A program made the translations under genes and the position numbers. The notes below the pieces were generated by a model. The model saw nothing but the letters and a program-made list of their open reading frames with translations. It made no database searches and was not told the DNA's origin. From Aquabacterium commune (GTDB taxonomy: Bacteria; Pseudomonadota; Gammaproteobacteria; Burkholderiales; Burkholderiaceae_C): 64,000 nt of DNA. Location of the stretch: assembly GCF_004362855.1 (NCBI RefSeq), contig NZ_SNXW01000006.1, positions 1 to 64,000 on the forward strand, read 5' to 3'. Below are positions 1-64,000 of this stretch, in pieces (position 1 is the first letter of the stretch; each line of letters starts with the position of its first letter).

Positions 1-97
1 CTGCATCAAAAAGCAGCAGAGTAGGTTGAACACCTGGCTCAGTTTTAGATCGGCACACCCATCAAAAGTGGCTCAGTTTTCGGTCGGCGCCAACACA
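1..97. mobile_element. End of an IS21-family-like insertion sequence
   Basis: Two imperfect direct repeats, TGGCTCAGTTTTAGATCGGC (35-54) and TGGCTCAGTTTTCGGTCGGC (69-88), lie 34 bases apart. The stretch ends GGCGCCAACACA, the reverse complement of a TGT...GGCGCC tip. Iterated ACTGAGCCA-type blocks close to a terminal CA are typical of IS21-family ends. The transposase genes would lie left of the window. The element stops just before a ParM/StbA reading frame that has lost its N-terminus, so it probably inserted into that gene. The boundary is 95 or 97; the target duplication cannot be seen. Confidence 0.55.
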
Positions 98-101
98 CCT
101 G

Positions 102-932
102 GTGGCCGATTCCGTGCGTGCAACCCAATTGCACGATGAGTACACCGACACGCCCGAGTACATGGCCTTGCTTCGAGGCGCCCTGCATCTCATGAAGCAA
201 AGTCGCATCGACCTCCTGGTGGTGGGCCTGCCTGTGGCCCTGCTGCACCTCAAGAAGGCGGCGCTGGAGAAAGCGATGACGGGAACGCATGACGTTGGGG
301 GTGGCAAGACCGTGACTGTCGTCAAGGCACTCGCTGTGGCGCAGCCTCAAGGGGCGTTGGCTCATTACGCATCGGTGCACAAGAAGATGGCCACCATCGG
401 CAACGAGCAGAGCTTGATCATCGACCCTGGCTCACGAACCTTCGACTGGTTGGTGGCCAGGGGCATGAGGCAGGTTCAAAAGCAAAGCCATTCGTTCAAC
501 CGTGGCATGTCGGATGTGCTGCGCCTGATCGCGGCCGAGATCACCAAGGACATTGGCAGCCCTTATCGCGACCTTGATGCCATCGATCTGGCTTTGCGAA
601 CGGGCAAACAGCCGGTGATTTTCCAGAAGTCCTACGACATCACCAGATTCATGCCCATGGCTGAGGCGGTGGCGCAGCAGGCCGTGTCGGCAATGAAGCA
701 GTACATCGAATCGCCACATAGCTTGCAGAACATCATCTTGGTCGGAGGCGGTGCCTTCCTATTCAAGAAGGCGGTGAAGGCCGCGTTCCCGAATCACAAG
801 ATCCATGAGGTCAAGGAACCCATGTTCGCCAATGTGCGGGGCTTTCAACTGGCAGGGCAGAACTATGCGCGAACGGTGATGGCCGCCCCACGGGCTGATC
901 AAGGTGCGATGCCGTCGGGGAGCAAGCAATGA
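102..932 (+). CDS. ParM/StbA-family plasmid segregation actin, N-terminally truncated
   Basis: Actin-like ATPase of the ParM/StbA type, which polymerises to push plasmid copies apart. The 276 residues retain the second phosphate-binding motif (IDPGSRTFDW, near residue 110) and the adenosine-binding motif (LVGGGAF, near residue 210). The first actin subdomain of about 100 residues, with the first phosphate motif (DxGxG), is missing. The frame opens a few bases after an IS21-like end, so the IS probably removed the 5' part, and the GTG at 102 is only the first possible start. The stop overlaps the next gene (ATGA). The protein is probably non-functional unless a fusion transcript enters from the IS. 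PRTRC protein D is a related family that I cannot exclude. Confidence 0.7.
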   Translation: MADSVRATQLHDEYTDTPEYMALLRGALHLMKQSRIDLLVVGLPVALLHLKKAALEKAMTGTHDVGGGKTVTVVKALAVAQPQGALAHYASVHKKMATIGNEQSLIIDPGSRTFDWLVARGMRQVQKQSHSFNRGMSDVLRLIAAEITKDIGSPYRDLDAIDLALRTGKQPVIFQKSYDITRFMPMAEAVAQQAVSAMKQYIESPHSLQNIILVGGGAFLFKKAVKAAFPNHKIHEVKEPMFANVRGFQLAGQNYARTVMAAPRADQGAMPSGSKQ

Positions 933-1207
933 ACGGCAACGCCAAGGTCAGTGGAGAGCCAATCCGGCTGGTATTTGAACTGGCGCGTGCTGATCACCCC
1001 AGGCTGTACGACGATCTGATCCAGTTCCCCAAGGGCACGAAGAGGATCAATCGACTGCGGGTGCTTGCATACGATGGCTTGCTCATTCAGAGCGGACACG
1101 TCGTTTCCATCGTGGCGTCTCGCCCAGGCGGTGATCAGCAAGGTGAGGAGGTGGGTCGTGGGGAACAGATCACCAACGATTTGTTTGGGCCGTCCATCGC
1201 GGACTGA
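929..1207 (+). CDS. StbB/ParR-like plasmid partition accessory protein
   Basis: Small protein of 92 residues whose ATG overlaps the parM-like stop codon (ATGA), indicating translational coupling. The stretch LYDDLIQFPKGTKRINRLR is typical of the small partner proteins that follow stbA/parM on broad-host-range plasmids, where they link the actin filament to the centromere DNA. The family assignment is from recalled sequence character. With the actin partner truncated, this gene is probably a relic of a plasmid or integrative element. The C-terminal third is acidic and glycine-rich with no recognisable motif. Confidence 0.6.
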   Translation: MNGNAKVSGEPIRLVFELARADHPRLYDDLIQFPKGTKRINRLRVLAYDGLLIQSGHVVSIVASRPGGDQQGEEVGRGEQITNDLFGPSIAD

Positions 1208-1254
1208 TCAGAAAGCTGTCGAAGAGGTTTCTCCGATGGGTGGCACGCAGCGCG

Positions 1255-2034
1255 TCAGGCGTTCTTCCTGAGGTGGTCGGCGTAGCTTGAAAATGAAGGT
1301 CTGCCTTTGCTGTTGTTCAGCTTGGCCAGACTTGTCTTGCTGATCCGCTGCTGAAGGTAGCCACATACCTCGTCGAAACTAGCAACAGATAGGAGCCGCC
1401 AGGGCGCGCCGAATTTGTGTTCAATGTTCTTGGAAATCACGCTGGGATTGAATGCTGTGGCGCGCCTTGGATCTGAGCCCGCGAACTCGTTGTAGCGGGA
1501 GATCAGGTACTGAACGTAGAGGCTGAGTTGCGCATCGGCACCAACAGTGTTTGGCGGAGGCGTGACCGTGACTGATTTGCGTGTGGTCTTGAGAACGACA
1601 GTGCCCGCTTGAATCGCTCCAGGGCTGTTGATCGCAACGTTGCCAGAGTTGTTGACCACCTCAATGCGATCCATATGGTTCAGAAGGATCTTTGCATAGA
1701 CGCCATCAGTCGGTTGCTCGGGCCGACCCGCTGCACCTTCGTGAACCGACTTCATCTCCCTGAGGACGTCGGCAGAGTAAATTTCTGGCTGGGAATCAAT
1801 GACTTTGTGGTGAGGGCCACACATCAAAGTCAGGTTGTTGAAAGCCTGCCGTTCTTTCTCTGTCTGATCTGGGGCGAACCTCGGCCCGCCGCTTCGCCTT
1901 GCGTGGATATGGCATATCTCGCCGGTGACGACGCCAGTGGCTTCGACCATGGGTAGGGAGCAACCAGGGAAGGTGCACAGGTTGCCAGACAGGGCGAATA
2001 AGCGCTTGACGGTTTGTTCGGTGGGCTTGCTCAT
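1255..2034 (-). CDS. HNH-endonuclease-like protein of unknown role
   Basis: The N-terminal half (about residues 10-90) carries an HNH/zinc layout: LCTFPGC, then ICHIHARRSGG, then NNLTLMCGPHHKVID, giving the Cys pairs plus His-Asn-His expected of a metal-dependent nuclease. A short Asn/Gly/Ser-rich stretch (VNNSGNVAINSPGAI, near residue 135) follows, then a helical C-terminal domain of about 100 residues that I do not recognise. There is no signal peptide. ATG 2043 is an alternative start three codons upstream; neither start has a clear ribosome site. It diverges from the CoiA-like gene across about 145 bases and sits beside an integrase, so cargo or defence is plausible. That role is inference. 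Confidence 0.6.
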   Translation of the reverse strand: MSKPTEQTVKRLFALSGNLCTFPGCSLPMVEATGVVTGEICHIHARRSGGPRFAPDQTEKERQAFNNLTLMCGPHHKVIDSQPEIYSADVLREMKSVHEGAAGRPEQPTDGVYAKILLNHMDRIEVVNNSGNVAINSPGAIQAGTVVLKTTRKSVTVTPPPNTVGADAQLSLYVQYLISRYNEFAGSDPRRATAFNPSVISKNIEHKFGAPWRLLSVASFDEVCGYLQQRISKTSLAKLNNSKGRPSFSSYADHLRKNA

Positions 2035-2058
2035 CGGGCACATTGAATCATGCGAGTC

Positions 2059-2086
2059 TTGGCGCGCTCATTCTGATCGGGATAAT
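2059..2086 (+). promoter_or_regulatory. Candidate sigma-70 promoter for the CoiA-like gene
   Basis: TTGGCG (2059-2064) and GATAAT (2081-2086) are separated by 16 bases, upstream of the ATG at 2180. The -10 box matches five of six consensus positions. The implied leader is about 85 bases. It lies in the spacer shared with the divergent HNH gene. No experimental support. Confidence 0.3.
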
Positions 2087-2179
2087 GACTGTCAAGTGGT
2101 CGAAGTATCTCTGAAAATCCACTTCGCCCTGGCATCAGTGCATTCACGCTCAATCCAATATGGAAGAGGATCGCAATCA

Positions 2180-4159
2180 ATGAGCACATGGCAAATTGAC
2201 CGTAGCGGCTCGGCAAGTATGGGTTCTGGTGCGGATGTGTCTGCTGTGCCGTTGAAGTGGGCGCACGACGCAAAAACTGGTCAGCCGCGCTACATACATG
2301 ATTCGGACGTCGTCAGTCGGACCGCTGCCTGCATCTGCCCAGCTTGTGATTTGCCTCTCACTCCGGTGATGGCGGGTCAGCCCTTGCGGGTGAGACCAAC
2401 GGCTCATTTCCGGCATCCTGACGGCGCGCACAAAGACGACTGTTCACTGGTTGCTGCCCGCGTAGCGGCAACTCGGCACTTGTTGGAGTTGGGGGTGTTG
2501 GTGTTGCCGCGGCGACGGATGAATCGAACGGCACTTGGTTTTCTCGGGCATGGGTATGAGGTCTGGGTGGAACAACCCACCGAGCACATTTCAATCGTAA
2601 ACGCGACGATGCACGACCACGCCACGGCGCTGCTGACCTTGGATGACGGGCGGCAGTTGCTGGTTGATCTGACGGGGGTGCGCGAGCCTGGGTCTGATGG
2701 ACTGGGGCATGCCGTCGTGACGCTTTCGCTCTCAGATCCATCCCTTGCAATGATGGACCCGGAGGAGATCCGCGCGAGACTGCGAATTCTTCCAGATATG
2801 CACTGGTGTTCACACTGGAATGACGCCAGTCTGGCTGTTGAAGGTGACGCAGTCGCGGCCAAAGCCGCAAAGGATGCACTCGACAGTTGGGATGCGGCAG
2901 ACGAAGCTGAGTTTCTGGCACAGTTGCCGAAAGACGTGGAGCCAAGCCTCGTTCCTGTTTTGAGGCGCGAGACGGTGCTGCACCGCGAGGTGAAAGCCAT
3001 CCTTGAAAGTGCATCGTCCATTGCAACCCCGGGCCTGGAGGTTGTGGTGGAACGGGATCCGCCAGATGAGTTCGCCGGAGAGTGGGAGACGGCCAGCATC
3101 CGCAAGATGTGGATGACAGGGCCTCGTCAACTCGACTTTGGCGACGTTCGTCTTGAAAAAAAGGTGGCGAGCATCGTTCCCGATGTCATTGCAGATCTGA
3201 ATCCAGGCAAGGTTCATGGTTGGGGCGGGACCATGACTTGGGTTGCCGGGGACTTCGACGAAGACGAAGAAGACACGTACCCCTTCACTTGGCCTGCAGC
3301 CATCCTGGTTGAGGTGACTGTGACGCATGGCATCGACGACGAGAAGTTGCGGCGCATTCGGGATCTGGACATGCCGACACTGGAGATTGACCTCGGAGCG
3401 TTGGGCGGAACGGTGACACGCGAGAATTTGCGTGACTTGGTGGTCAACCAGTTGGTCGGGAAGCGGTGGGTGCACCACCCCGTCCTGCGGACCAAGCGGC
3501 GGGTGCTTGAATCAGCGGTTGATGAACACCCGGTGACCTTGCGCTACCGCGAGCGACTCTTGGCGTTGCGCCGCCCCGCCTACCTTGCTCAACCCGCAGC
3601 GTACTGGGCCGCCAGGTACATCTCTGCGATGACGTCGTTTCATGACGCCAACGTCGGTATCAAGAGGGCAGGGCGAAAGCACGTGGGTAATGGCCCCAAG
3701 CCCCAATTCTTGGGCAACGACAGCGAACTTTGGCAGCAAGTGGAGGAAGCTTCTGAGGCGCTTGCTGCGCATGGACTGCCAGGCGCTCTTGACCGGATGA
3801 TGGTGGACGAATCCGGGATGGTTACCCGCATCCTGTCGATCCAGCAGAACCGAGGCGTGGGGTATGACATGAACACGGGTTACCAAGTGCTCAACGCCAT
3901 CATGCAGAGCGGGCCTGACAACAAGCGTTGGCACACCATCTACACGATGGCTGTGAAGGCCTATGGTCTAGAGGCGCATTTCACAAAGGCACAGGCTGAT
4001 AGCTATGCCAGATGGAGGCAATCCATCATTGATGGGGTCGACCTTCAAGACGTGACTTACCTGCGTCCGAGCACCTACGACAAGGTGCTCGGCGTTTTGT
4101 TTCCTGAGATGGCGCGGGGCATTGCGAAGAAATATGGGTTGCAACCGGAACCTTTGTAA
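2180..4159 (+). CDS. CoiA-like protein with putative restriction-type nuclease core
   Basis: Cytoplasmic protein of 659 residues. Near the N-terminus Cys51/53/56 with His76, His79, His84 and Cys88 (CICPAC...AHFRHP...HKDDC) form the zinc-finger-like module seen in competence CoiA-family proteins. The middle has PDVIADL (Asp335) followed by LVEVTVTH (Glu378), which resembles the core of a PD-(D/E)xK-type nuclease, although the usual Lys is not obvious. The last 200 residues are unassigned. ATG 2180 is chosen because GGAAGAGGA lies 9 bases upstream; the open frame extends further but reads through the divergent HNH gene. It converges with the integrase, with stops 5 bases apart. A DNA-processing or defence cargo role is inferred. 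Confidence 0.6.
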   Translation: MSTWQIDRSGSASMGSGADVSAVPLKWAHDAKTGQPRYIHDSDVVSRTAACICPACDLPLTPVMAGQPLRVRPTAHFRHPDGAHKDDCSLVAARVAATRHLLELGVLVLPRRRMNRTALGFLGHGYEVWVEQPTEHISIVNATMHDHATALLTLDDGRQLLVDLTGVREPGSDGLGHAVVTLSLSDPSLAMMDPEEIRARLRILPDMHWCSHWNDASLAVEGDAVAAKAAKDALDSWDAADEAEFLAQLPKDVEPSLVPVLRRETVLHREVKAILESASSIATPGLEVVVERDPPDEFAGEWETASIRKMWMTGPRQLDFGDVRLEKKVASIVPDVIADLNPGKVHGWGGTMTWVAGDFDEDEEDTYPFTWPAAILVEVTVTHGIDDEKLRRIRDLDMPTLEIDLGALGGTVTRENLRDLVVNQLVGKRWVHHPVLRTKRRVLESAVDEHPVTLRYRERLLALRRPAYLAQPAAYWAARYISAMTSFHDANVGIKRAGRKHVGNGPKPQFLGNDSELWQQVEEASEALAAHGLPGALDRMMVDESGMVTRILSIQQNRGVGYDMNTGYQVLNAIMQSGPDNKRWHTIYTMAVKAYGLEAHFTKAQADSYARWRQSIIDGVDLQDVTYLRPSTYDKVLGVLFPEMARGIAKKYGLQPEPL

Positions 4160-4164
4160 GTGCA

Positions 4165-5424
4165 TCAAGCCACGCGCCGTATAGGTTGCACATTCCAGGG
4201 GCGGCCAGTTTCGCAAGCCTCGATGAAGGCCGCCCATTTTTCCAAGGCTTGACGGCGCTCGGGGATCTCCTCGCGCACATCGTAGACAGCCTCCATGCCT
4301 TTGAGCGCGTGATTGAGTGCAATCTCGGTGATGTCGTTGGGGATCCCCATGTTTCGCATATGCCCCTTTGCCGTGCTACGGGTGTCGTGAGGGGTAAAGC
4401 GCCGCACGTCGATGTCGCCGCGATCAAAGGCCCGGGTGATTGCCGCCCAAAGCGTCGTTTTTCCCACATGAGTGTCACCCACACGTTTGCGGCGTCGATC
4501 CGTTCTGGCAGGCAAAACCCAAGGGGAGTCACCGGAGAGGCACTGGAGACTTTTGAACCACTCTGCAACTGTTGGTGTGATGGGGACCAAAAAGCCTGTG
4601 CGCGTTTTGACCGATTCGGCCGGCACCCACCAAGTACCAAGTTCGAAGTCGATGTGCTCCCATCTGGCTTTGGCCAGTTCGATGGACCGAACACAGGTGG
4701 CCAGCAAGATGCGGAAGGCCAGGCCGTTTTCAACGCCAATGTCGCTGATGTCCTTCAGGAGCGCACGCAGTTCGTCCTCGGCCAGCATCACGCGCTTGCG
4801 AATGGGTGGGCGTGCGCCCATCAAAGCAGTGAGGTCAATGCCCACGCATGGGTTCACATTGATCAGGCGCTTGCCGCACGCGTGTGCGAAAAGCAATTTC
4901 GCTGAAGTGAGCAAGCGTTTGCAGATCGTCCAGGAACGTTTGCTGGACTCAATCACGTGCACGATGTCAGCAGGGGTGACGTGGCGTACTTCCATGGAGC
5001 CCAACTTGGGTCCGATAATCTTGTCCAGATCCCACTTTCGGTAGTAGACAGTTCCCTCCGCCAATGGCGGTGTGGTCAGCTTCTTTTCCTTGTAGTCCGA
5101 GATCAACTCCCGCACTGTCCAAGCCATCTGGGTCCTCATTTTCAGGACCTTCTTGTCCGCGGCAGGATCTTTGCCTTGGTCTACATCAACGCGTCGCTCA
5201 CGAGCAAGCTTTCGGGCTGCAGCGAGGGTCAGGTCCGGATAGTTTCCAAGCGTGATTTCTTTGCGGCGCACACCAGAGACTCGGTAGCGCAGAACCCACG
5301 TGGCGGTTCCTGCACTCGACAAGGTGAAAGTCAAGCCATCGCCATCAGATCGCGCGATGGCGGCGCCCTTTGCGACCCAGCGTCGAATCTGTACATCGTC
5401 CAGCAAATTTCCCCGGCGTGCCAT
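4165..5424 (-). CDS. Tyrosine-family site-specific integrase with DUF4102-type arm domain
   Basis: Recombinase that integrates or excises a mobile element. The 419 residues contain an N-terminal arm-binding region (residues 1-95, ending YPDLTLAAARKLA), a core-binding domain (about 100-200) and the catalytic domain. Catalytic residues are visible: Arg246 (CVRSIEL), Lys273, His346 and Arg349 (HDTRST), His372 and Tyr381 (MEAVYD). Length and residues are intact. A strong GGAGGA ribosome site precedes the ATG. Iterated GGGTAGCTAG repeats lie directly upstream. It sits at the boundary between acquired genes and conserved chromosomal genes, as expected for the integrase of an island. No tRNA was recognised next to it. 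Confidence 0.92.
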   Translation of the reverse strand: MARRGNLLDDVQIRRWVAKGAAIARSDGDGLTFTLSSAGTATWVLRYRVSGVRRKEITLGNYPDLTLAAARKLARERRVDVDQGKDPAADKKVLKMRTQMAWTVRELISDYKEKKLTTPPLAEGTVYYRKWDLDKIIGPKLGSMEVRHVTPADIVHVIESSKRSWTICKRLLTSAKLLFAHACGKRLINVNPCVGIDLTALMGARPPIRKRVMLAEDELRALLKDISDIGVENGLAFRILLATCVRSIELAKARWEHIDFELGTWWVPAESVKTRTGFLVPITPTVAEWFKSLQCLSGDSPWVLPARTDRRRKRVGDTHVGKTTLWAAITRAFDRGDIDVRRFTPHDTRSTAKGHMRNMGIPNDITEIALNHALKGMEAVYDVREEIPERRQALEKWAAFIEACETGRPWNVQPIRRVA

Positions 5425-5439
5425 GGCTCGTCCTCCAAT

Positions 5440-5487
5440 GGGTAGCTAGGCGCAATTTTAGTCCGCTAGCTACCCAGCTAGCTACCC
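5440..5487. repeat. Iterated GGGTAGCTAG repeats upstream of the integrase
   Basis: GGGTAGCTAG at 5440-5449 is followed by its inverse CTAGCTACCC at 5466-5475 and again at 5478-5487. This gives two direct copies 12 bases apart and one inverted copy, all within 65 bases of the integrase start. Such arrays can be integrase arm sites or operators for integrase autoregulation. Which applies cannot be told from the sequence. Confidence 0.6.
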
Positions 5488-5533
5488 ATTTTTGTTGTGC
5501 TTCAGTGAGACGTGATGGGACGCTATGGGAGAA

Positions 5534-5630
5534 AAGCTGTTTGTTGACAACAGCTTATGGTCGTTGCGTGGGATGTGTTGAACTCCCTTGAAACGCTAAT
5601 TGAACTCGCAGGTGGCGAGTTTCAAGGGAG
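5534..5630. other. Inverted repeats in the integrase-chromosome junction (possible attachment region)
   Basis: AAGCTGTT (5534-5541) and AACAGCTT (5549-5556) flank a 7-base loop. Farther on, CTCCCTTGAAAC (5583-5594) pairs with GTTTCAAGGGAG (5619-5630), and the nested AACTCGC/GCGAGTT (5603-5609, 5615-5621) forms a competing inner hairpin. No T-run follows on either strand, so a simple terminator is unlikely. The position between integrase and the first conserved gene suggests an attachment or crossover region. No gene was seen in 5425-5676. Confidence 0.35.
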
Positions 5631-5676
5631 GCCTGCGGTGTGGCGGTGTGGGTTCAGGGGGGCGTCTGGCTGCGGA

Positions 5677-8039
<2,363 letters not shown>

Positions 8040-8043
<4 letters not shown>

Positions 8044-9017
8044 GCGGCCTCGGGCAGGAAGCGGGGGTCACAGAGGGTGGCCGTGTCGGGCAGGCGCTGC
8101 AGCAGCTTGGCATGCACCATGAGTTGCCCGACCGAGCGTGCCGAGGCGCTCAGCCCCGGGTTCTGGCCAGCCAGCCAACCTCGGTTCGCTGCCGCATCGG
8201 CCAGGCGGATGCCGCTGAAAGCCGCCAGCACGGCATCGGGTGCGATCTGTTGGTGCTGGGCCAGCAGGCGGGCGGCGTTGGCGGGGTTGCTGCGCAGGTG
8301 TTGCAGAGCCTGGAAATGGCCATCGAGCAGCTGACGGAGTTGTTCGCCCTGGTGGGGGGTGATCTGTGCGGACACCGCCAGCACATCGACGATCAGGCCG
8401 GGCAAGCGGCTGCTGTCCAGCAGGGGGCGGGCGCCGAGGGCACGCAGACGCGAGGCCATGGGCTCGAAGGTGATGACGGCGTCAACGCGCTGGGCGGTGT
8501 AGGCGGCGACGTGCTGGTCGGCCGTCAGGGGGACTTTGACCACGTCGGTGGGATGGAGCTGCGCTGCTTCGAGCGCCCGCGACAGCATCAAGGCGCCCAC
8601 GCCGGTGGCCTCCACCCCGATGCGCTTGCCGCGCAACGCGGTCAGCGAGTCGATGTCCTGGCGGGCCATCAGGACATCTGCGCCGGCAGATTCGTCGAAC
8701 ACCAGCGCAGCGCGCACGTCCAGCCCGCCCTCGCGGGCCAGCAGCAATTCGTCGAGGGTGAGGGCGGCAGCGGCCACTTCGCCGTTGACCAGCGCCATCA
8801 TGCTGGCGGTGTTGGAGGGGAATTCCAGCAGCCGCACCGCGGATTCGGGCACATGACCCAGGTCTTGCGCCAGAAAGAACGGCGCGTAGCCGATCCAGCC
8901 GTTGAGGGCCACGCGCAAGGCGGGCGCGGCGGCGGTGCAAGCGGCCAGTCCGCCCAGTGGTGTCAACCACCGGCAACCGGCCCCGGCGCCTCCCAGCAAC
9001 AGGTCTCGTCGATTCAT
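8040..9017 (-). CDS. NMT1/SsuA-like solute-binding lipoprotein
   Basis: Periplasmic binding protein of 325 residues, of the type used for sulfonates, nitrate or thiamine precursors. The start at MNRRDLLLGG is chosen because GGGAGGG lies upstream and the N-terminus then gives a twin-arginine-like signal and a lipobox (GLAAC, Cys near 28). The body begins ALRVALNGWIGYAPFFLAQ, typical of this family, and includes GKRIGVEATG. No ABC permease or ATPase is adjacent; instead the stop overlaps the start of a hybrid sensor kinase. The protein therefore probably serves as a ligand-capturing partner of the kinase rather than a transporter subunit. The ligand is unknown. An in-frame ATG 57 bases upstream (9074) is less likely. 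Confidence 0.8.
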
Positions 9018-9144
9018 GTGTCGCGCTTTGCCCTCCCGGTCGCGGCAAGCGCGCTGTGGGCCCTGTTTGTTCACATGGCGTGATTGTTACACCCCCGGTG
9101 GGGTTTTTCCATGTCGGTTGGCACTGAGAAATGGCGGCACACAA

Positions 9145-9162
9145 CCCTTTTGCGCAAAAGGG
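9145..9162. promoter_or_regulatory. Perfect 18-bp palindrome, candidate operator
   Basis: CCCTTTTGCGCAAAAGGG is a perfect dyad without spacer. It lies between the divergent solute-binding/kinase genes and the DUF4331 cluster, 96 bases before the DUF4331 ATG at 9258. Uninterrupted dyads of this size are typical of dimeric-repressor sites. No T-run follows, so it is not a terminator. The regulator is not identifiable. Confidence 0.45.
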
Positions 9163-9257
9163 CATCCGGCCAGGCATCCGACGCGGCTTGGGCTGCGTAC
9201 AGGAAGCAAGCGGTGCCGTGTTGCAGCCGCCTTAGCCCACACACAAAAGGACCCACC

Positions 9258-10910
9258 ATGCCGACGATGATCCGTTTTGCCACCCGCACCGCCCTTGCTG
9301 CGGCAGCCGTCGCCACTTGCGCGGCGTTGTCCCCTGCCTGGGCCTCCAGCCACCGTGAGGCGCCGTTCATCACCACCAGCCCGAAGGTCGATGGCACGGA
9401 CTTCTACATGTTCATGAGCTACGAGTCGGGCCGCACCGATTACGTCACGCTGATTGCCAACTACCAGCCGCTGCAAGACGCCTACGGTGGCCCCAACTAC
9501 TTCAAGCTCGATCCGAACGCGCTGTACGAAATCCACATCGACAACAACGGTGACGCGGTGGAGGACCTGACCTTCCAGTTCCGCTTCAACAACACCTTGG
9601 CCAACGCAGGCAAGGGCGTGGAGTTGAACATCGGTGGTTCGATGGTGGCCATCCCGCTGACGCAGGCCGGTGCGGTGACATCGGTGTCGGATGCCAACCT
9701 CAACGTCGCGGAAACCTACGGCGTGACCGTGGTGCGCGGTGACCGCCGCAAGGGCAGCCGCGGCGCGCTGAGCAAGGCCTCGGGCGGCGCCACCACCTTC
9801 CAGAAGCCGGTGGACTACATCGGCGACAAGACCTTGGGCGACTCGGCTGCGTACGAGGCCTACGCAGCGCAGCACGTGCACGCGGTCAACATCCCCGGCT
9901 GCGCGATGCCGGCCAAGGTCTTCGTCGGCCAGCGTCAGGAGGGCTTTGCCGTCAACCTCGGCCCGATCTTCGACCTGGTCAACGCCACGCCGGGCCAGAT
10001 CCTGGACCCCTCGCTGAAAAACGCCTTCGCCGCCAACTCCATCCAGGACAAGAACGTCACGACGATGGCCCTGGAGGTGCACAAGTCCTGTCTGACCGCC
10101 GGATCGGACACGGTGGTGGGCGGCTGGACCACGGCCAGCGTGCGCCAGGCCCGCCTGATGGCCGCGGCCCCGGCCTCCGGCTACCAGACCTCATCCAAGG
10201 ACGGTGGCGCCTGGGTGCAGGTCTCGCGCCTGGGCAACCCGCTGGTCAACGAGGTCGTCATCGGCCTGCGCGACAAGGACAAGTTCAACACCTCCAAGCC
10301 CAAGGACGACCTGCAGTTCGCGACCTATGTGACGAACCCGACGTTGCCCGCGCTGCTGGGCCTGGTCCTGGCGGGTGACACGGCCGCGCTGGCGCCCACC
10401 AACTTCCCGCGCACCGACCTGGTTGCCACCTTCCTGACGGGCATCAACGGCCTGAACCGCCCCGCCGCGCTGTCGTCGCCCTCGGACCAGCTGCGCCTGA
10501 ACACCGGCGTGCCCGCCGTGGCCCTGGCCAACCAGAACCGCCTGGGCGCTGCTGGCTCCATCCTGGCTGCAGGCTCGGTGTCGGGTGCAGCTGACTTGGC
10601 GGGCTTCCCCAACGGCCGCCGCCCCAAGGACGACGTGGTGGACATCGCCCTGGTGGCCACCATCGGCGGCCTGTGCGCCATCAACGAAGGCATCGACCTG
10701 GGCTTGAGCTCGGTGGTGGTGCCCAAGGTCGGTACGCTGACCTCGACCTGCACGACCGCTTCGCTGACGACCCTGGCCAAGGCAACGGCCCCCAACGGCC
10801 TGCCCAACGCCGCCAACGTCCACGACGGCGCCGACCAGGCCGCGGTGACCTTCCTCACCCGCTTCCCGTACCTGAACACGCCGAACTCCGGCTCGACCCC
10901 CCAGCAGTGA
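9258..10910 (+). CDS. Exported DUF4331-domain protein
   Basis: Protein of 550 residues with a Sec-type signal peptide (about residues 1-31, cut after SPAWA). The mature start SSHREAPFITTSPKVDGTDF is the hallmark of DUF4331 proteins, whose function is unknown. The rest is beta-rich, with two Cys-containing segments (IPGCAMP, GLCAINEG). The ATG at 9258 is chosen because it gives a clean signal peptide; the frame is open for 58 codons upstream without one. It heads a cluster with a lipoprotein, a helical-repeat protein and a HupE/UreJ-like membrane protein on the same strand. A periplasmic or surface role, perhaps metal-related given the last gene, is inference. Confidence 0.85.
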   Translation: MPTMIRFATRTALAAAAVATCAALSPAWASSHREAPFITTSPKVDGTDFYMFMSYESGRTDYVTLIANYQPLQDAYGGPNYFKLDPNALYEIHIDNNGDAVEDLTFQFRFNNTLANAGKGVELNIGGSMVAIPLTQAGAVTSVSDANLNVAETYGVTVVRGDRRKGSRGALSKASGGATTFQKPVDYIGDKTLGDSAAYEAYAAQHVHAVNIPGCAMPAKVFVGQRQEGFAVNLGPIFDLVNATPGQILDPSLKNAFAANSIQDKNVTTMALEVHKSCLTAGSDTVVGGWTTASVRQARLMAAAPASGYQTSSKDGGAWVQVSRLGNPLVNEVVIGLRDKDKFNTSKPKDDLQFATYVTNPTLPALLGLVLAGDTAALAPTNFPRTDLVATFLTGINGLNRPAALSSPSDQLRLNTGVPAVALANQNRLGAAGSILAAGSVSGAADLAGFPNGRRPKDDVVDIALVATIGGLCAINEGIDLGLSSVVVPKVGTLTSTCTTASLTTLAKATAPNGLPNAANVHDGADQAAVTFLTRFPYLNTPNSGSTPQQ

Positions 10911-10920
10911 GGTGATGACC

Positions 10921-11199
10921 ATGATGCGCATTGAAGTGTTCCGTCGCACGCCCGCCTGGCTGCCTGTGCTGGCCCTGGGTTTGCTCAGCGCTTGCGGCGG
11001 TGGCGGTGACAACGTCAAGCCGGTGACGGCGACCGTGGATGTGACGACCCAGGTGCCTGCAGCCGCAGCCACCGAAGCCGCCGCAGCCACGTCCTATGTC
11101 GCGGCCTTGTCCAGCGAGCCAGAGGCCAAGACCGACGTCCTGGAACCTGTGGCCGTGCCTGACATGCTGGCGACAGACGACACGGCCGAGCCCACCTGA
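10921..11199 (+). CDS. Small lipoprotein of unknown function
   Basis: About 92 residues: a short charged N-terminus, a hydrophobic stretch (WLPVLALGLLSA) and a lipobox Cys followed by GGGGD, so it should be lipidated. The mature part is rich in Ala, Thr, Val and Glu with no recognisable domain, probably a flexible tether. The ATG at 10921 has AGGTGA 5 bases upstream; GTG 10912, ATG 10915 and ATG 10924 are alternatives. It starts 10 bases after the DUF4331 stop and is followed by a terminator-like hairpin, so the first two genes may be expressed more than the next two. Confidence 0.65.
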   Translation: MMRIEVFRRTPAWLPVLALGLLSACGGGGDNVKPVTATVDVTTQVPAAAATEAAAATSYVAALSSEPEAKTDVLEPVAVPDMLATDDTAEPT

Positions 11200-11243
11200 G
11201 CCTGGGCTTTGGGCCAGGTGGGGCAACCCCCTGGCCCTCGCAT

Positions 11244-11265
11244 GCCCCGCAGGGGGCCTTTTTTT
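11244..11265 (+). terminator. Rho-independent terminator or attenuator inside the DUF4331 cluster
   Basis: GCCCC (11244-11248) and GGGGC (11253-11257) form a GC hairpin followed by seven T (11259-11265). A second strong hairpin, GGGCCAG (11211-11217) with CTGGCCC (11231-11237), precedes it. It lies between the lipoprotein and helical-repeat genes, so it may reduce rather than stop transcription into the downstream genes. Confidence 0.65.
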
Positions 11266-11280
11266 CGACCCGAACGGACG

Positions 11281-12501
11281 ATGCCCATGCACCGATGCTT
11301 GTTGGATGTGCGCCCCGCCTCATGGCGATCGATGGCGCTGGCGTGGGCCGCAGGCTGCGTGCTGCTGAGCGGTGTGGCGCAGGCCGCCGGTCCGTGGGTT
11401 CCCGCCCGCGACAACGAGGTGGTCGAGGTGCTGCGCGAGCGTTCCTTGACTGCGCAAGAGAAGGTCTGGCGCGCACTGCGTGCCCAGGCCCGCGCCCAGC
11501 CTGGCGACGTGACGCTCGCTGTGGCGGTGGCCTCTCAGGCCATCCAGTGGTCGCGCCAGGATGGCGACCCGCGTTGGTTGGGGCAGGCGCAGGCTGCGCT
11601 CGGACACTGGTGGACCCAGGCCACGCCGCCGCCCGAAGTGCGCCTGCTGCGCGCCACGGTGCTGCAAAGCACCCACGATTTCGATGCCGCCCTGCGCGAC
11701 CTGCGGGCCTTGGCGCAGCTGCCTGCCACTGCCTTGCTGCCGGCGCAGCGCGCACAAGCCTGGTTGACGCTGGCGTCGGTGCTGCAGGTGACGGCCCAGT
11801 ACGACGAGGCCCAGCGCGCGTGCGAGGCGCTGGCGCAGGTGCCACATCCAGTGCCATCGCCCTGGCTGTCGCAAGCCTGCAGCCTGGAGTTGCGCAGCCA
11901 CCGCGGCGAAGCCGACGCGGCACAGCGCGGGCTGACGCAGCTTGCGCAGCAGGCACCGCGCGAGTGGTCGGGCCTGGTTCAGCTGATCCGGGCCGAACTG
12001 GCCGAGCGCCTGAGCCAGCCCGACCAGGCTGCGTTGTTGTACCAGGCGCTGCTGTTGCGCCAGAGCGATGCCTACACCGAAGGCGCTTATGCCGATTTGT
12101 TGCTCGACCAGGGGCGTGCGGCCGAGGTGCTCTCCCTGCTCAAGGGCCGGGAGCGCAATGACGCGCTGCTGCTGCGCCTGGCCGAGGCCGGTGCGGCGGT
12201 GAACGACCCCGCCAACGCCCAGCGCGTGGCCGCCTTGCGTGCCCGCTTTGCTGCCGCCCGTGAGCGGGGTGACAGCGTCCACCGGCGCGAAGAAGCCCGC
12301 TTCACCCTGCGCCTGCTGCGTCAGCCTGCCCAGGCCCTCCAGCTGGCGCAGCGCAACTGGGCGGTTCAGAAAGAACCGGCCGATGCCCGCATCCTGCTGG
12401 AGGCCGCCCGCGCGGCAGGCGTTGCGCAGCCTGTCACCGACATGCGCGCCTTCATGCAGCGCTGGGGCTGGACCGACCGCCGCCTGGAGGTGCTGCTGTG
12501 A
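11281..12501 (+). CDS. Exported TPR-like helical-repeat protein
   Basis: About 406 residues. An N-terminal signal peptide (ALAWAAGCVLLSGVAQA) is followed by an Ala/Leu/Gln-rich, almost wholly alpha-helical body with repeating pairs such as AQAWLTLASVLQVTAQYDEAQRAC and QPDQAALLYQALLLRQ, the spacing of tetratricopeptide-like repeats. No catalytic motif. Such proteins usually scaffold complexes, here in the periplasm. The start could also be 11287. The stop shares one base with the next ATG (12501), so the HupE/UreJ-like gene is probably translationally coupled and the two products may act together. Confidence 0.7.
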   Translation: MPMHRCLLDVRPASWRSMALAWAAGCVLLSGVAQAAGPWVPARDNEVVEVLRERSLTAQEKVWRALRAQARAQPGDVTLAVAVASQAIQWSRQDGDPRWLGQAQAALGHWWTQATPPPEVRLLRATVLQSTHDFDAALRDLRALAQLPATALLPAQRAQAWLTLASVLQVTAQYDEAQRACEALAQVPHPVPSPWLSQACSLELRSHRGEADAAQRGLTQLAQQAPREWSGLVQLIRAELAERLSQPDQAALLYQALLLRQSDAYTEGAYADLLLDQGRAAEVLSLLKGRERNDALLLRLAEAGAAVNDPANAQRVAALRARFAAARERGDSVHRREEARFTLRLLRQPAQALQLAQRNWAVQKEPADARILLEAARAAGVAQPVTDMRAFMQRWGWTDRRLEVLL

Positions 12502-13877
12502 TGTGGCGCGTCTTCACGGCCTTTGCCGTGCTCCTTCTGGCCTGGGCCATCCCGCTGACGGCGCAAGCCCACAAACCCAGCGACAGCTACCTCAAGCTGA
12601 CGGTGAGCGAAGCAGGCCGCGTGGGTGTGGACTGGCACGTGGCCCTGCGTGACCTCGACAACGAACTCGCGCTGGACGCCAACGACGATGGCCGCCTCAC
12701 CTGGGGCGAGGTTCGCAGCCGGTGGGCCGACATGCGCCGTTTCGTGCAGGCCCACTTGCGCCTGGTGCACGGTGGCGAGGCCTGCCTGCCCTTGCCGGAC
12801 GACGCCAAAGCCAACCCACCAGCGTTGATCGAGCACACCGACGGGCGCTACGCCGTGTTCGCGTGGTCTCAGCAATGCGAGGTGGCGCCGGGCAGCCCCT
12901 GGACGGGCGTGACGCTGGCCTACAGCCTGTTCGCGCTGACCGACCCGACCCACCGCGGCATCGTGCGCTGGCGCTTGCAGACGGCAGGCGGTGCGCCCCA
13001 GGAGATGGGCGTGGTGGTGATGGGTGCCAACCGGGCCAGCCATGCGCAGACCTGGCTTGCGCTGGCCCAGGCCGATGTGGCGGCGCCAGGTGGCAAGCCG
13101 GTGCCTGCTTCCGTGGACGCCCCCTCGGACGCCCAGCCTGGCGCCAAGGTCGCTTCAGCCCCTGCGATCGGTGTGGCCGCAGGCCCGCAGGCGGCTTCGT
13201 CCCGCGGTCTGTCGGCGTGGGATCAGGTCCAGCGCACCGTGCGCGATGGCATCGAGCACATCTCGGCAGGCACCGACCACATCCTGTTCCTGGTCCTGCT
13301 GTTGTTGGTGGCGGTGTGGCAGCGCCAGGCCACGCCCGACACGCGCAACCATGGGCGCCGGCCCATGGCCGATTGGTCGCCGCGTGGCCACTGGCGTGGC
13401 GCTTTGGGCGAAGTTTTGCGCCTGGTCACGGCATTCACGGTGGCGCACTCCATCACCTTGGGGCTGGCCGCGTTCGGCGTGCTCTCACCACCCTCGCGCT
13501 GGGTGGAGTCGCTGATCGCGCTCAGTGTGTTGGTGGCGGCGGTGGACAATCTCTGGCCGGTCTTGCGTGCACCGCGCTGGGCCGTGGTGTTCGGCTTTGG
13601 CCTGGTTCATGGCTTCGGCTTCGCAGGTGCGATGCAGGACTTGGGTTTGTCCGCCCAAGATCTCGCCTGGCCGCTGCTGGGCTTCAACCTCGGTGTCGAG
13701 TTGGGGCAGCTGGCACTGGTGGCCGCGGTGTTGCCCTTGTGCTTCGCCTTGCGCCGCACCGCCTTCTACCGCCTGGGCGTGGTGCTGCCGGGCTCGGTGG
13801 CCATCGGGCTGATGGCCTTGGTGTGGCTGGTCGAGCGCAGCACCGACCGCGTCATCCTGGGCTGGGGTGGCGGCTGA
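12501..13877 (+). CDS. HupE/UreJ-like membrane protein with periplasmic EF-hand domain
   Basis: 458 residues. A signal peptide (1-24) is followed by a long periplasmic domain (25-235) and a C-terminal membrane domain of about six segments. The membrane domain has HupE/UreJ hallmarks: GIEHISAGTDHILFL, AFTVAHSITLGLA, HGFGFAGAM and FNLGVELGQ, whose conserved His/Asp/Glu residues bind metal (nickel or cobalt) in that family. The periplasmic domain holds a canonical 12-residue EF-hand loop, Asp59 to Glu70 (DANDDGRLTWGE), with ligands at positions 1, 3, 5, 9 and 12, suggesting calcium binding. GTG 12498 is an alternative start. It is the last gene of the DUF4331 cluster. The transported ion is unknown. 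Confidence 0.82.
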   Translation: MWRVFTAFAVLLLAWAIPLTAQAHKPSDSYLKLTVSEAGRVGVDWHVALRDLDNELALDANDDGRLTWGEVRSRWADMRRFVQAHLRLVHGGEACLPLPDDAKANPPALIEHTDGRYAVFAWSQQCEVAPGSPWTGVTLAYSLFALTDPTHRGIVRWRLQTAGGAPQEMGVVVMGANRASHAQTWLALAQADVAAPGGKPVPASVDAPSDAQPGAKVASAPAIGVAAGPQAASSRGLSAWDQVQRTVRDGIEHISAGTDHILFLVLLLLVAVWQRQATPDTRNHGRRPMADWSPRGHWRGALGEVLRLVTAFTVAHSITLGLAAFGVLSPPSRWVESLIALSVLVAAVDNLWPVLRAPRWAVVFGFGLVHGFGFAGAMQDLGLSAQDLAWPLLGFNLGVELGQLALVAAVLPLCFALRRTAFYRLGVVLPGSVAIGLMALVWLVERSTDRVILGWGGG

Positions 13878-13896
13878 ACGTTGCCACGCGGAAAGT

Positions 13897-14484
13897 TCAG
13901 AAGCCGTAGGTGACGCCGGCATTGGCCAGCCGCACAGCGCTCGTGGTGGTGCCGCCCGAGCCATTGCCCAGCTTGGCGCGGGTCATGTCGAGACCGACGT
14001 CGAGCGACACGTTCTTGTGCAGCGCGTATTGCAGGCCCAGACCCAGATAAGGCTGGATTGACGTGCGGGCATCGGACGCGATGACCATGCCATCGGCGCG
14101 CTGGTCCAGCGAACTGCGCACACGGGCCAGGCCCAGGCGGGCGATGCCATTCAGGTCTTTCGCCAGGGGCAGGCGCAAAGCCACATTGGCCGCCAGCGCG
14201 CGTGACCTCAGCGTGCCTTCAAGCTGGAAGCCGTCTTGCGTGCCGGAGGAGACGCTCCTGCCGAAGTCGATGTAAGCCAACTCGCCTGCGATCATCGGGT
14301 TGTAGCGGTAGCCGCCGAAGAACTTGACGCCCACGTCGGACTTGTCGCAGCGGCTCAAGCCCGCGCAGTTCAGCTTGTAGCTGGACGGGCCTGCGCTCAG
14401 GCCGACGTAACTTTCAGCGGCAGCTGTGCCGGCCAGGGTTGCCCAGAGGGTTGCCGCCACACCGAACGCGATGTACTTCTTCAT
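13897..14484 (-). CDS. Small outer-membrane beta-barrel protein
   Basis: 195 residues with a clear signal peptide (MKKYIAFGVAATLWATLAGTAAA). The mature part alternates polar and hydrophobic residues in short strands with Gly/Tyr turns (YVGLSAGPSSYKL, KFFGGYRYNPM, PYLGLGLQYAL) and ends in Phe (GVTYGF), the outer-membrane insertion signal of an eight-stranded barrel of the OmpA/OmpX-like type. Two Cys (CAGLSRC) may form a disulphide in the first loop. The function is unknown. It converges with the HupE/UreJ-like gene, and the 136-base spacer to folA holds no gene. Confidence 0.78.
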   Translation of the reverse strand: MKKYIAFGVAATLWATLAGTAAAESYVGLSAGPSSYKLNCAGLSRCDKSDVGVKFFGGYRYNPMIAGELAYIDFGRSVSSGTQDGFQLEGTLRSRALAANVALRLPLAKDLNGIARLGLARVRSSLDQRADGMVIASDARTSIQPYLGLGLQYALHKNVSLDVGLDMTRAKLGNGSGGTTTSAVRLANAGVTYGF

Positions 14485-14620
14485 GCCAAGGTCCTGAAAA
14501 TGAGGGAACAAAGGGCATGGTAGGCAGCGCTTCGGTGCTTGCAAAGGCAAGACCTTGCGACACCAGGCAGCATGCACAGCCTGTGCATCCGCTTGGCTGG
14601 GGCCTGCGTACATGCGGGCC

Positions 14621-15139
14621 TCAGCGACGCCGGTAGGTGGCGAAGGCGAAAGGGCATTCGCCCGGCGCCTGCGCGGTGTGAGCCTCGCGCTCCACCTCGG
14701 TGAAGGCGCTGCGGTCCCAGTCGGGGAAGAAGGTGTCGGCCTCGAAATCGGCATCGACCTCGGTCAGCACGAGCTCATCGGCGCAGGGCAGGGCCTCGGC
14801 ATAGAGCTGACCGCCGCCCATCACGAAGGCCTTGGGCGCATCGGCCACCAACGCCAGGGCCTCGGCCAGCGAGTGCACGACCTCGGCGCCAGGCGCTTGC
14901 CAGGCGGTGTTGCGCGTGACGACGATGTTGCGCCGGCCAGGCAGGGGGCGAAAGCGCTCGGGCAGGGAGTCCCAGGTGCGCCGCCCCATGACGACGGGGC
15001 AGCCCAGGGTGGCGGCGCGGAAGTGCTTCTGGTCGCGGCTGTCGTGCCACAGCAGGTCGTTGTCGCGGCCGATGGCACCGCGGCGTGCCACAGCAGCGAT
15101 CAGGCTCAGGCAGGCGGGCTTCTTCATCGGTGTCGGCAT
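14621..15139 (-). CDS. folA: Dihydrofolate reductase
   Basis: Reduces dihydrofolate to tetrahydrofolate with NADPH, restoring the cofactor consumed by thymidylate synthase. The 172 residues show the family order: LIAAVARRGAIGRDNDLLWH with the substrate-binding acidic residue a few positions on (HDSRDQKHF), VVMGRRTWDSLP, NIVVTRN and FVMGGGQLYAEAL. Length is normal. The ATG (MPTPMKK) shares one base with the thyA stop (TGATG), so the two are translationally coupled; ATG 15127 is an alternative start. Confidence 0.95.
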   Translation of the reverse strand: MPTPMKKPACLSLIAAVARRGAIGRDNDLLWHDSRDQKHFRAATLGCPVVMGRRTWDSLPERFRPLPGRRNIVVTRNTAWQAPGAEVVHSLAEALALVADAPKAFVMGGGQLYAEALPCADELVLTEVDADFEADTFFPDWDRSAFTEVEREAHTAQAPGECPFAFATYRRR

Positions 15140-15987
15140 CAGACGGCCACCGGCGCCTTGATGGCCGGGTGGTGCTGGTAATCGCGCACTTCGAAGTCTT
15201 CGAAGGCGTAATCGAAGATCGAGTCTGGTTTGCGCTGGATGTGCAGCACCGGGTAAGGGTGGGGCGTGCGGCTGAGCTGCAGCTCGACCTGCTCGGTGTG
15301 GTTGCTGTAGATGTGGCAGTCGCCGCCGGTCCAGACGAAATCGCCCACGTCGAGGTCGCACTGCTGCGCCAGCATGTGCGTCAGCAGCGCGTAGGACGCG
15401 ATGTTGAAGGGCACGCCCAGGAAGATGTCGGCGCTGCGCTGGTAGAGCTGGCAGCTGAGTTTGCCCTTGCCGCCTTCGCTCGTGGCCGGTGCCACGTAGA
15501 ACTGGAAGAAGGCGTGGCAGGGCGGCAGCGCCATCTGGTCGATCAGGCCCGGGTTCCAGGCGCTGACAATGATGCGGCGCGAGTCCGGCGTCTGCTTGAG
15601 CTGCTTGACGACCTCGCTGATCTGATCCACGTGGCCGCCATCCGGCTTGGGCCAGTTGCGCCACTGCACGCCATAAACGGGGCCGAGAGAGCCATCTTCG
15701 CGCGCCCACTCGTCCCAGATCGTCACGCCGTGGTCGTGGAGGTACTTGACGTTGTCATCACCGCGCAGGAACCACAGCAATTCCACGATGATGGATTTCA
15801 GGTGCACCTTCTTGGTGGTGACCAACGGGAAGCCCTCGGACAAATCAAACCGCATCTGGTGGCCGAACACGCTCTTCGTGCCGGTGCCGGTGCGGTCGGT
15901 CTTGAGCACGCCCGTGCTGTGCACGTGGCGCATGAAATCTTCGTACTGGCTGCGCACGGGGCGCGGCGCGAGGGGGGCGGTCGTCAT
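15139..15987 (-). CDS. thyA: Thymidylate synthase
   Basis: Converts dUMP to dTMP using methylene-tetrahydrofolate. The 282 residues carry the catalytic cysteine in [13 protein letters not shown], the dUMP-binding [20 protein letters not shown] and the C-terminal KAPVAV tail that closes on the active site. Also present are [15 protein letters not shown] and ELLWFLRGD. It lies directly upstream of folA with a one-base overlap, the usual thyA-folA pair, so substrate use and cofactor recycling are coexpressed. Confidence 0.97.
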
Positions 15988-16016
15988 GGGCGCATTTTAG
16001 GCGCTCGGCCAGTTCC

Positions 16017-17576
16017 TCAGGGTGGGGTGGACGCCAGCCGCAGCAGGCGCTCGTAGAACTGGATCATCTGGACGTGGTTGGCCACGCTGATGCGCTCGTT
16101 GCTGCCGTGGAAGCGCGGCATGTCGGGCGAAGTGGCGTGGATGGGCGCGAAGCGCAGCACTTCGTCGGCCACGTCGGTGAAGTGGCGCGAGTCCGTGCCG
16201 CCGACCAGCAAGCCCGGCGCGACCACCACACCGGGCTGCAACTCCCGCAGCGCGCGCGACACCCACTTCAGCCCAAGCCCATCGCGCGGTGACACGGGCG
16301 AGGGCTCGGTGAACTCCTGGCCGACTTCCGCCGTGACGGGCAACTCGCCCAGCACGCGGCGCACATGGGCCAGCACATCGGCGCTGCGGTCGCCAGGCAG
16401 CAAACGGAAATTGACGCTGGCCTGGGCCACGCCGGGCAGGACGTTGTCGCGCTCACCGGCGCGGAACACAGTGGCCACGCCCGTGCTGCGCAGCATGGCG
16501 TTGCCGGCGGGCAGTTTTTCCAGTTGGCGCTCCACCAGGGGCGAGGTCAGCCACAGGTTGCTCAGCACCCAGCGCATGGCGCCGTCGGCTTCCGGTGCGA
16601 CGGCTTCGAAGGTGGCACGCGGCAGGCCACCGAAGTGCGTGGGCATGGGGTGCGCCTCGACGCGGGCCACGGCCTCACCCAGGATGCCGATGGCGCTGCG
16701 CGGTGGCGGCATGCTGCTGTGGCCGCCTGCGCCCTTCGCTGTGAGTTTGACCGTCACGTAGCCCTTCTCCGCCAGACCCACCAGGGCCACCGGCTTGCTC
16801 ACGCCGGGCACCATGCCGTGCGTGATCAAGAGGCCCTCGTCCAGCACCAGCCCCAGCCTGACGCCTTGGGCCTTGAACTGTGCGGCGATGCGGGCCGCGC
16901 CATCGGCACCGCCCACTTCCTCATCGGCACCGAACACCAGATAGACGGTCTGGCGGGGCTGGAAGCCCGCCTTCAACAGCGACTCCACCGCCTCCAGGAT
17001 GGCCATCAGGCCGGCCTTGTCGTCCCAGGCGCCGCGCCCCCACACGAAGCCGTCCTTGATCTGTCCACCGAAGGGCGGGGCGGTCCATTGCGACTCGGTG
17101 CCCGGCGCCACTGGCACGACATCCTGGTGGGCCATCAGCGCGATGGGTTGGGCTTTCGGGTCGCTGCCGGGCCAGGTGAAGAGCAGGGCGTGCCGGCCCA
17201 CCTCGGTGCGCTGCAATCGGGCATGGACGGTGGGGAAACTGCTGGCCAAGTGACGGTGCAGGTCGCGGAAAGCGTCTGCATGTGCATCGTCGGCATCGGC
17301 CAGGGTGGCTTGCTGCACGGCCAGGCTCAGGCGCTGTGCGGCGGCCTGGGCGTCCACAGTCACGCCTGCACGGGGCGTCACCGCTTCTTGCGCACGCCCG
17401 AGCCGCCAGGTGTGCCAGGCCATCGTGGCCACCAGCGCCAGCACCGCCATGGCCAGGGTGGCCAGCAGGCGCCCGAGGATGCGACCTCGGCGTGCGTTCG
17501 GTGCAGGTGCACGTTGTGTGGGCGTGCGCGGCGTGGGCGTGCGTGCGGGTACGGGGGGGTGGCTTGGCGCTGGCAT
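16017..17576 (-). CDS. M20-family metallopeptidase, membrane-anchored
   Basis: 519 residues. A basic Pro/Thr-rich cytoplasmic N-tail (1-28) and one membrane segment (about 34-52) are followed by an extracytoplasmic M20 di-zinc hydrolase. Metal and catalytic motifs: MAHQDVVPV (metal His plus catalytic Asp), WGRGAWDDK (bridging Asp), GADEEVGG (catalytic Glu-Glu) and GTDSRHFT near the C-terminus (metal His). The QWTAPPFGG segment is characteristic of the PM20D1/carboxypeptidase S subgroup, which acts on N-acyl amino acids or peptides. The ATG at 17576 (MPAPSH) is preferred to an upstream in-frame ATG. The substrate is unknown. Confidence 0.85.
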   Translation of the reverse strand: MPAPSHPPVPARTPTPRTPTQRAPAPNARRGRILGRLLATLAMAVLALVATMAWHTWRLGRAQEAVTPRAGVTVDAQAAAQRLSLAVQQATLADADDAHADAFRDLHRHLASSFPTVHARLQRTEVGRHALLFTWPGSDPKAQPIALMAHQDVVPVAPGTESQWTAPPFGGQIKDGFVWGRGAWDDKAGLMAILEAVESLLKAGFQPRQTVYLVFGADEEVGGADGAARIAAQFKAQGVRLGLVLDEGLLITHGMVPGVSKPVALVGLAEKGYVTVKLTAKGAGGHSSMPPPRSAIGILGEAVARVEAHPMPTHFGGLPRATFEAVAPEADGAMRWVLSNLWLTSPLVERQLEKLPAGNAMLRSTGVATVFRAGERDNVLPGVAQASVNFRLLPGDRSADVLAHVRRVLGELPVTAEVGQEFTEPSPVSPRDGLGLKWVSRALRELQPGVVVAPGLLVGGTDSRHFTDVADEVLRFAPIHATSPDMPRFHGSNERISVANHVQMIQFYERLLRLASTPP

Positions 17577-17723
17577 GGTGGGTCCCTTGGGTGGTCGCGC
17601 TGCTTGTGGCGCAGCGTTTGATCCGTGTGCGGTGCGCCAGCGGCGGCGGGCAGTGGCCTCGCTCGATGGCCCGTGCCATTGTGCCGGCACCCTGCGCGAC
17701 CCGACCGACCCCGAGGGGGTGTC

Positions 17724-18653
17724 TCACGCCGGCAGGCGGTACACCAGCACCTTGAGCGAGCGCTCGGGCGACACGTCGGCGAACACCGCCGGGTTGGCCA
17801 CCCGTTCGACGAAGACCAGTTCGGGCGCCACGGCCTGCATCTGGTCCTGCAGGAAGGCCATGCCGAGCTCCGGCGCGTTCAGGCACAGCAGCGCATGGCC
17901 GCCGGGCGCGAGCAGCTCCGGCAAGCGGCGCATCAGGCGGGCGTAATCCTTGGTCGCCACGAAGCTGCCCTTCTGGTAGCTCGGCGGGTCCACGATGATC
18001 AGGTCGTAAGGCCCGGGTCTGCCCACCTTGCCCCAGGACTTGAAGATGTCGTGCACCAGGAAGCTGGCGCCGGCGGCCACCCCGTTGAGGTGGTGGTTTT
18101 GCTGCCCGATGCCCATGGCGCCATGGCTCATGTCCACATTGACGACCTGGCGCGCGCCGGCTTGCAGGGCCACCACGGAAAACGCGCAGGTGTAGGCGAA
18201 CAGGTTGAGCACCTTCAGCCGCTCCCGCCGCGGGTGGGCCGCGACATGCTCGGCGACCCAGCGCCGCCCCTCGGCCATGTCCAGGAACAGGCCATGGTTC
18301 TGACCCCGCAGCACGTGCACCTTGAACCGTGCGCCCTCGGCACTCACCACATGGGGATCCGGCACCTCGCCGGCCATCAGGCGCGTCTCGGTGCGGCCTT
18401 CGTGCCGGCACTGGTACACCCAGCTCAAGGGCTGCTGCGGCGCCAGCTGCTGCCAGCGCTCGGACAGCGCGGCGTGGATGGCGGCCAATTCATCGTCAGA
18501 CGTGGGCTGGAAGGAGGTCAGCACCCACACCGGCGGGTAGGCGTCCAGCGACCACTGCTCGCAGCCCGGGTGCATGCCGCCCCGGCCGTGGAAGATGCGT
18601 TGGGCCTCGGTGGGCAGGGCCGTCTGGGCGATGGCGTCGAGCAGGGCTTGCAT
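17724..18653 (-). CDS. Class I SAM-dependent methyltransferase of the rRNA RlmI/RlmK type
   Basis: 309 residues. The SAM-binding fold is visible: motif I KVLNLFAYTCAFSVVALQAGA, the acidic loop NVDMS, and catalytic motif IV IIVDPPSYQKGSF. The conserved DPPSY followed by a Lys/Gly stretch is typical of 23S rRNA large-subunit methyltransferases; the exact base cannot be assigned. It lacks the N-terminal PUA domain of full-length RlmI. The N-terminal 80 residues (IFHGRGGMHPGCEQW) are a family-specific extension. It stands alone; the 127 bases upstream hold no gene. Confidence 0.8.
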   Translation of the reverse strand: MQALLDAIAQTALPTEAQRIFHGRGGMHPGCEQWSLDAYPPVWVLTSFQPTSDDELAAIHAALSERWQQLAPQQPLSWVYQCRHEGRTETRLMAGEVPDPHVVSAEGARFKVHVLRGQNHGLFLDMAEGRRWVAEHVAAHPRRERLKVLNLFAYTCAFSVVALQAGARQVVNVDMSHGAMGIGQQNHHLNGVAAGASFLVHDIFKSWGKVGRPGPYDLIIVDPPSYQKGSFVATKDYARLMRRLPELLAPGGHALLCLNAPELGMAFLQDQMQAVAPELVFVERVANPAVFADVSPERSLKVLVYRLPA

Positions 18654-18780
18654 GGTGGCGTGAGGCGGAAAAACGCGGGGCTGCGCACAGGATGAAGTGT
18701 GCCGCGCGCGGTGCGGCGGAGCGGCAGAGCGTGGAGTGTATGCATCTGAGCTATACCGCGCCGGTCTTTGGCCTCAGCAG

Positions 18781-19611
18781 TTACTTGCGCTGTGCCGCGC
18801 ATTTCCTCAACAACCGCTTTGCATCTGGCACGGTGTCGATGCGGTTGGGGTTGCCCAGGCAATCGTCTTCTTGTTCGATGAGCACATGACCGTCCGCCTG
18901 GCGCTTCAGTCGCAGTGCGACGGTCATGCGATTCCAGCCCTGGCCGACTTCCGCGACGGTGCTGGCGTGCTTGCGGTCGATGGGAAAGTACTGGATGGTG
19001 GCCAGCACCAGGTTGTTGGCCGAATCGCCCACTCCCACGGCGGGCACCGCATTGCAGTAGAACTGGTAGGGCTCCTTGACCACGATGCGGTGGTAGCCGA
19101 CCTCTTCAAACTTGTCGTTGAAGATCAGGATGTGGCAGTCCACGGTGTGGCGCTGCCCTTCATCGCAGCGGTAGGTGGGCTGGCCTTTGAAGTCAGACGG
19201 CGTGCAAACCTCATCGGGCCGGCTCTTTGTCATGAAGCCGACGGGCTCCAGATAGTGCTGAAGCCCATCCAATTGCATTTTGAAGCCCAGATACTGATTG
19301 AAACCGCGCTCGGTCGGCTTCGTGCGGCTCATGGCTGCAGAGCGCGCCGTGGCTGACAGAGCTGAAGCATCTCTAACCTTGTCGGGTTCAGTCTTTGTGC
19401 ACACCGATCTGGGCCGCAGCCCCTGCTGCATCTCTGCCAACTCGGCATTGTTGCGTGCAGAACCGGTGCAGGTGCGGTCTTCGTTCCAGTCATTCGACAG
19501 TTTGACGTCTGCGTGGGCAAGCGACGGCATGCTGAGCCAAGCCGCAGCGGCCAGCGAGAGCCCCAAGCCTTCAAGCCTTCTTGGCTTCACGGGCCTTTTT
19601 GTATTGCTCAT
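18781..19611 (-). CDS. Exported cysteine-rich protein, probable immunity partner of the VgrG-linked muramidase
   Basis: 276 residues with a signal peptide (residues 1-36, cut after SLAHA). The mature part has eight Cys (an even number, fitting disulphides in the periplasm) and segments such as YLGFKMQLDGLQHYLEPVGF and VDCHILIFNDKFEEVGYHRIV. I recognise no catalytic motif or family. The start overlaps the muramidase gene by 41 bases, so the two are translationally coupled. A periplasmic protein made together with a cell-wall-degrading type VI effector is the expected arrangement for an immunity protein. That role is inferred from context only. Confidence 0.6.
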   Translation of the reverse strand: MSNTKRPVKPRRLEGLGLSLAAAAWLSMPSLAHADVKLSNDWNEDRTCTGSARNNAELAEMQQGLRPRSVCTKTEPDKVRDASALSATARSAAMSRTKPTERGFNQYLGFKMQLDGLQHYLEPVGFMTKSRPDEVCTPSDFKGQPTYRCDEGQRHTVDCHILIFNDKFEEVGYHRIVVKEPYQFYCNAVPAVGVGDSANNLVLATIQYFPIDRKHASTVAEVGQGWNRMTVALRLKRQADGHVLIEQEDDCLGNPNRIDTVPDAKRLLRKCAAQRK

Positions 19612-20980
19612 AAGCATTTTCCAGTTTGGTGTGGTAGTGATACGTTTCATATGCTGGGCCGTTGTAGTTGAAGGCCATGGCCCGCCAGTTCTTGGTCTTG
19701 ACCGCATCCCACAAAGAAATTTCTTTGCCGAGTTTCTTGTTTTTGGGGTCTTTCCAGGCTCGCGGCTTGTTTCGAATGAAGCCCGCCAGCAGCTTGATCT
19801 GTGCCGCATTCGACGTGCACATTTTGTTGACAAACTTCTTGAGAGAAGGTTCGTCACACAGTTCGTGGTTCGCCCCCATGATCTGGAACTTGCCCCAAGA
19901 GCAAGATTTGAGCGCGGCATCGGGATCGAGCCGGTAGGCGTTGATCAGTCGCAGGTAAGACGTGGCGTAACTGGCGTAGATGTCATCGTCGTCCACCTTG
20001 CCGTCGTGCATCTTCTTGTCTTCTTTGCCCAGCCGCTTGCTCGTTCGGTAACCCACCGGCCATGAGATATCCGGGTGGTCTTTGTCATGCGCGCGCGCAC
20101 TCAGGCGGCTGAAGTAATGGCGCTCGTACAGGATGGCCGGCACATGGCCGCCCTGGCCGTCCATCAGGCGCCAGAAGGCGCTGCGGCCCCCGCTTTCCAC
20201 CTTGGCAATCGCCTTGAGGACCTCTACTTCGCATTTCAACTCTGCGGCGACATCGGTCCAATCCTCTTCTGTGATGTCGCCCCCCTCGAAGCAATCGAAG
20301 TGGTCTATCAACCCTTTTGGCAAATCCACCCCGATGACGATGGTTGGCAGGCCTTGCGGCCCTTTGACCTGCTTGGCTGTGACGGTTGGGTTGTTCTTCG
20401 AGGGGGCTCCGGTGGGTTTGACAGGTGGCTTGGCCTGGTTGCTGGCCGTGGCCGTTGTCTCGCGCGGCTTCAAGGGCGCTTTGGCGGCGTCGGCAGACAC
20501 CTCTTGCAGCGTGGTGGGCACCACGATGGCACCACTGACCAAGGTGATCAGCTTGTGGCCATATCCCGAGGCGGTGCTGGCCAGCTTTTGCCATTGGCGC
20601 TGTGCGTCTTGCACCCACACATCCACTTGTGATCGCGCACTTTGGGTGATTTGCGTCGGGACCTGTCCATCGGCTGAGGTCTTGCCCATCACGCGGTGAC
20701 CATCGACCTCCAATTTGTACGTCAGGTTGGCAATCGGGTGCCGCAAGGCATCGAGGAAGGCCACACTGACACCGAAAGCTGACAACTCCGACAAATAGAG
20801 CACCTGGCCGACTTGGATCTTGTTCGCGTCACGAAGGCCGTTCCAGCGCTGAAGATCAGCCATGCTCGCGCCCGAACGGCGGGCGATGGATGACAAGGTG
20901 TCGCCTGGTCGGGTTCGGTAGGGGTCCGCGAGCTTCGTCGCTGCCCTTTGAACGCCTTTTTCTTCATTGGTCATTGTCAT
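19571..20980 (-). CDS. LysM plus DUF3380-type N-acetylmuramidase, predicted type VI effector
   Basis: 469 residues. A LysM peptidoglycan-binding domain lies near the N-terminus (YRTRPGDTLSSIARRSG...ADLQRWNGL, residues 20-65). A beta-rich middle and a Lys/Pro/Thr-rich linker (about 170-215) lead to a C-terminal N-acetylmuramidase domain (about 230-465), with the probable catalytic Glu in AIAKVESGGRSAF, followed by PAILYERHYFSR and CSWGKFQIMG. There is no signal peptide, so export must be by another route. Its start overlaps the vgrG stop by 17 bases, strongly suggesting delivery on the VgrG spike. ATG 20974 is an alternative start. Confidence 0.82.
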   Translation of the reverse strand: MTMTNEEKGVQRAATKLADPYRTRPGDTLSSIARRSGASMADLQRWNGLRDANKIQVGQVLYLSELSAFGVSVAFLDALRHPIANLTYKLEVDGHRVMGKTSADGQVPTQITQSARSQVDVWVQDAQRQWQKLASTASGYGHKLITLVSGAIVVPTTLQEVSADAAKAPLKPRETTATASNQAKPPVKPTGAPSKNNPTVTAKQVKGPQGLPTIVIGVDLPKGLIDHFDCFEGGDITEEDWTDVAAELKCEVEVLKAIAKVESGGRSAFWRLMDGQGGHVPAILYERHYFSRLSARAHDKDHPDISWPVGYRTSKRLGKEDKKMHDGKVDDDDIYASYATSYLRLINAYRLDPDAALKSCSWGKFQIMGANHELCDEPSLKKFVNKMCTSNAAQIKLLAGFIRNKPRAWKDPKNKKLGKEISLWDAVKTKNWRAMAFNYNGPAYETYHYHTKLENAYEQYKKAREAKKA

Positions 20981-23900
20981 CTTCGCCCCGATCCTCTTGA
21001 TGCACGGATGAGTCCTCCAACGGCTGCAAGACGTCCTCGCTGACGTGCCATGCGGCCGATGAAAGCAACCACAGCTGAAGGTCTGCCGGGCGGTCAAGCA
21101 GCATGGTTTCGCTTGAGACCTGTCCTCTCGACATGGGTGCTTCGGCTACTGACTGGCTTTGCAGGTACCCCTTGACTTGCCGCGATATCGGGTTGGGTAA
21201 CCATTCAGCGGGTACTTCTTCCACGCTGACAGCTTGGCCATAGACGCGCTCGAGTGGAGTCGAAACAGCTTCGATCTGATGCGTTCCAGAGGGCAATGCC
21301 AGCAAAGACGAGCTTGCGTTCGCGCCCCCACCCCACTCATGACTAGCCCCCTTGACCGTGAAACTCCCCGGGCAAGTGAAGGTGATGTCCCCGCCTTGCA
21401 GGGTGATTTGGCTTTGCCCGGCGGTGAGGGTGATGCTGTCTTGCGCGAAGACGCGCACTTCGTCGGTGGTGCTTTGCACCGTGATGTCCTGGTCGGCCCA
21501 GAGTTGCTGGGCGTCGGTGTGGGCGCGCAGGCTCAGGGTGGCGTTGGCGGCGATGGCGTGGATGCCGCCGGCGTGGGTGTAGAGGCTGGTGGTCTGGCCG
21601 CTGACGGCGCTCAGCGTGTGAGCGGCTGTGAGGTGTGCGTCGCCCTGGGTGCTCAAGGAAGTGTCCTGGCCGCTGAACATGCTCAGGTGCTCGGCGCTGA
21701 CCAGGGCGGCGCTGCTCGGGGTGTCGAGGTGCAACTGTGCGCGTGCGAAGGCCTCGACGGGGTCTGCCAAGGTGCGGCTGCCAGCTTGGGCTTTGCGGGC
21801 GTCCTGGCCGTTGAGTGTGGCGGGCAGCTTGCCGCTGGCGGCGGGGGCCATGGCGGCGGTGTGCGCCATCCAGGCTGGGCCGTTGTCACCGTGGCCGTCA
21901 CCGTGGCTGTCAAGGCCAAGCGCACCTTGCTGGCGGGCGCTGTCGCCGAGGGCCTGGCCCAGCTGTCGGCTGGCCCGCAGTTGGGCCACGGCCTCGCTGG
22001 CGTCCATCTGTGTGCTGGCCACGCTGCTGCCTTGCGCGGCGCGGGCAGAAGTGCTCAACAGCATGCCCTGGCCTGCGCGCACGACTGCCCAGCCCTCGGT
22101 GTGCCCATAGAAACCTTCGCCCAGCCAGTGGCCGCGCCGGGCTTGTGAGCCCTGGGCGTCGTGCCTTGCGCTGTGTTGCACCAGGTGGCCGAGGCTGAGC
22201 TCGCTGTGGCCGTGGCTGGCCGAATAGCTCAGCAGTCGCATGCGCAGCTGGCCCTGGCTGTCGTCGATCAGCCATTGGTTCGCACCCGACTGGCCACCGG
22301 CCTCGTCGAGCAGGGGGTGGTGCCAGCCTGAGAGGGTGCCGGGGTGGTTGGCCTGGCTGCCTGCGCCTGCGGGCCAGGGCAGGGTGTGCGGGCCGTTGTG
22401 CAGCTGGCCGATGACGATGGGGCGGTCGATGTCGCCGTCGATGAAATCCACCAGCACCTCGGTGCCCGGGCGGGGCGTGAACACGGCGCCCCAGTCGGGC
22501 CCGGCCTGGTCTTGCAGCACGCGCACCCAGGTGCCGCCGCGCGCGTCGCCCGGGGCGTGACCGGTGGTTTGGCCGTTGGGCGACGCTGGTGCCGCCAAGC
22601 CGCCTGCCAAGGGCGTGTCATCGGGCGCGCCGCGTTGCCACGGGAACTGGATGCGGATGCGGCCGTCGCGGTCGCTGTGGATGGCGGTGCGGCCAGCATC
22701 GCTGCCAACACCGCCGCCGGAGAGCTGCGCCATGACCACCGCCGTTTGCAGGCCCGGCGAGGGCGGTGCCGCCAGCGGGGCAGGCACCAGCCGCAGGTGA
22801 CCTGGCGCGGCCTGGAAGCGGTTGCGGTAGCTGCCGGCTTCGACCTTGGTGGCCGATGCCAGCGGTGCGGTGCGCACACCCAGGTTGTTGGCGGCTTCGT
22901 GGGTGATGCCGATGACGCTGAATGCGTTGCTGCCGAAAGTACTGCCGTCGAGGGCGCCGCTGGTGAAGTGCTCGGCCAAGGTGAAGGTGGCGCCGACGCT
23001 CAGCGCACGCACGGCGCCTTGGCCTTCAACCGTTTGCTGTGCCAGCAGCAGGGCGTCCAGCCAGGCTTGGGCGCGTGCGTTGGCAAGATCGGGTGCGCCG
23101 TGTTGCGCGTCGGCGACCCGTCCGTCGGCAAACTGTCGCTCGCCAACGCCGACGTAACGTTCCAGCATGGGCACGCCGGGTGGGCGTTGTGCATCGGGCA
23201 GGGCGCTGCTGCCGCTCACGCCGCTCAGTTGGCGTTCGTCCCAGGCACCGAGGGTGATGGCGTTCGTGCCGACCTGGCGGGCCGGTGCCCAGGCGGTGAG
23301 CGTGTCTTGGGCGAAGCCGTCGGGCGTGGCGCCTCGCATGCCGGGGCGGCTGAAGCGCAAGGTGCCCAGTTCTGGGCGCGGTGCCTGGGCATCGAAGACC
23401 ACGAGCGTGTGGCGCGAGGGCGTCAGCAGGCTGGTCGTGCCACTGGGGCTGTCTGTGTTGTGCGGGTCGTGGTCGATGCGCCAGCTCCAGCCTTCGCTGG
23501 CCATCAGGCGTTGGGCGAATGCCCAGTCGGTTTCGCGGTATTGGGTGGTGATGGCGCGCACCGGGCCCGGGTGGCTGACGTCCAGCCGCAGTTGGGCTTG
23601 TGGGTGTGCCATGAGCACGCTCTGGACGATGTCAGCGGCGGTCTGGTCCTGGAAGATGCGGGTGTCGCGCCGCAGGCTGGCCCAGTGGGTGAAGTCACGC
23701 AGCTGCAGGCGGTAGCGTGTCAGGCCGCCATCGCTGCCCAGGTGGGCGGCGCGCGCAACGTGCCCGTGCCAGGCGCGCCAGCCGCCGTCTTGCAAGCGCA
23801 GCTGCAGCGTGGCCCCGGTGCCCATGAGCGAGGTCAGGGGGATGCCGCTGTGGGTGCTGACGCAGTCGAGCTCTGCGAGGAAGGGCTGCTCGGCGTGGAG

Positions 23901-24068
23901 GGCCTCGTGCACGCTGCAGCGCTCAGGGATGAGCGTGCCGGACGGCAAGGCCGTGTCCAGTTGCAGCAGGCGCGTGTTTTGCGTGAGCGACAGCGCGGCT
24001 CGAAGCTGCGCCAGCAAGCCGCTGGCGCCCTCCGGGAGGACCGCTGACAGGTCCTGGGTACCCCACAT
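20964..24068 (-). CDS. vgrG: Type VI secretion spike protein VgrG
   Basis: 1034 residues. The N-terminal gp27/gp44-like region (1-400; LLQLDTALPSGTLIPERCSVHEALHAEQPFLAELDC cut short here) is followed by the OB-fold base (about 440-560, GTWVRVLQDQAGPDWGAVF and PGTEVLVDFIDGDIDRPIV), a central linker, and a DUF2345 region built of beta-helix repeats (SLSTQGDAHLTAAHTL, SLYTHAGGIHAIAANATL). The protein ends in a short acidic tail (GEDDNDQ) that may contact the effector. No other type VI structural gene is in the window, so this is an orphan vgrG islet. Gene order is vgrG, muramidase, exported partner. Confidence 0.92.
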   Translation of the reverse strand: MWGTQDLSAVLPEGASGLLAQLRAALSLTQNTRLLQLDTALPSGTLIPERCSVHEALHAEQPFLAELDCVSTHSGIPLTSLMGTGATLQLRLQDGGWRAWHGHVARAAHLGSDGGLTRYRLQLRDFTHWASLRRDTRIFQDQTAADIVQSVLMAHPQAQLRLDVSHPGPVRAITTQYRETDWAFAQRLMASEGWSWRIDHDPHNTDSPSGTTSLLTPSRHTLVVFDAQAPRPELGTLRFSRPGMRGATPDGFAQDTLTAWAPARQVGTNAITLGAWDERQLSGVSGSSALPDAQRPPGVPMLERYVGVGERQFADGRVADAQHGAPDLANARAQAWLDALLLAQQTVEGQGAVRALSVGATFTLAEHFTSGALDGSTFGSNAFSVIGITHEAANNLGVRTAPLASATKVEAGSYRNRFQAAPGHLRLVPAPLAAPPSPGLQTAVVMAQLSGGGVGSDAGRTAIHSDRDGRIRIQFPWQRGAPDDTPLAGGLAAPASPNGQTTGHAPGDARGGTWVRVLQDQAGPDWGAVFTPRPGTEVLVDFIDGDIDRPIVIGQLHNGPHTLPWPAGAGSQANHPGTLSGWHHPLLDEAGGQSGANQWLIDDSQGQLRMRLLSYSASHGHSELSLGHLVQHSARHDAQGSQARRGHWLGEGFYGHTEGWAVVRAGQGMLLSTSARAAQGSSVASTQMDASEAVAQLRASRQLGQALGDSARQQGALGLDSHGDGHGDNGPAWMAHTAAMAPAASGKLPATLNGQDARKAQAGSRTLADPVEAFARAQLHLDTPSSAALVSAEHLSMFSGQDTSLSTQGDAHLTAAHTLSAVSGQTTSLYTHAGGIHAIAANATLSLRAHTDAQQLWADQDITVQSTTDEVRVFAQDSITLTAGQSQITLQGGDITFTCPGSFTVKGASHEWGGGANASSSLLALPSGTHQIEAVSTPLERVYGQAVSVEEVPAEWLPNPISRQVKGYLQSQSVAEAPMSRGQVSSETMLLDRPADLQLWLLSSAAWHVSEDVLQPLEDSSVHQEDRGEDDNDQ

Positions 24069-24196
24069 GAATCCACCTGAATGTTTTGTTCTGGCGCGGA
24101 TTCTGTCTCAGGAAGGTGCCGCACCGGTCCCCCACGAAGGGGGCTCGGCGGGGGAGATTTGCAATCAGATGTTTCGCAAGCTCCCCAGCGCGACGG

Positions 24197-24922
24197 TCAG
24201 CGCACGGTGCCGGCGGCGCTTTCGGGTTCGCGCAGGAAGATTTCCACGCGGCGGTTTTTGCCACGGCCTTCTGCGGTCTCGTTGCTGGCGATGGGCTCGC
24301 GCTCACCGCGGCCGGCCACGTCGATGCGGCTGCGCGACACGCCGCGGTCTTCCAGGAAGTCACGCACGGTGTCGGCGCGGTCCAGCGAGAGCTTGTTGTT
24401 CAGCGTGTCGGAGCCCACGTTGTCGGTGTGGCCGACCACGCGCACCAGGGTGCCGGGGTTCTCTTTCAGGCCTTGCGAGAACTGCTGCAGCACGGTGCGC
24501 AGCTCGGGCTTCAACGCGGCGCTGCCGGTGGCGAAGGAGATGTCGCTGGGAATGTTGAGCTTGAGCTGGTTGTCCGGCGTGCGCACGACGTCCACGCCGG
24601 TGCCTTCGGTCGCGCGTTCCATGGCGCGGCGCTGGTCTTCCATGTGCTTGGACCACAGGTTGCCGGCGATGGCACCCGCTGCCGCACCGATGACGGCGCT
24701 CTTGCCGATGTTGTTGCCGCCGGTCATGGCGCCGATGGCCGCACCGGCGACCGCACCGAGGCCCGCGCCTTGGGCTGTGCCGCGCTCACGTGCGCCCATG
24801 TTCTCGCAGCCGGCCAGCAGCATGGCCACGCCGGTGGCGGCGGCGACCAGGGTGACGCCACGGCGCGAGGGGCTGCGGGTGGCTGCGGTGGCGTTCAGGG
24901 AAGCGGGCATGGGAGCGGACAT
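24197..24922 (-). CDS. OmpA-family lipoprotein (YiaD-like)
   Basis: 241 residues. A signal peptide and lipobox (AMLLAGC, Cys near residue 38) are followed by a Gly/Ala-rich glycine-zipper segment (GAGLGAVAGAAIGAMTGG, GAAAGAIAGN) that can insert in the membrane, and a C-terminal OmpA-like peptidoglycan-binding domain (about 130-235; SFATGSAALKPEL, VVGHTDNVGSDTLNN, SRSRIDVAGRGEREPIASN, GKNRRVEIFL). It tethers the outer membrane to the wall. The ATG at 24922 has AAAGG upstream and gives the complete signal. The 128-base spacer to vgrG holds a GC hairpin but no T-run. Confidence 0.9.
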   Translation of the reverse strand: MSAPMPASLNATAATRSPSRRGVTLVAAATGVAMLLAGCENMGARERGTAQGAGLGAVAGAAIGAMTGGNNIGKSAVIGAAAGAIAGNLWSKHMEDQRRAMERATEGTGVDVVRTPDNQLKLNIPSDISFATGSAALKPELRTVLQQFSQGLKENPGTLVRVVGHTDNVGSDTLNNKLSLDRADTVRDFLEDRGVSRSRIDVAGRGEREPIASNETAEGRGKNRRVEIFLREPESAAGTVR

Positions 24923-25008
24923 GGCAGGAACCTTTCGTTGTGAGAGACCGGGTATCAACGGGGCAAGGCAGGGCGCGGATGACGCCGGCAACAAGACTTC
25001 ACACGGCG

Positions 25009-26826
<1,818 letters not shown>

Positions 26827-26835
26827 TATCATGCC

Positions 26836-26864
26836 TTGACAATATTTGCGTAGGCAACTAAATT
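26836..26864 (+). promoter_or_regulatory. marR operon promoter with overlapping MarR-type operator
   Basis: TTGACA (26836-26841, perfect -35) and TAAATT (26859-26864) are spaced 17 bases, 8 bases before the marR start. Between the boxes lies TTGCGTAGGCAA (26846-26857), an interrupted palindrome of the TTGC-N4-GCAA type bound by MarR-family repressors. Occupation would block polymerase here and affect the divergent ABC exporter gene. Strong candidate for autorepression. Confidence 0.6.
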
Positions 26865-26871
26865 TCTGCCC

Positions 26872-27450
26872 ATGGTCAAACGCTCGAATTCCGACCCCGC
26901 CAGCGTCCCTGAGGCTGCTGATCCGCCGGGTACGCCCCACGATGCGCCTCAGAACGAGCCGATCTACGGACCGGGCACCTTCACCCGCGAAAACAGCGTG
27001 GGGTACCTCATGCGCCGCATCGTTCACCTGATGGTCAACGAGGTGGACCACCGCCTGGCCGATGGCGGGCTGACCCACGCGCAGTGGACGCCGCTGTTCC
27101 TCATCCACCGCGGGCAGGCCAACACGCTGGCCGCCCTGGCGCGCGACCTGCAATTGGATGCCGGTGCCCTGACGCGCACGCTGGACCGCTTGGAGGCCAA
27201 GGGCCTGTGCCGGCGTGAGCGGTCGGTCGATGACCGCCGGGTGATCCACCTGACCCTCACCCCCGAGGGGGAAAAAGCCGCCGCCCCCGTGCCAGGCGTG
27301 CTGTGCGACGTCTCCAACACCATGCTGCAAGGCTTTTCCCGCGAGGAGTGGGAGACGCTGATGGGCTTCCTGCGCCGCATGGTGGCCAATGTGGAGACGC
27401 TCAAGGCCCCCTTGCCCACGACGGTGCCCGAGCGGCACCGGGAAGACTGA
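26872..27450 (+). CDS. MarR-family transcriptional regulator of the efflux operon
   Basis: 192 residues. A disordered Pro/Asn-rich N-tail of about 40 residues is followed by the winged helix-turn-helix core: NTLAALARDLQLDAGALTRTLDRLEAKGL (recognition helix) and the wing CRRERSVDDRRVIHLTLTPEG. A dimerisation helix follows. It heads an operon with an outer-membrane factor, EmrA and EmrB, so it is the EmrR-like repressor that releases DNA when a phenolic or hydrophobic drug binds. The N-tail is longer than usual. The operator candidate lies in its own promoter. Confidence 0.88.
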   Translation: MVKRSNSDPASVPEAADPPGTPHDAPQNEPIYGPGTFTRENSVGYLMRRIVHLMVNEVDHRLADGGLTHAQWTPLFLIHRGQANTLAALARDLQLDAGALTRTLDRLEAKGLCRRERSVDDRRVIHLTLTPEGEKAAAPVPGVLCDVSNTMLQGFSREEWETLMGFLRRMVANVETLKAPLPTTVPERHRED

Positions 27451-27480
27451 GCTCAGCCGCAGATGATTTCTGGAGTGACC

Positions 27481-29016
27481 ATGCAGCACGCCCGTTTGCT
27501 GACCCTCGCAGCCCTGGCGACGCTGGTGTCGCTGGCCGGCTGCTCCACCGGGCAGGACATCCAGCCCCGTTTGAAGGCGCTGGACACCCAGGCGCTGGGT
27601 GTCCAGGCCGCAGAGCCCGCCCCCGTGGTCCGGGACCTCACGCCCTGGTGGGAGGCCCATGGCGATGCCCGCCTGTCGGCGCTCGTCCAGCAAGCCTTGG
27701 CGGGCAACCCCAACATGCAGGCCGCAGCGGCCCGCCTCCAGCGCGCAGCCGCCCAGGAGCGCCTCACCCGAGGCAGCGACATGCCGCAGCTGGAGGCCTC
27801 CGCCGAGCTGAGCCGCCAGCGCTTCACCGAAAACGGCCTGGTGCCGCCGCCGGTGGCGGGCACGGTGCGCAACACCGGCACCCTGCAGCTGGCGGGCAGC
27901 TGGGAGCTGGACCTGTTCGGCAAGCAGCGCGCCGAGGTCCAGGCCAGCATCGGCCAGACCCGCGCCAGCGAGGCCGATGCGCAGGCCGCGCGGGTGCTGC
28001 TGTCCTCGCAAGTGGCGCGCAGCTACGTTGCGCTGGGCCGACTGCAAGCCCAGGCGGATGTTTTGCAGCGCACGCTGGCCCAGCGCGATGACGTGCTCAA
28101 GCTGATCCGCCAGCGCGTGCAGGCCGGCCTGGACACCAGCGTCGAGCTGCGCCAGGGGCAGGGCGCCTTGCCCGATGCGCGCCTGCAGATCGAGGCGCTC
28201 AACGAGCAGATCATGCTCACGCGCCATGCCCTGGCGGTGCTGACGGGCCAGGCTCCGAATGCGCTGGACACGCTGGACGTGAAGCTCGATGCCATGCAAC
28301 AGCCCGCGCTGCCGCCGGCCGTGCCGATGGACCTGCTGGCCCGCCGCGCCGACGTGATGGCCGCGCGCTGGCGCGTCGAGGTGTCGCGCTACGACATCAA
28401 GGCAGCCCGCGCACTGTTCTATCCCAACATCGACCTGGTGGGCTATGCCGGTTACAACGCCATCGGCCTGGACCGCCTGCTCAAGCCGGGCAGCTGGCAA
28501 TGGGGCTTGATGCCCGCGATCCACCTGCCGCTGTTCGACGGTGACCGCCGCCTGGCCAACCTGCAAGGCCGCGTCGCGGAAGAAGACGTGGCGGTGGCCA
28601 ACTACAACCAGACCGTGCTGCAGGCCGTGCAAGAGACGGTCGATCAGTTGGGCAGCTTGCAGGCCATCGCGCGCCAGCAGGCCGAGCAGCGCAGCGCACA
28701 AGGCCACACCGAAGCCGCCTACGCCCTGGCCACAGAGCGCTACCGCGCCGGCTTGGGCAACTACCTCAATGTGCTGGCCGCAGAAACGGCCGTGCTGAAC
28801 CAGCGCCGTCAGGCCGTGGACCTGCAGGCCCGCACCTTCGACACCCAGTTCAGCCTGGTGCGCGCTCTGGGCGGCAGCTTGCAGCCCGCGGCCAAAGCAC
28901 CGACGGCAGGGACGCCGCCGCCCGCGTCGATCGCAGCCACGCCCGCATCCACATCCCCCAGCGAGGCCCAGGCGCCGTCGCAGACCTTGCCCCAGAAGTC
29001 CGGAGATCCCGCATGA
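27481..29016 (+). CDS. NodT/OprM-family efflux outer-membrane lipoprotein
   Basis: 511 residues. A signal peptide with lipobox (LVSLAGC) is followed by two repeats of the outer-membrane efflux fold: coiled-coil tunnel helices rich in Ala/Gln/Arg (NMQAAAARLQRAAAQERL; TLAQRDDVLKLIRQRVQAGL) and conserved GSWELDLFGKQRAEVQAS and PNIDLVGYAGY segments. It forms the trimeric channel through which the inner-membrane pump discharges. The C-terminus is a disordered Ala/Pro/Thr tail of about 50 residues. ATG 27481 with GGAG upstream is preferred to 27463. The stop overlaps the emrA ATG (ATGA). Confidence 0.92.
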   Translation: MQHARLLTLAALATLVSLAGCSTGQDIQPRLKALDTQALGVQAAEPAPVVRDLTPWWEAHGDARLSALVQQALAGNPNMQAAAARLQRAAAQERLTRGSDMPQLEASAELSRQRFTENGLVPPPVAGTVRNTGTLQLAGSWELDLFGKQRAEVQASIGQTRASEADAQAARVLLSSQVARSYVALGRLQAQADVLQRTLAQRDDVLKLIRQRVQAGLDTSVELRQGQGALPDARLQIEALNEQIMLTRHALAVLTGQAPNALDTLDVKLDAMQQPALPPAVPMDLLARRADVMAARWRVEVSRYDIKAARALFYPNIDLVGYAGYNAIGLDRLLKPGSWQWGLMPAIHLPLFDGDRRLANLQGRVAEEDVAVANYNQTVLQAVQETVDQLGSLQAIARQQAEQRSAQGHTEAAYALATERYRAGLGNYLNVLAAETAVLNQRRQAVDLQARTFDTQFSLVRALGGSLQPAAKAPTAGTPPPASIAATPASTSPSEAQAPSQTLPQKSGDPA

Positions 29017-30281
29017 GCCAGCCCACCCCATCCGCTCCCGAGGCCACCCAAGCCGCGCCCGGCCGCAAGAAGGCCCTGACCCTGGTGGCCGCCGCCGTGG
29101 TGATCGGTGGCATCGGCTACGGCGCTTATTACGCGCTGGTGGCCAACCACTTCGAGCACACCGACAACGCCTACGTGCAGGCCAACGTCGTGCAGATCAC
29201 GCCCCAGGTCGGTGGCACGGTGGTGGCGATTGCCGCCGACGACACCGACAAGGTCCAGGCCGGCCAGGTGCTGGTCAAGCTCGACCCCGCCGATGCCCGC
29301 GTGGCGCTCGACCAGGCCCAGGCCCAGCTGGCCCAGACCGTGCGCGAGGTGCGCACCCTGTTCGCCAACAACGGCAGCCTGGAGGCGCAGATCCGACTGC
29401 GCCAGGCTGACCTCACCCGCACGCAGACCGAGGTGGCCCGCGCGCAGGACGACGTCAACCGCCGTGCGCCCTTGCTGGCCAGCGGTGCCGTGGGCAAGGA
29501 GGAGTACAACCACGCCACGGCGCAGCTGGCCGCGGCCCGCAGTGCCCAGGCCGGAGCCGAGTCGGCGCTGTCTGCCGCCCGTGAGCAGCTGATGTCCAAC
29601 CAGTCGCTGACCGATGGCACGACCGTGGACCAGCACCCCAACGTGGCCCGCGCCGCCGCCCGCGTGCGCGAAACCTACCTGGCCTTGCAACGCGCTGCTT
29701 TGCCCGCGCCGGTCGATGGCCACGTCGCCAAGCGCAGCGTGCAGGTCGGCCAGCGCGTGCAGGCCGGCAGTCCGGTGATGGCGCTCGTCACGCTGGACCA
29801 GCCCTGGGTGGACGCCAACTTCAAGGAAAGCCAGCTGCAGCGCATCCGCATCGGCCAGCCGGCCACGCTGACGGCCGACGTCTATGGCCAGAAAGTGACT
29901 TACCACGGCAAGGTGGTGGGGCTGGGTGCGGGCACGGGCGCGGCCTTCTCGCTGCTGCCGGCGCAGAACGCCACGGGCAACTGGATCAAGGTGGTGCAAC
30001 GCGTGCCGGTGCGCCTGTCGCTGGACTTGGCCGAGGTCAAGGCGCACCCGCTGCGCGTGGGCCTGTCGATGGAGGTCGAGGTGGACGTGGCCCAGCAGGA
30101 TGGCCCGGTGCTGGCGCAGCACCCGCGTGAACACGCGGTGGCACAGACCGCGGTGTTCGATGTCGTGCAAAAAGACGCCGATGCCCTGGTGCGCCGCATC
30201 ATCGACGCCAACCTGGGCCGCGCGCGTGCCCCTGTGCCTGCGCAGGCCGTCGCCCCTGTGGCCGCCCGCCCCGGAGCCTGA
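29013..30281 (+). CDS. emrA: EmrA-like membrane fusion protein
   Basis: 422 residues. A cytoplasmic tail, one membrane segment (about 21-43), then the HlyD-family layout: a beta-barrel and lipoyl half (YVQANVVQITPQVGGTVVAI), a long alpha-helical hairpin (about 90-200, rich in Gln/Ala/Arg) and the second lipoyl half (LPAPVDGHVAKRSVQVGQRVQAG). The last 40 residues are a Val/Ala/Pro tail. It bridges the EmrB inner-membrane pump to the outer-membrane channel. It is coupled to the upstream gene by an ATGA overlap and followed after 2 bases by emrB. Confidence 0.92.
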   Translation: MSQPTPSAPEATQAAPGRKKALTLVAAAVVIGGIGYGAYYALVANHFEHTDNAYVQANVVQITPQVGGTVVAIAADDTDKVQAGQVLVKLDPADARVALDQAQAQLAQTVREVRTLFANNGSLEAQIRLRQADLTRTQTEVARAQDDVNRRAPLLASGAVGKEEYNHATAQLAAARSAQAGAESALSAAREQLMSNQSLTDGTTVDQHPNVARAAARVRETYLALQRAALPAPVDGHVAKRSVQVGQRVQAGSPVMALVTLDQPWVDANFKESQLQRIRIGQPATLTADVYGQKVTYHGKVVGLGAGTGAAFSLLPAQNATGNWIKVVQRVPVRLSLDLAEVKAHPLRVGLSMEVEVDVAQQDGPVLAQHPREHAVAQTAVFDVVQKDADALVRRIIDANLGRARAPVPAQAVAPVAARPGA

Positions 30282-30283
30282 GC

Positions 30284-31837
30284 GTGAGTGGGAACCACGG
30301 GCCCGCGGCCCTGCAGCCGCTGCAAGGCTCGTCGCTGCTGCTGGGCACCATCGCCCTGTCGCTGGCGACGTTCATGAACGTGCTCGATTCGTCCATCGCC
30401 AACGTCTCGCTGCCCGCCATCGCCGGTGACCTGGGTGTGAGCCCGACGCAGGGCACCTGGGTCATCACCAGCTTTGGCGTGTCCAACGCGATCTCGGTGC
30501 CTTTGACGGGCTGGCTGACGCAGCGCTTTGGCGCGGTGCGGCTGTTCACCATGAGCGTGCTGCTGTTCGTGCTGGCGTCCTGGTTGTGCGGCCTGGCCTC
30601 GTCGCTGGAGATGCTGATCGGCTTCCGCGTGCTGCAGGGCCTGGTGGCCGGGCCGATGATCCCGCTGTCGCAGACCTTGCTGCTGTCCAGCTACCCACCG
30701 TCGAAAGCGGGGATGGCGCTGGCGATGTGGGCCATGACCACGCTGGTGGCGCCCGTGACCGGGCCTTTGTTGGGGGGCTGGATCACGGACAACATCACCT
30801 GGCCCTGGATTTTTTACATCAACGTGCCGGTGGGCCTGGGGGCCGCGCTGGTGACCTGGCGCATCTACGCCAAACGCGAGACGCCCATCCGCAAACTGCC
30901 CATCGACACGGTGGGGTTGGCGCTGCTGGTGATTTGGGTGGGCGCGCTGCAGATCATGCTCGACAAGGGCAAGGAGCTCGACTGGTTCGAGAGCGGCCAG
31001 ATCGTGGCGCTCACGGCCGTGGCGGCCATCGGCTTCGTCGTCTTCGTGATCTGGGAGTTGACGCAGGAGCACCCGGTGGTGGAGCTGCGTCTGTTCGCCA
31101 AGCGCAACTTCCTGTTCGGCGTGCTGGCGCTGTCGATTGGCTACGGCCTGTTCTTTGGCAACGTGGTGCTGCTGCCGCTGTGGCTGCAGCAGTACATGGG
31201 CTACACGGCCTCGGTGGCCGGCATGGCGGTGGCGCCGGTGGGCATCCTGGCCATCCTGCTGTCGCCGCTGGTGGGCAAGAACGTGACCCGGGTGGACCCG
31301 CGCATCCTGGCAACGGTGGCGTTTTCTGGCTTTGCGCTGGTGCTGTGGATGCGCTCGCACTTCACCGTGCAGGCCGACTTCAACACCATCATGGTGCCGA
31401 CCATCCTGCAGGGCGCGGCCATCGCCTTCTTCTTCATCCCCTTGAGCGCGATCACGCTGTCGGGCCTGACGCCAGACCGCATCCCCTCGGCCTCGGGCCT
31501 GAGCAACTTCGTGCGCATCACGGCGGGCGCCATGGGCACCTCGCTGGTCACGACCATCTGGGACAACCGCGCCACCCTGCACCACGCGCACATGGTCGAG
31601 AAGATCACGCCCACCGATGGCGCGGCCGTGGAGGGCATCGGCACCTTGATGTCCACCGGCATGAGCTTCGAGCAGGCCGCGGCGCAGATCAACCGGCTCA
31701 TCGACCAACAGGCCTTCACGCGAGCGGCCGACGACGTCTATCTGGCCTCGTCCATCTTGTTCCTGTGCCTGATCCCCATCGTGTGGCTGGCCAAGGTCAA
31801 GAAGGGCGGCGCGGCGGTGGATTCAGGGGCGCATTGA
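30284..31837 (+). CDS. emrB: EmrB-like drug/proton antiporter, DHA2 family
   Basis: 517 residues with 14 predicted membrane segments. Family motifs: FMNVLDSSIANVSLPAIAGDL (motif D1 with the membrane acidic residue), GWLTQRFGAVRLF (motif A) and VLQGLVAGPMIPLSQTLLL (motif B). It uses the proton gradient to expel hydrophobic drugs through EmrA and the outer-membrane factor. It starts with GTG, 2 bases after the emrA stop. With marR, the channel gene and emrA it forms a four-gene operon that is a complete tripartite pump plus its repressor. Confidence 0.93.
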   Translation: MSGNHGPAALQPLQGSSLLLGTIALSLATFMNVLDSSIANVSLPAIAGDLGVSPTQGTWVITSFGVSNAISVPLTGWLTQRFGAVRLFTMSVLLFVLASWLCGLASSLEMLIGFRVLQGLVAGPMIPLSQTLLLSSYPPSKAGMALAMWAMTTLVAPVTGPLLGGWITDNITWPWIFYINVPVGLGAALVTWRIYAKRETPIRKLPIDTVGLALLVIWVGALQIMLDKGKELDWFESGQIVALTAVAAIGFVVFVIWELTQEHPVVELRLFAKRNFLFGVLALSIGYGLFFGNVVLLPLWLQQYMGYTASVAGMAVAPVGILAILLSPLVGKNVTRVDPRILATVAFSGFALVLWMRSHFTVQADFNTIMVPTILQGAAIAFFFIPLSAITLSGLTPDRIPSASGLSNFVRITAGAMGTSLVTTIWDNRATLHHAHMVEKITPTDGAAVEGIGTLMSTGMSFEQAAAQINRLIDQQAFTRAADDVYLASSILFLCLIPIVWLAKVKKGGAAVDSGAH

Positions 31838-31852
31838 CGGGGGCCTGACCGC

Positions 31853-32623
31853 TCAGGCTGGCACCTGGTAGTGCGCCTCGCCCATCAGGTCGATGCCGCA
31901 GGCCAGGTTCTCGGCCCACTGGATGAACTGCGGCACGGCCTCGCCCACCAGCGGCGCGCCGTGCTGGGGCGCGATCATGTCAATGGGCAGCTCGCGCACC
32001 ATGCGGGCCCAGCAGCGCAAAATCTTGTTGGACACCATGTAGCGGCGGTGGAAGGCCTCCATGCCTGGCGGCAGCGTGGCCAGCGAGGTGATGGGTTTCG
32101 TGGCGTCGGGCCCGGTCTGCATGGACACGCCCAGGTCGCCCGAGAACAGGATGCGGCTGACCGGGTCGTAGAACTGGAAGTTGCCCTCGGCGTGCATGAA
32201 GTGCGCGGGCAGGGCGATGAGTTCGTGCCGGCCCACGGGGATGCGCATGCCAGCGTCGGGAATGCCGACGATGCGACCGGTGGTCTTGCCTGGCTTGCAG
32301 AAGTGCGGCACGAAGCGTTCCCACAGCGTCGAGACGTAGAGCTTGGCGTCGGGTGTGGCCGTCATCCAGCGGTCGAGCGAGGCGATGATGTCCGGGTCTG
32401 CGTGCGAGGCCAGGATGGCCGAGAGCTTGGAGGGCGGGAAGTGCCGCGTCATGCCCAGGTAGAGCTCGCTGTAGGCCAGGTTGCCGCCCGGGTCGATGAT
32501 GGCGCCGACATCGCCATCGACGATGAGGAACTGGTTGGCCTGCACCGCCTCGCCGCCTTCGTTGCCCAGGTCGGAAAACATCAGGCAGGCGTGGTGGGCG
32601 CTGCGGAACAACTCTTGTGGCAT
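31853..32623 (-). CDS. Metallo-beta-lactamase-fold protein resembling oxygen-binding di-iron (ODP) domains
   Basis: 256 residues, no signal peptide. The MBL fold is shown by ASHADPDII (H-x-D-x-D in place of the H-x-E-x-D of flavodiiron proteins), a His in LPAHFMHAEGNFQFYD, the bridging Asp in FSGDLGVSM and a C-terminal His in APQHGAP. These fit a di-iron site that binds O2 or reacts with it. There is no flavodoxin domain, so it is a stand-alone ODP-like protein; sensing or scavenging of oxygen or nitric oxide is possible. It converges with emrB, 15 bases apart. The precise reaction is unknown. Confidence 0.72.
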   Translation of the reverse strand: MPQELFRSAHHACLMFSDLGNEGGEAVQANQFLIVDGDVGAIIDPGGNLAYSELYLGMTRHFPPSKLSAILASHADPDIIASLDRWMTATPDAKLYVSTLWERFVPHFCKPGKTTGRIVGIPDAGMRIPVGRHELIALPAHFMHAEGNFQFYDPVSRILFSGDLGVSMQTGPDATKPITSLATLPPGMEAFHRRYMVSNKILRCWARMVRELPIDMIAPQHGAPLVGEAVPQFIQWAENLACGIDLMGEAHYQVPA

Positions 32624-32737
32624 GCGGCCTCCCGTCTTTGGATGCGCGAGCTTACGTCGCAGGCCTCGTGGGGAGGCTTAATCCAGATCAAGCCAAATCA
32701 AGCCAGCGCAAGCGAGGTGATGGCCCCGGCCTCGGGG

Positions 32738-33799
32738 TCAGCGCGGTGGATGTGGCGGCGCTGCCGTCGTGAAGATGGCACAGGCTTGCTCGGCCAGGGC
32801 GTTGGCAGACAGGCCGCTGTCGCAGGCCAACACGTGGCGCTGCGGCATGCTGCGCAGCCAGGTGCTTTGCCGCTTGGCGAGCTGGCGGGTGGCGGCGATG
32901 CCGCGCTCGGTGAGCTCGGCCAGGGTGCGCTGGTCGCGCAGGTCGAGGCCCGCGTCCAGGGCTTCCCAAACCTGGCGGTAGCCCACGCAACGCATCGAGG
33001 GCAGATCGGCATCGAGGTCGCCACGCGCACGCAGGCGCACGACTTCGTCGATGAAGCCGGCGGCCATCATCTGCTCAAAACGCAGGGCGATGCGGCGGTG
33101 CAACCAGGCGCGGTCTTGGGGCTCCAGCGACACCAGCGTGGCGGGTGTGCCCGATGTGCCCGATGTGGCGGCACCCGCGCCGTGCCGCTTTTGCTGGAAG
33201 GCCGACAGTGGCTGGCCGGTGGCCGCCCAGACCTCGATGGCGCGCTGGATGCGTTGGGTGTCGCCCGGGGCCAGGCGCGCGGCGGTGAGGGGGTCCACCC
33301 GCTGCAGTTCGGCGTGCAGGGCGAGGCTGCCTTGCGCCTTCATGCGTGCATCGACCTCGGCGCGCACCTCGGATGGGATGGCGGGCATCTCGTCCATGCC
33401 TTCGAGCAAGGCCTTCAGGTAGAGCATGGTGCCGCCGACCAGCAGCGGGGTGCGACCTCGCGCGCGGATGTCGGCCACGGCGGCCAGCGCATCGGCCACG
33501 AAGCGCGCGGCGCTGTAGCGCTCGGTGGCGTCCACGGTGTCGATCAGGTGGTGGGGCACCTGGGCCATCTCGGCGGGCGTGGGCTTGGCCGTGCCGATGT
33601 CCATGCCGCGGTAGATCAGGGCCGAATCCACGCTGACGATTTCCACAGCTTCGGTGGCGCCGCCCTGTTGGCTCAGGCGTTCGGCCAGGGCCAAGGCCAC
33701 CGCGGTTTTGCCGCAGGCGGTCGGGCCGGTGAGCACCCAAAGCGGGGCGGCAGCGGTCATGTTGCCGGGGGTGTTCAGACTGGCCTCAGAAGCGCTCAT
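32738..33799 (-). CDS. miaA: tRNA dimethylallyltransferase
   Basis: Adds the isopentenyl group to A37 of tRNAs that read UNN codons. 353 residues with Walker A-like [15 protein letters not shown], then [19 protein letters not shown] (catalytic Asp), [35 protein letters not shown] and [14 protein letters not shown]. Length from the second ATG (33760) would be 340, closer to the usual 310-320; the first ATG (33799) overlaps the end of the upstream pseudouridine synthase by 14 bases. It is the last gene of a mutL-pseudouridine synthase-miaA operon, as in many proteobacteria. Confidence 0.93.
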
Positions 33800-35051
33800 C
33801 GGGTCGCAGGTAGCGCCACTGGCCGGCGGGCAGCTTGCCCAGCACCACGCTGCCCATGCGCACGCGTTTGAGGCCAACCACCTTGAGGCCGACCAGCTCG
33901 CACATGCGGCGGATCTGGCGCTTGCGGCCTTCGCGCAGCACCACGCGCAGCTGCTGCTCGTTTTGCCACGACACCTGGGCGTGCTTGAGCGGCTTGCCGT
34001 CGAGCTCCAGGCCGAAGCGCAGGGCTTCGATGGCCTCGGGCGGCGTCACGGCCATCACGTTCTCGGCCTCGGGCTGCTCGATGAGCTGCACGCGCACCAG
34101 GTATTCCTTCTCGACGCCCGAGTCCTCGCCGATGAGGGCCTTGGCCACACGGCCATCCTGCGTCAGCACGAGCAGGCCGGTGGAGTCGATGTCCAGGCGG
34201 CCGGCGGGCGCGAGGTGGCGGTGGTGGGCGCGGTTGAACTGGATGGGCAGCTTGTCGTCGGCCCAGCGGTTCTGCGGCTGGACGAGCACGACGGCGGGCT
34301 CGTAGCCATCTTCGGCCTGGCCGCTGACGTAGCCGATGGGCTTGTGCAGCAGGATGGTGACGCGCTGCGTTTGCTGTTCGCGGGCCTGCGGGTCGATGTC
34401 GATGTGCACGGTGGGCAGCACGCGCGTGCCCAGCTCGGCGACTTCGCCATCCACGCGCACCCAGCCGGCGTCGATCCACTCGTCGGCTTCGCGGCGCGAG
34501 GCCAGACCGCGCTCGCTCATCAGCTTGGACAGGCGCAGGCGGCCGTCGGACTCGGCGGCTTCCTGGCGCGGTGCAGCGTGGGCGTAGGCGGGCTGTCGCT
34601 GGTGTGGATCCTGGTGGGGCCCGCTGTCTCGGCGCGAGGACGTGGTGCCCAGGCGGCGTTGGTCCTGGCGGGCCGGGGGGTAGGCGTCACGTGGGTCGCG
34701 GTCGTAGCGCGGCTCGCCCCAGCGCTCGGGGGCATCCCGCGCATCGCGAGGCGCGCGAGGGTCACGGGGATCGCGCGGACCGCGGTTGTCGCGTGCATCG
34801 CGTGGATCCCGGCGGCGGTCGTCGCCACGCGGGCGGTCCGGGCCGGGGCCACGGTCTTGCCACTGGCCCGGGGCGCGGGCGGCGGCTTCGGCGCGTGCCT
34901 GCTCGGCTTCGGCCGCTGTCATGCGCTTGCGCGGTGCCGTGCCACTGCCACGCACCGGGGGCTTGCGCCCGCCGAATTCAGGCGTCTGGGAAGGGGCGTT
35001 GCTGTCGGCGCCGGCGGGGCGCGACAGGGTGATTTTTTTGCGTTCGGTCAT
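33786..35051 (-). CDS. 23S rRNA pseudouridine synthase of the RluB/RluF type
   Basis: 421 residues. The first 150 are a disordered, highly charged tail of RDPRD-type repeats, far longer than in E. coli. Next come an S4 RNA-binding domain (about 155-215; [22 protein letters not shown]) and the RsuA-family catalytic domain with the catalytic Asp in [24 protein letters not shown], and [14 protein letters not shown]. The terminal [21 protein letters not shown] resembles RluF more than RluB, so the target uridine is left open. It starts 4 bases after the mutL stop. Confidence 0.85.
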
Positions 35052-35055
35052 GGCG

Positions 35056-37131
35056 TCAGCGGCCGCGCAGGAAAAGCGCGTCCAGCTCCTTGAGGGTGAG
35101 CTGGCGCCAGGTGGGCCGGCCGTGGTTGCATTGGTCGGCGCGCTCGGTGGCTTCCATGTCGCGCAGCAGGGCACTCATCTCCGCCAGGTTGAGCCGGCGG
35201 TTGGCGCGCACGGCGCCGTGGCAGGCCATGGTGGCCAGCAGTTCGTGTTGGGCGCGGCGCACCACGTCGCTGGCGTCCAGGTGGGCCAGCTCGGCCAGCA
35301 CCGAGCGCGCCAACGCCACGCCATCGGCCTGTTGCAGCGCCGCAGGCACGGCGCGCACCGCCAGCTTGCCCGGGCCGATCAGGCCCACGTCCAGGCCGAG
35401 CAGCAGCAGCGCTGCGTGGTGGGATTCGGCCGTGGCGCATTCCTGCGGCGTGGCGGCAAAGGTCAGCGGGATCAGCAGCGGCTGGCTGTGCAGCGGGGCC
35501 GCATCGAGCTGGGCCTTCAGGCGTTCATAGACGACGCGCTCGTGCGCGGCGTGCATGTCCACGATGACCAGGCCCTGGGCGTTTTCGGCCAGCACGTAGA
35601 TGCCACCCACCTGTGCGATGGCGCGGCCCAAGGGCCATTCGTGGCCGCTCGGGTCGGTGGGCGGTGCTTCAGCGGCTGGCAGGCGGGGCCAGGAGGATGC
35701 CGCCTGCGCCTCGGTGTCATCGGCGGCCTTGCGCACCTGCGGCAGGGCGAGGTCGGCGAAGGCATCGACCGGGCCGGTGCGAGCCGCCGTGGCCTCTGCA
35801 GGCAAGCCAGCGCTTGGCCAGCCGGCCCAGCGCTGCTCGCTGGCGGCATCGGCGGCGCGCCAGGGCAGGGCGGATTGCGAGGCGCCGCCCAGGGGGGCTG
35901 GGGCCTGAGCTTGCAGTGCGTGGCCAGGTGCGTGCAAGGGCGCTTGCACGGGCATGTAGGAACCATCGGCCCGCAGCGTGCTGCCGCCTTCGACCTGCCC
36001 GGCAGCGCCGGCCATGGCGCCCATCGATGCCCCCGCCGCCGCACCCGTCCCCGCCGCCCGCGACAGCGCCAGCGCCGACTCCACCGCCTTGCGCACCGCC
36101 TGGTGCACCTCGCGCGAATCGCGGAAGCGCACCTCGATCTTGGTCGGGTGCACGTTCACGTCAACACGCTCGGGCGCGATCTCGATGAACAGCACGTAGG
36201 TGGGTTGGCGGCTGCCGTGCAGCACGTCTTCGTAGGCCGAGCGGATGCCGTGCGAGATGAGCTTGTCGCGCACATGGCGGCCGTTGACGTAGCAGTACTG
36301 CCAGTCCGAACGCGAACGGGCTGCGTCGGGCAGGCCGGTGCGGCCGTGCACCCGCATCGGGCCGATTTGCAGGTCCACCTCGCGGCTGGTGTCGGTGAAG
36401 GCCTCGCCGAGCACGTCCTGCATGCGCTGCTGCAGGCTTCCCGGACGCAGCTGCTCGACCAGCTTGCCTTCGTGCCAGACGCTGAAGCCCACATCGGGCC
36501 GCGCCAGGGCATGGCGGCGCACCGATTCCAGGCAGTGCGCCAGCTCGGTGGCGTCGGTTTTGAGGAATTTGCGGCGTGCCGGGGTGCTGAAGAACAGCTC
36601 GCGCACCTCGACGCTGGTGCCGATGCTGCGCGCGGCCGGCGTCAGCTCGCCCGAGCGGGCGTCCAGGCGGTGGGCGTGGGCGTCTTCCGCCGTGCGGCTG
36701 GCGATGGCCGCCTCCGACACCGACGCGATGGCCGCCAGGGCCTCGCCGCGAAAGCCCATGGTGGCCACGCTTTCCAGGTCATCGAGCGAGCGGATCTTGC
36801 TGGTGGCGTGGCGCAGCAGGGCCAGGGGCAGCTCGCTGACGGGGATGCCGCAGCCGTCGTCTTCCACCAGGATTTGCCGCACCCCACCGCCCATGAGCTT
36901 GACCGTGATCTGGCTGGCGCCCGCGTCCAACGCGTTGTCCACCAGCTCGCGCACCACCGAGGCCGGGCGCTCGACCACCTCGCCCGCGGCGATCTGGCTG
37001 ACCAGCTCGTCGGGCAGGGCCTGGATCTGGCGCCGTGCGCGCACCTCACCTGCGCGGGCCGGCCCCCCGGTTTCGGGTGAAGATGCCGCCTCATCGAGGG
37101 CAAGGGCGGTGCTGCGGCGGTCGGACGTCAT
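35056..37131 (-). CDS. mutL: DNA mismatch repair protein MutL
   Basis: 691 residues. The N-terminal GHKL ATPase (about 35-240) has QIAAGEVVERPASVVRELVDNALDAG (catalytic Glu62, Asn66), DDGCGI and TMGFRGEAL. The transducer domain follows, then a Pro/Ala-rich linker (about 370-480), and the C-terminal dimerisation domain carries the endonuclease-type motif DMHAAHERVVYE (Asp525), in which the usual Gln of DQHA is Met. That metal-binding motif marks methyl-independent MutL nucleases. ATG 37131 is preferred to the upstream frame start. It leads the mutL-pseudouridine synthase-miaA operon. Confidence 0.95.
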   Translation of the reverse strand: MTSDRRSTALALDEAASSPETGGPARAGEVRARRQIQALPDELVSQIAAGEVVERPASVVRELVDNALDAGASQITVKLMGGGVRQILVEDDGCGIPVSELPLALLRHATSKIRSLDDLESVATMGFRGEALAAIASVSEAAIASRTAEDAHAHRLDARSGELTPAARSIGTSVEVRELFFSTPARRKFLKTDATELAHCLESVRRHALARPDVGFSVWHEGKLVEQLRPGSLQQRMQDVLGEAFTDTSREVDLQIGPMRVHGRTGLPDAARSRSDWQYCYVNGRHVRDKLISHGIRSAYEDVLHGSRQPTYVLFIEIAPERVDVNVHPTKIEVRFRDSREVHQAVRKAVESALALSRAAGTGAAAGASMGAMAGAAGQVEGGSTLRADGSYMPVQAPLHAPGHALQAQAPAPLGGASQSALPWRAADAASEQRWAGWPSAGLPAEATAARTGPVDAFADLALPQVRKAADDTEAQAASSWPRLPAAEAPPTDPSGHEWPLGRAIAQVGGIYVLAENAQGLVIVDMHAAHERVVYERLKAQLDAAPLHSQPLLIPLTFAATPQECATAESHHAALLLLGLDVGLIGPGKLAVRAVPAALQQADGVALARSVLAELAHLDASDVVRRAQHELLATMACHGAVRANRRLNLAEMSALLRDMEATERADQCNHGRPTWRQLTLKELDALFLRGR

Positions 37132-37226
37132 GCTGTTATTGTAAAAGGGGCGCTCGTGAAAGGGCGCCTGCCTTTTCGCCAACCTTGCGCCCTGCGCACC
37201 TTTCTCGCCAGACCCACGCCGTCCCC

Positions 37227-37883
37227 ATGGAAATCGCCACCTTCCTCATCGACTTCATCCTGCACATCGACAAGCACCTGGCCGAGTTCGTCCAGATGCA
37301 CGGCACCTGGGTCTATGGCCTGCTGTTCCTGATCGTGTTCGTCGAAACCGGCCTGGTGGTGATGCCCTTCCTGCCGGGCGACTCCCTGCTCTTCATGGTC
37401 GGCGCGCTGGCCGCAGGCGGCGCCATGAGCCTGCCCGTGGCGATGGGCGTGCTGCTGGTGGCGGCCATCCTGGGCGACCAGCTCAACTACAGCATCGGGC
37501 GCCACCTCGGGCCGAAGGTCTTCCAGTGGGAGGATTCGCGCTGGTTCAGCCGCAAGGGCTTCGACGCCGCCCACCGCTTCTACGAGGAGCGCGGCGGCAT
37601 CACCATCGTCCTGGCGCGCTTCATGCCGTTCATCCGCACCTTCGCGCCCTTCGTGGCCGGTGTGGCCGAGATGAACCGCGTGACCTTCACGCTCTACAAC
37701 GTGGTGGGCGCGCTGATCTGGGTGGTGGGCTTGACGCTGGCCGGCTACTTCTTCGGCAACATTCCCTTCGTGCAGCAGCACCTGAGCAAGATCATCCTGG
37801 CCATGATCATCGTGCCGGGCCTGATCGCCATCTTCGGGGCCTGGAAAGCCGGCCGCCAGGAAGCGAAGGGCCAGCAGGCCTGA
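37227..37883 (+). CDS. DedA-family membrane protein
   Basis: 218 residues with four to six membrane segments. DedA hallmarks are FVETGLVVMPFLPGDSLLFMVGALAA near residue 42, LNYSIGRHLGP, and FMPFIRTFAPFVAGVAEM. DedA proteins act as undecaprenyl-phosphate or phospholipid translocases that keep the cell envelope balanced. It diverges from mutL across a 95-base spacer and converges with amiC, 15 bases apart. The ATG at 37227 fits the family start; the upstream open frame has no ribosome site. Confidence 0.92.
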   Translation: MEIATFLIDFILHIDKHLAEFVQMHGTWVYGLLFLIVFVETGLVVMPFLPGDSLLFMVGALAAGGAMSLPVAMGVLLVAAILGDQLNYSIGRHLGPKVFQWEDSRWFSRKGFDAAHRFYEERGGITIVLARFMPFIRTFAPFVAGVAEMNRVTFTLYNVVGALIWVVGLTLAGYFFGNIPFVQQHLSKIILAMIIVPGLIAIFGAWKAGRQEAKGQQA

Positions 37884-37898
37884 GCGCGGCGCCCGGGT

Positions 37899-39446
37899 TC
37901 ACAGCGCCCGGTTGCGTGCCAGCGGCGGGTTGCGCGCGAAATAGCGCTGGATGCCCGCCAGCAAGGCGTCGGCGAGCTGCCCCTGGTAGGTGTCGTCCTT
38001 GAGCTTGGACTCTTCCTCCGGGTTGGAGATGAAGCCCGTCTCGACCAGGATGGACGGGATGTCCGGCGCCTTGAGCACCGCGAATCCGGCCTGCTCCACC
38101 CGAGGCTTGTGCAGCCGGCCGACCTTGCCCAGGTGACCCAGGATGGCTTGGCCGAGCTTGAGGCTGTCCTTGATCTGGGCGGTGGTGGACATGTCCAGCA
38201 GGGCGCGCATCACCGAGGCGTCGCGCGCCTTGATGTTGACGCCCCCCACCAGGTCGGACGCGTTTTCCTTCTTGGCCATCCAGCGTGCGGCGGCGCTCGT
38301 GGCACCGTTCTCGGACAGGGCGAAGATGGACGCGCCGCGCGCCTCGGGGTTCATGAAGGCGTCGGCATGCACCGAGACGAACAGGTCGGCCTGCACGCGG
38401 CGGGCTTTCAACACGCGCTCCTGCAGGGGCACGAAATAGTCGGACTCGCGCGTCAGCATGGCGCGCATGCCCGGTTGGGCGTTGATGCGGGCGCGCAGCT
38501 TGAGCGCGATCGACAGCACCACGTCTTTCTCATAGAGGCCGCTGGGGCCGACGGCGCCGGGGTCTTCGCCACCGTGGCCTGCGTCGATGGCGACGATGAC
38601 CAGGCGCGAGGTGTCGTTGGCCGCTTTGCTGGCTTCGGCCGATGCGGCATTGGCGGCTGCGCTGCGCTCAGCGACCTTGCCCGCGTTGCCGCTCGCATTA
38701 CCGCTCGCATTGCCGCCTGACCCGCCCACCGAACTGTTGCCTGCCGTGGCCGTGCCACCTTTCTTGAGCCCACCGATGAACTCGCCCAGGGCGTCGTTGA
38801 CGGCATCGGCCGCCTGCGATGAGGGTGTGCCGGTGCCGGCCCCTGTGCTTGGCGTGGCAGGTGCCGTGGGGGAGGCGGGGGCAGCCGGCAAGGCGGGGGG
38901 GGCTGAAGCCGTGGCCGAGCCCTGAGCACTTGCGGCAGCACCCGTCTGCGGCGCACTCGCGGCCACCTGCAGGCCGGCGCGCGGGTCCGCCGCCTGGGTG
39001 GGGTAGAGGTCGAACACCAGGCGGTGCTGGTAGGCGGCCACCGGGTGCAGGCCGAAGACCTGCGGCTTGATGGCCTGCTTGAGGTCGATGACCAGGCGCA
39101 CCACCTTGGGCCGGTTCTGGCCCACGCGCACGCCGGCGATGAAGGGATCGTCCGAGCGCACCTTGCGCACCAGGTCGCGCAGCTGGGGGCTGAGCTCCAG
39201 GTCGTCGATGTCGATGACCAGGCGGTGCGGGTTGTCCACCGCGAAGAAGGTGGCGTTGAGCGGGATGTCCGATTCCAGCGTCACGCGGGTGTAGTCGGCC
39301 GCCGGCCACAGGCGCACGGCCAGCAGCTGCGCGCCCCAGGCCAGCTCATGCGGGCCCAGCACCAGCACGGCCACGCCGCCCAGGGCTTGCTTGAGCAGGC
39401 CGCGGCGACGGGCGTTGTCGGGCAGCTCGTGGCGCGTGTCATCCAT
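37899..39446 (-). CDS. amiC: N-acetylmuramoyl-L-alanine amidase AmiC
   Basis: Cleaves the glycan-peptide bond of peptidoglycan to separate daughter cells. 515 residues: a twin-arginine-like signal (ARRRGLLKQALGG), an AMIN domain (about 40-150; TRVTLESDIPLN, KVVRLVIDLKQAI), a long Ala/Ser/Thr/Pro linker (150-290) that includes a 12-bp tandem repeat (38689-38711), and a zinc amidase domain with VAIDAGHGGEDPGAVG, Glu in YEKDVVLS, SVHADAF and VETGFISN. It overlaps tsaE by 8 bases, the common tsaE-amiC arrangement. Confidence 0.95.
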   Translation of the reverse strand: MDDTRHELPDNARRRGLLKQALGGVAVLVLGPHELAWGAQLLAVRLWPAADYTRVTLESDIPLNATFFAVDNPHRLVIDIDDLELSPQLRDLVRKVRSDDPFIAGVRVGQNRPKVVRLVIDLKQAIKPQVFGLHPVAAYQHRLVFDLYPTQAADPRAGLQVAASAPQTGAAASAQGSATASAPPALPAAPASPTAPATPSTGAGTGTPSSQAADAVNDALGEFIGGLKKGGTATAGNSSVGGSGGNASGNASGNAGKVAERSAAANAASAEASKAANDTSRLVIVAIDAGHGGEDPGAVGPSGLYEKDVVLSIALKLRARINAQPGMRAMLTRESDYFVPLQERVLKARRVQADLFVSVHADAFMNPEARGASIFALSENGATSAAARWMAKKENASDLVGGVNIKARDASVMRALLDMSTTAQIKDSLKLGQAILGHLGKVGRLHKPRVEQAGFAVLKAPDIPSILVETGFISNPEEESKLKDDTYQGQLADALLAGIQRYFARNPPLARNRAL

Positions 39447-40023
39447 GGAGCGACTCCTTCACGGTCATGCCCAGGGGCGTGCCGGCCTGCAAGCGCACGC
39501 TGCGGGCTGGCGGCGTGTCGGCATCTTCGCCGCGCACAAGGCCTGCCTCGCCCAGCACACCGATGTGCATCTGCAGGTCGGCCACCGGCAGCAGGCCCGC
39601 GGCCTTCTCAGGCCACTCCACGACCTTGAGGCCGGGCGCACCGAACAGGTCCCGAAAGCCGGCGTCTTCCCACTCCTGCGGGTCGTTGAAGCGGTAGAAA
39701 TCGAAGTGGTGGATGGCCATGCCCGGGGCCTCGTGCGGCTCGACCACGGCGTAGCTCGGGCTCTTGATGCGGCCCTGCACGCCCAGGGCGCGCAGCAGGT
39801 GGCGGGTGAAGGTCGTCTTGCCGGCGCCCAGCGTGCCGTGCAGTTCCAGCGTGACCGAGCCGCCCGCGCGCAGGCGAGGCTGCAGGGCCTGCGCCAGTTG
39901 CGCGGCCAGGGCGGCACACGCGGCCTCGTCGTGCCAGACGAGGTCGCGTGGTTCGGCGCCAGCGTGCAGCGCTTGTGGCACGTGCGACGCGTGTTGGCTT
40001 GCTAGGATGCTTGGATGCGTCAT
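39439..40023 (-). CDS. tsaE: tRNA threonylcarbamoyladenosine biosynthesis ATPase TsaE
   Basis: P-loop ATPase that supports the TsaBD complex in making the t6A37 modification. 194 residues with Walker A HGTLGAGKTTFTRHLL, SPSYAVVEPHE, HFDFYRFNDPQEWEDAG (Walker B region) and VEWPEKAAGLLP. It is longer than usual (150-160) at the N-terminus. The only ATG (40023) overlaps the divergent queG start region by 9 bases; a GTG at 39981 would remove 14 residues and the overlap. It is followed by amiC with an 8-base overlap, so both are cotranscribed. Confidence 0.93.
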   Translation of the reverse strand: MTHPSILASQHASHVPQALHAGAEPRDLVWHDEAACAALAAQLAQALQPRLRAGGSVTLELHGTLGAGKTTFTRHLLRALGVQGRIKSPSYAVVEPHEAPGMAIHHFDFYRFNDPQEWEDAGFRDLFGAPGLKVVEWPEKAAGLLPVADLQMHIGVLGEAGLVRGEDADTPPARSVRLQAGTPLGMTVKESLHG

Positions 40024-41193
40024 GAATCTGCAGACACGGCCTGGAACCCCGACGAGGTGCTGGCGTCCTTGCGCCAATGGGCCACTGAACTGGGATTTTC
40101 TCAGATTGGCGTGGCCGATGTCGATCTGTCAAGTGCCGAAGCGCCTTTGATGGCCTGGCTGGGCCGCGGTTTCCACGGCGAGATGCACTACATGGCGGCC
40201 CACGGCCTCAAGCGCGCACGGCCCGCCGAGCTGGTGCCGGGCACCGTGCGCGTCATCACCGCGCGCATGGATTACCTGCCGCAAGCCCTGCCCGATGGCT
40301 GGCAGGCGGTCAGCTGGGAGCGCATGGCCACGCCCTCGGCGGCGGTGGTGTCGCTCTACGCCCATGGGCGGGATTACCACAAGGTGCTGCGCAACCGCCT
40401 GCAAAAACTCGCCGAGCGCCTGGCCGAGGCCATCGGGCCGTTCGGGCACCGCGCCTTCACCGATTCGGCGCCGGTGCTGGAGGTCGAGCTGGCCAGCCGC
40501 AGCGGCCTGGGCTGGCGCGGCAAGCACTCGCTGTTGCTGTCGCGCCAGAGCGGCTCGACATTCTTCCTGGGCGAAATCTACGTCGATGTGCCGCTGCCGC
40601 TGACGCAGCCTGAGACGGCGCATTGCGGCCAGTGCACCGCCTGCATCGACGTCTGCCCCACGGGCGCCATCGTCGAAGAAGGGGTGGTCGATGCACGGCG
40701 TTGCATCTCCTACCTCACCATCGAGCTCGACGGCCCCATCCCCGAGGCCATGCGCCCGCACATCGGCAACCGCATCTATGGCTGCGACGACTGCCAGCTC
40801 ATCTGCCCCTGGAACAAATTCGCCCAACGCGCCCGCCTGCCCGATTTCGACACCCGCATCGGCCTGGACCGCGCCACGCTGCTGCAGCTCTGGGCCTGGG
40901 ACGAGGCCACCTTCCTGCGCAGCACCGAGGGCAGCGCGATCCGCCGCATCGGCTTTGCGCGCTGGCAGCGCAACATCGCGGTGGCGATGGGCAATGCGCT
41001 GGCTGCGAGGGCCGATGCCACTGGCCAGCCGACCGGTCACCTGCCCGATGAACCGACCGATGAGCCCTTGCGTCAAGCCATCCGCGCCGCCCTGCAAGCC
41101 TGGTTGGCCCAGCCGCCGGCCTTGGGCGAGCAGCAGGCCATGGTGGCGGAGCACGTGCGGTGGGCGCTGGCCCAGGTGCCAGCGGATCGGTGA
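40015..41193 (+). CDS. queG: Epoxyqueuosine reductase
   Basis: Performs the last step of queuosine tRNA modification, reducing epoxyqueuosine with cobalamin and two 4Fe-4S clusters. 392 residues: ELGFSQIGVADVDL at the start, AHGLKRARPAELVPGTVRVI, RDYHKVLRNRLQKLA, ferredoxin motifs HCGQCTACIDVCPTGAI and YGCDDCQLICPWNKFAQ that hold the clusters, and a C-terminal HEAT-like helical segment (RRIGFARWQRNIAVAMGNAL). The ATG at 40015 has TAGGA 7 bases upstream and fits the usual start. It diverges from tsaE with overlapping starts. Confidence 0.95.
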   Translation: MRHESADTAWNPDEVLASLRQWATELGFSQIGVADVDLSSAEAPLMAWLGRGFHGEMHYMAAHGLKRARPAELVPGTVRVITARMDYLPQALPDGWQAVSWERMATPSAAVVSLYAHGRDYHKVLRNRLQKLAERLAEAIGPFGHRAFTDSAPVLEVELASRSGLGWRGKHSLLLSRQSGSTFFLGEIYVDVPLPLTQPETAHCGQCTACIDVCPTGAIVEEGVVDARRCISYLTIELDGPIPEAMRPHIGNRIYGCDDCQLICPWNKFAQRARLPDFDTRIGLDRATLLQLWAWDEATFLRSTEGSAIRRIGFARWQRNIAVAMGNALAARADATGQPTGHLPDEPTDEPLRQAIRAALQAWLAQPPALGEQQAMVAEHVRWALAQVPADR

Positions 41194-41620
41194 CGGTGAT
41201 CGGCCATCCGGTGCGGCGCGCCAGCCGATGGGGGCGGTGCACAAGCCGGACAGCACGGCGCACCTGCGGCACAGTGCGGGCCGCCAAGCGATGTCAGTCG
41301 CGCGCAAGCCGCGCCGGGGCAGGCGCCGACCCTGTTGGCTTGTGCGCAACACCGACCGACTGCACGCGCGGGTCAAGTTGGGTGGCGTGCCGCCCGGTGA
41401 GCCTTGCGCGCCAGCCAAACCGGGTTGCACGCCGAGCGTTTCGGTTCGCGGGCGAGTGCCCGTGGCATCGCGCGCGGCCCAGAGCGGGCGGCGGGCGGGT
41501 CTTGGGGGCTTGCGCGCCAGGCTCATCGGTTGGCGGGCCGAGCACATCAGGCCACGCACGGAGCCATTCGGCGCGCGGCGTCCGTGGGTGATGCCGGACG
41601 CCGACGCTGCGCGCCCAGCT
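41194..41620. repeat. Gene-free spacer with copies of a short degenerate repeat
   Basis: 427 bases between queG and the oxidoreductase gene with no convincing reading frame. It holds at least three copies of a motif of about 20 bases. CATCGGCTGGCGCGCCGCAC is on the minus strand at 41211-41230, GGCTGGCGCGC is on the minus strand at 41406-41416, and CATCGGTTGGCGGGCCGAGC is on the plus strand at 41523-41542. GCGCGCCAG recurs at 41216, 41406 and 41512. Spacings (190 and about 106) are irregular, so it is not a simple tandem array; it may be a dispersed repeat family or a decayed gene. Confidence 0.4.
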
Positions 41621-42598
41621 TCAGCCGTTCGTCAGCACCACCTTGCCCCGCACCTGACGCGAGCCCATCAGGTCGAAGGCCTGCTTGAGGGCGGACATGG
41701 GCAGCGTGTGCTCGATGACGGGCTTGATCTTGCCCTCCATGTACCAGGCGGCCAGCTGCATCAGGCAGGCGGCGTTGTTCTGCGGCTCGCGCTTGGCGAA
41801 CTCGCCCCAGAACACGCCCATGACGGAGGCGCCCTTGAGCAGGGCCAGGTTCAGCGGCAGGTTGGGGATCGCGCCATTGGCGAAGCCGACGACGAGGTGG
41901 CGACCGCGCCAGGCGATGGAGCGGAAGGTCTGTTCGGTCAACTCGCCACCCACCGGGTCATAGACCACGTCGGGGCCCTTGCCCTCGGTGATGGCCTTGA
42001 GCGCCTCGCGCAGGTTCTGCGTCGTGTAGTTGATGGTGGCGTCGGCGCCCAGCGTGGTGCACAGCGCGCACTTCTCGTCGGTCGAGGCCGCGGCAATCAC
42101 CTTGGCGCCTGCGGCTTTGGCGATCTGGATGGCGGCCGTGCCCACGCCCCCGGCAGCGCCCAGCACCAGCACGGTCTCACCGGCCTTCAGGGCGGCGCGG
42201 TCCATCAGCGCGTGGTAGGTGGTGCCATAGGTGCACAGGAAGGCGGCGGCGTCTTCGAAGCTGAAGGCGGGCGGCAGCGGCATCAACGCGAAGGCCGGCG
42301 CCAGGGTGTGGGTGCCGAAGCCGCCGGTGCCCGCGAAGCCCGCCACGTGCGTGCCCACGGCCAGGTGCTTGACGCCTTCGCCCACAGCTTCGACCACGCC
42401 GGCGAACTCGGCACCGGGCACGAAGGGCATGGGCGGCTTCATCTGGTACTTGCCCTGCACGATGAGCAGGTCGGGGAAGTTCAGGCTGGCCGCCTTGATC
42501 GCCACGCGGACTTCGCCTTTGCCCGGCTCGGGTGTCGGGGCGTCTTTCCAGCTCAGGGCGTCGGGGCCGTCGAGGGTGTCGCAGAACCAGGCTTGCAT
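41621..42598 (-). CDS. Zinc-free NADPH:quinone oxidoreductase (MDR superfamily)
   Basis: 325 residues. GroES-like N-terminal domain (FPDLLIVQGKYQMKP, PFVPGAEFAGVVEAVGEGV) and a Rossmann domain with the nucleotide motif VLVLGAAGGVGTAAIQIAKAAGA. Zinc-ligand cysteines are absent, as in quinone oxidoreductases. Other family segments are YDPVGGELTEQTFRSIAWRGR and GAIPNLPLNLALLKGASVMGV. It reduces quinones or enones with NADPH. It follows the zinc peptidase gene after 27 bases on the same strand, probably one transcript. The physiological substrate is unknown. Confidence 0.9.
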   Translation of the reverse strand: MQAWFCDTLDGPDALSWKDAPTPEPGKGEVRVAIKAASLNFPDLLIVQGKYQMKPPMPFVPGAEFAGVVEAVGEGVKHLAVGTHVAGFAGTGGFGTHTLAPAFALMPLPPAFSFEDAAAFLCTYGTTYHALMDRAALKAGETVLVLGAAGGVGTAAIQIAKAAGAKVIAAASTDEKCALCTTLGADATINYTTQNLREALKAITEGKGPDVVYDPVGGELTEQTFRSIAWRGRHLVVGFANGAIPNLPLNLALLKGASVMGVFWGEFAKREPQNNAACLMQLAAWYMEGKIKPVIEHTLPMSALKQAFDLMGSRQVRGKVVLTNG

Positions 42599-42625
42599 GT
42601 CGTGTCTCCTATCGTCGTTGTGTGG

Positions 42626-43558
42626 TCAGAGCTGGCGGGTGTTGAAGGTGTCGCACTGGGCCATGTCGCCCGTCTCGAAACCGCGCTTGAACCAGCGCAT
42701 GCGCTGCGCGCTCGTGCCGTGGGTGAAGCTTTCGGGCACGACGCGCCCCTGCGTTTCGCGCTGCAGGGTGTCGTCACCGATTTGGGAGGCGGCGTTGAGC
42801 GCCTCTTCCAGGTCGCCCGATTCCATCAAGCCCTTGGCCTGCTGGGTGTCATGCGCCCAGATGCCGGCGTAGCAATCGGCCTGCAGCTCCAGGCGCACGC
42901 TGGCGGCGTTGTACTGGGCTTCGCTGACGCGGCCGCGCAGGCGGTCGAGCTTCTCGGACGTGCCTTGCAGGTTCTGCACATGGTGGCCGACCTCGTGCGC
43001 GATGACGTAGGCCTGGGCGAAATCGCCGGGGGCGCCCAGGCGGTCGCGCAGGGTGTCGTGAAAGCCCAGGTCGATGTAGATGCGGTGGTCGGCGGGGCAA
43101 TAAAAGGGGCCCATGGCCGCCTCGCCCTTGCCGCAGGCCGTGGCCGTGCTGCCGCGGAACAGTGTCAGGCGGGGGTGCGCGTACTGACTTCCGTGCGCCT
43201 GGAACTGGGTTTGCCAGACGTCTTCGGTGGTGGCCAGCACCTGGCGCACGAAGCGGGCGCCGGGGTCATTGGCCTGGGCGGTGGCTGGGCTGGGGCGCTG
43301 CACCTCGGTGGGTGCACCCTGGCCGAGGCCGCCGTCCACCGGGCCGCCGCCGTTGAGCAGGCTGAGCACGGTCAGCGGGTTGATGCCCAGGAAGTAGCTG
43401 GCCACCAGGGCCACGGCCACGCCACCCAGGCCGAGCCGGCCACCGATCAGGCCCCCGAGGCCGCCACGGCCACCGCCGCCGCCAAACCCGCCGCCCTGGC
43501 CTGAAGCGTCGCGCACGTCATCGACGTTGTCGCTTTCACGTTGACCGTCCAACCGCAT
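42626..43558 (-). CDS. Neutral zinc metallopeptidase, YpfJ/KPN_00809 family
   Basis: 310 residues. A cytoplasmic N-tail ([14 protein letters not shown]) and a Gly-rich segment are followed by one membrane helix (about 50-70; [16 protein letters not shown]) and an extracytoplasmic zinc protease domain with the HExxH motif in [16 protein letters not shown] and a downstream [11 protein letters not shown] segment. The overall layout matches the YpfJ family of putative neutral zinc peptidases. A disulphide or structural role for [13 protein letters not shown] is possible. It diverges from nadB across 132 bases. Confidence 0.9.
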
Positions 43559-43690
43559 GTGTGTCTCCCTGTGCGCAATGCGGGTCAGATGGTAGCAGCG
43601 CGTGTCGGCCGTCCCGCCTGACTACAATCGCGGCAGCATTCCGCCCAACCGCGCCCCACCCAGGCGCTCCGCTCAGCCCCACCCCACGCC

Positions 43691-45337
43691 ATGCCCCAAG
43701 CGCCGGATTCCCCGTTGCCCGTCGTCATCATCGGAGCTGGCCTGGCCGGCCTGACCGTGGCGTTGCACCTGGCCGAAACCCAGCCCGTCATCGTGCTGGC
43801 CAAGCGCCAGCTGGAAGAAGGCGCCACGGCCTGGGCGCAGGGCGGCATCGTCGGCGTGCTGGGCAGCGACGACAGCATCGAGTCCCATGTGCGCGACACC
43901 CAGGAGGCCGGCGCCGGTCTGGTGGACGAGCGCACCGCCGAGTTCATCGCCCGCCACAGCGCCGAAGCCGTCGCGTGGCTGGTGGCGCGCGGCGTGCCCT
44001 TCTCGCCCGACCCCGAAGGCCCGCTGGGCTTGCACCTGACGCGCGAAGGTGGCCACGCGGTGCGCCGCATCGCGCACGCGGCCGACGCCACGGGCAAGGC
44101 CATCCACGACGTGCTGCTCGACGAGGTCAAACGCCATCCCAACATCACGCTGCGCGAGAAGTGGATGGCCATCGACCTCATCACCAACCGCCACCTCAAG
44201 CGCAGCGCCCAGGAGGCTTACGAGCAGGCCCGCGACATGGGCCGCTGCCATGGCGTCTATGCGCTGGACATCGAGAACGGCCGCATCGAAACCCTGCACG
44301 CCGCGGCCGTGGTGCTGGCCTCGGGCGGTGCGGGCAAGGTCTATCGCTACACGACCAACCCCGAAACCTCCACGGGCGACGGCATCGCCATGGCCTGGCG
44401 CGCGGGCTGCCGCATCGGCAACATGGAGTTCATCCAGTTCCACCCGACCTGCCTGTACCACCCGCAGGAGCGCAGCTTCCTCATCACCGAGGCCCTGCGC
44501 GGCGAAGGCGGCATCCTGCGCCTGCCCGATGGCACGCGCTTCATGCCGGCGCACGACGAGCGCGGCGAACTGGCCCCGCGCGACATCGTCGCCCGCGCCA
44601 TCGACTTCGAGATGAAGAAGCACGGCCTGGACCACGTCTGGCTGGACGCGACCCACCTGGGCGAAGCCTTCCTCAAAGAGCACTTCCCGACGATTTTCGC
44701 GCGATGCCTCTCGCTGGGCATCGACATCAGCAAGCAGCCCATCCCCGTGGTGCCGGCGGCGCATTACACCTGCGGCGGCGTGGTCACCGACCTGCACGGC
44801 CGCACCGACCTGCCGGGCCTGTACGCCGTGGGCGAGACCACCTACACCGGCCTGCACGGCGCCAACCGCCTGGCCAGCAACTCGCTGCTGGAGTGCGTGG
44901 TGCTGGGCCGCAGCTGCGCCGACGACATCCAGGCCAACCTGCCCGAGAAGGCGCCCAAGCTGCCCGGCTGGGACGAAAGCCAGGTGACGGACGCCGACGA
45001 GGAAGTGGTCATCGCCCACAACTGGGACGAGCTGCGCCTGCTGATGTGGAACTACGTGGGCATCGTGCGGACCACGCGCCGCCTGGAGCGCGCCCTGCAC
45101 CGCATCAAGCTGCTGCGCCAGGAAATCGACGAGTACTACGCCGCCTTCCGCGTCAGCCGCGACCTGCTGGAGTTGCGCAACCTGGTGGATTGCGCCGAAC
45201 TCATCGTGCGCTCGGCCCTGTCGCGCCAGGAAAGCCGTGGCCTGCACTACAGCCGCGATTACCCGCGCACCTTGCCAGTGAGCTTCCCCACCATCCTGTG
45301 CAAGAAGCCCAAGCGCAAAGACGCCTGGCTGCCGTGA
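43691..45337 (+). CDS. nadB: L-aspartate oxidase
   Basis: Oxidises L-aspartate to iminoaspartate, the first step of de novo NAD synthesis; NadA then condenses the product. 548 residues: FAD-binding [36 protein letters not shown]-type capping domain, [11 protein letters not shown]-like [13 protein letters not shown], the active-site arginine region [35 protein letters not shown] and [15 protein letters not shown]. The C-terminal helical domain is complete. It is encoded apart from nadA and nadC (about 3 kb to the right, opposite strand). Confidence 0.96.
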
Positions 45338-45376
45338 CGTCACTTGATTTTGGCGTGAACACCCCCCACCGATGCC

Positions 45377-46804
45377 ATGAACAAGTCAACAGCTTCCACA
45401 CCGTCCGCACCTTGGGGCCAGTTTGGGTCGCTGCCATTTTGGTTGCCTGTCATTTTGGGTTGTTTGGTTGTGTTGACGCGGCTGCCATGGGTGGGGCAGG
45501 GCTACGGTGCCGATGCAGACGCATGGCGTGCCGTGCAAGCGGGCGCCCATTTGTTTGAGACGGGCACCTACATCCCCTCTCGCCCCCCGGGCTACCCGCT
45601 GCCCGAGTACTTCCTGGCGTTTTGCCATGGGCTGGGTTGGGACACACCTCTGGCCATGACCTTGGTTTCCGCGGTGCTGTCTGGTTGTGTTGGCGCCTTG
45701 ATGTTCACTGTCTCGGCTGGTGCTGGTCTTGGGCGCGCCTTGGCGGCAGCGTTGGCGCTGACCATGACGCCGGCCATTTTCGTGGCGTCGATCACGGTGA
45801 TGGATTACCTGTGGGGCATGGTGTTCTTCCTGATCGCCACCTTGTTCATGAGGCAGCAGAAGCTGCTGGCAGCTGCGGTGTTCCTGGGCTTGGCAGCGGC
45901 GTCCAGGCCCACGTACGCCGCAGGTGTGGTGCCTTTGGCGCTGCTGTTCCTGCAAGGCGACTTTCAGCGGCTGCGCAGGCTGGCCACATGGCGCGCGCTG
46001 GGTGTTTTCGCCTTGCTCTCCGGCGCCATCACGCTGGCTTTGTTTGTGCCTGTGATCCAGTCCATCGGCTGGCGTGTCGTCCAAACGCCTGCACCAGGCG
46101 TTGGGCGGTGGTTGACTTTCGCGCTCAACATGAGCATCAACCTGTTCGGGCCCATCGGGGTCCCTGTGGTTGCAGTGGCAGTGGTGGACGCCTGGCGCAT
46201 GCGCCGTCGTTCTCTGCCGCTCACGCCGGTGGACCGTGGCATGGTGGCCTGGTCCGTGAGCCTGATCGTGCTGTATGGCTTGCTGTTCGTGCGCTTGCCT
46301 GATGAAGCCATGTACTTGGCGCCCGCCTTGCTGGGAGGGTACTGGCTGGTTGCCCGCTCAGCCCACTGGATCACCTTGTGCCTGTTGAGCGGTGCTTTGG
46401 CACTGTCTGCGCTGTTTGGCGGACTGGGGCGTGCGCCAGATGGCGGCGTGAAGTTGCTGCGCCAAGGTCTGGTGCTGCGCGATGTTGCTGTTCAGGCGCG
46501 CCGGCACTGTGTGGGTGTCGCGGTCAAGGAGGTCCTTGAACAGCCGGATGGTCCGGATTTCTTGATCGTGGCCGAATACCGTCCGCAGATGATGGTGGAG
46601 CTGGGTGCGCCGCTGAGCGAGCGGATTTTGTACACGGCCAAGATTCGGCCCGATGGCCGTTGGATCGATGCCGAAAAGGGCGTGCTGCCTGCGGGCAAGC
46701 GAATGGCGATCATCGATCGCGCTGTTGCTCAACAGACAGAGGATGACGCGACCCTCTTGCCCGCCCTGCAGGTGGTGCACACACGCGCAAACTGCCCTGA
46801 TTGA
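45377..46804 (+). CDS. Polytopic membrane protein resembling GT-C glycosyltransferases
   Basis: 475 residues with about ten membrane segments. The first extracytoplasmic loop begins GQGYGADADAWRAVQAG with a pair of Asp, and SRPPGYPLPEYFLAF resembles the loop of GT-C lipid-dependent glycosyltransferases (PMT/ArnT relatives). The C-terminal soluble part (about 360-475; DFLIVAEYRPQMM, DGRWIDAEKGVLP) is extracytoplasmic. No closer family is recognised. It follows nadB after 39 bases but has no evident link to NAD synthesis; codon use is less GC-rich than nadB, suggesting independent acquisition. Confidence 0.6.
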   Translation: MNKSTASTPSAPWGQFGSLPFWLPVILGCLVVLTRLPWVGQGYGADADAWRAVQAGAHLFETGTYIPSRPPGYPLPEYFLAFCHGLGWDTPLAMTLVSAVLSGCVGALMFTVSAGAGLGRALAAALALTMTPAIFVASITVMDYLWGMVFFLIATLFMRQQKLLAAAVFLGLAAASRPTYAAGVVPLALLFLQGDFQRLRRLATWRALGVFALLSGAITLALFVPVIQSIGWRVVQTPAPGVGRWLTFALNMSINLFGPIGVPVVAVAVVDAWRMRRRSLPLTPVDRGMVAWSVSLIVLYGLLFVRLPDEAMYLAPALLGGYWLVARSAHWITLCLLSGALALSALFGGLGRAPDGGVKLLRQGLVLRDVAVQARRHCVGVAVKEVLEQPDGPDFLIVAEYRPQMMVELGAPLSERILYTAKIRPDGRWIDAEKGVLPAGKRMAIIDRAVAQQTEDDATLLPALQVVHTRANCPD

Positions 46805-46825
46805 TGCATGCGGTGCTGAGCCGGA

Positions 46826-47110
46826 TCAGCGCCGCGCCCGCATCGCGTAGCGGGCCTGCACGAACTCGAAGGCATAGACCACGGTGTCGTGGATGAGCTG
46901 CTCGCTGTCCTGGCGCTCTTTCTCCGTCATGTGGAAAGCCAAGTCCACTTGGTGGCGGATGTAGCGTGGGGGCAGGCGGTTCAGCGCCACGCAGGCCACG
47001 TCCGGGTGGTGGTCTTCCGTCAGCAAGGGGTAGTTGGCCGACAGGTCACTCACCAGGTTCACGACCTGCTGTTCGTAGAAATTGTGGATCGTGCTGAAGT
47101 CGGCGGGCAT
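46826..47110 (-). CDS. ComFB-family protein
   Basis: 94 residues. ALNRLPPRYIRHQVDLAFHM in the middle matches the ComFB late-competence family, a small helical domain. In cyanobacteria ComFB-like proteins bind cyclic di-nucleotides, so a c-di-GMP or c-di-AMP receptor role is possible here; nothing in the window tests that. There is no signal peptide. It sits downstream of nadC behind a terminator, so it probably has its own promoter, and converges with the GT-C-like gene. Confidence 0.8.
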   Translation of the reverse strand: MPADFSTIHNFYEQQVVNLVSDLSANYPLLTEDHHPDVACVALNRLPPRYIRHQVDLAFHMTEKERQDSEQLIHDTVVYAFEFVQARYAMRARR

Positions 47111-47176
47111 GGGCGGTGACGGTGCTTTGGGAGCGACGCTCGCCAGTGTCTCCCAGCGGGGCTGCGCCGTGGCGTG

Positions 47177-47196
47177 AAAAAAGCGGCAAAAGCCGC
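47177..47196 (-). terminator. Rho-independent terminator after nadC
   Basis: On the minus strand GCGGC-TTTT-GCCGC is followed by six T (47182-47177), immediately after the nadC stop at 47198. It separates nadC from the downstream comFB-like gene. Confidence 0.85.
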
Positions 47197-47197
47197 C

Positions 47198-48103
47198 TCA
47201 GCCTGCGACCTTGCCCAGCACCCGCATCGAGAAGTCGATGGCCGTCACGTCTTTCGTGAGCTTGCCAATCGAGATGCGATCGACCCCCGTGGCCGCGATG
47301 CCGCGCAACTGCGCCAGCGTCACGCCGCCAGACGCCTCCAGCAGGGCATGGCCGCCGGTCATCTCCTGGTTGATGGCCACGGCCTGGCGCATCAAGGCTT
47401 CGTCGAAGTTGTCCAGCAGGATGCTGGTGGCGCCCGCCGTGAAGGCCTCGCGCAGTTGCTCCAGCGTTTCCACCTCGATCTGGATGCCGATGTCGCGGCC
47501 ATGCTTGGCCGCCTCTTCGGCCACCAGGGTCTGGGCGCTGAGCAGCGCCGCCGTCACCGAGCCGGCCGCGGCGATGTGGTTTTCCTTGATGAGGATGCCG
47601 TCGTACAGCGCCAGGCGCTGGTTGACGCCGCCACCCACGCGCACCGCGTACTTCTGCGCCAGGCGCAGGCCCGGCAGGGTCTTGCGGGTGTCTAGCACGG
47701 CGCAGCCGCGCGGGTTGGGCGAGGCGCGCTCGATGGCCTTCATGTGGCGGAAGGTCTGGGTGGCCACGGCCGACAGCGTCTGCAGGAAGTTCATGCTCGG
47801 GCGCTCGGCCGTCAGCAGGGCGCGGGCATCGGCCTGGATCTGGCAGACGTCGGTGTTGGCGACCATGAGGTCACCTTCGGCGTAGGCCCACTCGACGGTG
47901 GTGGAAGGGTCCAGCTGGAAGAGGCAGGCCTCGAACCAGTCGCGCCCGCACAGCACGGCCTCTTCGCGCACCAGCAGGCGGGCGTGCACGCGCTCGCTGG
48001 GCACCAGCTGCGCCGTCCAGTCGCACACGCCCACGTCTTCGAACAAGGCGTCGTGGACGTTGCGGGCGCGGGCTTCTTCCAGGGTTTCGTTGTGGTCGAA
48101 CAT
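47198..48103 (-). CDS. nadC: Nicotinate-nucleotide pyrophosphorylase (carboxylating)
   Basis: Converts quinolinate and PRPP to nicotinate mononucleotide, third step of de novo NAD synthesis. 301 residues: FNFL-type NFLQTLSAVATQT, CAVLDTRKTLPGLRLAQKYAVRVGGGVNQRLALYDGILIKENHI (substrate-binding Arg/Lys/His), IQIEVETLEQL, ILLDNFDEALM and ASGGVTLAQLRGIAATGVDRISIG. All motifs intact. It follows nadA after 48 bases on the same strand and ends at a clear terminator. Confidence 0.96.
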   Translation of the reverse strand: MFDHNETLEEARARNVHDALFEDVGVCDWTAQLVPSERVHARLLVREEAVLCGRDWFEACLFQLDPSTTVEWAYAEGDLMVANTDVCQIQADARALLTAERPSMNFLQTLSAVATQTFRHMKAIERASPNPRGCAVLDTRKTLPGLRLAQKYAVRVGGGVNQRLALYDGILIKENHIAAAGSVTAALLSAQTLVAEEAAKHGRDIGIQIEVETLEQLREAFTAGATSILLDNFDEALMRQAVAINQEMTGGHALLEASGGVTLAQLRGIAATGVDRISIGKLTKDVTAIDFSMRVLGKVAG

Positions 48104-48151
48104 GGTCGGGCGGCAATCGAAAGGGGGCGAAGTTGGGGGGGCGAAAGCGGC

Positions 48152-49285
48152 TCAGGCGGCGCCGACGTTGGGCACGAAACCCTGGGCCGGTTGGGCGATG
48201 GCGGCGGGGTTCTGCGCCACGAAGGCCAGCATGCGGTCGATGCAGCCGTGGGCCTTGAGGCGGATGGCTTCGTCCACGGTGATCTCGCCCACGCCCTTTT
48301 CGAGGCAGTCGAGCACGCCTTGCAGGCCGTTCATGGCCATCCAGGGGCAGTGTGCGCAGCTCTTGCAGGTGGCGCTGTTGCCGGCCGTCGGGGCCTCGAT
48401 CAGCACCTTGTTTGGCGCCAACTGGCGCATGCGGTGCAGGATGCCGTTGTCGGTGGCCACGATGAACTCGGGCGCGTTCGACTCGACCACGGCCTTGAGC
48501 AGTTGCGAGGTCGAGCCCACCACGTCGGCCTGGGCCACGACGCTTTCGGGCGACTCGGGGTGCACCAGCACCAATGCGTTGGGGTGGTCCTTCTTGAGCA
48601 GGTCCAGCTCCAGGCCCTTGAACTCGTCGTGGACGATGCAGGCGCCGTTCCACATCAGCATGTCGGCGCCGGTTTCCTTCTGGATGTAGCGGCCCAGGTG
48701 GCGGTCGGGCGCCCACAGGATCTTCTCGCCCTGGTCCTTGAGGTGCTTGACGATGGCCAGTGCGCAGGAGCTGGTGACCATCCAGTCGGCGCGGGCCTTC
48801 ACGGCGGCGCTGGTGTTGGCATAGACCACGACCTTGCGGTCGGGGTGGGCGTCGCAGAACGTCGCGAAGTCATCGGCCGGGCAACCCAGGTCGAGCGAGC
48901 AGGTCGCGTCCAGGTCGGGCATCAGCACAGTTTTGCCGGGCGACAGGATCTTGGCCGACTCGCCCATGAACTTCACGCCAGCGACGATCAGCGTTTGCGC
49001 GGCGTGGTCGCGGCCGAAGCGGGCCATCTCCAGCGAGTCAGAAACGCAGCCGCCGGTGGCCAGGGCCAGGTCCTGCAGGTCGCCATCGACGTAGTAGTGG
49101 GCCACCAGCACGGCGTTGCGGGCCTTGAGCAACTCGGCGATGCGCGCCTTGGTGGCGGCCTTGGCGCTGGGGCTCAGGGGCGCGGGCACGCGGGCCCAGG
49201 CGTGGGCGGTGCAGGTGGCGCCGCTGGCGTCTTGCAGGTCATAGTCGTAGCTGACGGAGGTGGGGGTGCCGGTGGAGGTGTTCAT
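48152..49285 (-). CDS. nadA: Quinolinate synthase
   Basis: Condenses iminoaspartate with dihydroxyacetone phosphate to quinolinate using a 4Fe-4S cluster. 377 residues: [61 protein letters not shown] (first cluster Cys region), [36 protein letters not shown] and [13 protein letters not shown]. The ATG at 49285 is preferred; the frame extends upstream over the PAP2 gene's antisense. It lies 44 bases after the PAP2 gene, so read-through from the lipid-modification group is possible. Confidence 0.95.
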
Positions 49286-49329
49286 GGCGCTCGCGGTCGG
49301 GTCCGAAGGCTCAGGGTGGGGGTGCAGGG

Positions 49330-50130
49330 TCAAGGCAGCGGGGGCGCATGGGGCCTGCGCTGGCGCGGTGCGGGAGGCTGGCCGCGCTGCAACCGTTGGC
49401 GGTCCAGCCAGACTACCAGTTCGCAGGACAACCACACCGCGTAGAAGGCAAAGACGATGTCGCTGAGGAAGTGCCCGCCTTGCATGATGCGCCCTGCACC
49501 GATGGCGCTGCCCGCCATCAGGCCGATGATGAGCCAGCGCCGGCGTGCCGCAGGACGGCAGGTCAGGCCCAGGGCCATCAGCGCGAAGCCCGTGGCCGCA
49601 TGGCTGCTGACGAAGCTGCGGTGGCTCCCGGGGGTGTCGCCGGGGGAGAAAGGGCCGTGGTAAGGCTCTGGGCCGCCGAAAGGCACGGTCTGCACCGGTC
49701 GGGGGCGGCCCACGGTGTTTTTCAGCACGCCTTCGATGAGCAGGCCAGGTCCCAGCAGCGCCGCACACACAAAGACGGTGGACAGGTGGCGCCAGGGGCC
49801 GCGGCAGCGCTGGGCCGCCTCGGGCTTGCCGGCCGAGGCCAACGCGCGGGCCAGCCAGGGTGCGAGCAGGGCGTGCAGGAGCATGGCCAGGAAGAGCGCA
49901 CGCCCGAGGATGGGCGTCCAGTTGTAGAGCGCCAGCACGAGGGGGTCTTTCGCGCGGAAGAAGCCGAGATCCAGATCGAAGTAGCGCGCCGAGACCAGCA
50001 GGTCCAGGCCCGGGAACTTCGAGAACACGGCCACGGCGAAGAACAGGCCGGCCCAGAGCAGGCGGCTGTCGATGCTGGCGGCGGGCTCTGCCACTTCCGG
50101 CGCGTTGGCCGGGGCGCTTGGGGCGGTCAT
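49330..50130 (-). CDS. PAP2-family membrane phosphatase
   Basis: 266 residues with about six membrane segments. The three acid-phosphatase motifs are [20 protein letters not shown] and [14 protein letters not shown], with catalytic His and Asp in place. It may act on lipid A, phosphatidate or undecaprenyl diphosphate from the periplasmic side. It begins 10 bases after the end of the GT39-family gene on the same strand, so together with GT39, GT2 and YbhN-like genes it forms a lipid-modification operon. Confidence 0.88.
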
Positions 50131-50140
50131 GGGATGAGCC

Positions 50141-51937
50141 TCAGGGCGTCAGCAAGGGGGCGGAGCGACTGTCCGGCTGGGTGCCGCTTTGCTCCATGTA
50201 GGACTGCTGCGTGTAGCCCAGGAAGCCGCGCAGGAAGAAGAGATGCAATTCGATCTTGCGGTCCGAGGACACCGGCACCACGGTGGATTTCAGGTGCCGC
50301 ACGATGGCAAAGCGCTGGGTGATGGCGTCTGGCTGGGGCGAGTTGCTGATCAGCAGCACGTCGGGGCCGACGCGGTCCGGCAGGCTCTGCGTCAGCTCGT
50401 AGTGGTTGTTGCGCGTGCCCTTGGGGTTCCAGAACAGCGTCTTCACGCCGTGGCTGCGCCAGTTGTAGGCCGCCTGGGTGACGAGCACGCGCTGGTCGGC
50501 CAGCACGGGCAGGCCTGCGACCACCGGGTCGTCCAGGGCCGGGGCCAAATCAGCGAAAGCCTCCTGCCAGCCGCGCATGCGCCACATGGCGTCGAACTGA
50601 TGAGGCAGCGGCGCAGTGGACAAATCGCGCGCGTGCATCACCAGCCCGGTCAGCAGCAGGTTGCCGCCCAGCATGACGACCAGCCAGCGGTGCGGGCGCG
50701 GTGCCGCCAGCGGCACCAGGGGCGGGCTCAAGAGTGTGGCCAGCAGCAGCGTCAGGCCGATCATGCCCGGCGCGGCCCAGTTCAGGTTCGCATCTGCATA
50801 AAGCGCTTGGCCCAGCGCGAGCAGCAGCAGCGGCAGGCTCATGGCCCACAGGTAGCGGCGGCTGGACACCGACGCCAGGTAGTAAGCCGATGTCCGCGCC
50901 ACGGGCCGGGCCTCCGTGCCTGCAGCCGAAGGGGCGCTGCCCAGGGTCGAGTGTGCCCATTGGCTCGGCGGCATCACCTGGCTGGAGTTCGCCCACTGGC
51001 TGCGCGGTGCGACCGGCGTCTGGCCGAGGGCACGGCGCTGGCGCCAGGCCAGCCACAGGCCGGCCACGACGACGACCGGGCCCAGCATCAGCAACTGCCC
51101 ACCAGCGAACTCGAGCGCGGACAGCAAGCCGCCGTTGCGCCCCGACTTCGTGGTCAGCTCGGCCGTGTGCTGCAGGGTCGGGAAGCCGTGGTGCGCGTTC
51201 CACCACAGGTTGGGCGACAGGATCAGCAGCGCCAGCGCGATGGCCACCCACGGCCCCGGTCGCATCAGGCCGCGGCGCGGGCCATGCACGGCCCACAGCG
51301 TCCAGAGCGCCGTCAGCGCAAAAGCCGCCATCGTGTACTTGCTCATCAGGCCCAGGCCGCAGGCCAGGCCCACTCCCACCCAGTAAGCCATGCGGTTGGT
51401 GACCTGGGCGCGCCACAGCATCCAGCCAGCGACGGTCCAGCACAGCAGCAAAGGCGCATCGGTGCTGGCGAACAGCCCCAAGGCACCGACCATGGGCAGG
51501 GTCAGGAAAAGGGCGCCCGCCACGACGCCTGTGCGCACACCGCTGCTGGTCGGCCACAGGGCGCGTGCAAAGCCGACCATCACCAGCGCCGTGACCGGGT
51601 AGAGCAGCATGGTCATCAGCTTGACACCGACCACGCCCGAGCCAAACAGCTTCGTGCTCAGCCAGATCAGGCCCGCGATCATCGGCGGCTTGGAGTAGTA
51701 GCCCCAGGCCAGGTGACGCGACCAGTCCCAGTACTGGGCCTCATCGAAGAACAGCGAGATGCCGCTGTGCCCGATCAACCACACGCGGTAGATCAGCAAC
51801 ACCACGGCGAAGGCCAGCAGCATCCACAGGCGTGGCCCCCAGATCTGCGGCCAGCGTTGACCCGCGGGCTTGCGCACGGCTGGGGCCTTGGCAGAAGGCG
51901 AGGTGGCCGGTGGGGTTGCTGTGGAGCGCTCGTTCAT
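50141..51937 (-). CDS. ArnT-like glycosyltransferase, GT39/GT83 family
   Basis: 598 residues with 12 or so membrane segments. The periplasmic loop FFDEAQYWDWSRHLAWGYYSKPPMIA holds the acidic pair and lysine typical of dolichyl/undecaprenyl-phosphate-sugar transferases such as ArnT. The C-terminal 150 residues form a soluble periplasmic domain (VLVTQAAYNWRSHGVKTLFWNPKG). It likely transfers a sugar from undecaprenyl phosphate to a lipid such as lipid A. It lies 27 bases after the GT2 gene, which probably makes the donor. Confidence 0.87.
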   Translation of the reverse strand: MNERSTATPPATSPSAKAPAVRKPAGQRWPQIWGPRLWMLLAFAVVLLIYRVWLIGHSGISLFFDEAQYWDWSRHLAWGYYSKPPMIAGLIWLSTKLFGSGVVGVKLMTMLLYPVTALVMVGFARALWPTSSGVRTGVVAGALFLTLPMVGALGLFASTDAPLLLCWTVAGWMLWRAQVTNRMAYWVGVGLACGLGLMSKYTMAAFALTALWTLWAVHGPRRGLMRPGPWVAIALALLILSPNLWWNAHHGFPTLQHTAELTTKSGRNGGLLSALEFAGGQLLMLGPVVVVAGLWLAWRQRRALGQTPVAPRSQWANSSQVMPPSQWAHSTLGSAPSAAGTEARPVARTSAYYLASVSSRRYLWAMSLPLLLLALGQALYADANLNWAAPGMIGLTLLLATLLSPPLVPLAAPRPHRWLVVMLGGNLLLTGLVMHARDLSTAPLPHQFDAMWRMRGWQEAFADLAPALDDPVVAGLPVLADQRVLVTQAAYNWRSHGVKTLFWNPKGTRNNHYELTQSLPDRVGPDVLLISNSPQPDAITQRFAIVRHLKSTVVPVSSDRKIELHLFFLRGFLGYTQQSYMEQSGTQPDSRSAPLLTP

Positions 51938-51964
51938 GGTCGGGTGGGGTGCTGCAAAGGCGGC

Positions 51965-52993
51965 TCAGTGCGTCTGGTGCCAGGCCGATTCTGCGGCCAG
52001 TTGCGGGCCCTGGGTGGTGTGGTATGGCGCCACATCGCCCCGGTCGTAGTAGATGCGGATGAGCAGCTCGGCCAGCACGCCAGTGGTCAGGAACTGCAGC
52101 CCGCCCAACACACAGAAGAAGCCCAGCCACAGCAGGGGGCGCCCCCCGATCTGCTCACCGAACATCTTCAGCACCGCCAGGTAGCTCAGGATGGCGCCGC
52201 CCAGCAAGCCGATGCCCAGGCCCAAACCGCCAAAGAAGTGCCCAGGGCGGCCCGAGAAGCGCAGGAAGAAGTTGACGGCCAGCAGGTCCAGCACCACGCG
52301 CAGCGTGCGCGAGATGCCGTACTTCGATTCGCCGCGCGTGCGCGCATGGTGGCTCACCGGTTCCTCGGCCATGCGGGCCGGCGAGGTCACGGTGGCCATC
52401 CACGCCGGGATGAAGCGGTGCATTTCGCCGTACAGGCTCACGCGCTTGAGCACGGTGGCACGGTAGGCCTTCAGGCTGCAACCCAGGTCCTGGAACTCCA
52501 GTTGCGTGATCTTGCGGATCAGTCGGTTGGCGATGCGCGAAGGCACCTTGCGCAGCCACAGGCCGTCCTGGCGGTTCTGGCGCCAGCCAGCGACCAGGTC
52601 GAGGTCCTCGCGCAGCAGGCGGGCCACCAGCTTGGGGATGTCTTTCGGGTCGTTCTGCAGGTCACCGTCCAGCGTCACGATGACGTCACCGCGCGCCGCG
52701 TCGATGCCGGCCTGCATGGCCGCCGTCTGGCGGAAGTTGCGCCACAGGTGGATGGGGCGCACGTGCGGGCCGCGCAGGCGCGCTTGTTCGTCCAGGGCCT
52801 GTTGCGTGCCATCGCGGCTGCCATCGTTGACGATCAGCAGCTCCCAGGGGAAGGGGTAGTCGGCCAAGGCCTCGTGCACGGCGGTGACGAAGGGCTCGAC
52901 GTTCTCCACCTCGTTGTACATGGGCACCACGATGGACAGGCGGTGGTCAGGCACCTGGCCTGTGGCTGGGGATAGGTTCGCGACGGTGTTCAT
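51965..52993 (-). CDS. GT2-family glycosyltransferase, ArnC/DPM1-like
   Basis: 342 residues. The GT-A domain (about 15-240) has SIVVPMYNEVENV, LLIVNDGSRDGT, and VTLDGDLQNDPKDIP with the metal-binding DGD, and GWRQNRQDG. Two C-terminal membrane helices (about 245-310) anchor it. This family loads a sugar onto undecaprenyl phosphate in the cytoplasm. It precedes the ArnT-like gene by 27 bases, giving a donor-maker/transferase pair; the sugar is unknown, since no arnA/arnB-type genes are present. Confidence 0.9.
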   Translation of the reverse strand: MNTVANLSPATGQVPDHRLSIVVPMYNEVENVEPFVTAVHEALADYPFPWELLIVNDGSRDGTQQALDEQARLRGPHVRPIHLWRNFRQTAAMQAGIDAARGDVIVTLDGDLQNDPKDIPKLVARLLREDLDLVAGWRQNRQDGLWLRKVPSRIANRLIRKITQLEFQDLGCSLKAYRATVLKRVSLYGEMHRFIPAWMATVTSPARMAEEPVSHHARTRGESKYGISRTLRVVLDLLAVNFFLRFSGRPGHFFGGLGLGIGLLGGAILSYLAVLKMFGEQIGGRPLLWLGFFCVLGGLQFLTTGVLAELLIRIYYDRGDVAPYHTTQGPQLAAESAWHQTH

Positions 52994-53020
52994 GGACTTC
53001 TCTTTCGTGTCGGATGCGGC

Positions 53021-54022
53021 TCAAGTGCCGGGGCGCGGCGGGGCTTCGGGCGCTTTGGGCACTTTGGGCGCGCCGCGGCTGAGCCACAGCGCCACCAGGC
53101 CGGCCAGCACGGCGCACAGCAGGAAACACAGGTGCAGCGCCAGGGCTGCGCTGATGGCTTGGGCGAGCGGGGGAGGCATGTTGCCCACGCCGGTGGGCGG
53201 GTCGGACAGGTCAGACAGGCCGTTGGCCATGCCGACCCAGACGCCCGCTTCGTAGGTGCCGAAGCCCGCAGGGCCTTGCACGGGCACAATCGCCGCCAAT
53301 TCTCCCCCCAAAGCACCGGCCCATGCCTGCATGAAGCCCGCGTCGGTGATGGCGGCCAGCAGGCCCGCACCCGCGGCCAGCTTCAGCGCCCAGTTGGCCA
53401 GGGTCAGCAGCCAGGCCGCAGGGCGGTGGTGTGCCGGCTCCATCAGGGCGTGGCGCAGGCGGGAGAGGTGACCGCGCCAGCCTTGGGCGGCTTCATCGAC
53501 GTCTTGCGGGTGGTCCTCGAACCAGCGCTGGAGGCCCTGCGTGAGCGCCACCCATCCGAGCACCAGCACGGCCAGCCCGGCCGCACGCCAGGCCAGCGGC
53601 AAACCCGGCCACAACAGCAAGCCCAGCAGTGCCAGCACGCTGAGGTCCTGCAGGCGCATCCACATCAGGCAGACCACCGCGCGGGGCACGGGGTAGCCCA
53701 ACTGACGGGCCGCCAGCCAGGGGAAACTCAACTCGCCGGCGCGCATGGGCAGCAGGTTGACGGCGGCGTTGTGCATCAGGATCACGCGCAGCGCATCGGT
53801 GCGCAGCCCGAACCAGCGGCCCGCGGCGCGGTGGTGGGCGTCGAGGTCGAGCACCACCTGCAAGCGCGCCGAACGCAGGCCATAGCTGCCCAGCAGCCCC
53901 AGCAGCGTCAACACCCAGGTCAGCAGGGTGGGGCGCGCCAGCGCGGCTTGTGCCTCGTGCAGCGGTGTTTTGTGCAACAGCCAGCCCAGCAGCACCAGGC
54001 CCAGCGTCCAGGCCACTGCCAT
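53021..54022 (-). CDS. YbhN/LPG-synthase-TM-like membrane protein
   Basis: About 333 residues with seven to eight membrane segments. RAGELSFPWLAARQLG and PVQGPAGFGTYEAGVWVGMA are the paired motifs of the lysylphosphatidylglycerol-synthase transmembrane (UPF0104/YbhN) family, whose members flip or export lipids. The start is uncertain: ATG 54022 is used, while GTG 54028 and GTG 54103 would extend the N-terminus; none has a good ribosome site. It leads the operon with GT2, GT39 and PAP2 genes, each 10-28 bases apart. Confidence 0.78.
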   Translation of the reverse strand: MAVAWTLGLVLLGWLLHKTPLHEAQAALARPTLLTWVLTLLGLLGSYGLRSARLQVVLDLDAHHRAAGRWFGLRTDALRVILMHNAAVNLLPMRAGELSFPWLAARQLGYPVPRAVVCLMWMRLQDLSVLALLGLLLWPGLPLAWRAAGLAVLVLGWVALTQGLQRWFEDHPQDVDEAAQGWRGHLSRLRHALMEPAHHRPAAWLLTLANWALKLAAGAGLLAAITDAGFMQAWAGALGGELAAIVPVQGPAGFGTYEAGVWVGMANGLSDLSDPPTGVGNMPPPLAQAISAALALHLCFLLCAVLAGLVALWLSRGAPKVPKAPEAPPRPGT

Positions 54023-54212
54023 TTTCACGCGCGAGCGCCGGCCTGCAACGGGTGCAGCATCTGCATCAGGCGATGGCGATGGGAGGGGGCGGGTGTCTGG
54101 CACGAAAGTGGACAGAGGTGGGCAAAAGCAGGCAAAAAAGCGGGCGAGCAGGCGGAGCGGTCTGACGCAAAGGCGGGATTGTCTCGCATTTGCGAGCTTG
54201 GGCCGAAAAGGC

Positions 54213-54232
54213 AAAAGCGGGCCGAAGCCCGC
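54213..54232 (-). terminator. Rho-independent terminator with UUCG loop after the EPS sugar transferase
   Basis: On the minus strand GCGGGC (54232-54227) and GCCCGC (54222-54217) flank a TTCG tetraloop and are followed by TTTT then GCCTTTT. It lies 40 bases beyond the sugar-transferase stop at 54273 and marks the end of the EPS transcription unit. The spacer 54023-54272 holds no gene. Confidence 0.7.
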
Positions 54233-54272
54233 CTCTGTGTGACAGCCATCAGGCTGGCCGCCGTGGCTCACG

Positions 54273-55679
54273 TCACTGTGCGCCCTCGCGGAACAACACC
54301 ACGCTCACGGTTTCGAACAGCACCAGCAGGTCCAGGAACAGCGAGTTGTTCTTCACGTAGTACAGGTCGTACTGGTGCTTGTGCAGCGCGTCCTCGACCG
54401 ATGCACCGTAGGCGTAGCGCACCTGGGCCCAGCCCGTCACACCCGGCTTCACGCTGTGGCGCACGTCGTAGAAGGGCAGCTGCTCGCGCAGTTGGGCAAC
54501 GAACGTGGGGCGCTCCGGGCGCGGGCCCACCATGCTCATTTCACCCTTGAGCACGCTGAACAACTGGGGCAGTTCGTCGATGCGGGTCTTGCGGATGATC
54601 TTGCCAACGCGTGTCACGCGGGCGTCGTTCTTCTTGGCCCACACGGCCACGCCATCTTTTTCGGCGTCATTGCACATGCTGCGGAACTTCAGGCACATGA
54701 AACCCTTGCCACCCAAACCGACGCGCTCCTGGCTGTAAATCAGCGGGCCGTGGCTCTCCAGCTTGATGGCGATGGCCGTGATCAGCATCACCGGCGAGGT
54801 CAGCAGCAACAGGGTGCCCGAGGTGACGACGTCGAACATGCGCTTGACGATGATGCGAGCGCGGTCCTGCGCGAAGCCGCGGCCATAGACCAGGAAGCTG
54901 GCTTTCAGGCTGTCCACGGGCACTTCCCCGGTGGTCTGCTCGTAAAAAGCGGCGAGGTCCATCACGGGGATGCCCTGGATGCGGGCCTGCAGCAGCTGGT
55001 CCATCGGCACATTGCCGCCGCGTTGCTCCTTGACGGCCACGATGATCTGGTTGACATCGTGACGGCTCACGATGTCGTCGATAGAGGCTGCGCGAGGGAA
55101 GATGTTGAAGCGCTTGTCTTCGGCGGGGAGCACCGACTCGCCGGCGGGGTAGAAGCCCACCACCGAGTGGCTGCGCAGGCGGCGCGACTTCAGGTCGGCA
55201 GCCACGGCATGGGCTTCGTTGCCTGTGCCGATGATCAGCACGCGTTGTTGCACGAGCGAGCCGTTCCAGGCGGTCAGCAGGAGACCGCGCACCAGCACGA
55301 GGCCGACCATGAGGTAAACGATGGCAAAGCCCATCAGGTGGTGTGCCTGAGCGCCGTCCACAGACGTCTTGATGGCCAGTTGGTAAGCGATCGGTGCTGC
55401 GATCAGGCAGCCCAGCACGGCACGACCCAACTTGGCCCTGGCGGTTTTGCGGATCGCACCTTCGCGGTACACACCGACCAAGCCGCAATGCAGGGGGATC
55501 AGGAAGGCAAAGCCCAGACCTGCGCGAAGCGCCGTTGCCATGCCAAACGAACCTGCGTCACCAGAGAAGTGCGCAAGCGTCAGGGTGCCCAGCAGGATCG
55601 CCAGAAAGCTGGTGAGGCTGTCTGCGATCAACTCAGCCAAGGTGACCAGCGAGATGTGGTGCTGAAATACCCGGAACAT
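54273..55679 (-). CDS. EPS polyprenyl glycosylphosphotransferase, EpsB/WbaP-like
   Basis: Starts exopolysaccharide synthesis by transferring a sugar-1-phosphate to undecaprenyl phosphate. 468 residues: four to five N-terminal membrane helices (about 10-135), a Rossmann-like middle (VLIIGTGNEAHAVAADLKSR), and a C-terminal bacterial sugar-transferase domain (about 270-468) with KRMFDVVTSGTLLLLTSP, KFRSM, DELPQLFSVLKGEMSMVGPRPE and KPGVTGWAQV. This layout matches the TIGR03013-type transferase of XrtA/PEP-CTERM clusters. GAGAGG lies upstream of the ATG at 55679. A 383-base gap separates it from the rest of the EPS genes. Confidence 0.92.
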   Translation of the reverse strand: MFRVFQHHISLVTLAELIADSLTSFLAILLGTLTLAHFSGDAGSFGMATALRAGLGFAFLIPLHCGLVGVYREGAIRKTARAKLGRAVLGCLIAAPIAYQLAIKTSVDGAQAHHLMGFAIVYLMVGLVLVRGLLLTAWNGSLVQQRVLIIGTGNEAHAVAADLKSRRLRSHSVVGFYPAGESVLPAEDKRFNIFPRAASIDDIVSRHDVNQIIVAVKEQRGGNVPMDQLLQARIQGIPVMDLAAFYEQTTGEVPVDSLKASFLVYGRGFAQDRARIIVKRMFDVVTSGTLLLLTSPVMLITAIAIKLESHGPLIYSQERVGLGGKGFMCLKFRSMCNDAEKDGVAVWAKKNDARVTRVGKIIRKTRIDELPQLFSVLKGEMSMVGPRPERPTFVAQLREQLPFYDVRHSVKPGVTGWAQVRYAYGASVEDALHKHQYDLYYVKNNSLFLDLLVLFETVSVVLFREGAQ

Positions 55680-56062
55680 GTTTGGCCTCTCTGTGCCGGC
55701 CCTTGCAATGCGCAAGAGCTGCAACCGGTGATTCGGATTGGTAAGATTTTGTAATCCAGCCATTGTCAAGAAGATGGCCGTGTTCCAACATCCTTCGTTT
55801 GTGGGGTGCACCCTAAACTTTGGGGGATCCGCATGCCGCATCGCGAATTGCAGCCCATTGGCCATGGGAATAGCGGACAATGTCAGGTTGCATGGCGCAC
55901 GCACAAGCCACAAATCCATTGTGGAGGGGGCACCTTGGCTGTGCCCGTCGCGCAGGGTGTGGCTGTTACAAAGTGCCGTGAACCATTGAGCAGTCCTGGC
56001 GTTTGTTTGTGCAGCGCAGCGTGCTTGCCACGCCACTTGCTGCTGTCCCTGGGGCCCCTGCT
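55680..56062. other. Gene-free spacer inside the EPS cluster
   Basis: 383 bases with no supported gene; it is less GC-rich than its neighbours. It contains a sigma-54-like site (separately listed) and a weak TTGACA (minus, 55769-55764) about 85 bases before the sugar-transferase start, with no good -10 box. The length suggests an independent promoter or leader for the sugar-transferase gene. Confidence 0.5.
56016..56030 (-). promoter_or_regulatory. Candidate sigma-54 promoter for the EPS sugar transferase
   Basis: TGGCAAGCACGCTGC on the minus strand matches the -24/-12 consensus TGGCAC-N5-TTGC with GG and GC at the correct 10-base spacing; two positions deviate. It lies about 340 bases upstream of the sugar-transferase ATG. 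Clusters of the XrtA/PEP-CTERM type are often linked to the PrsK/PrsR system, whose regulator works with sigma-54. No enhancer site is recognised. Confidence 0.35.
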
Positions 56063-58237
56063 TCAGCTGGGCGTGACCATGGTGCGCGGCTGGCGCTGCT
56101 TCCACCAGGCGGCAAGGTGATCGGCCACGCGGCTGGCCGTCATGCCATCCCAGAACTTTGGCAGGCGGCCTTTTTTGCCACCGCCGCGGATGATTTCCGC
56201 CACAGCGCGGTGAATCAGGCTGCTGTTGCGCCCGACCGCGATGTTCGTGCCTTGCTCGACCGTGATGCGACGTTCCGTGTAGTTGTGCAGCGTCAGGCAA
56301 GGCACACCCAGGATGGTGGCCTCTTCCTGCACGGTGGACGAATCGGTGAGCACGCAGGCGGCGGTGCCGATCAGGCCCATCATTTTGAAGTAGGGCACGA
56401 TGGGCAGCAGCGCGATCTGGCTGCCAGGCGCGTCGCTGAGCAAGTGGTTCGACTGGATGAGCGAACGTGTGGTTTCGCTGGCCACCCAGATCAGCGGCAT
56501 GTCACGGCCGATTGATTTCAGGATGGCGGTGAGCTCCGCCAGGGCTTGCACCTGTTGCGATGGTCCCTGGCTCTGCAGATACACCACGCCGTAGCCTCGC
56601 CCTGCCTTGAGCAGTTCGGGCGACTGGTTGAACTGGCGCAGGGTGTACTTTGGCGGAGAGGCCTGCGGCAGCATGGCGCGCATGGTGTCCATCATGAGGT
56701 TGCCGGCAAACACGACGCGGTCGGCGGGGATGCCCTCGCGCGTGAGGTTGTCGTGCGCCACCCATTCGGAGGTCAACAGCAGGTCGGCCATGTGGTCGCA
56801 CATCATGGCGTTGATCTCTTGCGGGCGGCTGCGGTCGAAGCTGCGCAAGCCTGCTTCCAGGTGCAGGATGGGGATGCCCTGGCGGTGGGCGGCCAGGCTG
56901 GCGGCCATGGCAGCGTCGTCGCCGTTCTGAACGATCACGGCGGCGGGCCTGAACTCACCCAGGACGTGGTCCAGCTGGCGCATGGCGTCGGCGGTTTGGG
57001 CCACGGGCGTGCCAGCGGGCACACGCATCTGCACATCCGGTGCGCGCAGGCCCATGTGCTCGCACCAGTCGCTGGTGAGCTCGAACCGTCCGGGCGCATC
57101 GATCATCAGCCACTTGAGCGCGGGCAGGTCCTGGCGGCTGGCAAAGGCCTTTTGCAAGGCGGCGGCGCGGACGCAGCAGGTGCGCGAACTGGCGATCAGC
57201 AGCAAAAATGCCTGGTCCGTGTGGGCGTGGACCGTGGGCGCGAACAACTCGTTGCGGAACTGCGGCTGAGTTGGCAAGGGCAGCACGCTGTCTGTCAGCG
57301 TGGGCATGGACAGGTGCGACGGCAGACCCTGTTGCAGACCTGCCTGCATGCTGGTGGCTGTGACGTCGCTGGCCAGGTGGGCGGGTGTTGACCCCATCAC
57401 TGGCGGCGGACTGAGCGTGGCTTCGCCAATCTCGGCGCGGATTTCCAGCGCGATGCGCGCCACATCGGCCGCCGTGATCTCGTTGCCTTCGGCCAGGAAG
57501 GTGGCCAGCAGGATCCGGTTGCACAACAGGTTGATGCGGCGAGGGATGCCCGAGGTCCACTGGTAGATCTCGTCGAAGGCGTCGTCATCGAAATGCGGGC
57601 GATTGTCCCAGCCGACCTTGCGCAGGCGGTGCTCGATGTAGCTGCGCGTTTCCTCCCGGTCCATCGGCCCCAGGTGGTAGGACGCGATGACGCGCTGGCG
57701 CAACTGTTCCAGGCTGCGCGACAGCAGCATGTCGCGCAACTCGGGCTGACCGATCAGGAAGCTTTGCAGCAGCGCCTGGTTGCCGAACTGGAAGTTCGAC
57801 AGCATGCGCAGCTCTTCGATGGCGTCGCGGCTCAGATTCTGCGCCTCGTCCACGATGAGCACGGCGCGCTTGTTCTGCGTGGCCAGCAGCGTGAGGTAGG
57901 CCTCCAGGGTGGCTATCAGCTCGGCCTTGCTCTGGCCCTTGAGTGGCACGCCAAAGGCCGTGATGGCCGAGCGCAGCAGATCGCCTGCTTCCAGCTGGGT
58001 GCTGACCAACTGGGCTGCTACCACTTTCTCGTTGTCGATGTCGCTCAACAAGGTGCGCACCAGCGTGGTCTTGCCCGCGCCGATGTCACCCGTGACCACG
58101 ATGAAGCCTTCGGCCTGGTACAGACCGAATTTCAGGTAGGAGAGGGCGCTGCTGTGCCCCCGGCTGTCAAAGAAGAAGCTGGGGTCCGGGTTGAGCAGGA
58201 AGGGTGCGCCGGTGAGGCCGAAATACGACTCGTACAT
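56063..58237 (-). CDS. Fusion of XrtA-associated ExeA-like ATPase and WecB-like epimerase domain
   Basis: 724 residues. Residues 1-270 form an AAA ATPase typical of XrtA/PEP-CTERM clusters (TIGR03015-like): MYESYFGLTGAPF, Walker A GDIGAGKTT (50-58), Walker B LIVDEAQ (127-133). A Pro/Thr/Ser linker (275-340) leads to a domain like non-hydrolysing UDP-GlcNAc 2-epimerase: GDD (439-441), LHLEAGLRSFD (458-468, Glu461), PQEIN (Glu474), VQEE (636-639) and TERR (654-657). The HRxEN segment with the catalytic His of WecB is replaced by YLQSQG (553-558). It is one uninterrupted frame. Catalysis by the second domain is therefore doubtful; a sensory or structural role is possible. Confidence 0.85.
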   Translation of the reverse strand: MYESYFGLTGAPFLLNPDPSFFFDSRGHSSALSYLKFGLYQAEGFIVVTGDIGAGKTTLVRTLLSDIDNEKVVAAQLVSTQLEAGDLLRSAITAFGVPLKGQSKAELIATLEAYLTLLATQNKRAVLIVDEAQNLSRDAIEELRMLSNFQFGNQALLQSFLIGQPELRDMLLSRSLEQLRQRVIASYHLGPMDREETRSYIEHRLRKVGWDNRPHFDDDAFDEIYQWTSGIPRRINLLCNRILLATFLAEGNEITAADVARIALEIRAEIGEATLSPPPVMGSTPAHLASDVTATSMQAGLQQGLPSHLSMPTLTDSVLPLPTQPQFRNELFAPTVHAHTDQAFLLLIASSRTCCVRAAALQKAFASRQDLPALKWLMIDAPGRFELTSDWCEHMGLRAPDVQMRVPAGTPVAQTADAMRQLDHVLGEFRPAAVIVQNGDDAAMAASLAAHRQGIPILHLEAGLRSFDRSRPQEINAMMCDHMADLLLTSEWVAHDNLTREGIPADRVVFAGNLMMDTMRAMLPQASPPKYTLRQFNQSPELLKAGRGYGVVYLQSQGPSQQVQALAELTAILKSIGRDMPLIWVASETTRSLIQSNHLLSDAPGSQIALLPIVPYFKMMGLIGTAACVLTDSSTVQEEATILGVPCLTLHNYTERRITVEQGTNIAVGRNSSLIHRAVAEIIRGGGKKGRLPKFWDGMTASRVADHLAAWWKQRQPRTMVTPS

Positions 58238-58249
58238 GGGGCCGGATCC

Positions 58250-59851
58250 TCAGAAGCGGTGTTCCAGGCCGGCGAACACGACGTTCTCCGTGATGGCTTC
58301 GCCAGAAGTGCTGATGACAGTGCGCTGGCGACGCAGGCCGCCGACAAGCTGTGTGCGTGGTGACAGCATCGAGCTCAGGCTCAAGCGCATGCCCGTCTCG
58401 CGCGAGGAGGTTGTTGTGCCCAAGAGGGTGTTCAGGATGCGGGCGCGGCTGATGCGCAGGCCCATGGTGAGTGTGGTCGAGGGCGTCATGCGGTGGTTGA
58501 TTTGCGTGTCCGCATACCGCTCTCGGGTTTCATTGCCGGGGCCAAGCAGGCTGGAGAAGGCGTCCCCTGCCAAAGGGCGCGACATGGTTTGTCCTGCGGA
58601 GACCAGCAGCACGCTTCGCGTGCCCATGAGGGCCGCACGAGCAACGGTGGCCTGTCGCACCTGTGCATTGAGGTCGTAGAGGTCGCGCGTTGAGCCCAAT
58701 TGCCGAGGCAGGTTGCGCTGCGTGATCATGTCGTTGACAGCTTTGCTGCGCTCTGCCTCGTTGGGGATGCGCGAAGTCAGCAAAGCGTCCAGCAGGGCCT
58801 GGGTTGAGCCCCCGGTGACCAGACCGTTGCCCACCGGGCTGGTGTAAGTGCTGATCTGGCGGTTGCTGCTCAACCCGAGAGACAGCATCGGCGTGCGGTG
58901 CGACGCTTCCGCTTCCCAACTCCGCCCGAAGAAGCGCTCTTCGACCAGTGCCTTGACCTGAGTGCGTTGGGACGGGCGCCATTCAAATTGTGCGCCTTTG
59001 ACCGTGTCGCGGAATTGCTGCAGCAGTGCCTGGTTGGACTCCCGACCCAGCACCAGACCGACTTCCAGTTCGGGACTCAAGGCGTAGAGGGCCGTGCCCT
59101 TGACCAAGCGTTGCACGTAGATGGATTGCGCCTGGCCATCGGCCTGGGTGTCCTGATAACGTGCGCTCAGGACGTAGCCTGCGCGACTGGGGCGGCGCGA
59201 GATGTTCAGGCTGGCACCGTTGGTGTTGGTGTTGGGGCGGTTGCTCAGCCCATCGCTGTTGGCGGTGGAGTGCAGTTGGGTGCGTTCCAGCCTTGCGCGC
59301 AACAGCGTTTGTGGATCCAGCGCGCGTTCCAGGAAGGGACTGACCTGCACGCGGGTGTTGGTGTAGGTGTCTGCCGTGCTGATGGACGCGGACTGTGCCG
59401 AGGTGAATTGAGACTTGACCTGATCAGCGGCAACGCTGGCGTCCAGTCCCCAGCCCTGACGGGCCACCTCGGTGTGCAATGCCAGACGCCCATTGGGCAG
59501 CAGCCTGTCCGTCTGCGTGTTGCCAAGGTAGTTGACCGACGAGAGCTGCATCTGGCCCGTCACCGTGCTGTTGGCGCCGCGGTATGCCAGGGACACCCCC
59601 GGGGAGATCGACACGATGGTGTCGCTCTGGCGACGGGAAGATGTTGTTTGCGTCGCGTTGTCAGAATGGCTGATCTGCGCCCCCAGGGTGGGGGTGAAGA
59701 TGGGGGCTGCTCCCTGGGGGGGCTGCGCGGCGGCTACCGCAGGTGTTTGTGCCTGGGTTTGTCCCTGTGCGTGCGCGCTGTAGGCCAGCACGATCACGCC
59801 GCAGGCCAGCCTGGCGGCTGTGCATCTGGCGTCACGGAGCGTAGTAGCCAT
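58250..59851 (-). CDS. XrtA/PEP-CTERM-system outer-membrane barrel protein (TIGR03016-like)
   Basis: 533 residues. A signal peptide (residues 5-29) and a Gln/Ala/Pro stretch are followed by a large beta-rich domain of alternating strands (GAQISHSDNATQTTSS, VSLAYRGANSTVTGQMQLSS, GYVLSARYQDTQADG), ending in VVFAGLEHRF with C-terminal Phe for outer-membrane insertion. TIGR03016-type proteins are found only with XrtA-linked EPS clusters; their role is thought to be export or anchoring of the polymer. The ATG at 59851 has GGGAG 8 bases upstream and overlaps the kinase gene by 20 bases. Confidence 0.85.
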   Translation of the reverse strand: MATTLRDARCTAARLACGVIVLAYSAHAQGQTQAQTPAVAAAQPPQGAAPIFTPTLGAQISHSDNATQTTSSRRQSDTIVSISPGVSLAYRGANSTVTGQMQLSSVNYLGNTQTDRLLPNGRLALHTEVARQGWGLDASVAADQVKSQFTSAQSASISTADTYTNTRVQVSPFLERALDPQTLLRARLERTQLHSTANSDGLSNRPNTNTNGASLNISRRPSRAGYVLSARYQDTQADGQAQSIYVQRLVKGTALYALSPELEVGLVLGRESNQALLQQFRDTVKGAQFEWRPSQRTQVKALVEERFFGRSWEAEASHRTPMLSLGLSSNRQISTYTSPVGNGLVTGGSTQALLDALLTSRIPNEAERSKAVNDMITQRNLPRQLGSTRDLYDLNAQVRQATVARAALMGTRSVLLVSAGQTMSRPLAGDAFSSLLGPGNETRERYADTQINHRMTPSTTLTMGLRISRARILNTLLGTTTSSRETGMRLSLSSMLSPRTQLVGGLRRQRTVISTSGEAITENVVFAGLEHRF

Positions 59852-60752
59852 ATGCATTGCTCCCTTTGGGGCCCCGGTATTTGTTGAGCATGGACAGCAC
59901 GACTGGGTGGCTTTCCACTGTGGCAAAGGCCTGCTTGATGGTGTTGATCGGAGTCTGGTTGGCTTCAACGACCATGACGACCTGCCCCATGTGTGATGCC
60001 AGCACCCGCGATTCGGTCGTGGACAGCAAGGGCGGCGTGTCAAAAATCACCACCCGGTCCGAGTACTTGCTGGCCAACTCTTGCAAGAGTTTGTCCATGT
60101 TGTCGCTGGCCAGCAGCTCTGTGGAGCGCGAACTCGCCGTGCCCGCGGGCAGCAAGGTGAGCTTGGGAATGTTGGTGCGCAGCAGGACGTCGGTGAGTTG
60201 AGTCTGGGATGAGTCCAGCAAGTCCAGAAGGCCTTTGGCTGCAGTCACACCCAGGCGCTCCAGCGCCGAGGGGCGCAGCACATCGGCTTCGACCAGCAGC
60301 ACGGTGTGGTCCAGTTCCATGGCGATGCTGACAGCCAGGTTCAATGCTGTTTGGGTTTTGCCCTCGCTGGGCATCGCACTGGTCACCATGATGAGGTTGG
60401 CGCGGTCAGGGCGCATCCCAGCCTGTCCGCGCAAGTTTTCCAGCAAAGGCCGTTTGACGATGCGGAACTCTTCCTCGAGCTGCGACCGCGGTTGCCCGGG
60501 GACCAGCAAGCCAGCGCGGCGCATGCGCGCCAGATCGACCGTGATGTCCCTGCTGCGGCGGTCATCGGGCTGTCCCAGTGCGTGGGCTTGCGTCGGCAAG
60601 GGAAGGGGCGTCGCCCGCGACTCTGCTGCGTTCGTCGCCGGTGTGGCTTGCGTGCCAAGCGCACTGGACGCTGTCTGGATGTCCGACTGCACGTCGACGC
60701 CAGCGCGGCGCAATTGTTCGAGCCTTTTGGCGGCTTGTTCGATCGTGTTCAT
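59832..60752 (-). CDS. XrtA-associated bacterial tyrosine autokinase
   Basis: 306 residues. A disordered N-terminus (1-90) precedes a P-loop kinase domain: SAMPSEGKTQTALNLA (Walker A, 125-140), VLLVEADVLRPSALERLG (Walker A'), VVIFDTPPLLST (Walker B), and a short C-terminal tyrosine cluster (NAYGYYAP) for autophosphorylation. It pairs with the Wzz-like protein encoded just upstream, together controlling chain length. GAGG lies 5 bases before the ATG at 60752, which follows the wzz-like stop by 7 bases. Confidence 0.92.
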   Translation of the reverse strand: MNTIEQAAKRLEQLRRAGVDVQSDIQTASSALGTQATPATNAAESRATPLPLPTQAHALGQPDDRRSRDITVDLARMRRAGLLVPGQPRSQLEEEFRIVKRPLLENLRGQAGMRPDRANLIMVTSAMPSEGKTQTALNLAVSIAMELDHTVLLVEADVLRPSALERLGVTAAKGLLDLLDSSQTQLTDVLLRTNIPKLTLLPAGTASSRSTELLASDNMDKLLQELASKYSDRVVIFDTPPLLSTTESRVLASHMGQVVMVVEANQTPINTIKQAFATVESHPVVLSMLNKYRGPKGSNAYGYYAP

Positions 60753-60759
60753 GCGCACC

Positions 60760-62304
60760 TCAGGACAGCCACTGTTGTTTGACGACGAGCAGCCAGGTCA
60801 TGTTGACCAGGGCGAACAAGCCGCAAGCGATCAGGAAATTCCGGCGATCCCGGCCGACATCGACGGTCATCTCCGGGCTCAGCACCATGGACACGCTGCC
60901 CAGCACCGGCCGTCCGCCGATCTCGCGCAACTGGCGCGCATCCTGGACGGTCGGAAAAACTTGCGTCATGGCGAAAGCCACACCCAAGCCTGCGCCCAGT
61001 GCTGCCAGCACGCCCAGCACGGCAACCATCATGCGGCTGGGTTTGGCGGGTGTTGGCGACACCCGCGGAGGCTCCACCACGCGAAACTCGGCCACTTTGG
61101 TGGTCAGGTCGATTTTTTCGCCGAGTGACGCTGATTCGCGGCGTGCCACCAATTGCTCATAGTTCTTGCGAACGATGTCGTAGTCGCGGTTGAGTTGGGC
61201 CAATTCCGCTTCGACCTGCGGCATTTTGCCGGCCATGGCACGGGCCTGGTCCAGCTGACCTTGCTGCGCGCCAAGCTGTCCGCGCAGGGATGCCACCTTG
61301 GCCTCTGCTTCGGCCAGCGCCACGCGGATGCGCTGGAACACCGGGCTGGTCGGGGCTGGTGCTCTGCCACTGGCCTTGCGGGATTCCTGCTCGGTGCGAC
61401 GCTGCTGCTCCAACTGCGCAATGGTGCGTCGGGCCGCCACCACGTCAGGGTGTTGGTCGGTGTAGCGGCGCAGCAGGTCGTCCAACAGGCGGCGCTGTGC
61501 ATCCAGTCGCGACTCCGTCTCGGTCTGCTGTGCGCCTGCGCCTGCCATCATGGCCTCTGGCGGGATGGTGGGGTCTTCGGTGGAGAGTTCCCGGCGCAAG
61601 GCGTCGCGCGAGCGCTCTGCAGCCTGCAACTCCACGCGCAGGCGGTTGACCTCGTCGGTTCCACTGGAGATGCGGCCGAAGAAGTCGGTGTTTGACGTGC
61701 CGGTCAGGCCGAAATTGCGCAGCTTGAATTCCTTGACCCGGTTTTCCGATGCGCTCAGCTTTTCCTCGTAGGACCTGATCTGCTCGTCCAGGAAGCGGCG
61801 GGCCTGCTCCGAGTCGCGCTGCTTGTCGGTCACACCGGACGACACGAACAGCGACACCAGTTCGCCCACGATGATCTGCGCGCGCTGGGGGTTGATGTCC
61901 CGGTAAGTGATGGAAAACAGGTTGGCGTCGCCGCTGGGCGCCACCTTGATTTCCTTCGTCAGCCTGTCGATGGTGCGGTCTCGGTCCACTTCACTGAGGT
62001 TGTTCAGGCCGGCGCGGGGTGATTTGATGAGCTGCTCCACGTTGGGGCGGCTGATCAGCGTGCGCGCCAGCATGCGCACCTGTTGGTCCACATCGGGTTG
62101 GAAGGCGAGGCCACTCATCAGCGGCTTGAGCACCGTCTGGGTGTCCACGAACACCTTGGCCGAAGCCTCGTAGCGGTCGCGGATGACCAAGGTCACGGCT
62201 GCCATGGCCATCACGGCGACAACCCAGGCGGCGGCCATGCCGATCCAGCGTCGCTGCCACATGGCCACGAGCACGCCGGAGACTTGTCGGAGGAGATCGT
62301 CCAT
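60760..62304 (-). CDS. XrtA-type polysaccharide chain-length determinant (Wzz-like)
   Basis: 514 residues. Two membrane helices near the ends (about 20-40 and 425-445) bracket a long periplasmic coiled-coil region (about 150-380; RRFLDEQIRSYEEKLSASENRVKEF, LRGQLGAQQGQLDQARAMAG). The N-terminal Wzz motif YEASAKVFVDTQTVLKPLMSGLAF and the C-terminal PxxP-type FRVVEPPRVSPTPAKPS near the second helix are present. It sets EPS chain length with the adjacent tyrosine kinase. It matches the TIGR03007 subtype found with exosortase systems. Confidence 0.92.
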   Translation of the reverse strand: MDDLLRQVSGVLVAMWQRRWIGMAAAWVVAVMAMAAVTLVIRDRYEASAKVFVDTQTVLKPLMSGLAFQPDVDQQVRMLARTLISRPNVEQLIKSPRAGLNNLSEVDRDRTIDRLTKEIKVAPSGDANLFSITYRDINPQRAQIIVGELVSLFVSSGVTDKQRDSEQARRFLDEQIRSYEEKLSASENRVKEFKLRNFGLTGTSNTDFFGRISSGTDEVNRLRVELQAAERSRDALRRELSTEDPTIPPEAMMAGAGAQQTETESRLDAQRRLLDDLLRRYTDQHPDVVAARRTIAQLEQQRRTEQESRKASGRAPAPTSPVFQRIRVALAEAEAKVASLRGQLGAQQGQLDQARAMAGKMPQVEAELAQLNRDYDIVRKNYEQLVARRESASLGEKIDLTTKVAEFRVVEPPRVSPTPAKPSRMMVAVLGVLAALGAGLGVAFAMTQVFPTVQDARQLREIGGRPVLGSVSMVLSPEMTVDVGRDRRNFLIACGLFALVNMTWLLVVKQQWLS

Positions 62305-62366
62305 ACAGCTTGATTCAGAGTGGGGGAGTCAGCCCTGGCGCACAGCAGGCACAGGGCCATCGGACA

Positions 62367-63005
62367 TCAGAACCAGCTCTGCGGGATGATGAGGATGTCA
62401 CCGGGCTTCATGTCCACGTTGGCCGAAATGTCGCCGCGACGCAGCAAGTCTTTGATCCGCACGCTGTACTGCTTGCTGTTCTCTGAACCGCGCACCAGCA
62501 CGGCATTGTTGCCGTCGGCAAAATCAGTGAGCCCACCGACCTGGATCATCACGTCCAGCAGCGTCATGTTCTGGCGGAACGCCACAGCCTGGGGTTTGGC
62601 TGCCTCACCCACGATGCGGACCTGAGCAGAGGTCTCGCCGAGGGCGCGGTTGACCACCACGGTGACCACGGGCTCGCGGATGTATTTGCCCAATGCCGCT
62701 TCGATCTGGCGCGAGAGGTCGTCAGGGCGACGGCCCGCTGCTGGCAGATTTTCCACCAGTGGCAAGGAAATCTTGCCATCAGGGCGGACAGTGACGGTGG
62801 CCGACAGGTCGGGGTTGCGCCAGACCACCACGGAGAGTTCGTCGAGCGCACCGATCTGGTAGCCCTGGGTTTTGTCATCTGCTGCGACACGCTGCGGCGC
62901 GGGCGGCAGATTGAAGGTGCTGCCGCACCCGGTGGCCAGCAAGGTTGCGCACAGGGCCAGCAAAACGCCAGCACGGCCGATGATTTTGCGAGTGGTGAAA
63001 GTCAT
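62367..63005 (-). CDS. EPS export lipoprotein, Wza-like (XrtA type)
   Basis: 212 residues. A signal peptide with lipobox (LLATGC, near residue 27) leads to a polysaccharide-export domain (PES; YQIGALDELSVVVWRNPDLSATVTVRPDGKISLPLVENL) and a SLBB-like domain (AQVRIVGEAAKPQAVAFRQNMTLLDVMIQVGGLTDFADGN). It is shorter than full Wza (about 380), as usual for the TIGR03027 XrtA-linked form, so the outer-membrane passage may need the barrel protein. It is the first gene of the minus-strand EPS group. Confidence 0.92.
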   Translation of the reverse strand: MTFTTRKIIGRAGVLLALCATLLATGCGSTFNLPPAPQRVAADDKTQGYQIGALDELSVVVWRNPDLSATVTVRPDGKISLPLVENLPAAGRRPDDLSRQIEAALGKYIREPVVTVVVNRALGETSAQVRIVGEAAKPQAVAFRQNMTLLDVMIQVGGLTDFADGNNAVLVRGSENSKQYSVRIKDLLRRGDISANVDMKPGDILIIPQSWF

Positions 63006-63316
63006 AGGGTCTTCTTTCGGCAGTTCTGCGGATTTCCGAAGTTCGGTGGCCTTGGCGCAATCGGCTGAGCCGGTGCAGCCATTTCGATGGGAAAACTGGT
63101 CTGACATCATGCGCCAGTTTCATGACGTGATCTGATTCGGGAGAAACAAGCGTGGCGCGTGAACGCCAGGGGGGCGCCTCCCGCCTCCAGCATACCGAAC
63201 TCGCCCCACGCGGTGTTAGAGTCCGAGACAGCTTATCCGGTGCTGCGTGAGGCAGGCTTGTGCGGCCTGCTTCATGAGCGACGGATGTCATGTCTGCGCA
63301 ACAATTTGGAATAGCG
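63006..63316. other. Gene-free divergent promoter region of the EPS cluster
   Basis: 311 bases between the Wza-like gene (minus) and the deacetylase-like gene (plus). No reading frame is convincing and no terminator is visible. Promoters for both directions must lie here, but no box stands out; no close sigma-54 match was found. An in-frame ATG at 63290 could shorten it. Confidence 0.4.
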
Positions 63317-64000
63317 ATGAACCTGGTGGTAGTGGGGGTGGGGGCTGCGGCTTTGGCGGCTGGAGCGGTGCTTTTGCGCGAAATTCGCCAGAAGCACATC
63401 CAGACGTGGCTGTGGTCCTATCTCAGGCGCGACTGGGCGCACGGCAAGGCGCCTGCTGGGCAAACGCGCCATCTCATGTTCTGTTTTGTCGATCATTTCG
63501 AGCCGCAATACCAGCAGCCCAGCTATGAAATCGAATGCGCCCGCGTGGCGCGTTGGCGCCAGGAATACCCGGCCTTGTGCGAGGGCCTGCGAGACGCTGA
63601 CGGGCGGCAACCCATCCATTCTTTTTTCTACCCGGAAGAGGAATACCGCCCTGAGCACATCAATCCGCTGGTCGAGTTGTGCCGAATGGGCCTTGGTGAA
63701 ATCGAGGTGCACCTGCACCACCATCACGACACGGACGCGGGTTTGCGTGAAAAGCTGCGCCGCTTCACCGGCATCCTGGCGGATCAGCATGACGCGCTGC
63801 CCAGGGACCCCGAGACCGGTCAGCTCCGTTGGGCGTTCATCCATGGCAACTGGGCACTGGACAATGCGCATCCCCGTGGCGACGGGTATTGCTGCGGGGT
63901 CAACAACGAATTGATCATCCTCAGGGAAGAGGGCTGCTACGCCGACTTCACTTTCCCCGCTGCGCCGGACCCTTGTCAGCCGCCCACGATCAATCAGATC
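63317..64000 (+). CDS. Polysaccharide deacetylase-like protein, 3' end beyond window
   Basis: At least 228 residues, open to the window edge. An N-terminal hydrophobic helix (VVVGVGAAALAAGAVLL) may anchor it. Acidic/histidine motifs FVDHFEPQ (near residue 57), EIEVHLHHHHDTD (near 132) and WAFIHGNWALDN (near 180) resemble the metal-binding motifs of NodB-type polysaccharide deacetylases in unusual spacing. It starts at the EPS divergent region, so it likely modifies or trims the polymer. ATG 63317 has GGA 7 bases upstream; ATG 63290 is an alternative. The family assignment is tentative. Confidence 0.6.
   Translation, partial: MNLVVVGVGAAALAAGAVLLREIRQKHIQTWLWSYLRRDWAHGKAPAGQTRHLMFCFVDHFEPQYQQPSYEIECARVARWRQEYPALCEGLRDADGRQPIHSFFYPEEEYRPEHINPLVELCRMGLGEIEVHLHHHHDTDAGLREKLRRFTGILADQHDALPRDPETGQLRWAFIHGNWALDNAHPRGDGYCCGVNNELIILREEGCYADFTFPAAPDPCQPPTINQI

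Follow-up and report, generated by a model that had tools for sequence, protein, structure and literature searches.

A gene of Aquabacterium commune encodes, in one frame, an exopolysaccharide-cluster ATPase followed by a domain derived from the UDP-sugar 2-epimerases, in which most of the residues required for epimerisation are replaced. The gene is proposed to have arisen from an adjacent ATPase gene and epimerase gene, the epimerase half having lost catalysis and its fold having been kept as a non-catalytic module of the ATPase, for which docking or dimerisation is the likeliest role; we assign this reading a probability of about 0.6.

The coordinates of the gene and its surroundings (Table 1) are positions in the window, i.e. 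the whole 64,000-nt stretch of A. commune (genome G000) that was analysed. The initial annotation had described a single uninterrupted 724-residue frame joining an ATPase to a WecB-like domain, and this was borne out. The frame starts 12 bp past the stop of the TIGR03016 gene, and the autokinase, the chain-length determinant and the export protein encoded upstream identify the setting as an XrtA-type exopolysaccharide cluster. Past the window (L115; G000:C6:62000-81000) the cluster continues with glycosyltransferases and an O-glycosylation-ligase-like protein, which match XrtA-system families below their cut-offs. A scan of positions 55500-56200 found neither a promoter nor a terminator, and hydropathy predicted no membrane span in the fused protein (top 19-residue mean 1.55). 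A second ATPase of the same genome (L002; G000:C11:69781-70644), 42% identical to the fused ATPase half, sits in a 628-codon frame without an epimerase match. A sequencing or assembly artefact was ruled out because the fusion recurs in 25 further genomes of the genus; 23 of these copies are of about full length and without an internal stop, one is cut by the contig end (G009) and one is gapped (G027).

Table 1. Features of the fused gene and its neighbourhood in the 64,000-nt window.
Feature	Coordinates	Strand	Basis or remark
Whole fused gene, XrtA-type ATPase and pseudo-epimerase	56063..58237	-	724 aa, ATG start
ATPase domain, residues 1-270	57428..58237	-	TIGR03015 above cut-off; both Walker motifs intact (A, GDIGAGKTT; B, DEAQ); median dN/dS 0.057
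Variable linker, residues 271-339	57221..57427	-	median dN/dS 0.49; low confidence in full-length model
Pseudo-epimerase domain, residues 340-724	56066..57220	-	PF02350; under TIGR00236 cut-off; top structure matches are 2-epimerases
G439, column of catalytic base Asp95	56921..56923	-	three alignments
D441, column of E. coli T97 and T. thermophilus D100	56915..56917	-	Asp in 51/58 fused proteins
E461, Glu117 column, kept	56855..56857	-	three alignments
Q473, Glu131 column, lost	56819..56821	-	three alignments
Q555, His213 column, lost	56573..56575	-	three alignments
Downstream neighbour, EpsB_2-type sugar-phosphate transferase (TIGR03013)	54273..55679	-	383 bp after fused gene; start picked by inspection
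Upstream neighbour ORF, TIGR03016 outer-membrane protein	58250..60043	-	model match covers frame residues 115-597
XrtA-associated tyrosine autokinase (TIGR03018)	59832..60758	-	family model
XrtA-system chain-length determinant (TIGR03007)	60760..62304	-	family model
XrtA-system exopolysaccharide export protein (TIGR03027)	62367..63110	-	family model

Residues 1-269 match TIGR03015 with 377.9 bits (cut-off 324.5) and residues 389-708 match PF02350 (Epimerase_2) with 198.2 bits (cut-off 30.6), the Epimerase_2 fold spanning about residues 340-710. Scores below the respective thresholds were obtained with the WecB equivalog TIGR00236 (156 bits against 210.15), the hydrolysing NeuC 2-epimerase model TIGR03568 (33.3 against 235.9 bits) and the GT-B glycosyltransferase model Glyco_trans_4_4 (25.1 bits against a gathering score of 29.7). 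The best structure matches of a model of the C-terminal domain (pLDDT 65.3) are 2-epimerases (4neq, VIA Z 18.6, rmsd 13.4 over 308 residues); as the Foldseek TM values among the matches listed are only 0.34-0.38, no residue distances were drawn from this model, and the full-length AlphaFold2 model (mean pLDDT 53.8) is too weak for the packing of the two halves. The cut-off sequence L072 was left out of both structure alignments and L066 out of the second. Walker motifs are retained in the fused relatives aligned, and another conserved ATPase motif is altered in the most diverged fused copies, L118 and L120. For annotation this is a warning, since Pfam confidently calls the fused half an epimerase, yet its active site is gone.

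Catalytic columns were established with E. coli K-12 WecB as the reference by phmmer against solved structures, by MAFFT and by hhalign, the last comparing a profile of 22 fused sequences with one of 12 standalone sequences. All three assign D95, E117, E131 and H213 to G439, E461, Q473 and Q555, respectively, while K15 and R214 correspond to R357 and S556 in the alignment with E. coli WecB. Replacement of the HRxEN-type motif, as originally described, was thus confirmed at both the His213 and the Arg214 columns, also by the profile-profile alignment, and the alignment of the C-terminal half with WecB and the solved-structure sequences places no His in the catalytic position. A His shifted to a nearby position was ruled out, there being none between residues 496 and 597. 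The initial annotation also held that Asp441, Glu461 and Glu474 are kept, which stands for E461 only; D441 aligns with T97 and E474 with E132 in phmmer, MAFFT and hhalign, and both were therefore ruled out as catalytic residues, the Asp95 and Glu131 columns being occupied by G439 and Q473. The columns of the allosteric His (H246) and of the GG phosphate loop are changed as well, and neither residue of the allosteric Gln-His pair was found in the corresponding segment, where the register varies between alignments.

For E. coli WecB, the catalytic residues follow PMC10622841 and are discussed in PMC11464976, as far as the available text of each goes. According to the accessible part of the former, the D95N, E117Q and E131Q variants have an activity too weak to measure; the fused protein is naturally changed at two of these three sites (D95 and E131) in addition to the His. 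The same text reports that His213Asn slows the E. coli enzyme and does not abolish its activity (kcat 50-fold lower, KM 30-fold higher), and therefore loss of the His alone would be no proof of inactivity and the changes at D95 and E131 weigh more. The residues of the second domain, and not the missing His alone, strongly support the earlier proposal that it has ceased to epimerise, and we infer from them that the domain is very probably catalytically dead.

This loss extends to the relatives. The D/E/E/H tetrad is intact in none of 58 fused and in all 14 standalone proteins of a first set, and in 1 of 67 fused and 28 of 28 standalone proteins (E. coli WecB included) of an enlarged set, the sets being non-random, with fused proteins taken from the strongest long-frame matches and many standalone ones chosen as neighbours of an ATPase. 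The 58 fused proteins comprise 21 from Aquabacterium and 37 others, among which the diverged L024 (G010) of the same genus is counted; the tetrad counts omit cut or gapped sequences (L012, L026), second copies of loci (L025, L029, L049) and named records whose species were for the most part represented by other sequences (L052-L073). The sole intact fused protein among the 67 is L143 (G519), a separate fusion in another family. Over 40 different combinations of residues occupy the four former catalytic columns across the 67 fused proteins. A His occurs in the H213 column in three Aquabacterium proteins (L009, L010, L014) and in L118 of another genus, all four without D95, E131 and the following Arg, and the column therefore drifts.

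In trees of the epimerase domain rooted with E. coli WecB, all degenerate fusions form one branch (100% SH-aLRT) and thus have one origin in the domain tree; their sister is a clade of intact standalone epimerases, the union being supported at 98% and 99%. Five of the six members of this sister clade in the enlarged tree, from which nine close Aquabacterium rows were left out, lie beside an unfused ATPase gene, and the sixth (L112) is on a different contig from the ATPase of its genome. The domain of L143 falls among the standalone epimerases, away from the degenerate branch, and L143 is therefore probably an independent fusion; the protein may be a bifunctional enzyme. The ATPase tree has one change between the fused and unfused states without two distant outgroup rows and two changes with them. 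The trees are quick ones with long branches, joins of a kind about which treekit warns.

In a survey for the same fusion, 26 of the 42 Aquabacterium genomes proved to carry the fused gene; in six an ATPase of this type is encoded separately, and the remaining ten lack both forms. Of 399 genomes from the family, 41, belonging to 15 genera (Aquabacterium and 14 others), have a fused copy in the DNA examined, including each of G133, G167, G260 and G329. The expectation that TIGR03015 ATPases are normally separate proteins holds for most sampled genomes outside the lineage, but the fusion is frequent inside the family. Named genomes, searched with two peptide patterns only, yielded 22 loci, of which 11 are labelled Aquabacterium and 7 Burkholderiales bacterium. 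A cultured strain, Aquabacterium parvum B6 (L062), also has the fused gene. Among 369 genomes of the class, the three full-length matches with internal stops (G513, G468, G473) each turned out to be a pair of adjacent genes, and the 20 stretches examined from the class search contained one true ATPase-epimerase fusion, that of G519. The two best candidates per genome were scored in the family search and the three best in the class search, so that weaker copies can be missed.

Several loci depart from the common arrangement. Three hold two ATPases, namely L118 (G167; 751-3012 and 8020-8952), L119 (G329; 596-2647 and 6475-7491) and L120 (G260; 11493-13736 and 8440-9324), and in each an ATPase of about 300 aa that lacks an epimerase part accompanies a highly diverged fused paralogue, whose ATPase is 41-42% identical to that of the A. 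commune fused protein. A second fused copy in G150 (L083; 8392-10617) directly follows a formate dehydrogenase alpha-subunit gene, and neither it nor the related copies L079, L080 and L082 have any of the five exopolysaccharide neighbours in the stretch examined. The fused copy of L090 (G258; 8408-10558) adjoins exopolysaccharide genes of the EpsE/EpsF type and not of the XrtA type. TIGR03015-like ATPases with a C-terminal OmpA domain were observed in L156 (4287-6509) and L157 (2813-5068), stop-to-stop frames whose true lengths are unsure, and long-frame TIGR03015-like ATPases with a C-terminal part lacking a clear Pfam match, again as stop-to-stop frames, in L144, L145, L146, L155 and L158.

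Selection was examined as pairwise dN/dS (NG86) between Aquabacterium fused genes at least 75% identical with dS of 0.05-2, giving 58-66 non-independent pairs per region. Median values are 0.057 in the ATPase and 0.49 in the linker and, along the second domain, 0.20 in residues 340-430, 0.065 in the epimerase core (431-535), 0.28 in the former His loop (536-610) and 0.045 in the C-lobe (611-700). The pseudo-epimerase domain is therefore under purifying selection in Aquabacterium, its core and C-lobe to about the same extent as the ATPase, with a relaxed His loop. That the catalytic residues are lost and yet the domain is conserved in relatives suggests its retention for a non-catalytic purpose.

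Three other explanations were weighed. The domain could be functionless and decaying, as the very fast divergence in some genera (seen as long branches) and a 299-aa ATPase frame of G104 with no epimerase part in the stretch examined might indicate. This is very improbable and was already disfavoured, since the low dN/dS of the Aquabacterium core and C-lobe rules out a pseudogene, no stop lies within any genus copy listed and the fusion is present in 15 genera. Continued enzymatic activity of the domain, with its GT-B fold turned to a different UDP-sugar reaction, would agree with the kept fold, the acid E461 and the strongly conserved set of residues in Aquabacterium; it is improbable in view of the many combinations found in the former catalytic columns, the pocket columns, which vary most outside Aquabacterium, and the Glyco_trans_4_4 score.

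The initial annotation suggested that the second domain may bind a nucleotide sugar and couple its supply to the ATPase, as a sensor that would recognise UDP or a UDP-sugar and gate ATPase activity by precursor supply. For Aquabacterium this appears rather unlikely, though the core and C-lobe are strongly constrained and R352, S633 and E639 are kept in 19, 20 and 21 of 21 proteins, respectively; these occupy the columns of R10, S290 and E296 of E. coli, and the available text of PMC10622841 describes UDP contacts for the equivalent residues of T. thermophilus. Against it, the columns of the GG phosphate loop, D95, E131, H213, R214 and the allosteric His are changed, and the other 37 fused proteins keep the three UDP-contact columns in only 5, 16 and 21 cases. 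Outside Aquabacterium the 16 pocket columns are moreover the least conserved (mean entropy 2.68, compared with 2.30 in all other columns, with the register of 383 and 384 uncertain). As the UDP-contact columns fail in these 37 proteins, sugar sensing is unlikely to operate family-wide.

The best reading of the pseudo-epimerase is a non-catalytic docking, dimerising or regulatory module. An exopolysaccharide ATPase gene and a UDP-sugar 2-epimerase gene lying side by side, as they do in related bacteria, would have become one frame, and the epimerase half would then have lost catalysis and retained its fold. The domain may now serve the ATPase, whose motifs are intact, as a module. Most likely it would provide a surface for docking or dimerisation that keeps the ATPase within the machinery of polysaccharide assembly, a legacy of an earlier partnership between epimerase and ATPase. 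For a protein-protein role of the domain, whether docking or dimeric, the odds appear about even. In the T. thermophilus epimerase, as described in the accessible part of PMC10622841, the dimer involves helices 70-88, 99-111 and 131-142 and a cross-dimer hydrogen bond between D100 and K111, with which D441 and R452 align (phmmer). At the D441 column, 51 of 58 fused proteins have Asp and 13 of 14 standalone proteins have Asn; R452 is Arg in all 21 Aquabacterium proteins and Arg or Lys in 23 of the 37 others (44 of 58 overall), and a helix begins at residue 441 in both weak models (pLDDT 53.8 and 65.3). Special conservation of the whole dimer interface was rejected, as the conservation of the dimer helices does not exceed that of randomly placed blocks (of 5000 random triples, 830 were as low in the other fused proteins and 2781 in Aquabacterium); the dimer idea therefore rests on the two residues and on analogy. 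In 24 of the 26 fused genus genomes, some of which are incomplete assemblies, no further Epimerase_2 protein was found at E 1e-8. The persistence of E461 and of the three UDP-contact columns in Aquabacterium, which docking does not need, speaks against this role.

The fused gene was also compared with the occurrence of XrtA (TIGR03109). The best of three matches in the A. commune genome scores 164.3 bits, below the cut-off of 208 for XrtA, and other exosortase-like proteins and 26 PEP-CTERM matches (E up to 0.1) are present. Within the genus, XrtA is above the cut-off in 6 of 42 genomes (G006, G017, G024, G029, G032, G035), exactly the six with an unfused ATPase, and in none of the 26 fused genomes or the 10 with neither gene. 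Among the genomes classed in the family sample, XrtA is present in 3 of the 41 with a fused gene and in 94 of the 100 with an unfused one (Fisher's p about 1.7e-24, a value that ignores kinship and is not to be read as a probability, incomplete assemblies being able to hide XrtA); of 151 genomes that gave a match, 10 are left out, and four XrtA-positive genomes (G102, G307, G331, G412) belong to neither class. The three XrtA-positive fused genomes are all of genus g122, with XrtA on a different contig from the fused gene. This near exclusion suggests a distinct type of cluster. Tentatively, the lineage-wide pseudo-epimerase ATPase may mark an XrtA-less exopolysaccharide cluster type in which the exosortase-coupled, epimerase-using system was given up and the dead epimerase kept, either as the piece connecting the ATPase to the polysaccharide machine or as a gate controlled by UDP-sugars, with duplicates later reused, e.g. 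beside formate dehydrogenase genes.

No paper describing an epimerase, active or not, in fusion with a TIGR03015 ATPase turned up in a search of the available PMC literature; the available part of PMC4886054 contains no such fusion, and a term search found neither 'ATPase' nor 'epimerase' in the accessible main text of the 2006 PEP-CTERM paper (PMC1569441) or in the accessible text of the Aquincola floc paper (PMC9850573). Each of the two domains is already known, and many of the genomes examined hold the gene pair. A fused partner that keeps its fold under selection and is stripped of catalysis is a natural clue to what the TIGR03015 ATPase touches. Docking, sensing and catalysis can be told apart by experiment, since intact epimerases are available both beside an unfused ATPase and in a separate fusion, and the degenerate ones have decayed to several degrees.

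Compared with known systems, the protein resembles the TIGR03015 (ExeA/GspA-like) ATPases in its score above the curated cut-off, its intact Walker A and B motifs and its neighbours (TIGR03007, TIGR03013, TIGR03016, TIGR03018 and TIGR03027); it differs in that the unfused ATPases examined have frames of roughly 300-460 aa, to which it adds a 385-residue epimerase-derived half, and in that the A. commune genome lacks an XrtA above the cut-off. With the non-hydrolysing UDP-GlcNAc 2-epimerases WecB/MnaA it shares the fold and the E117 column, and it is 38% identical to the standalone epimerases over 376 columns of the profile alignment, whereas D95, E131, H213 and R214 are replaced, the allosteric residues were not found and the TIGR00236 score is below the cut-off. 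Other genomes of the class with adjacent ATPase and epimerase genes (e.g. G057, G170, G175, G426, G513) have the same genes in the same order, but as separate genes, with the epimerase tetrad intact in every one examined. L143 of G519 (4887-7106) has the same domain order in one frame of 740 aa, with an intact DEEH tetrad.
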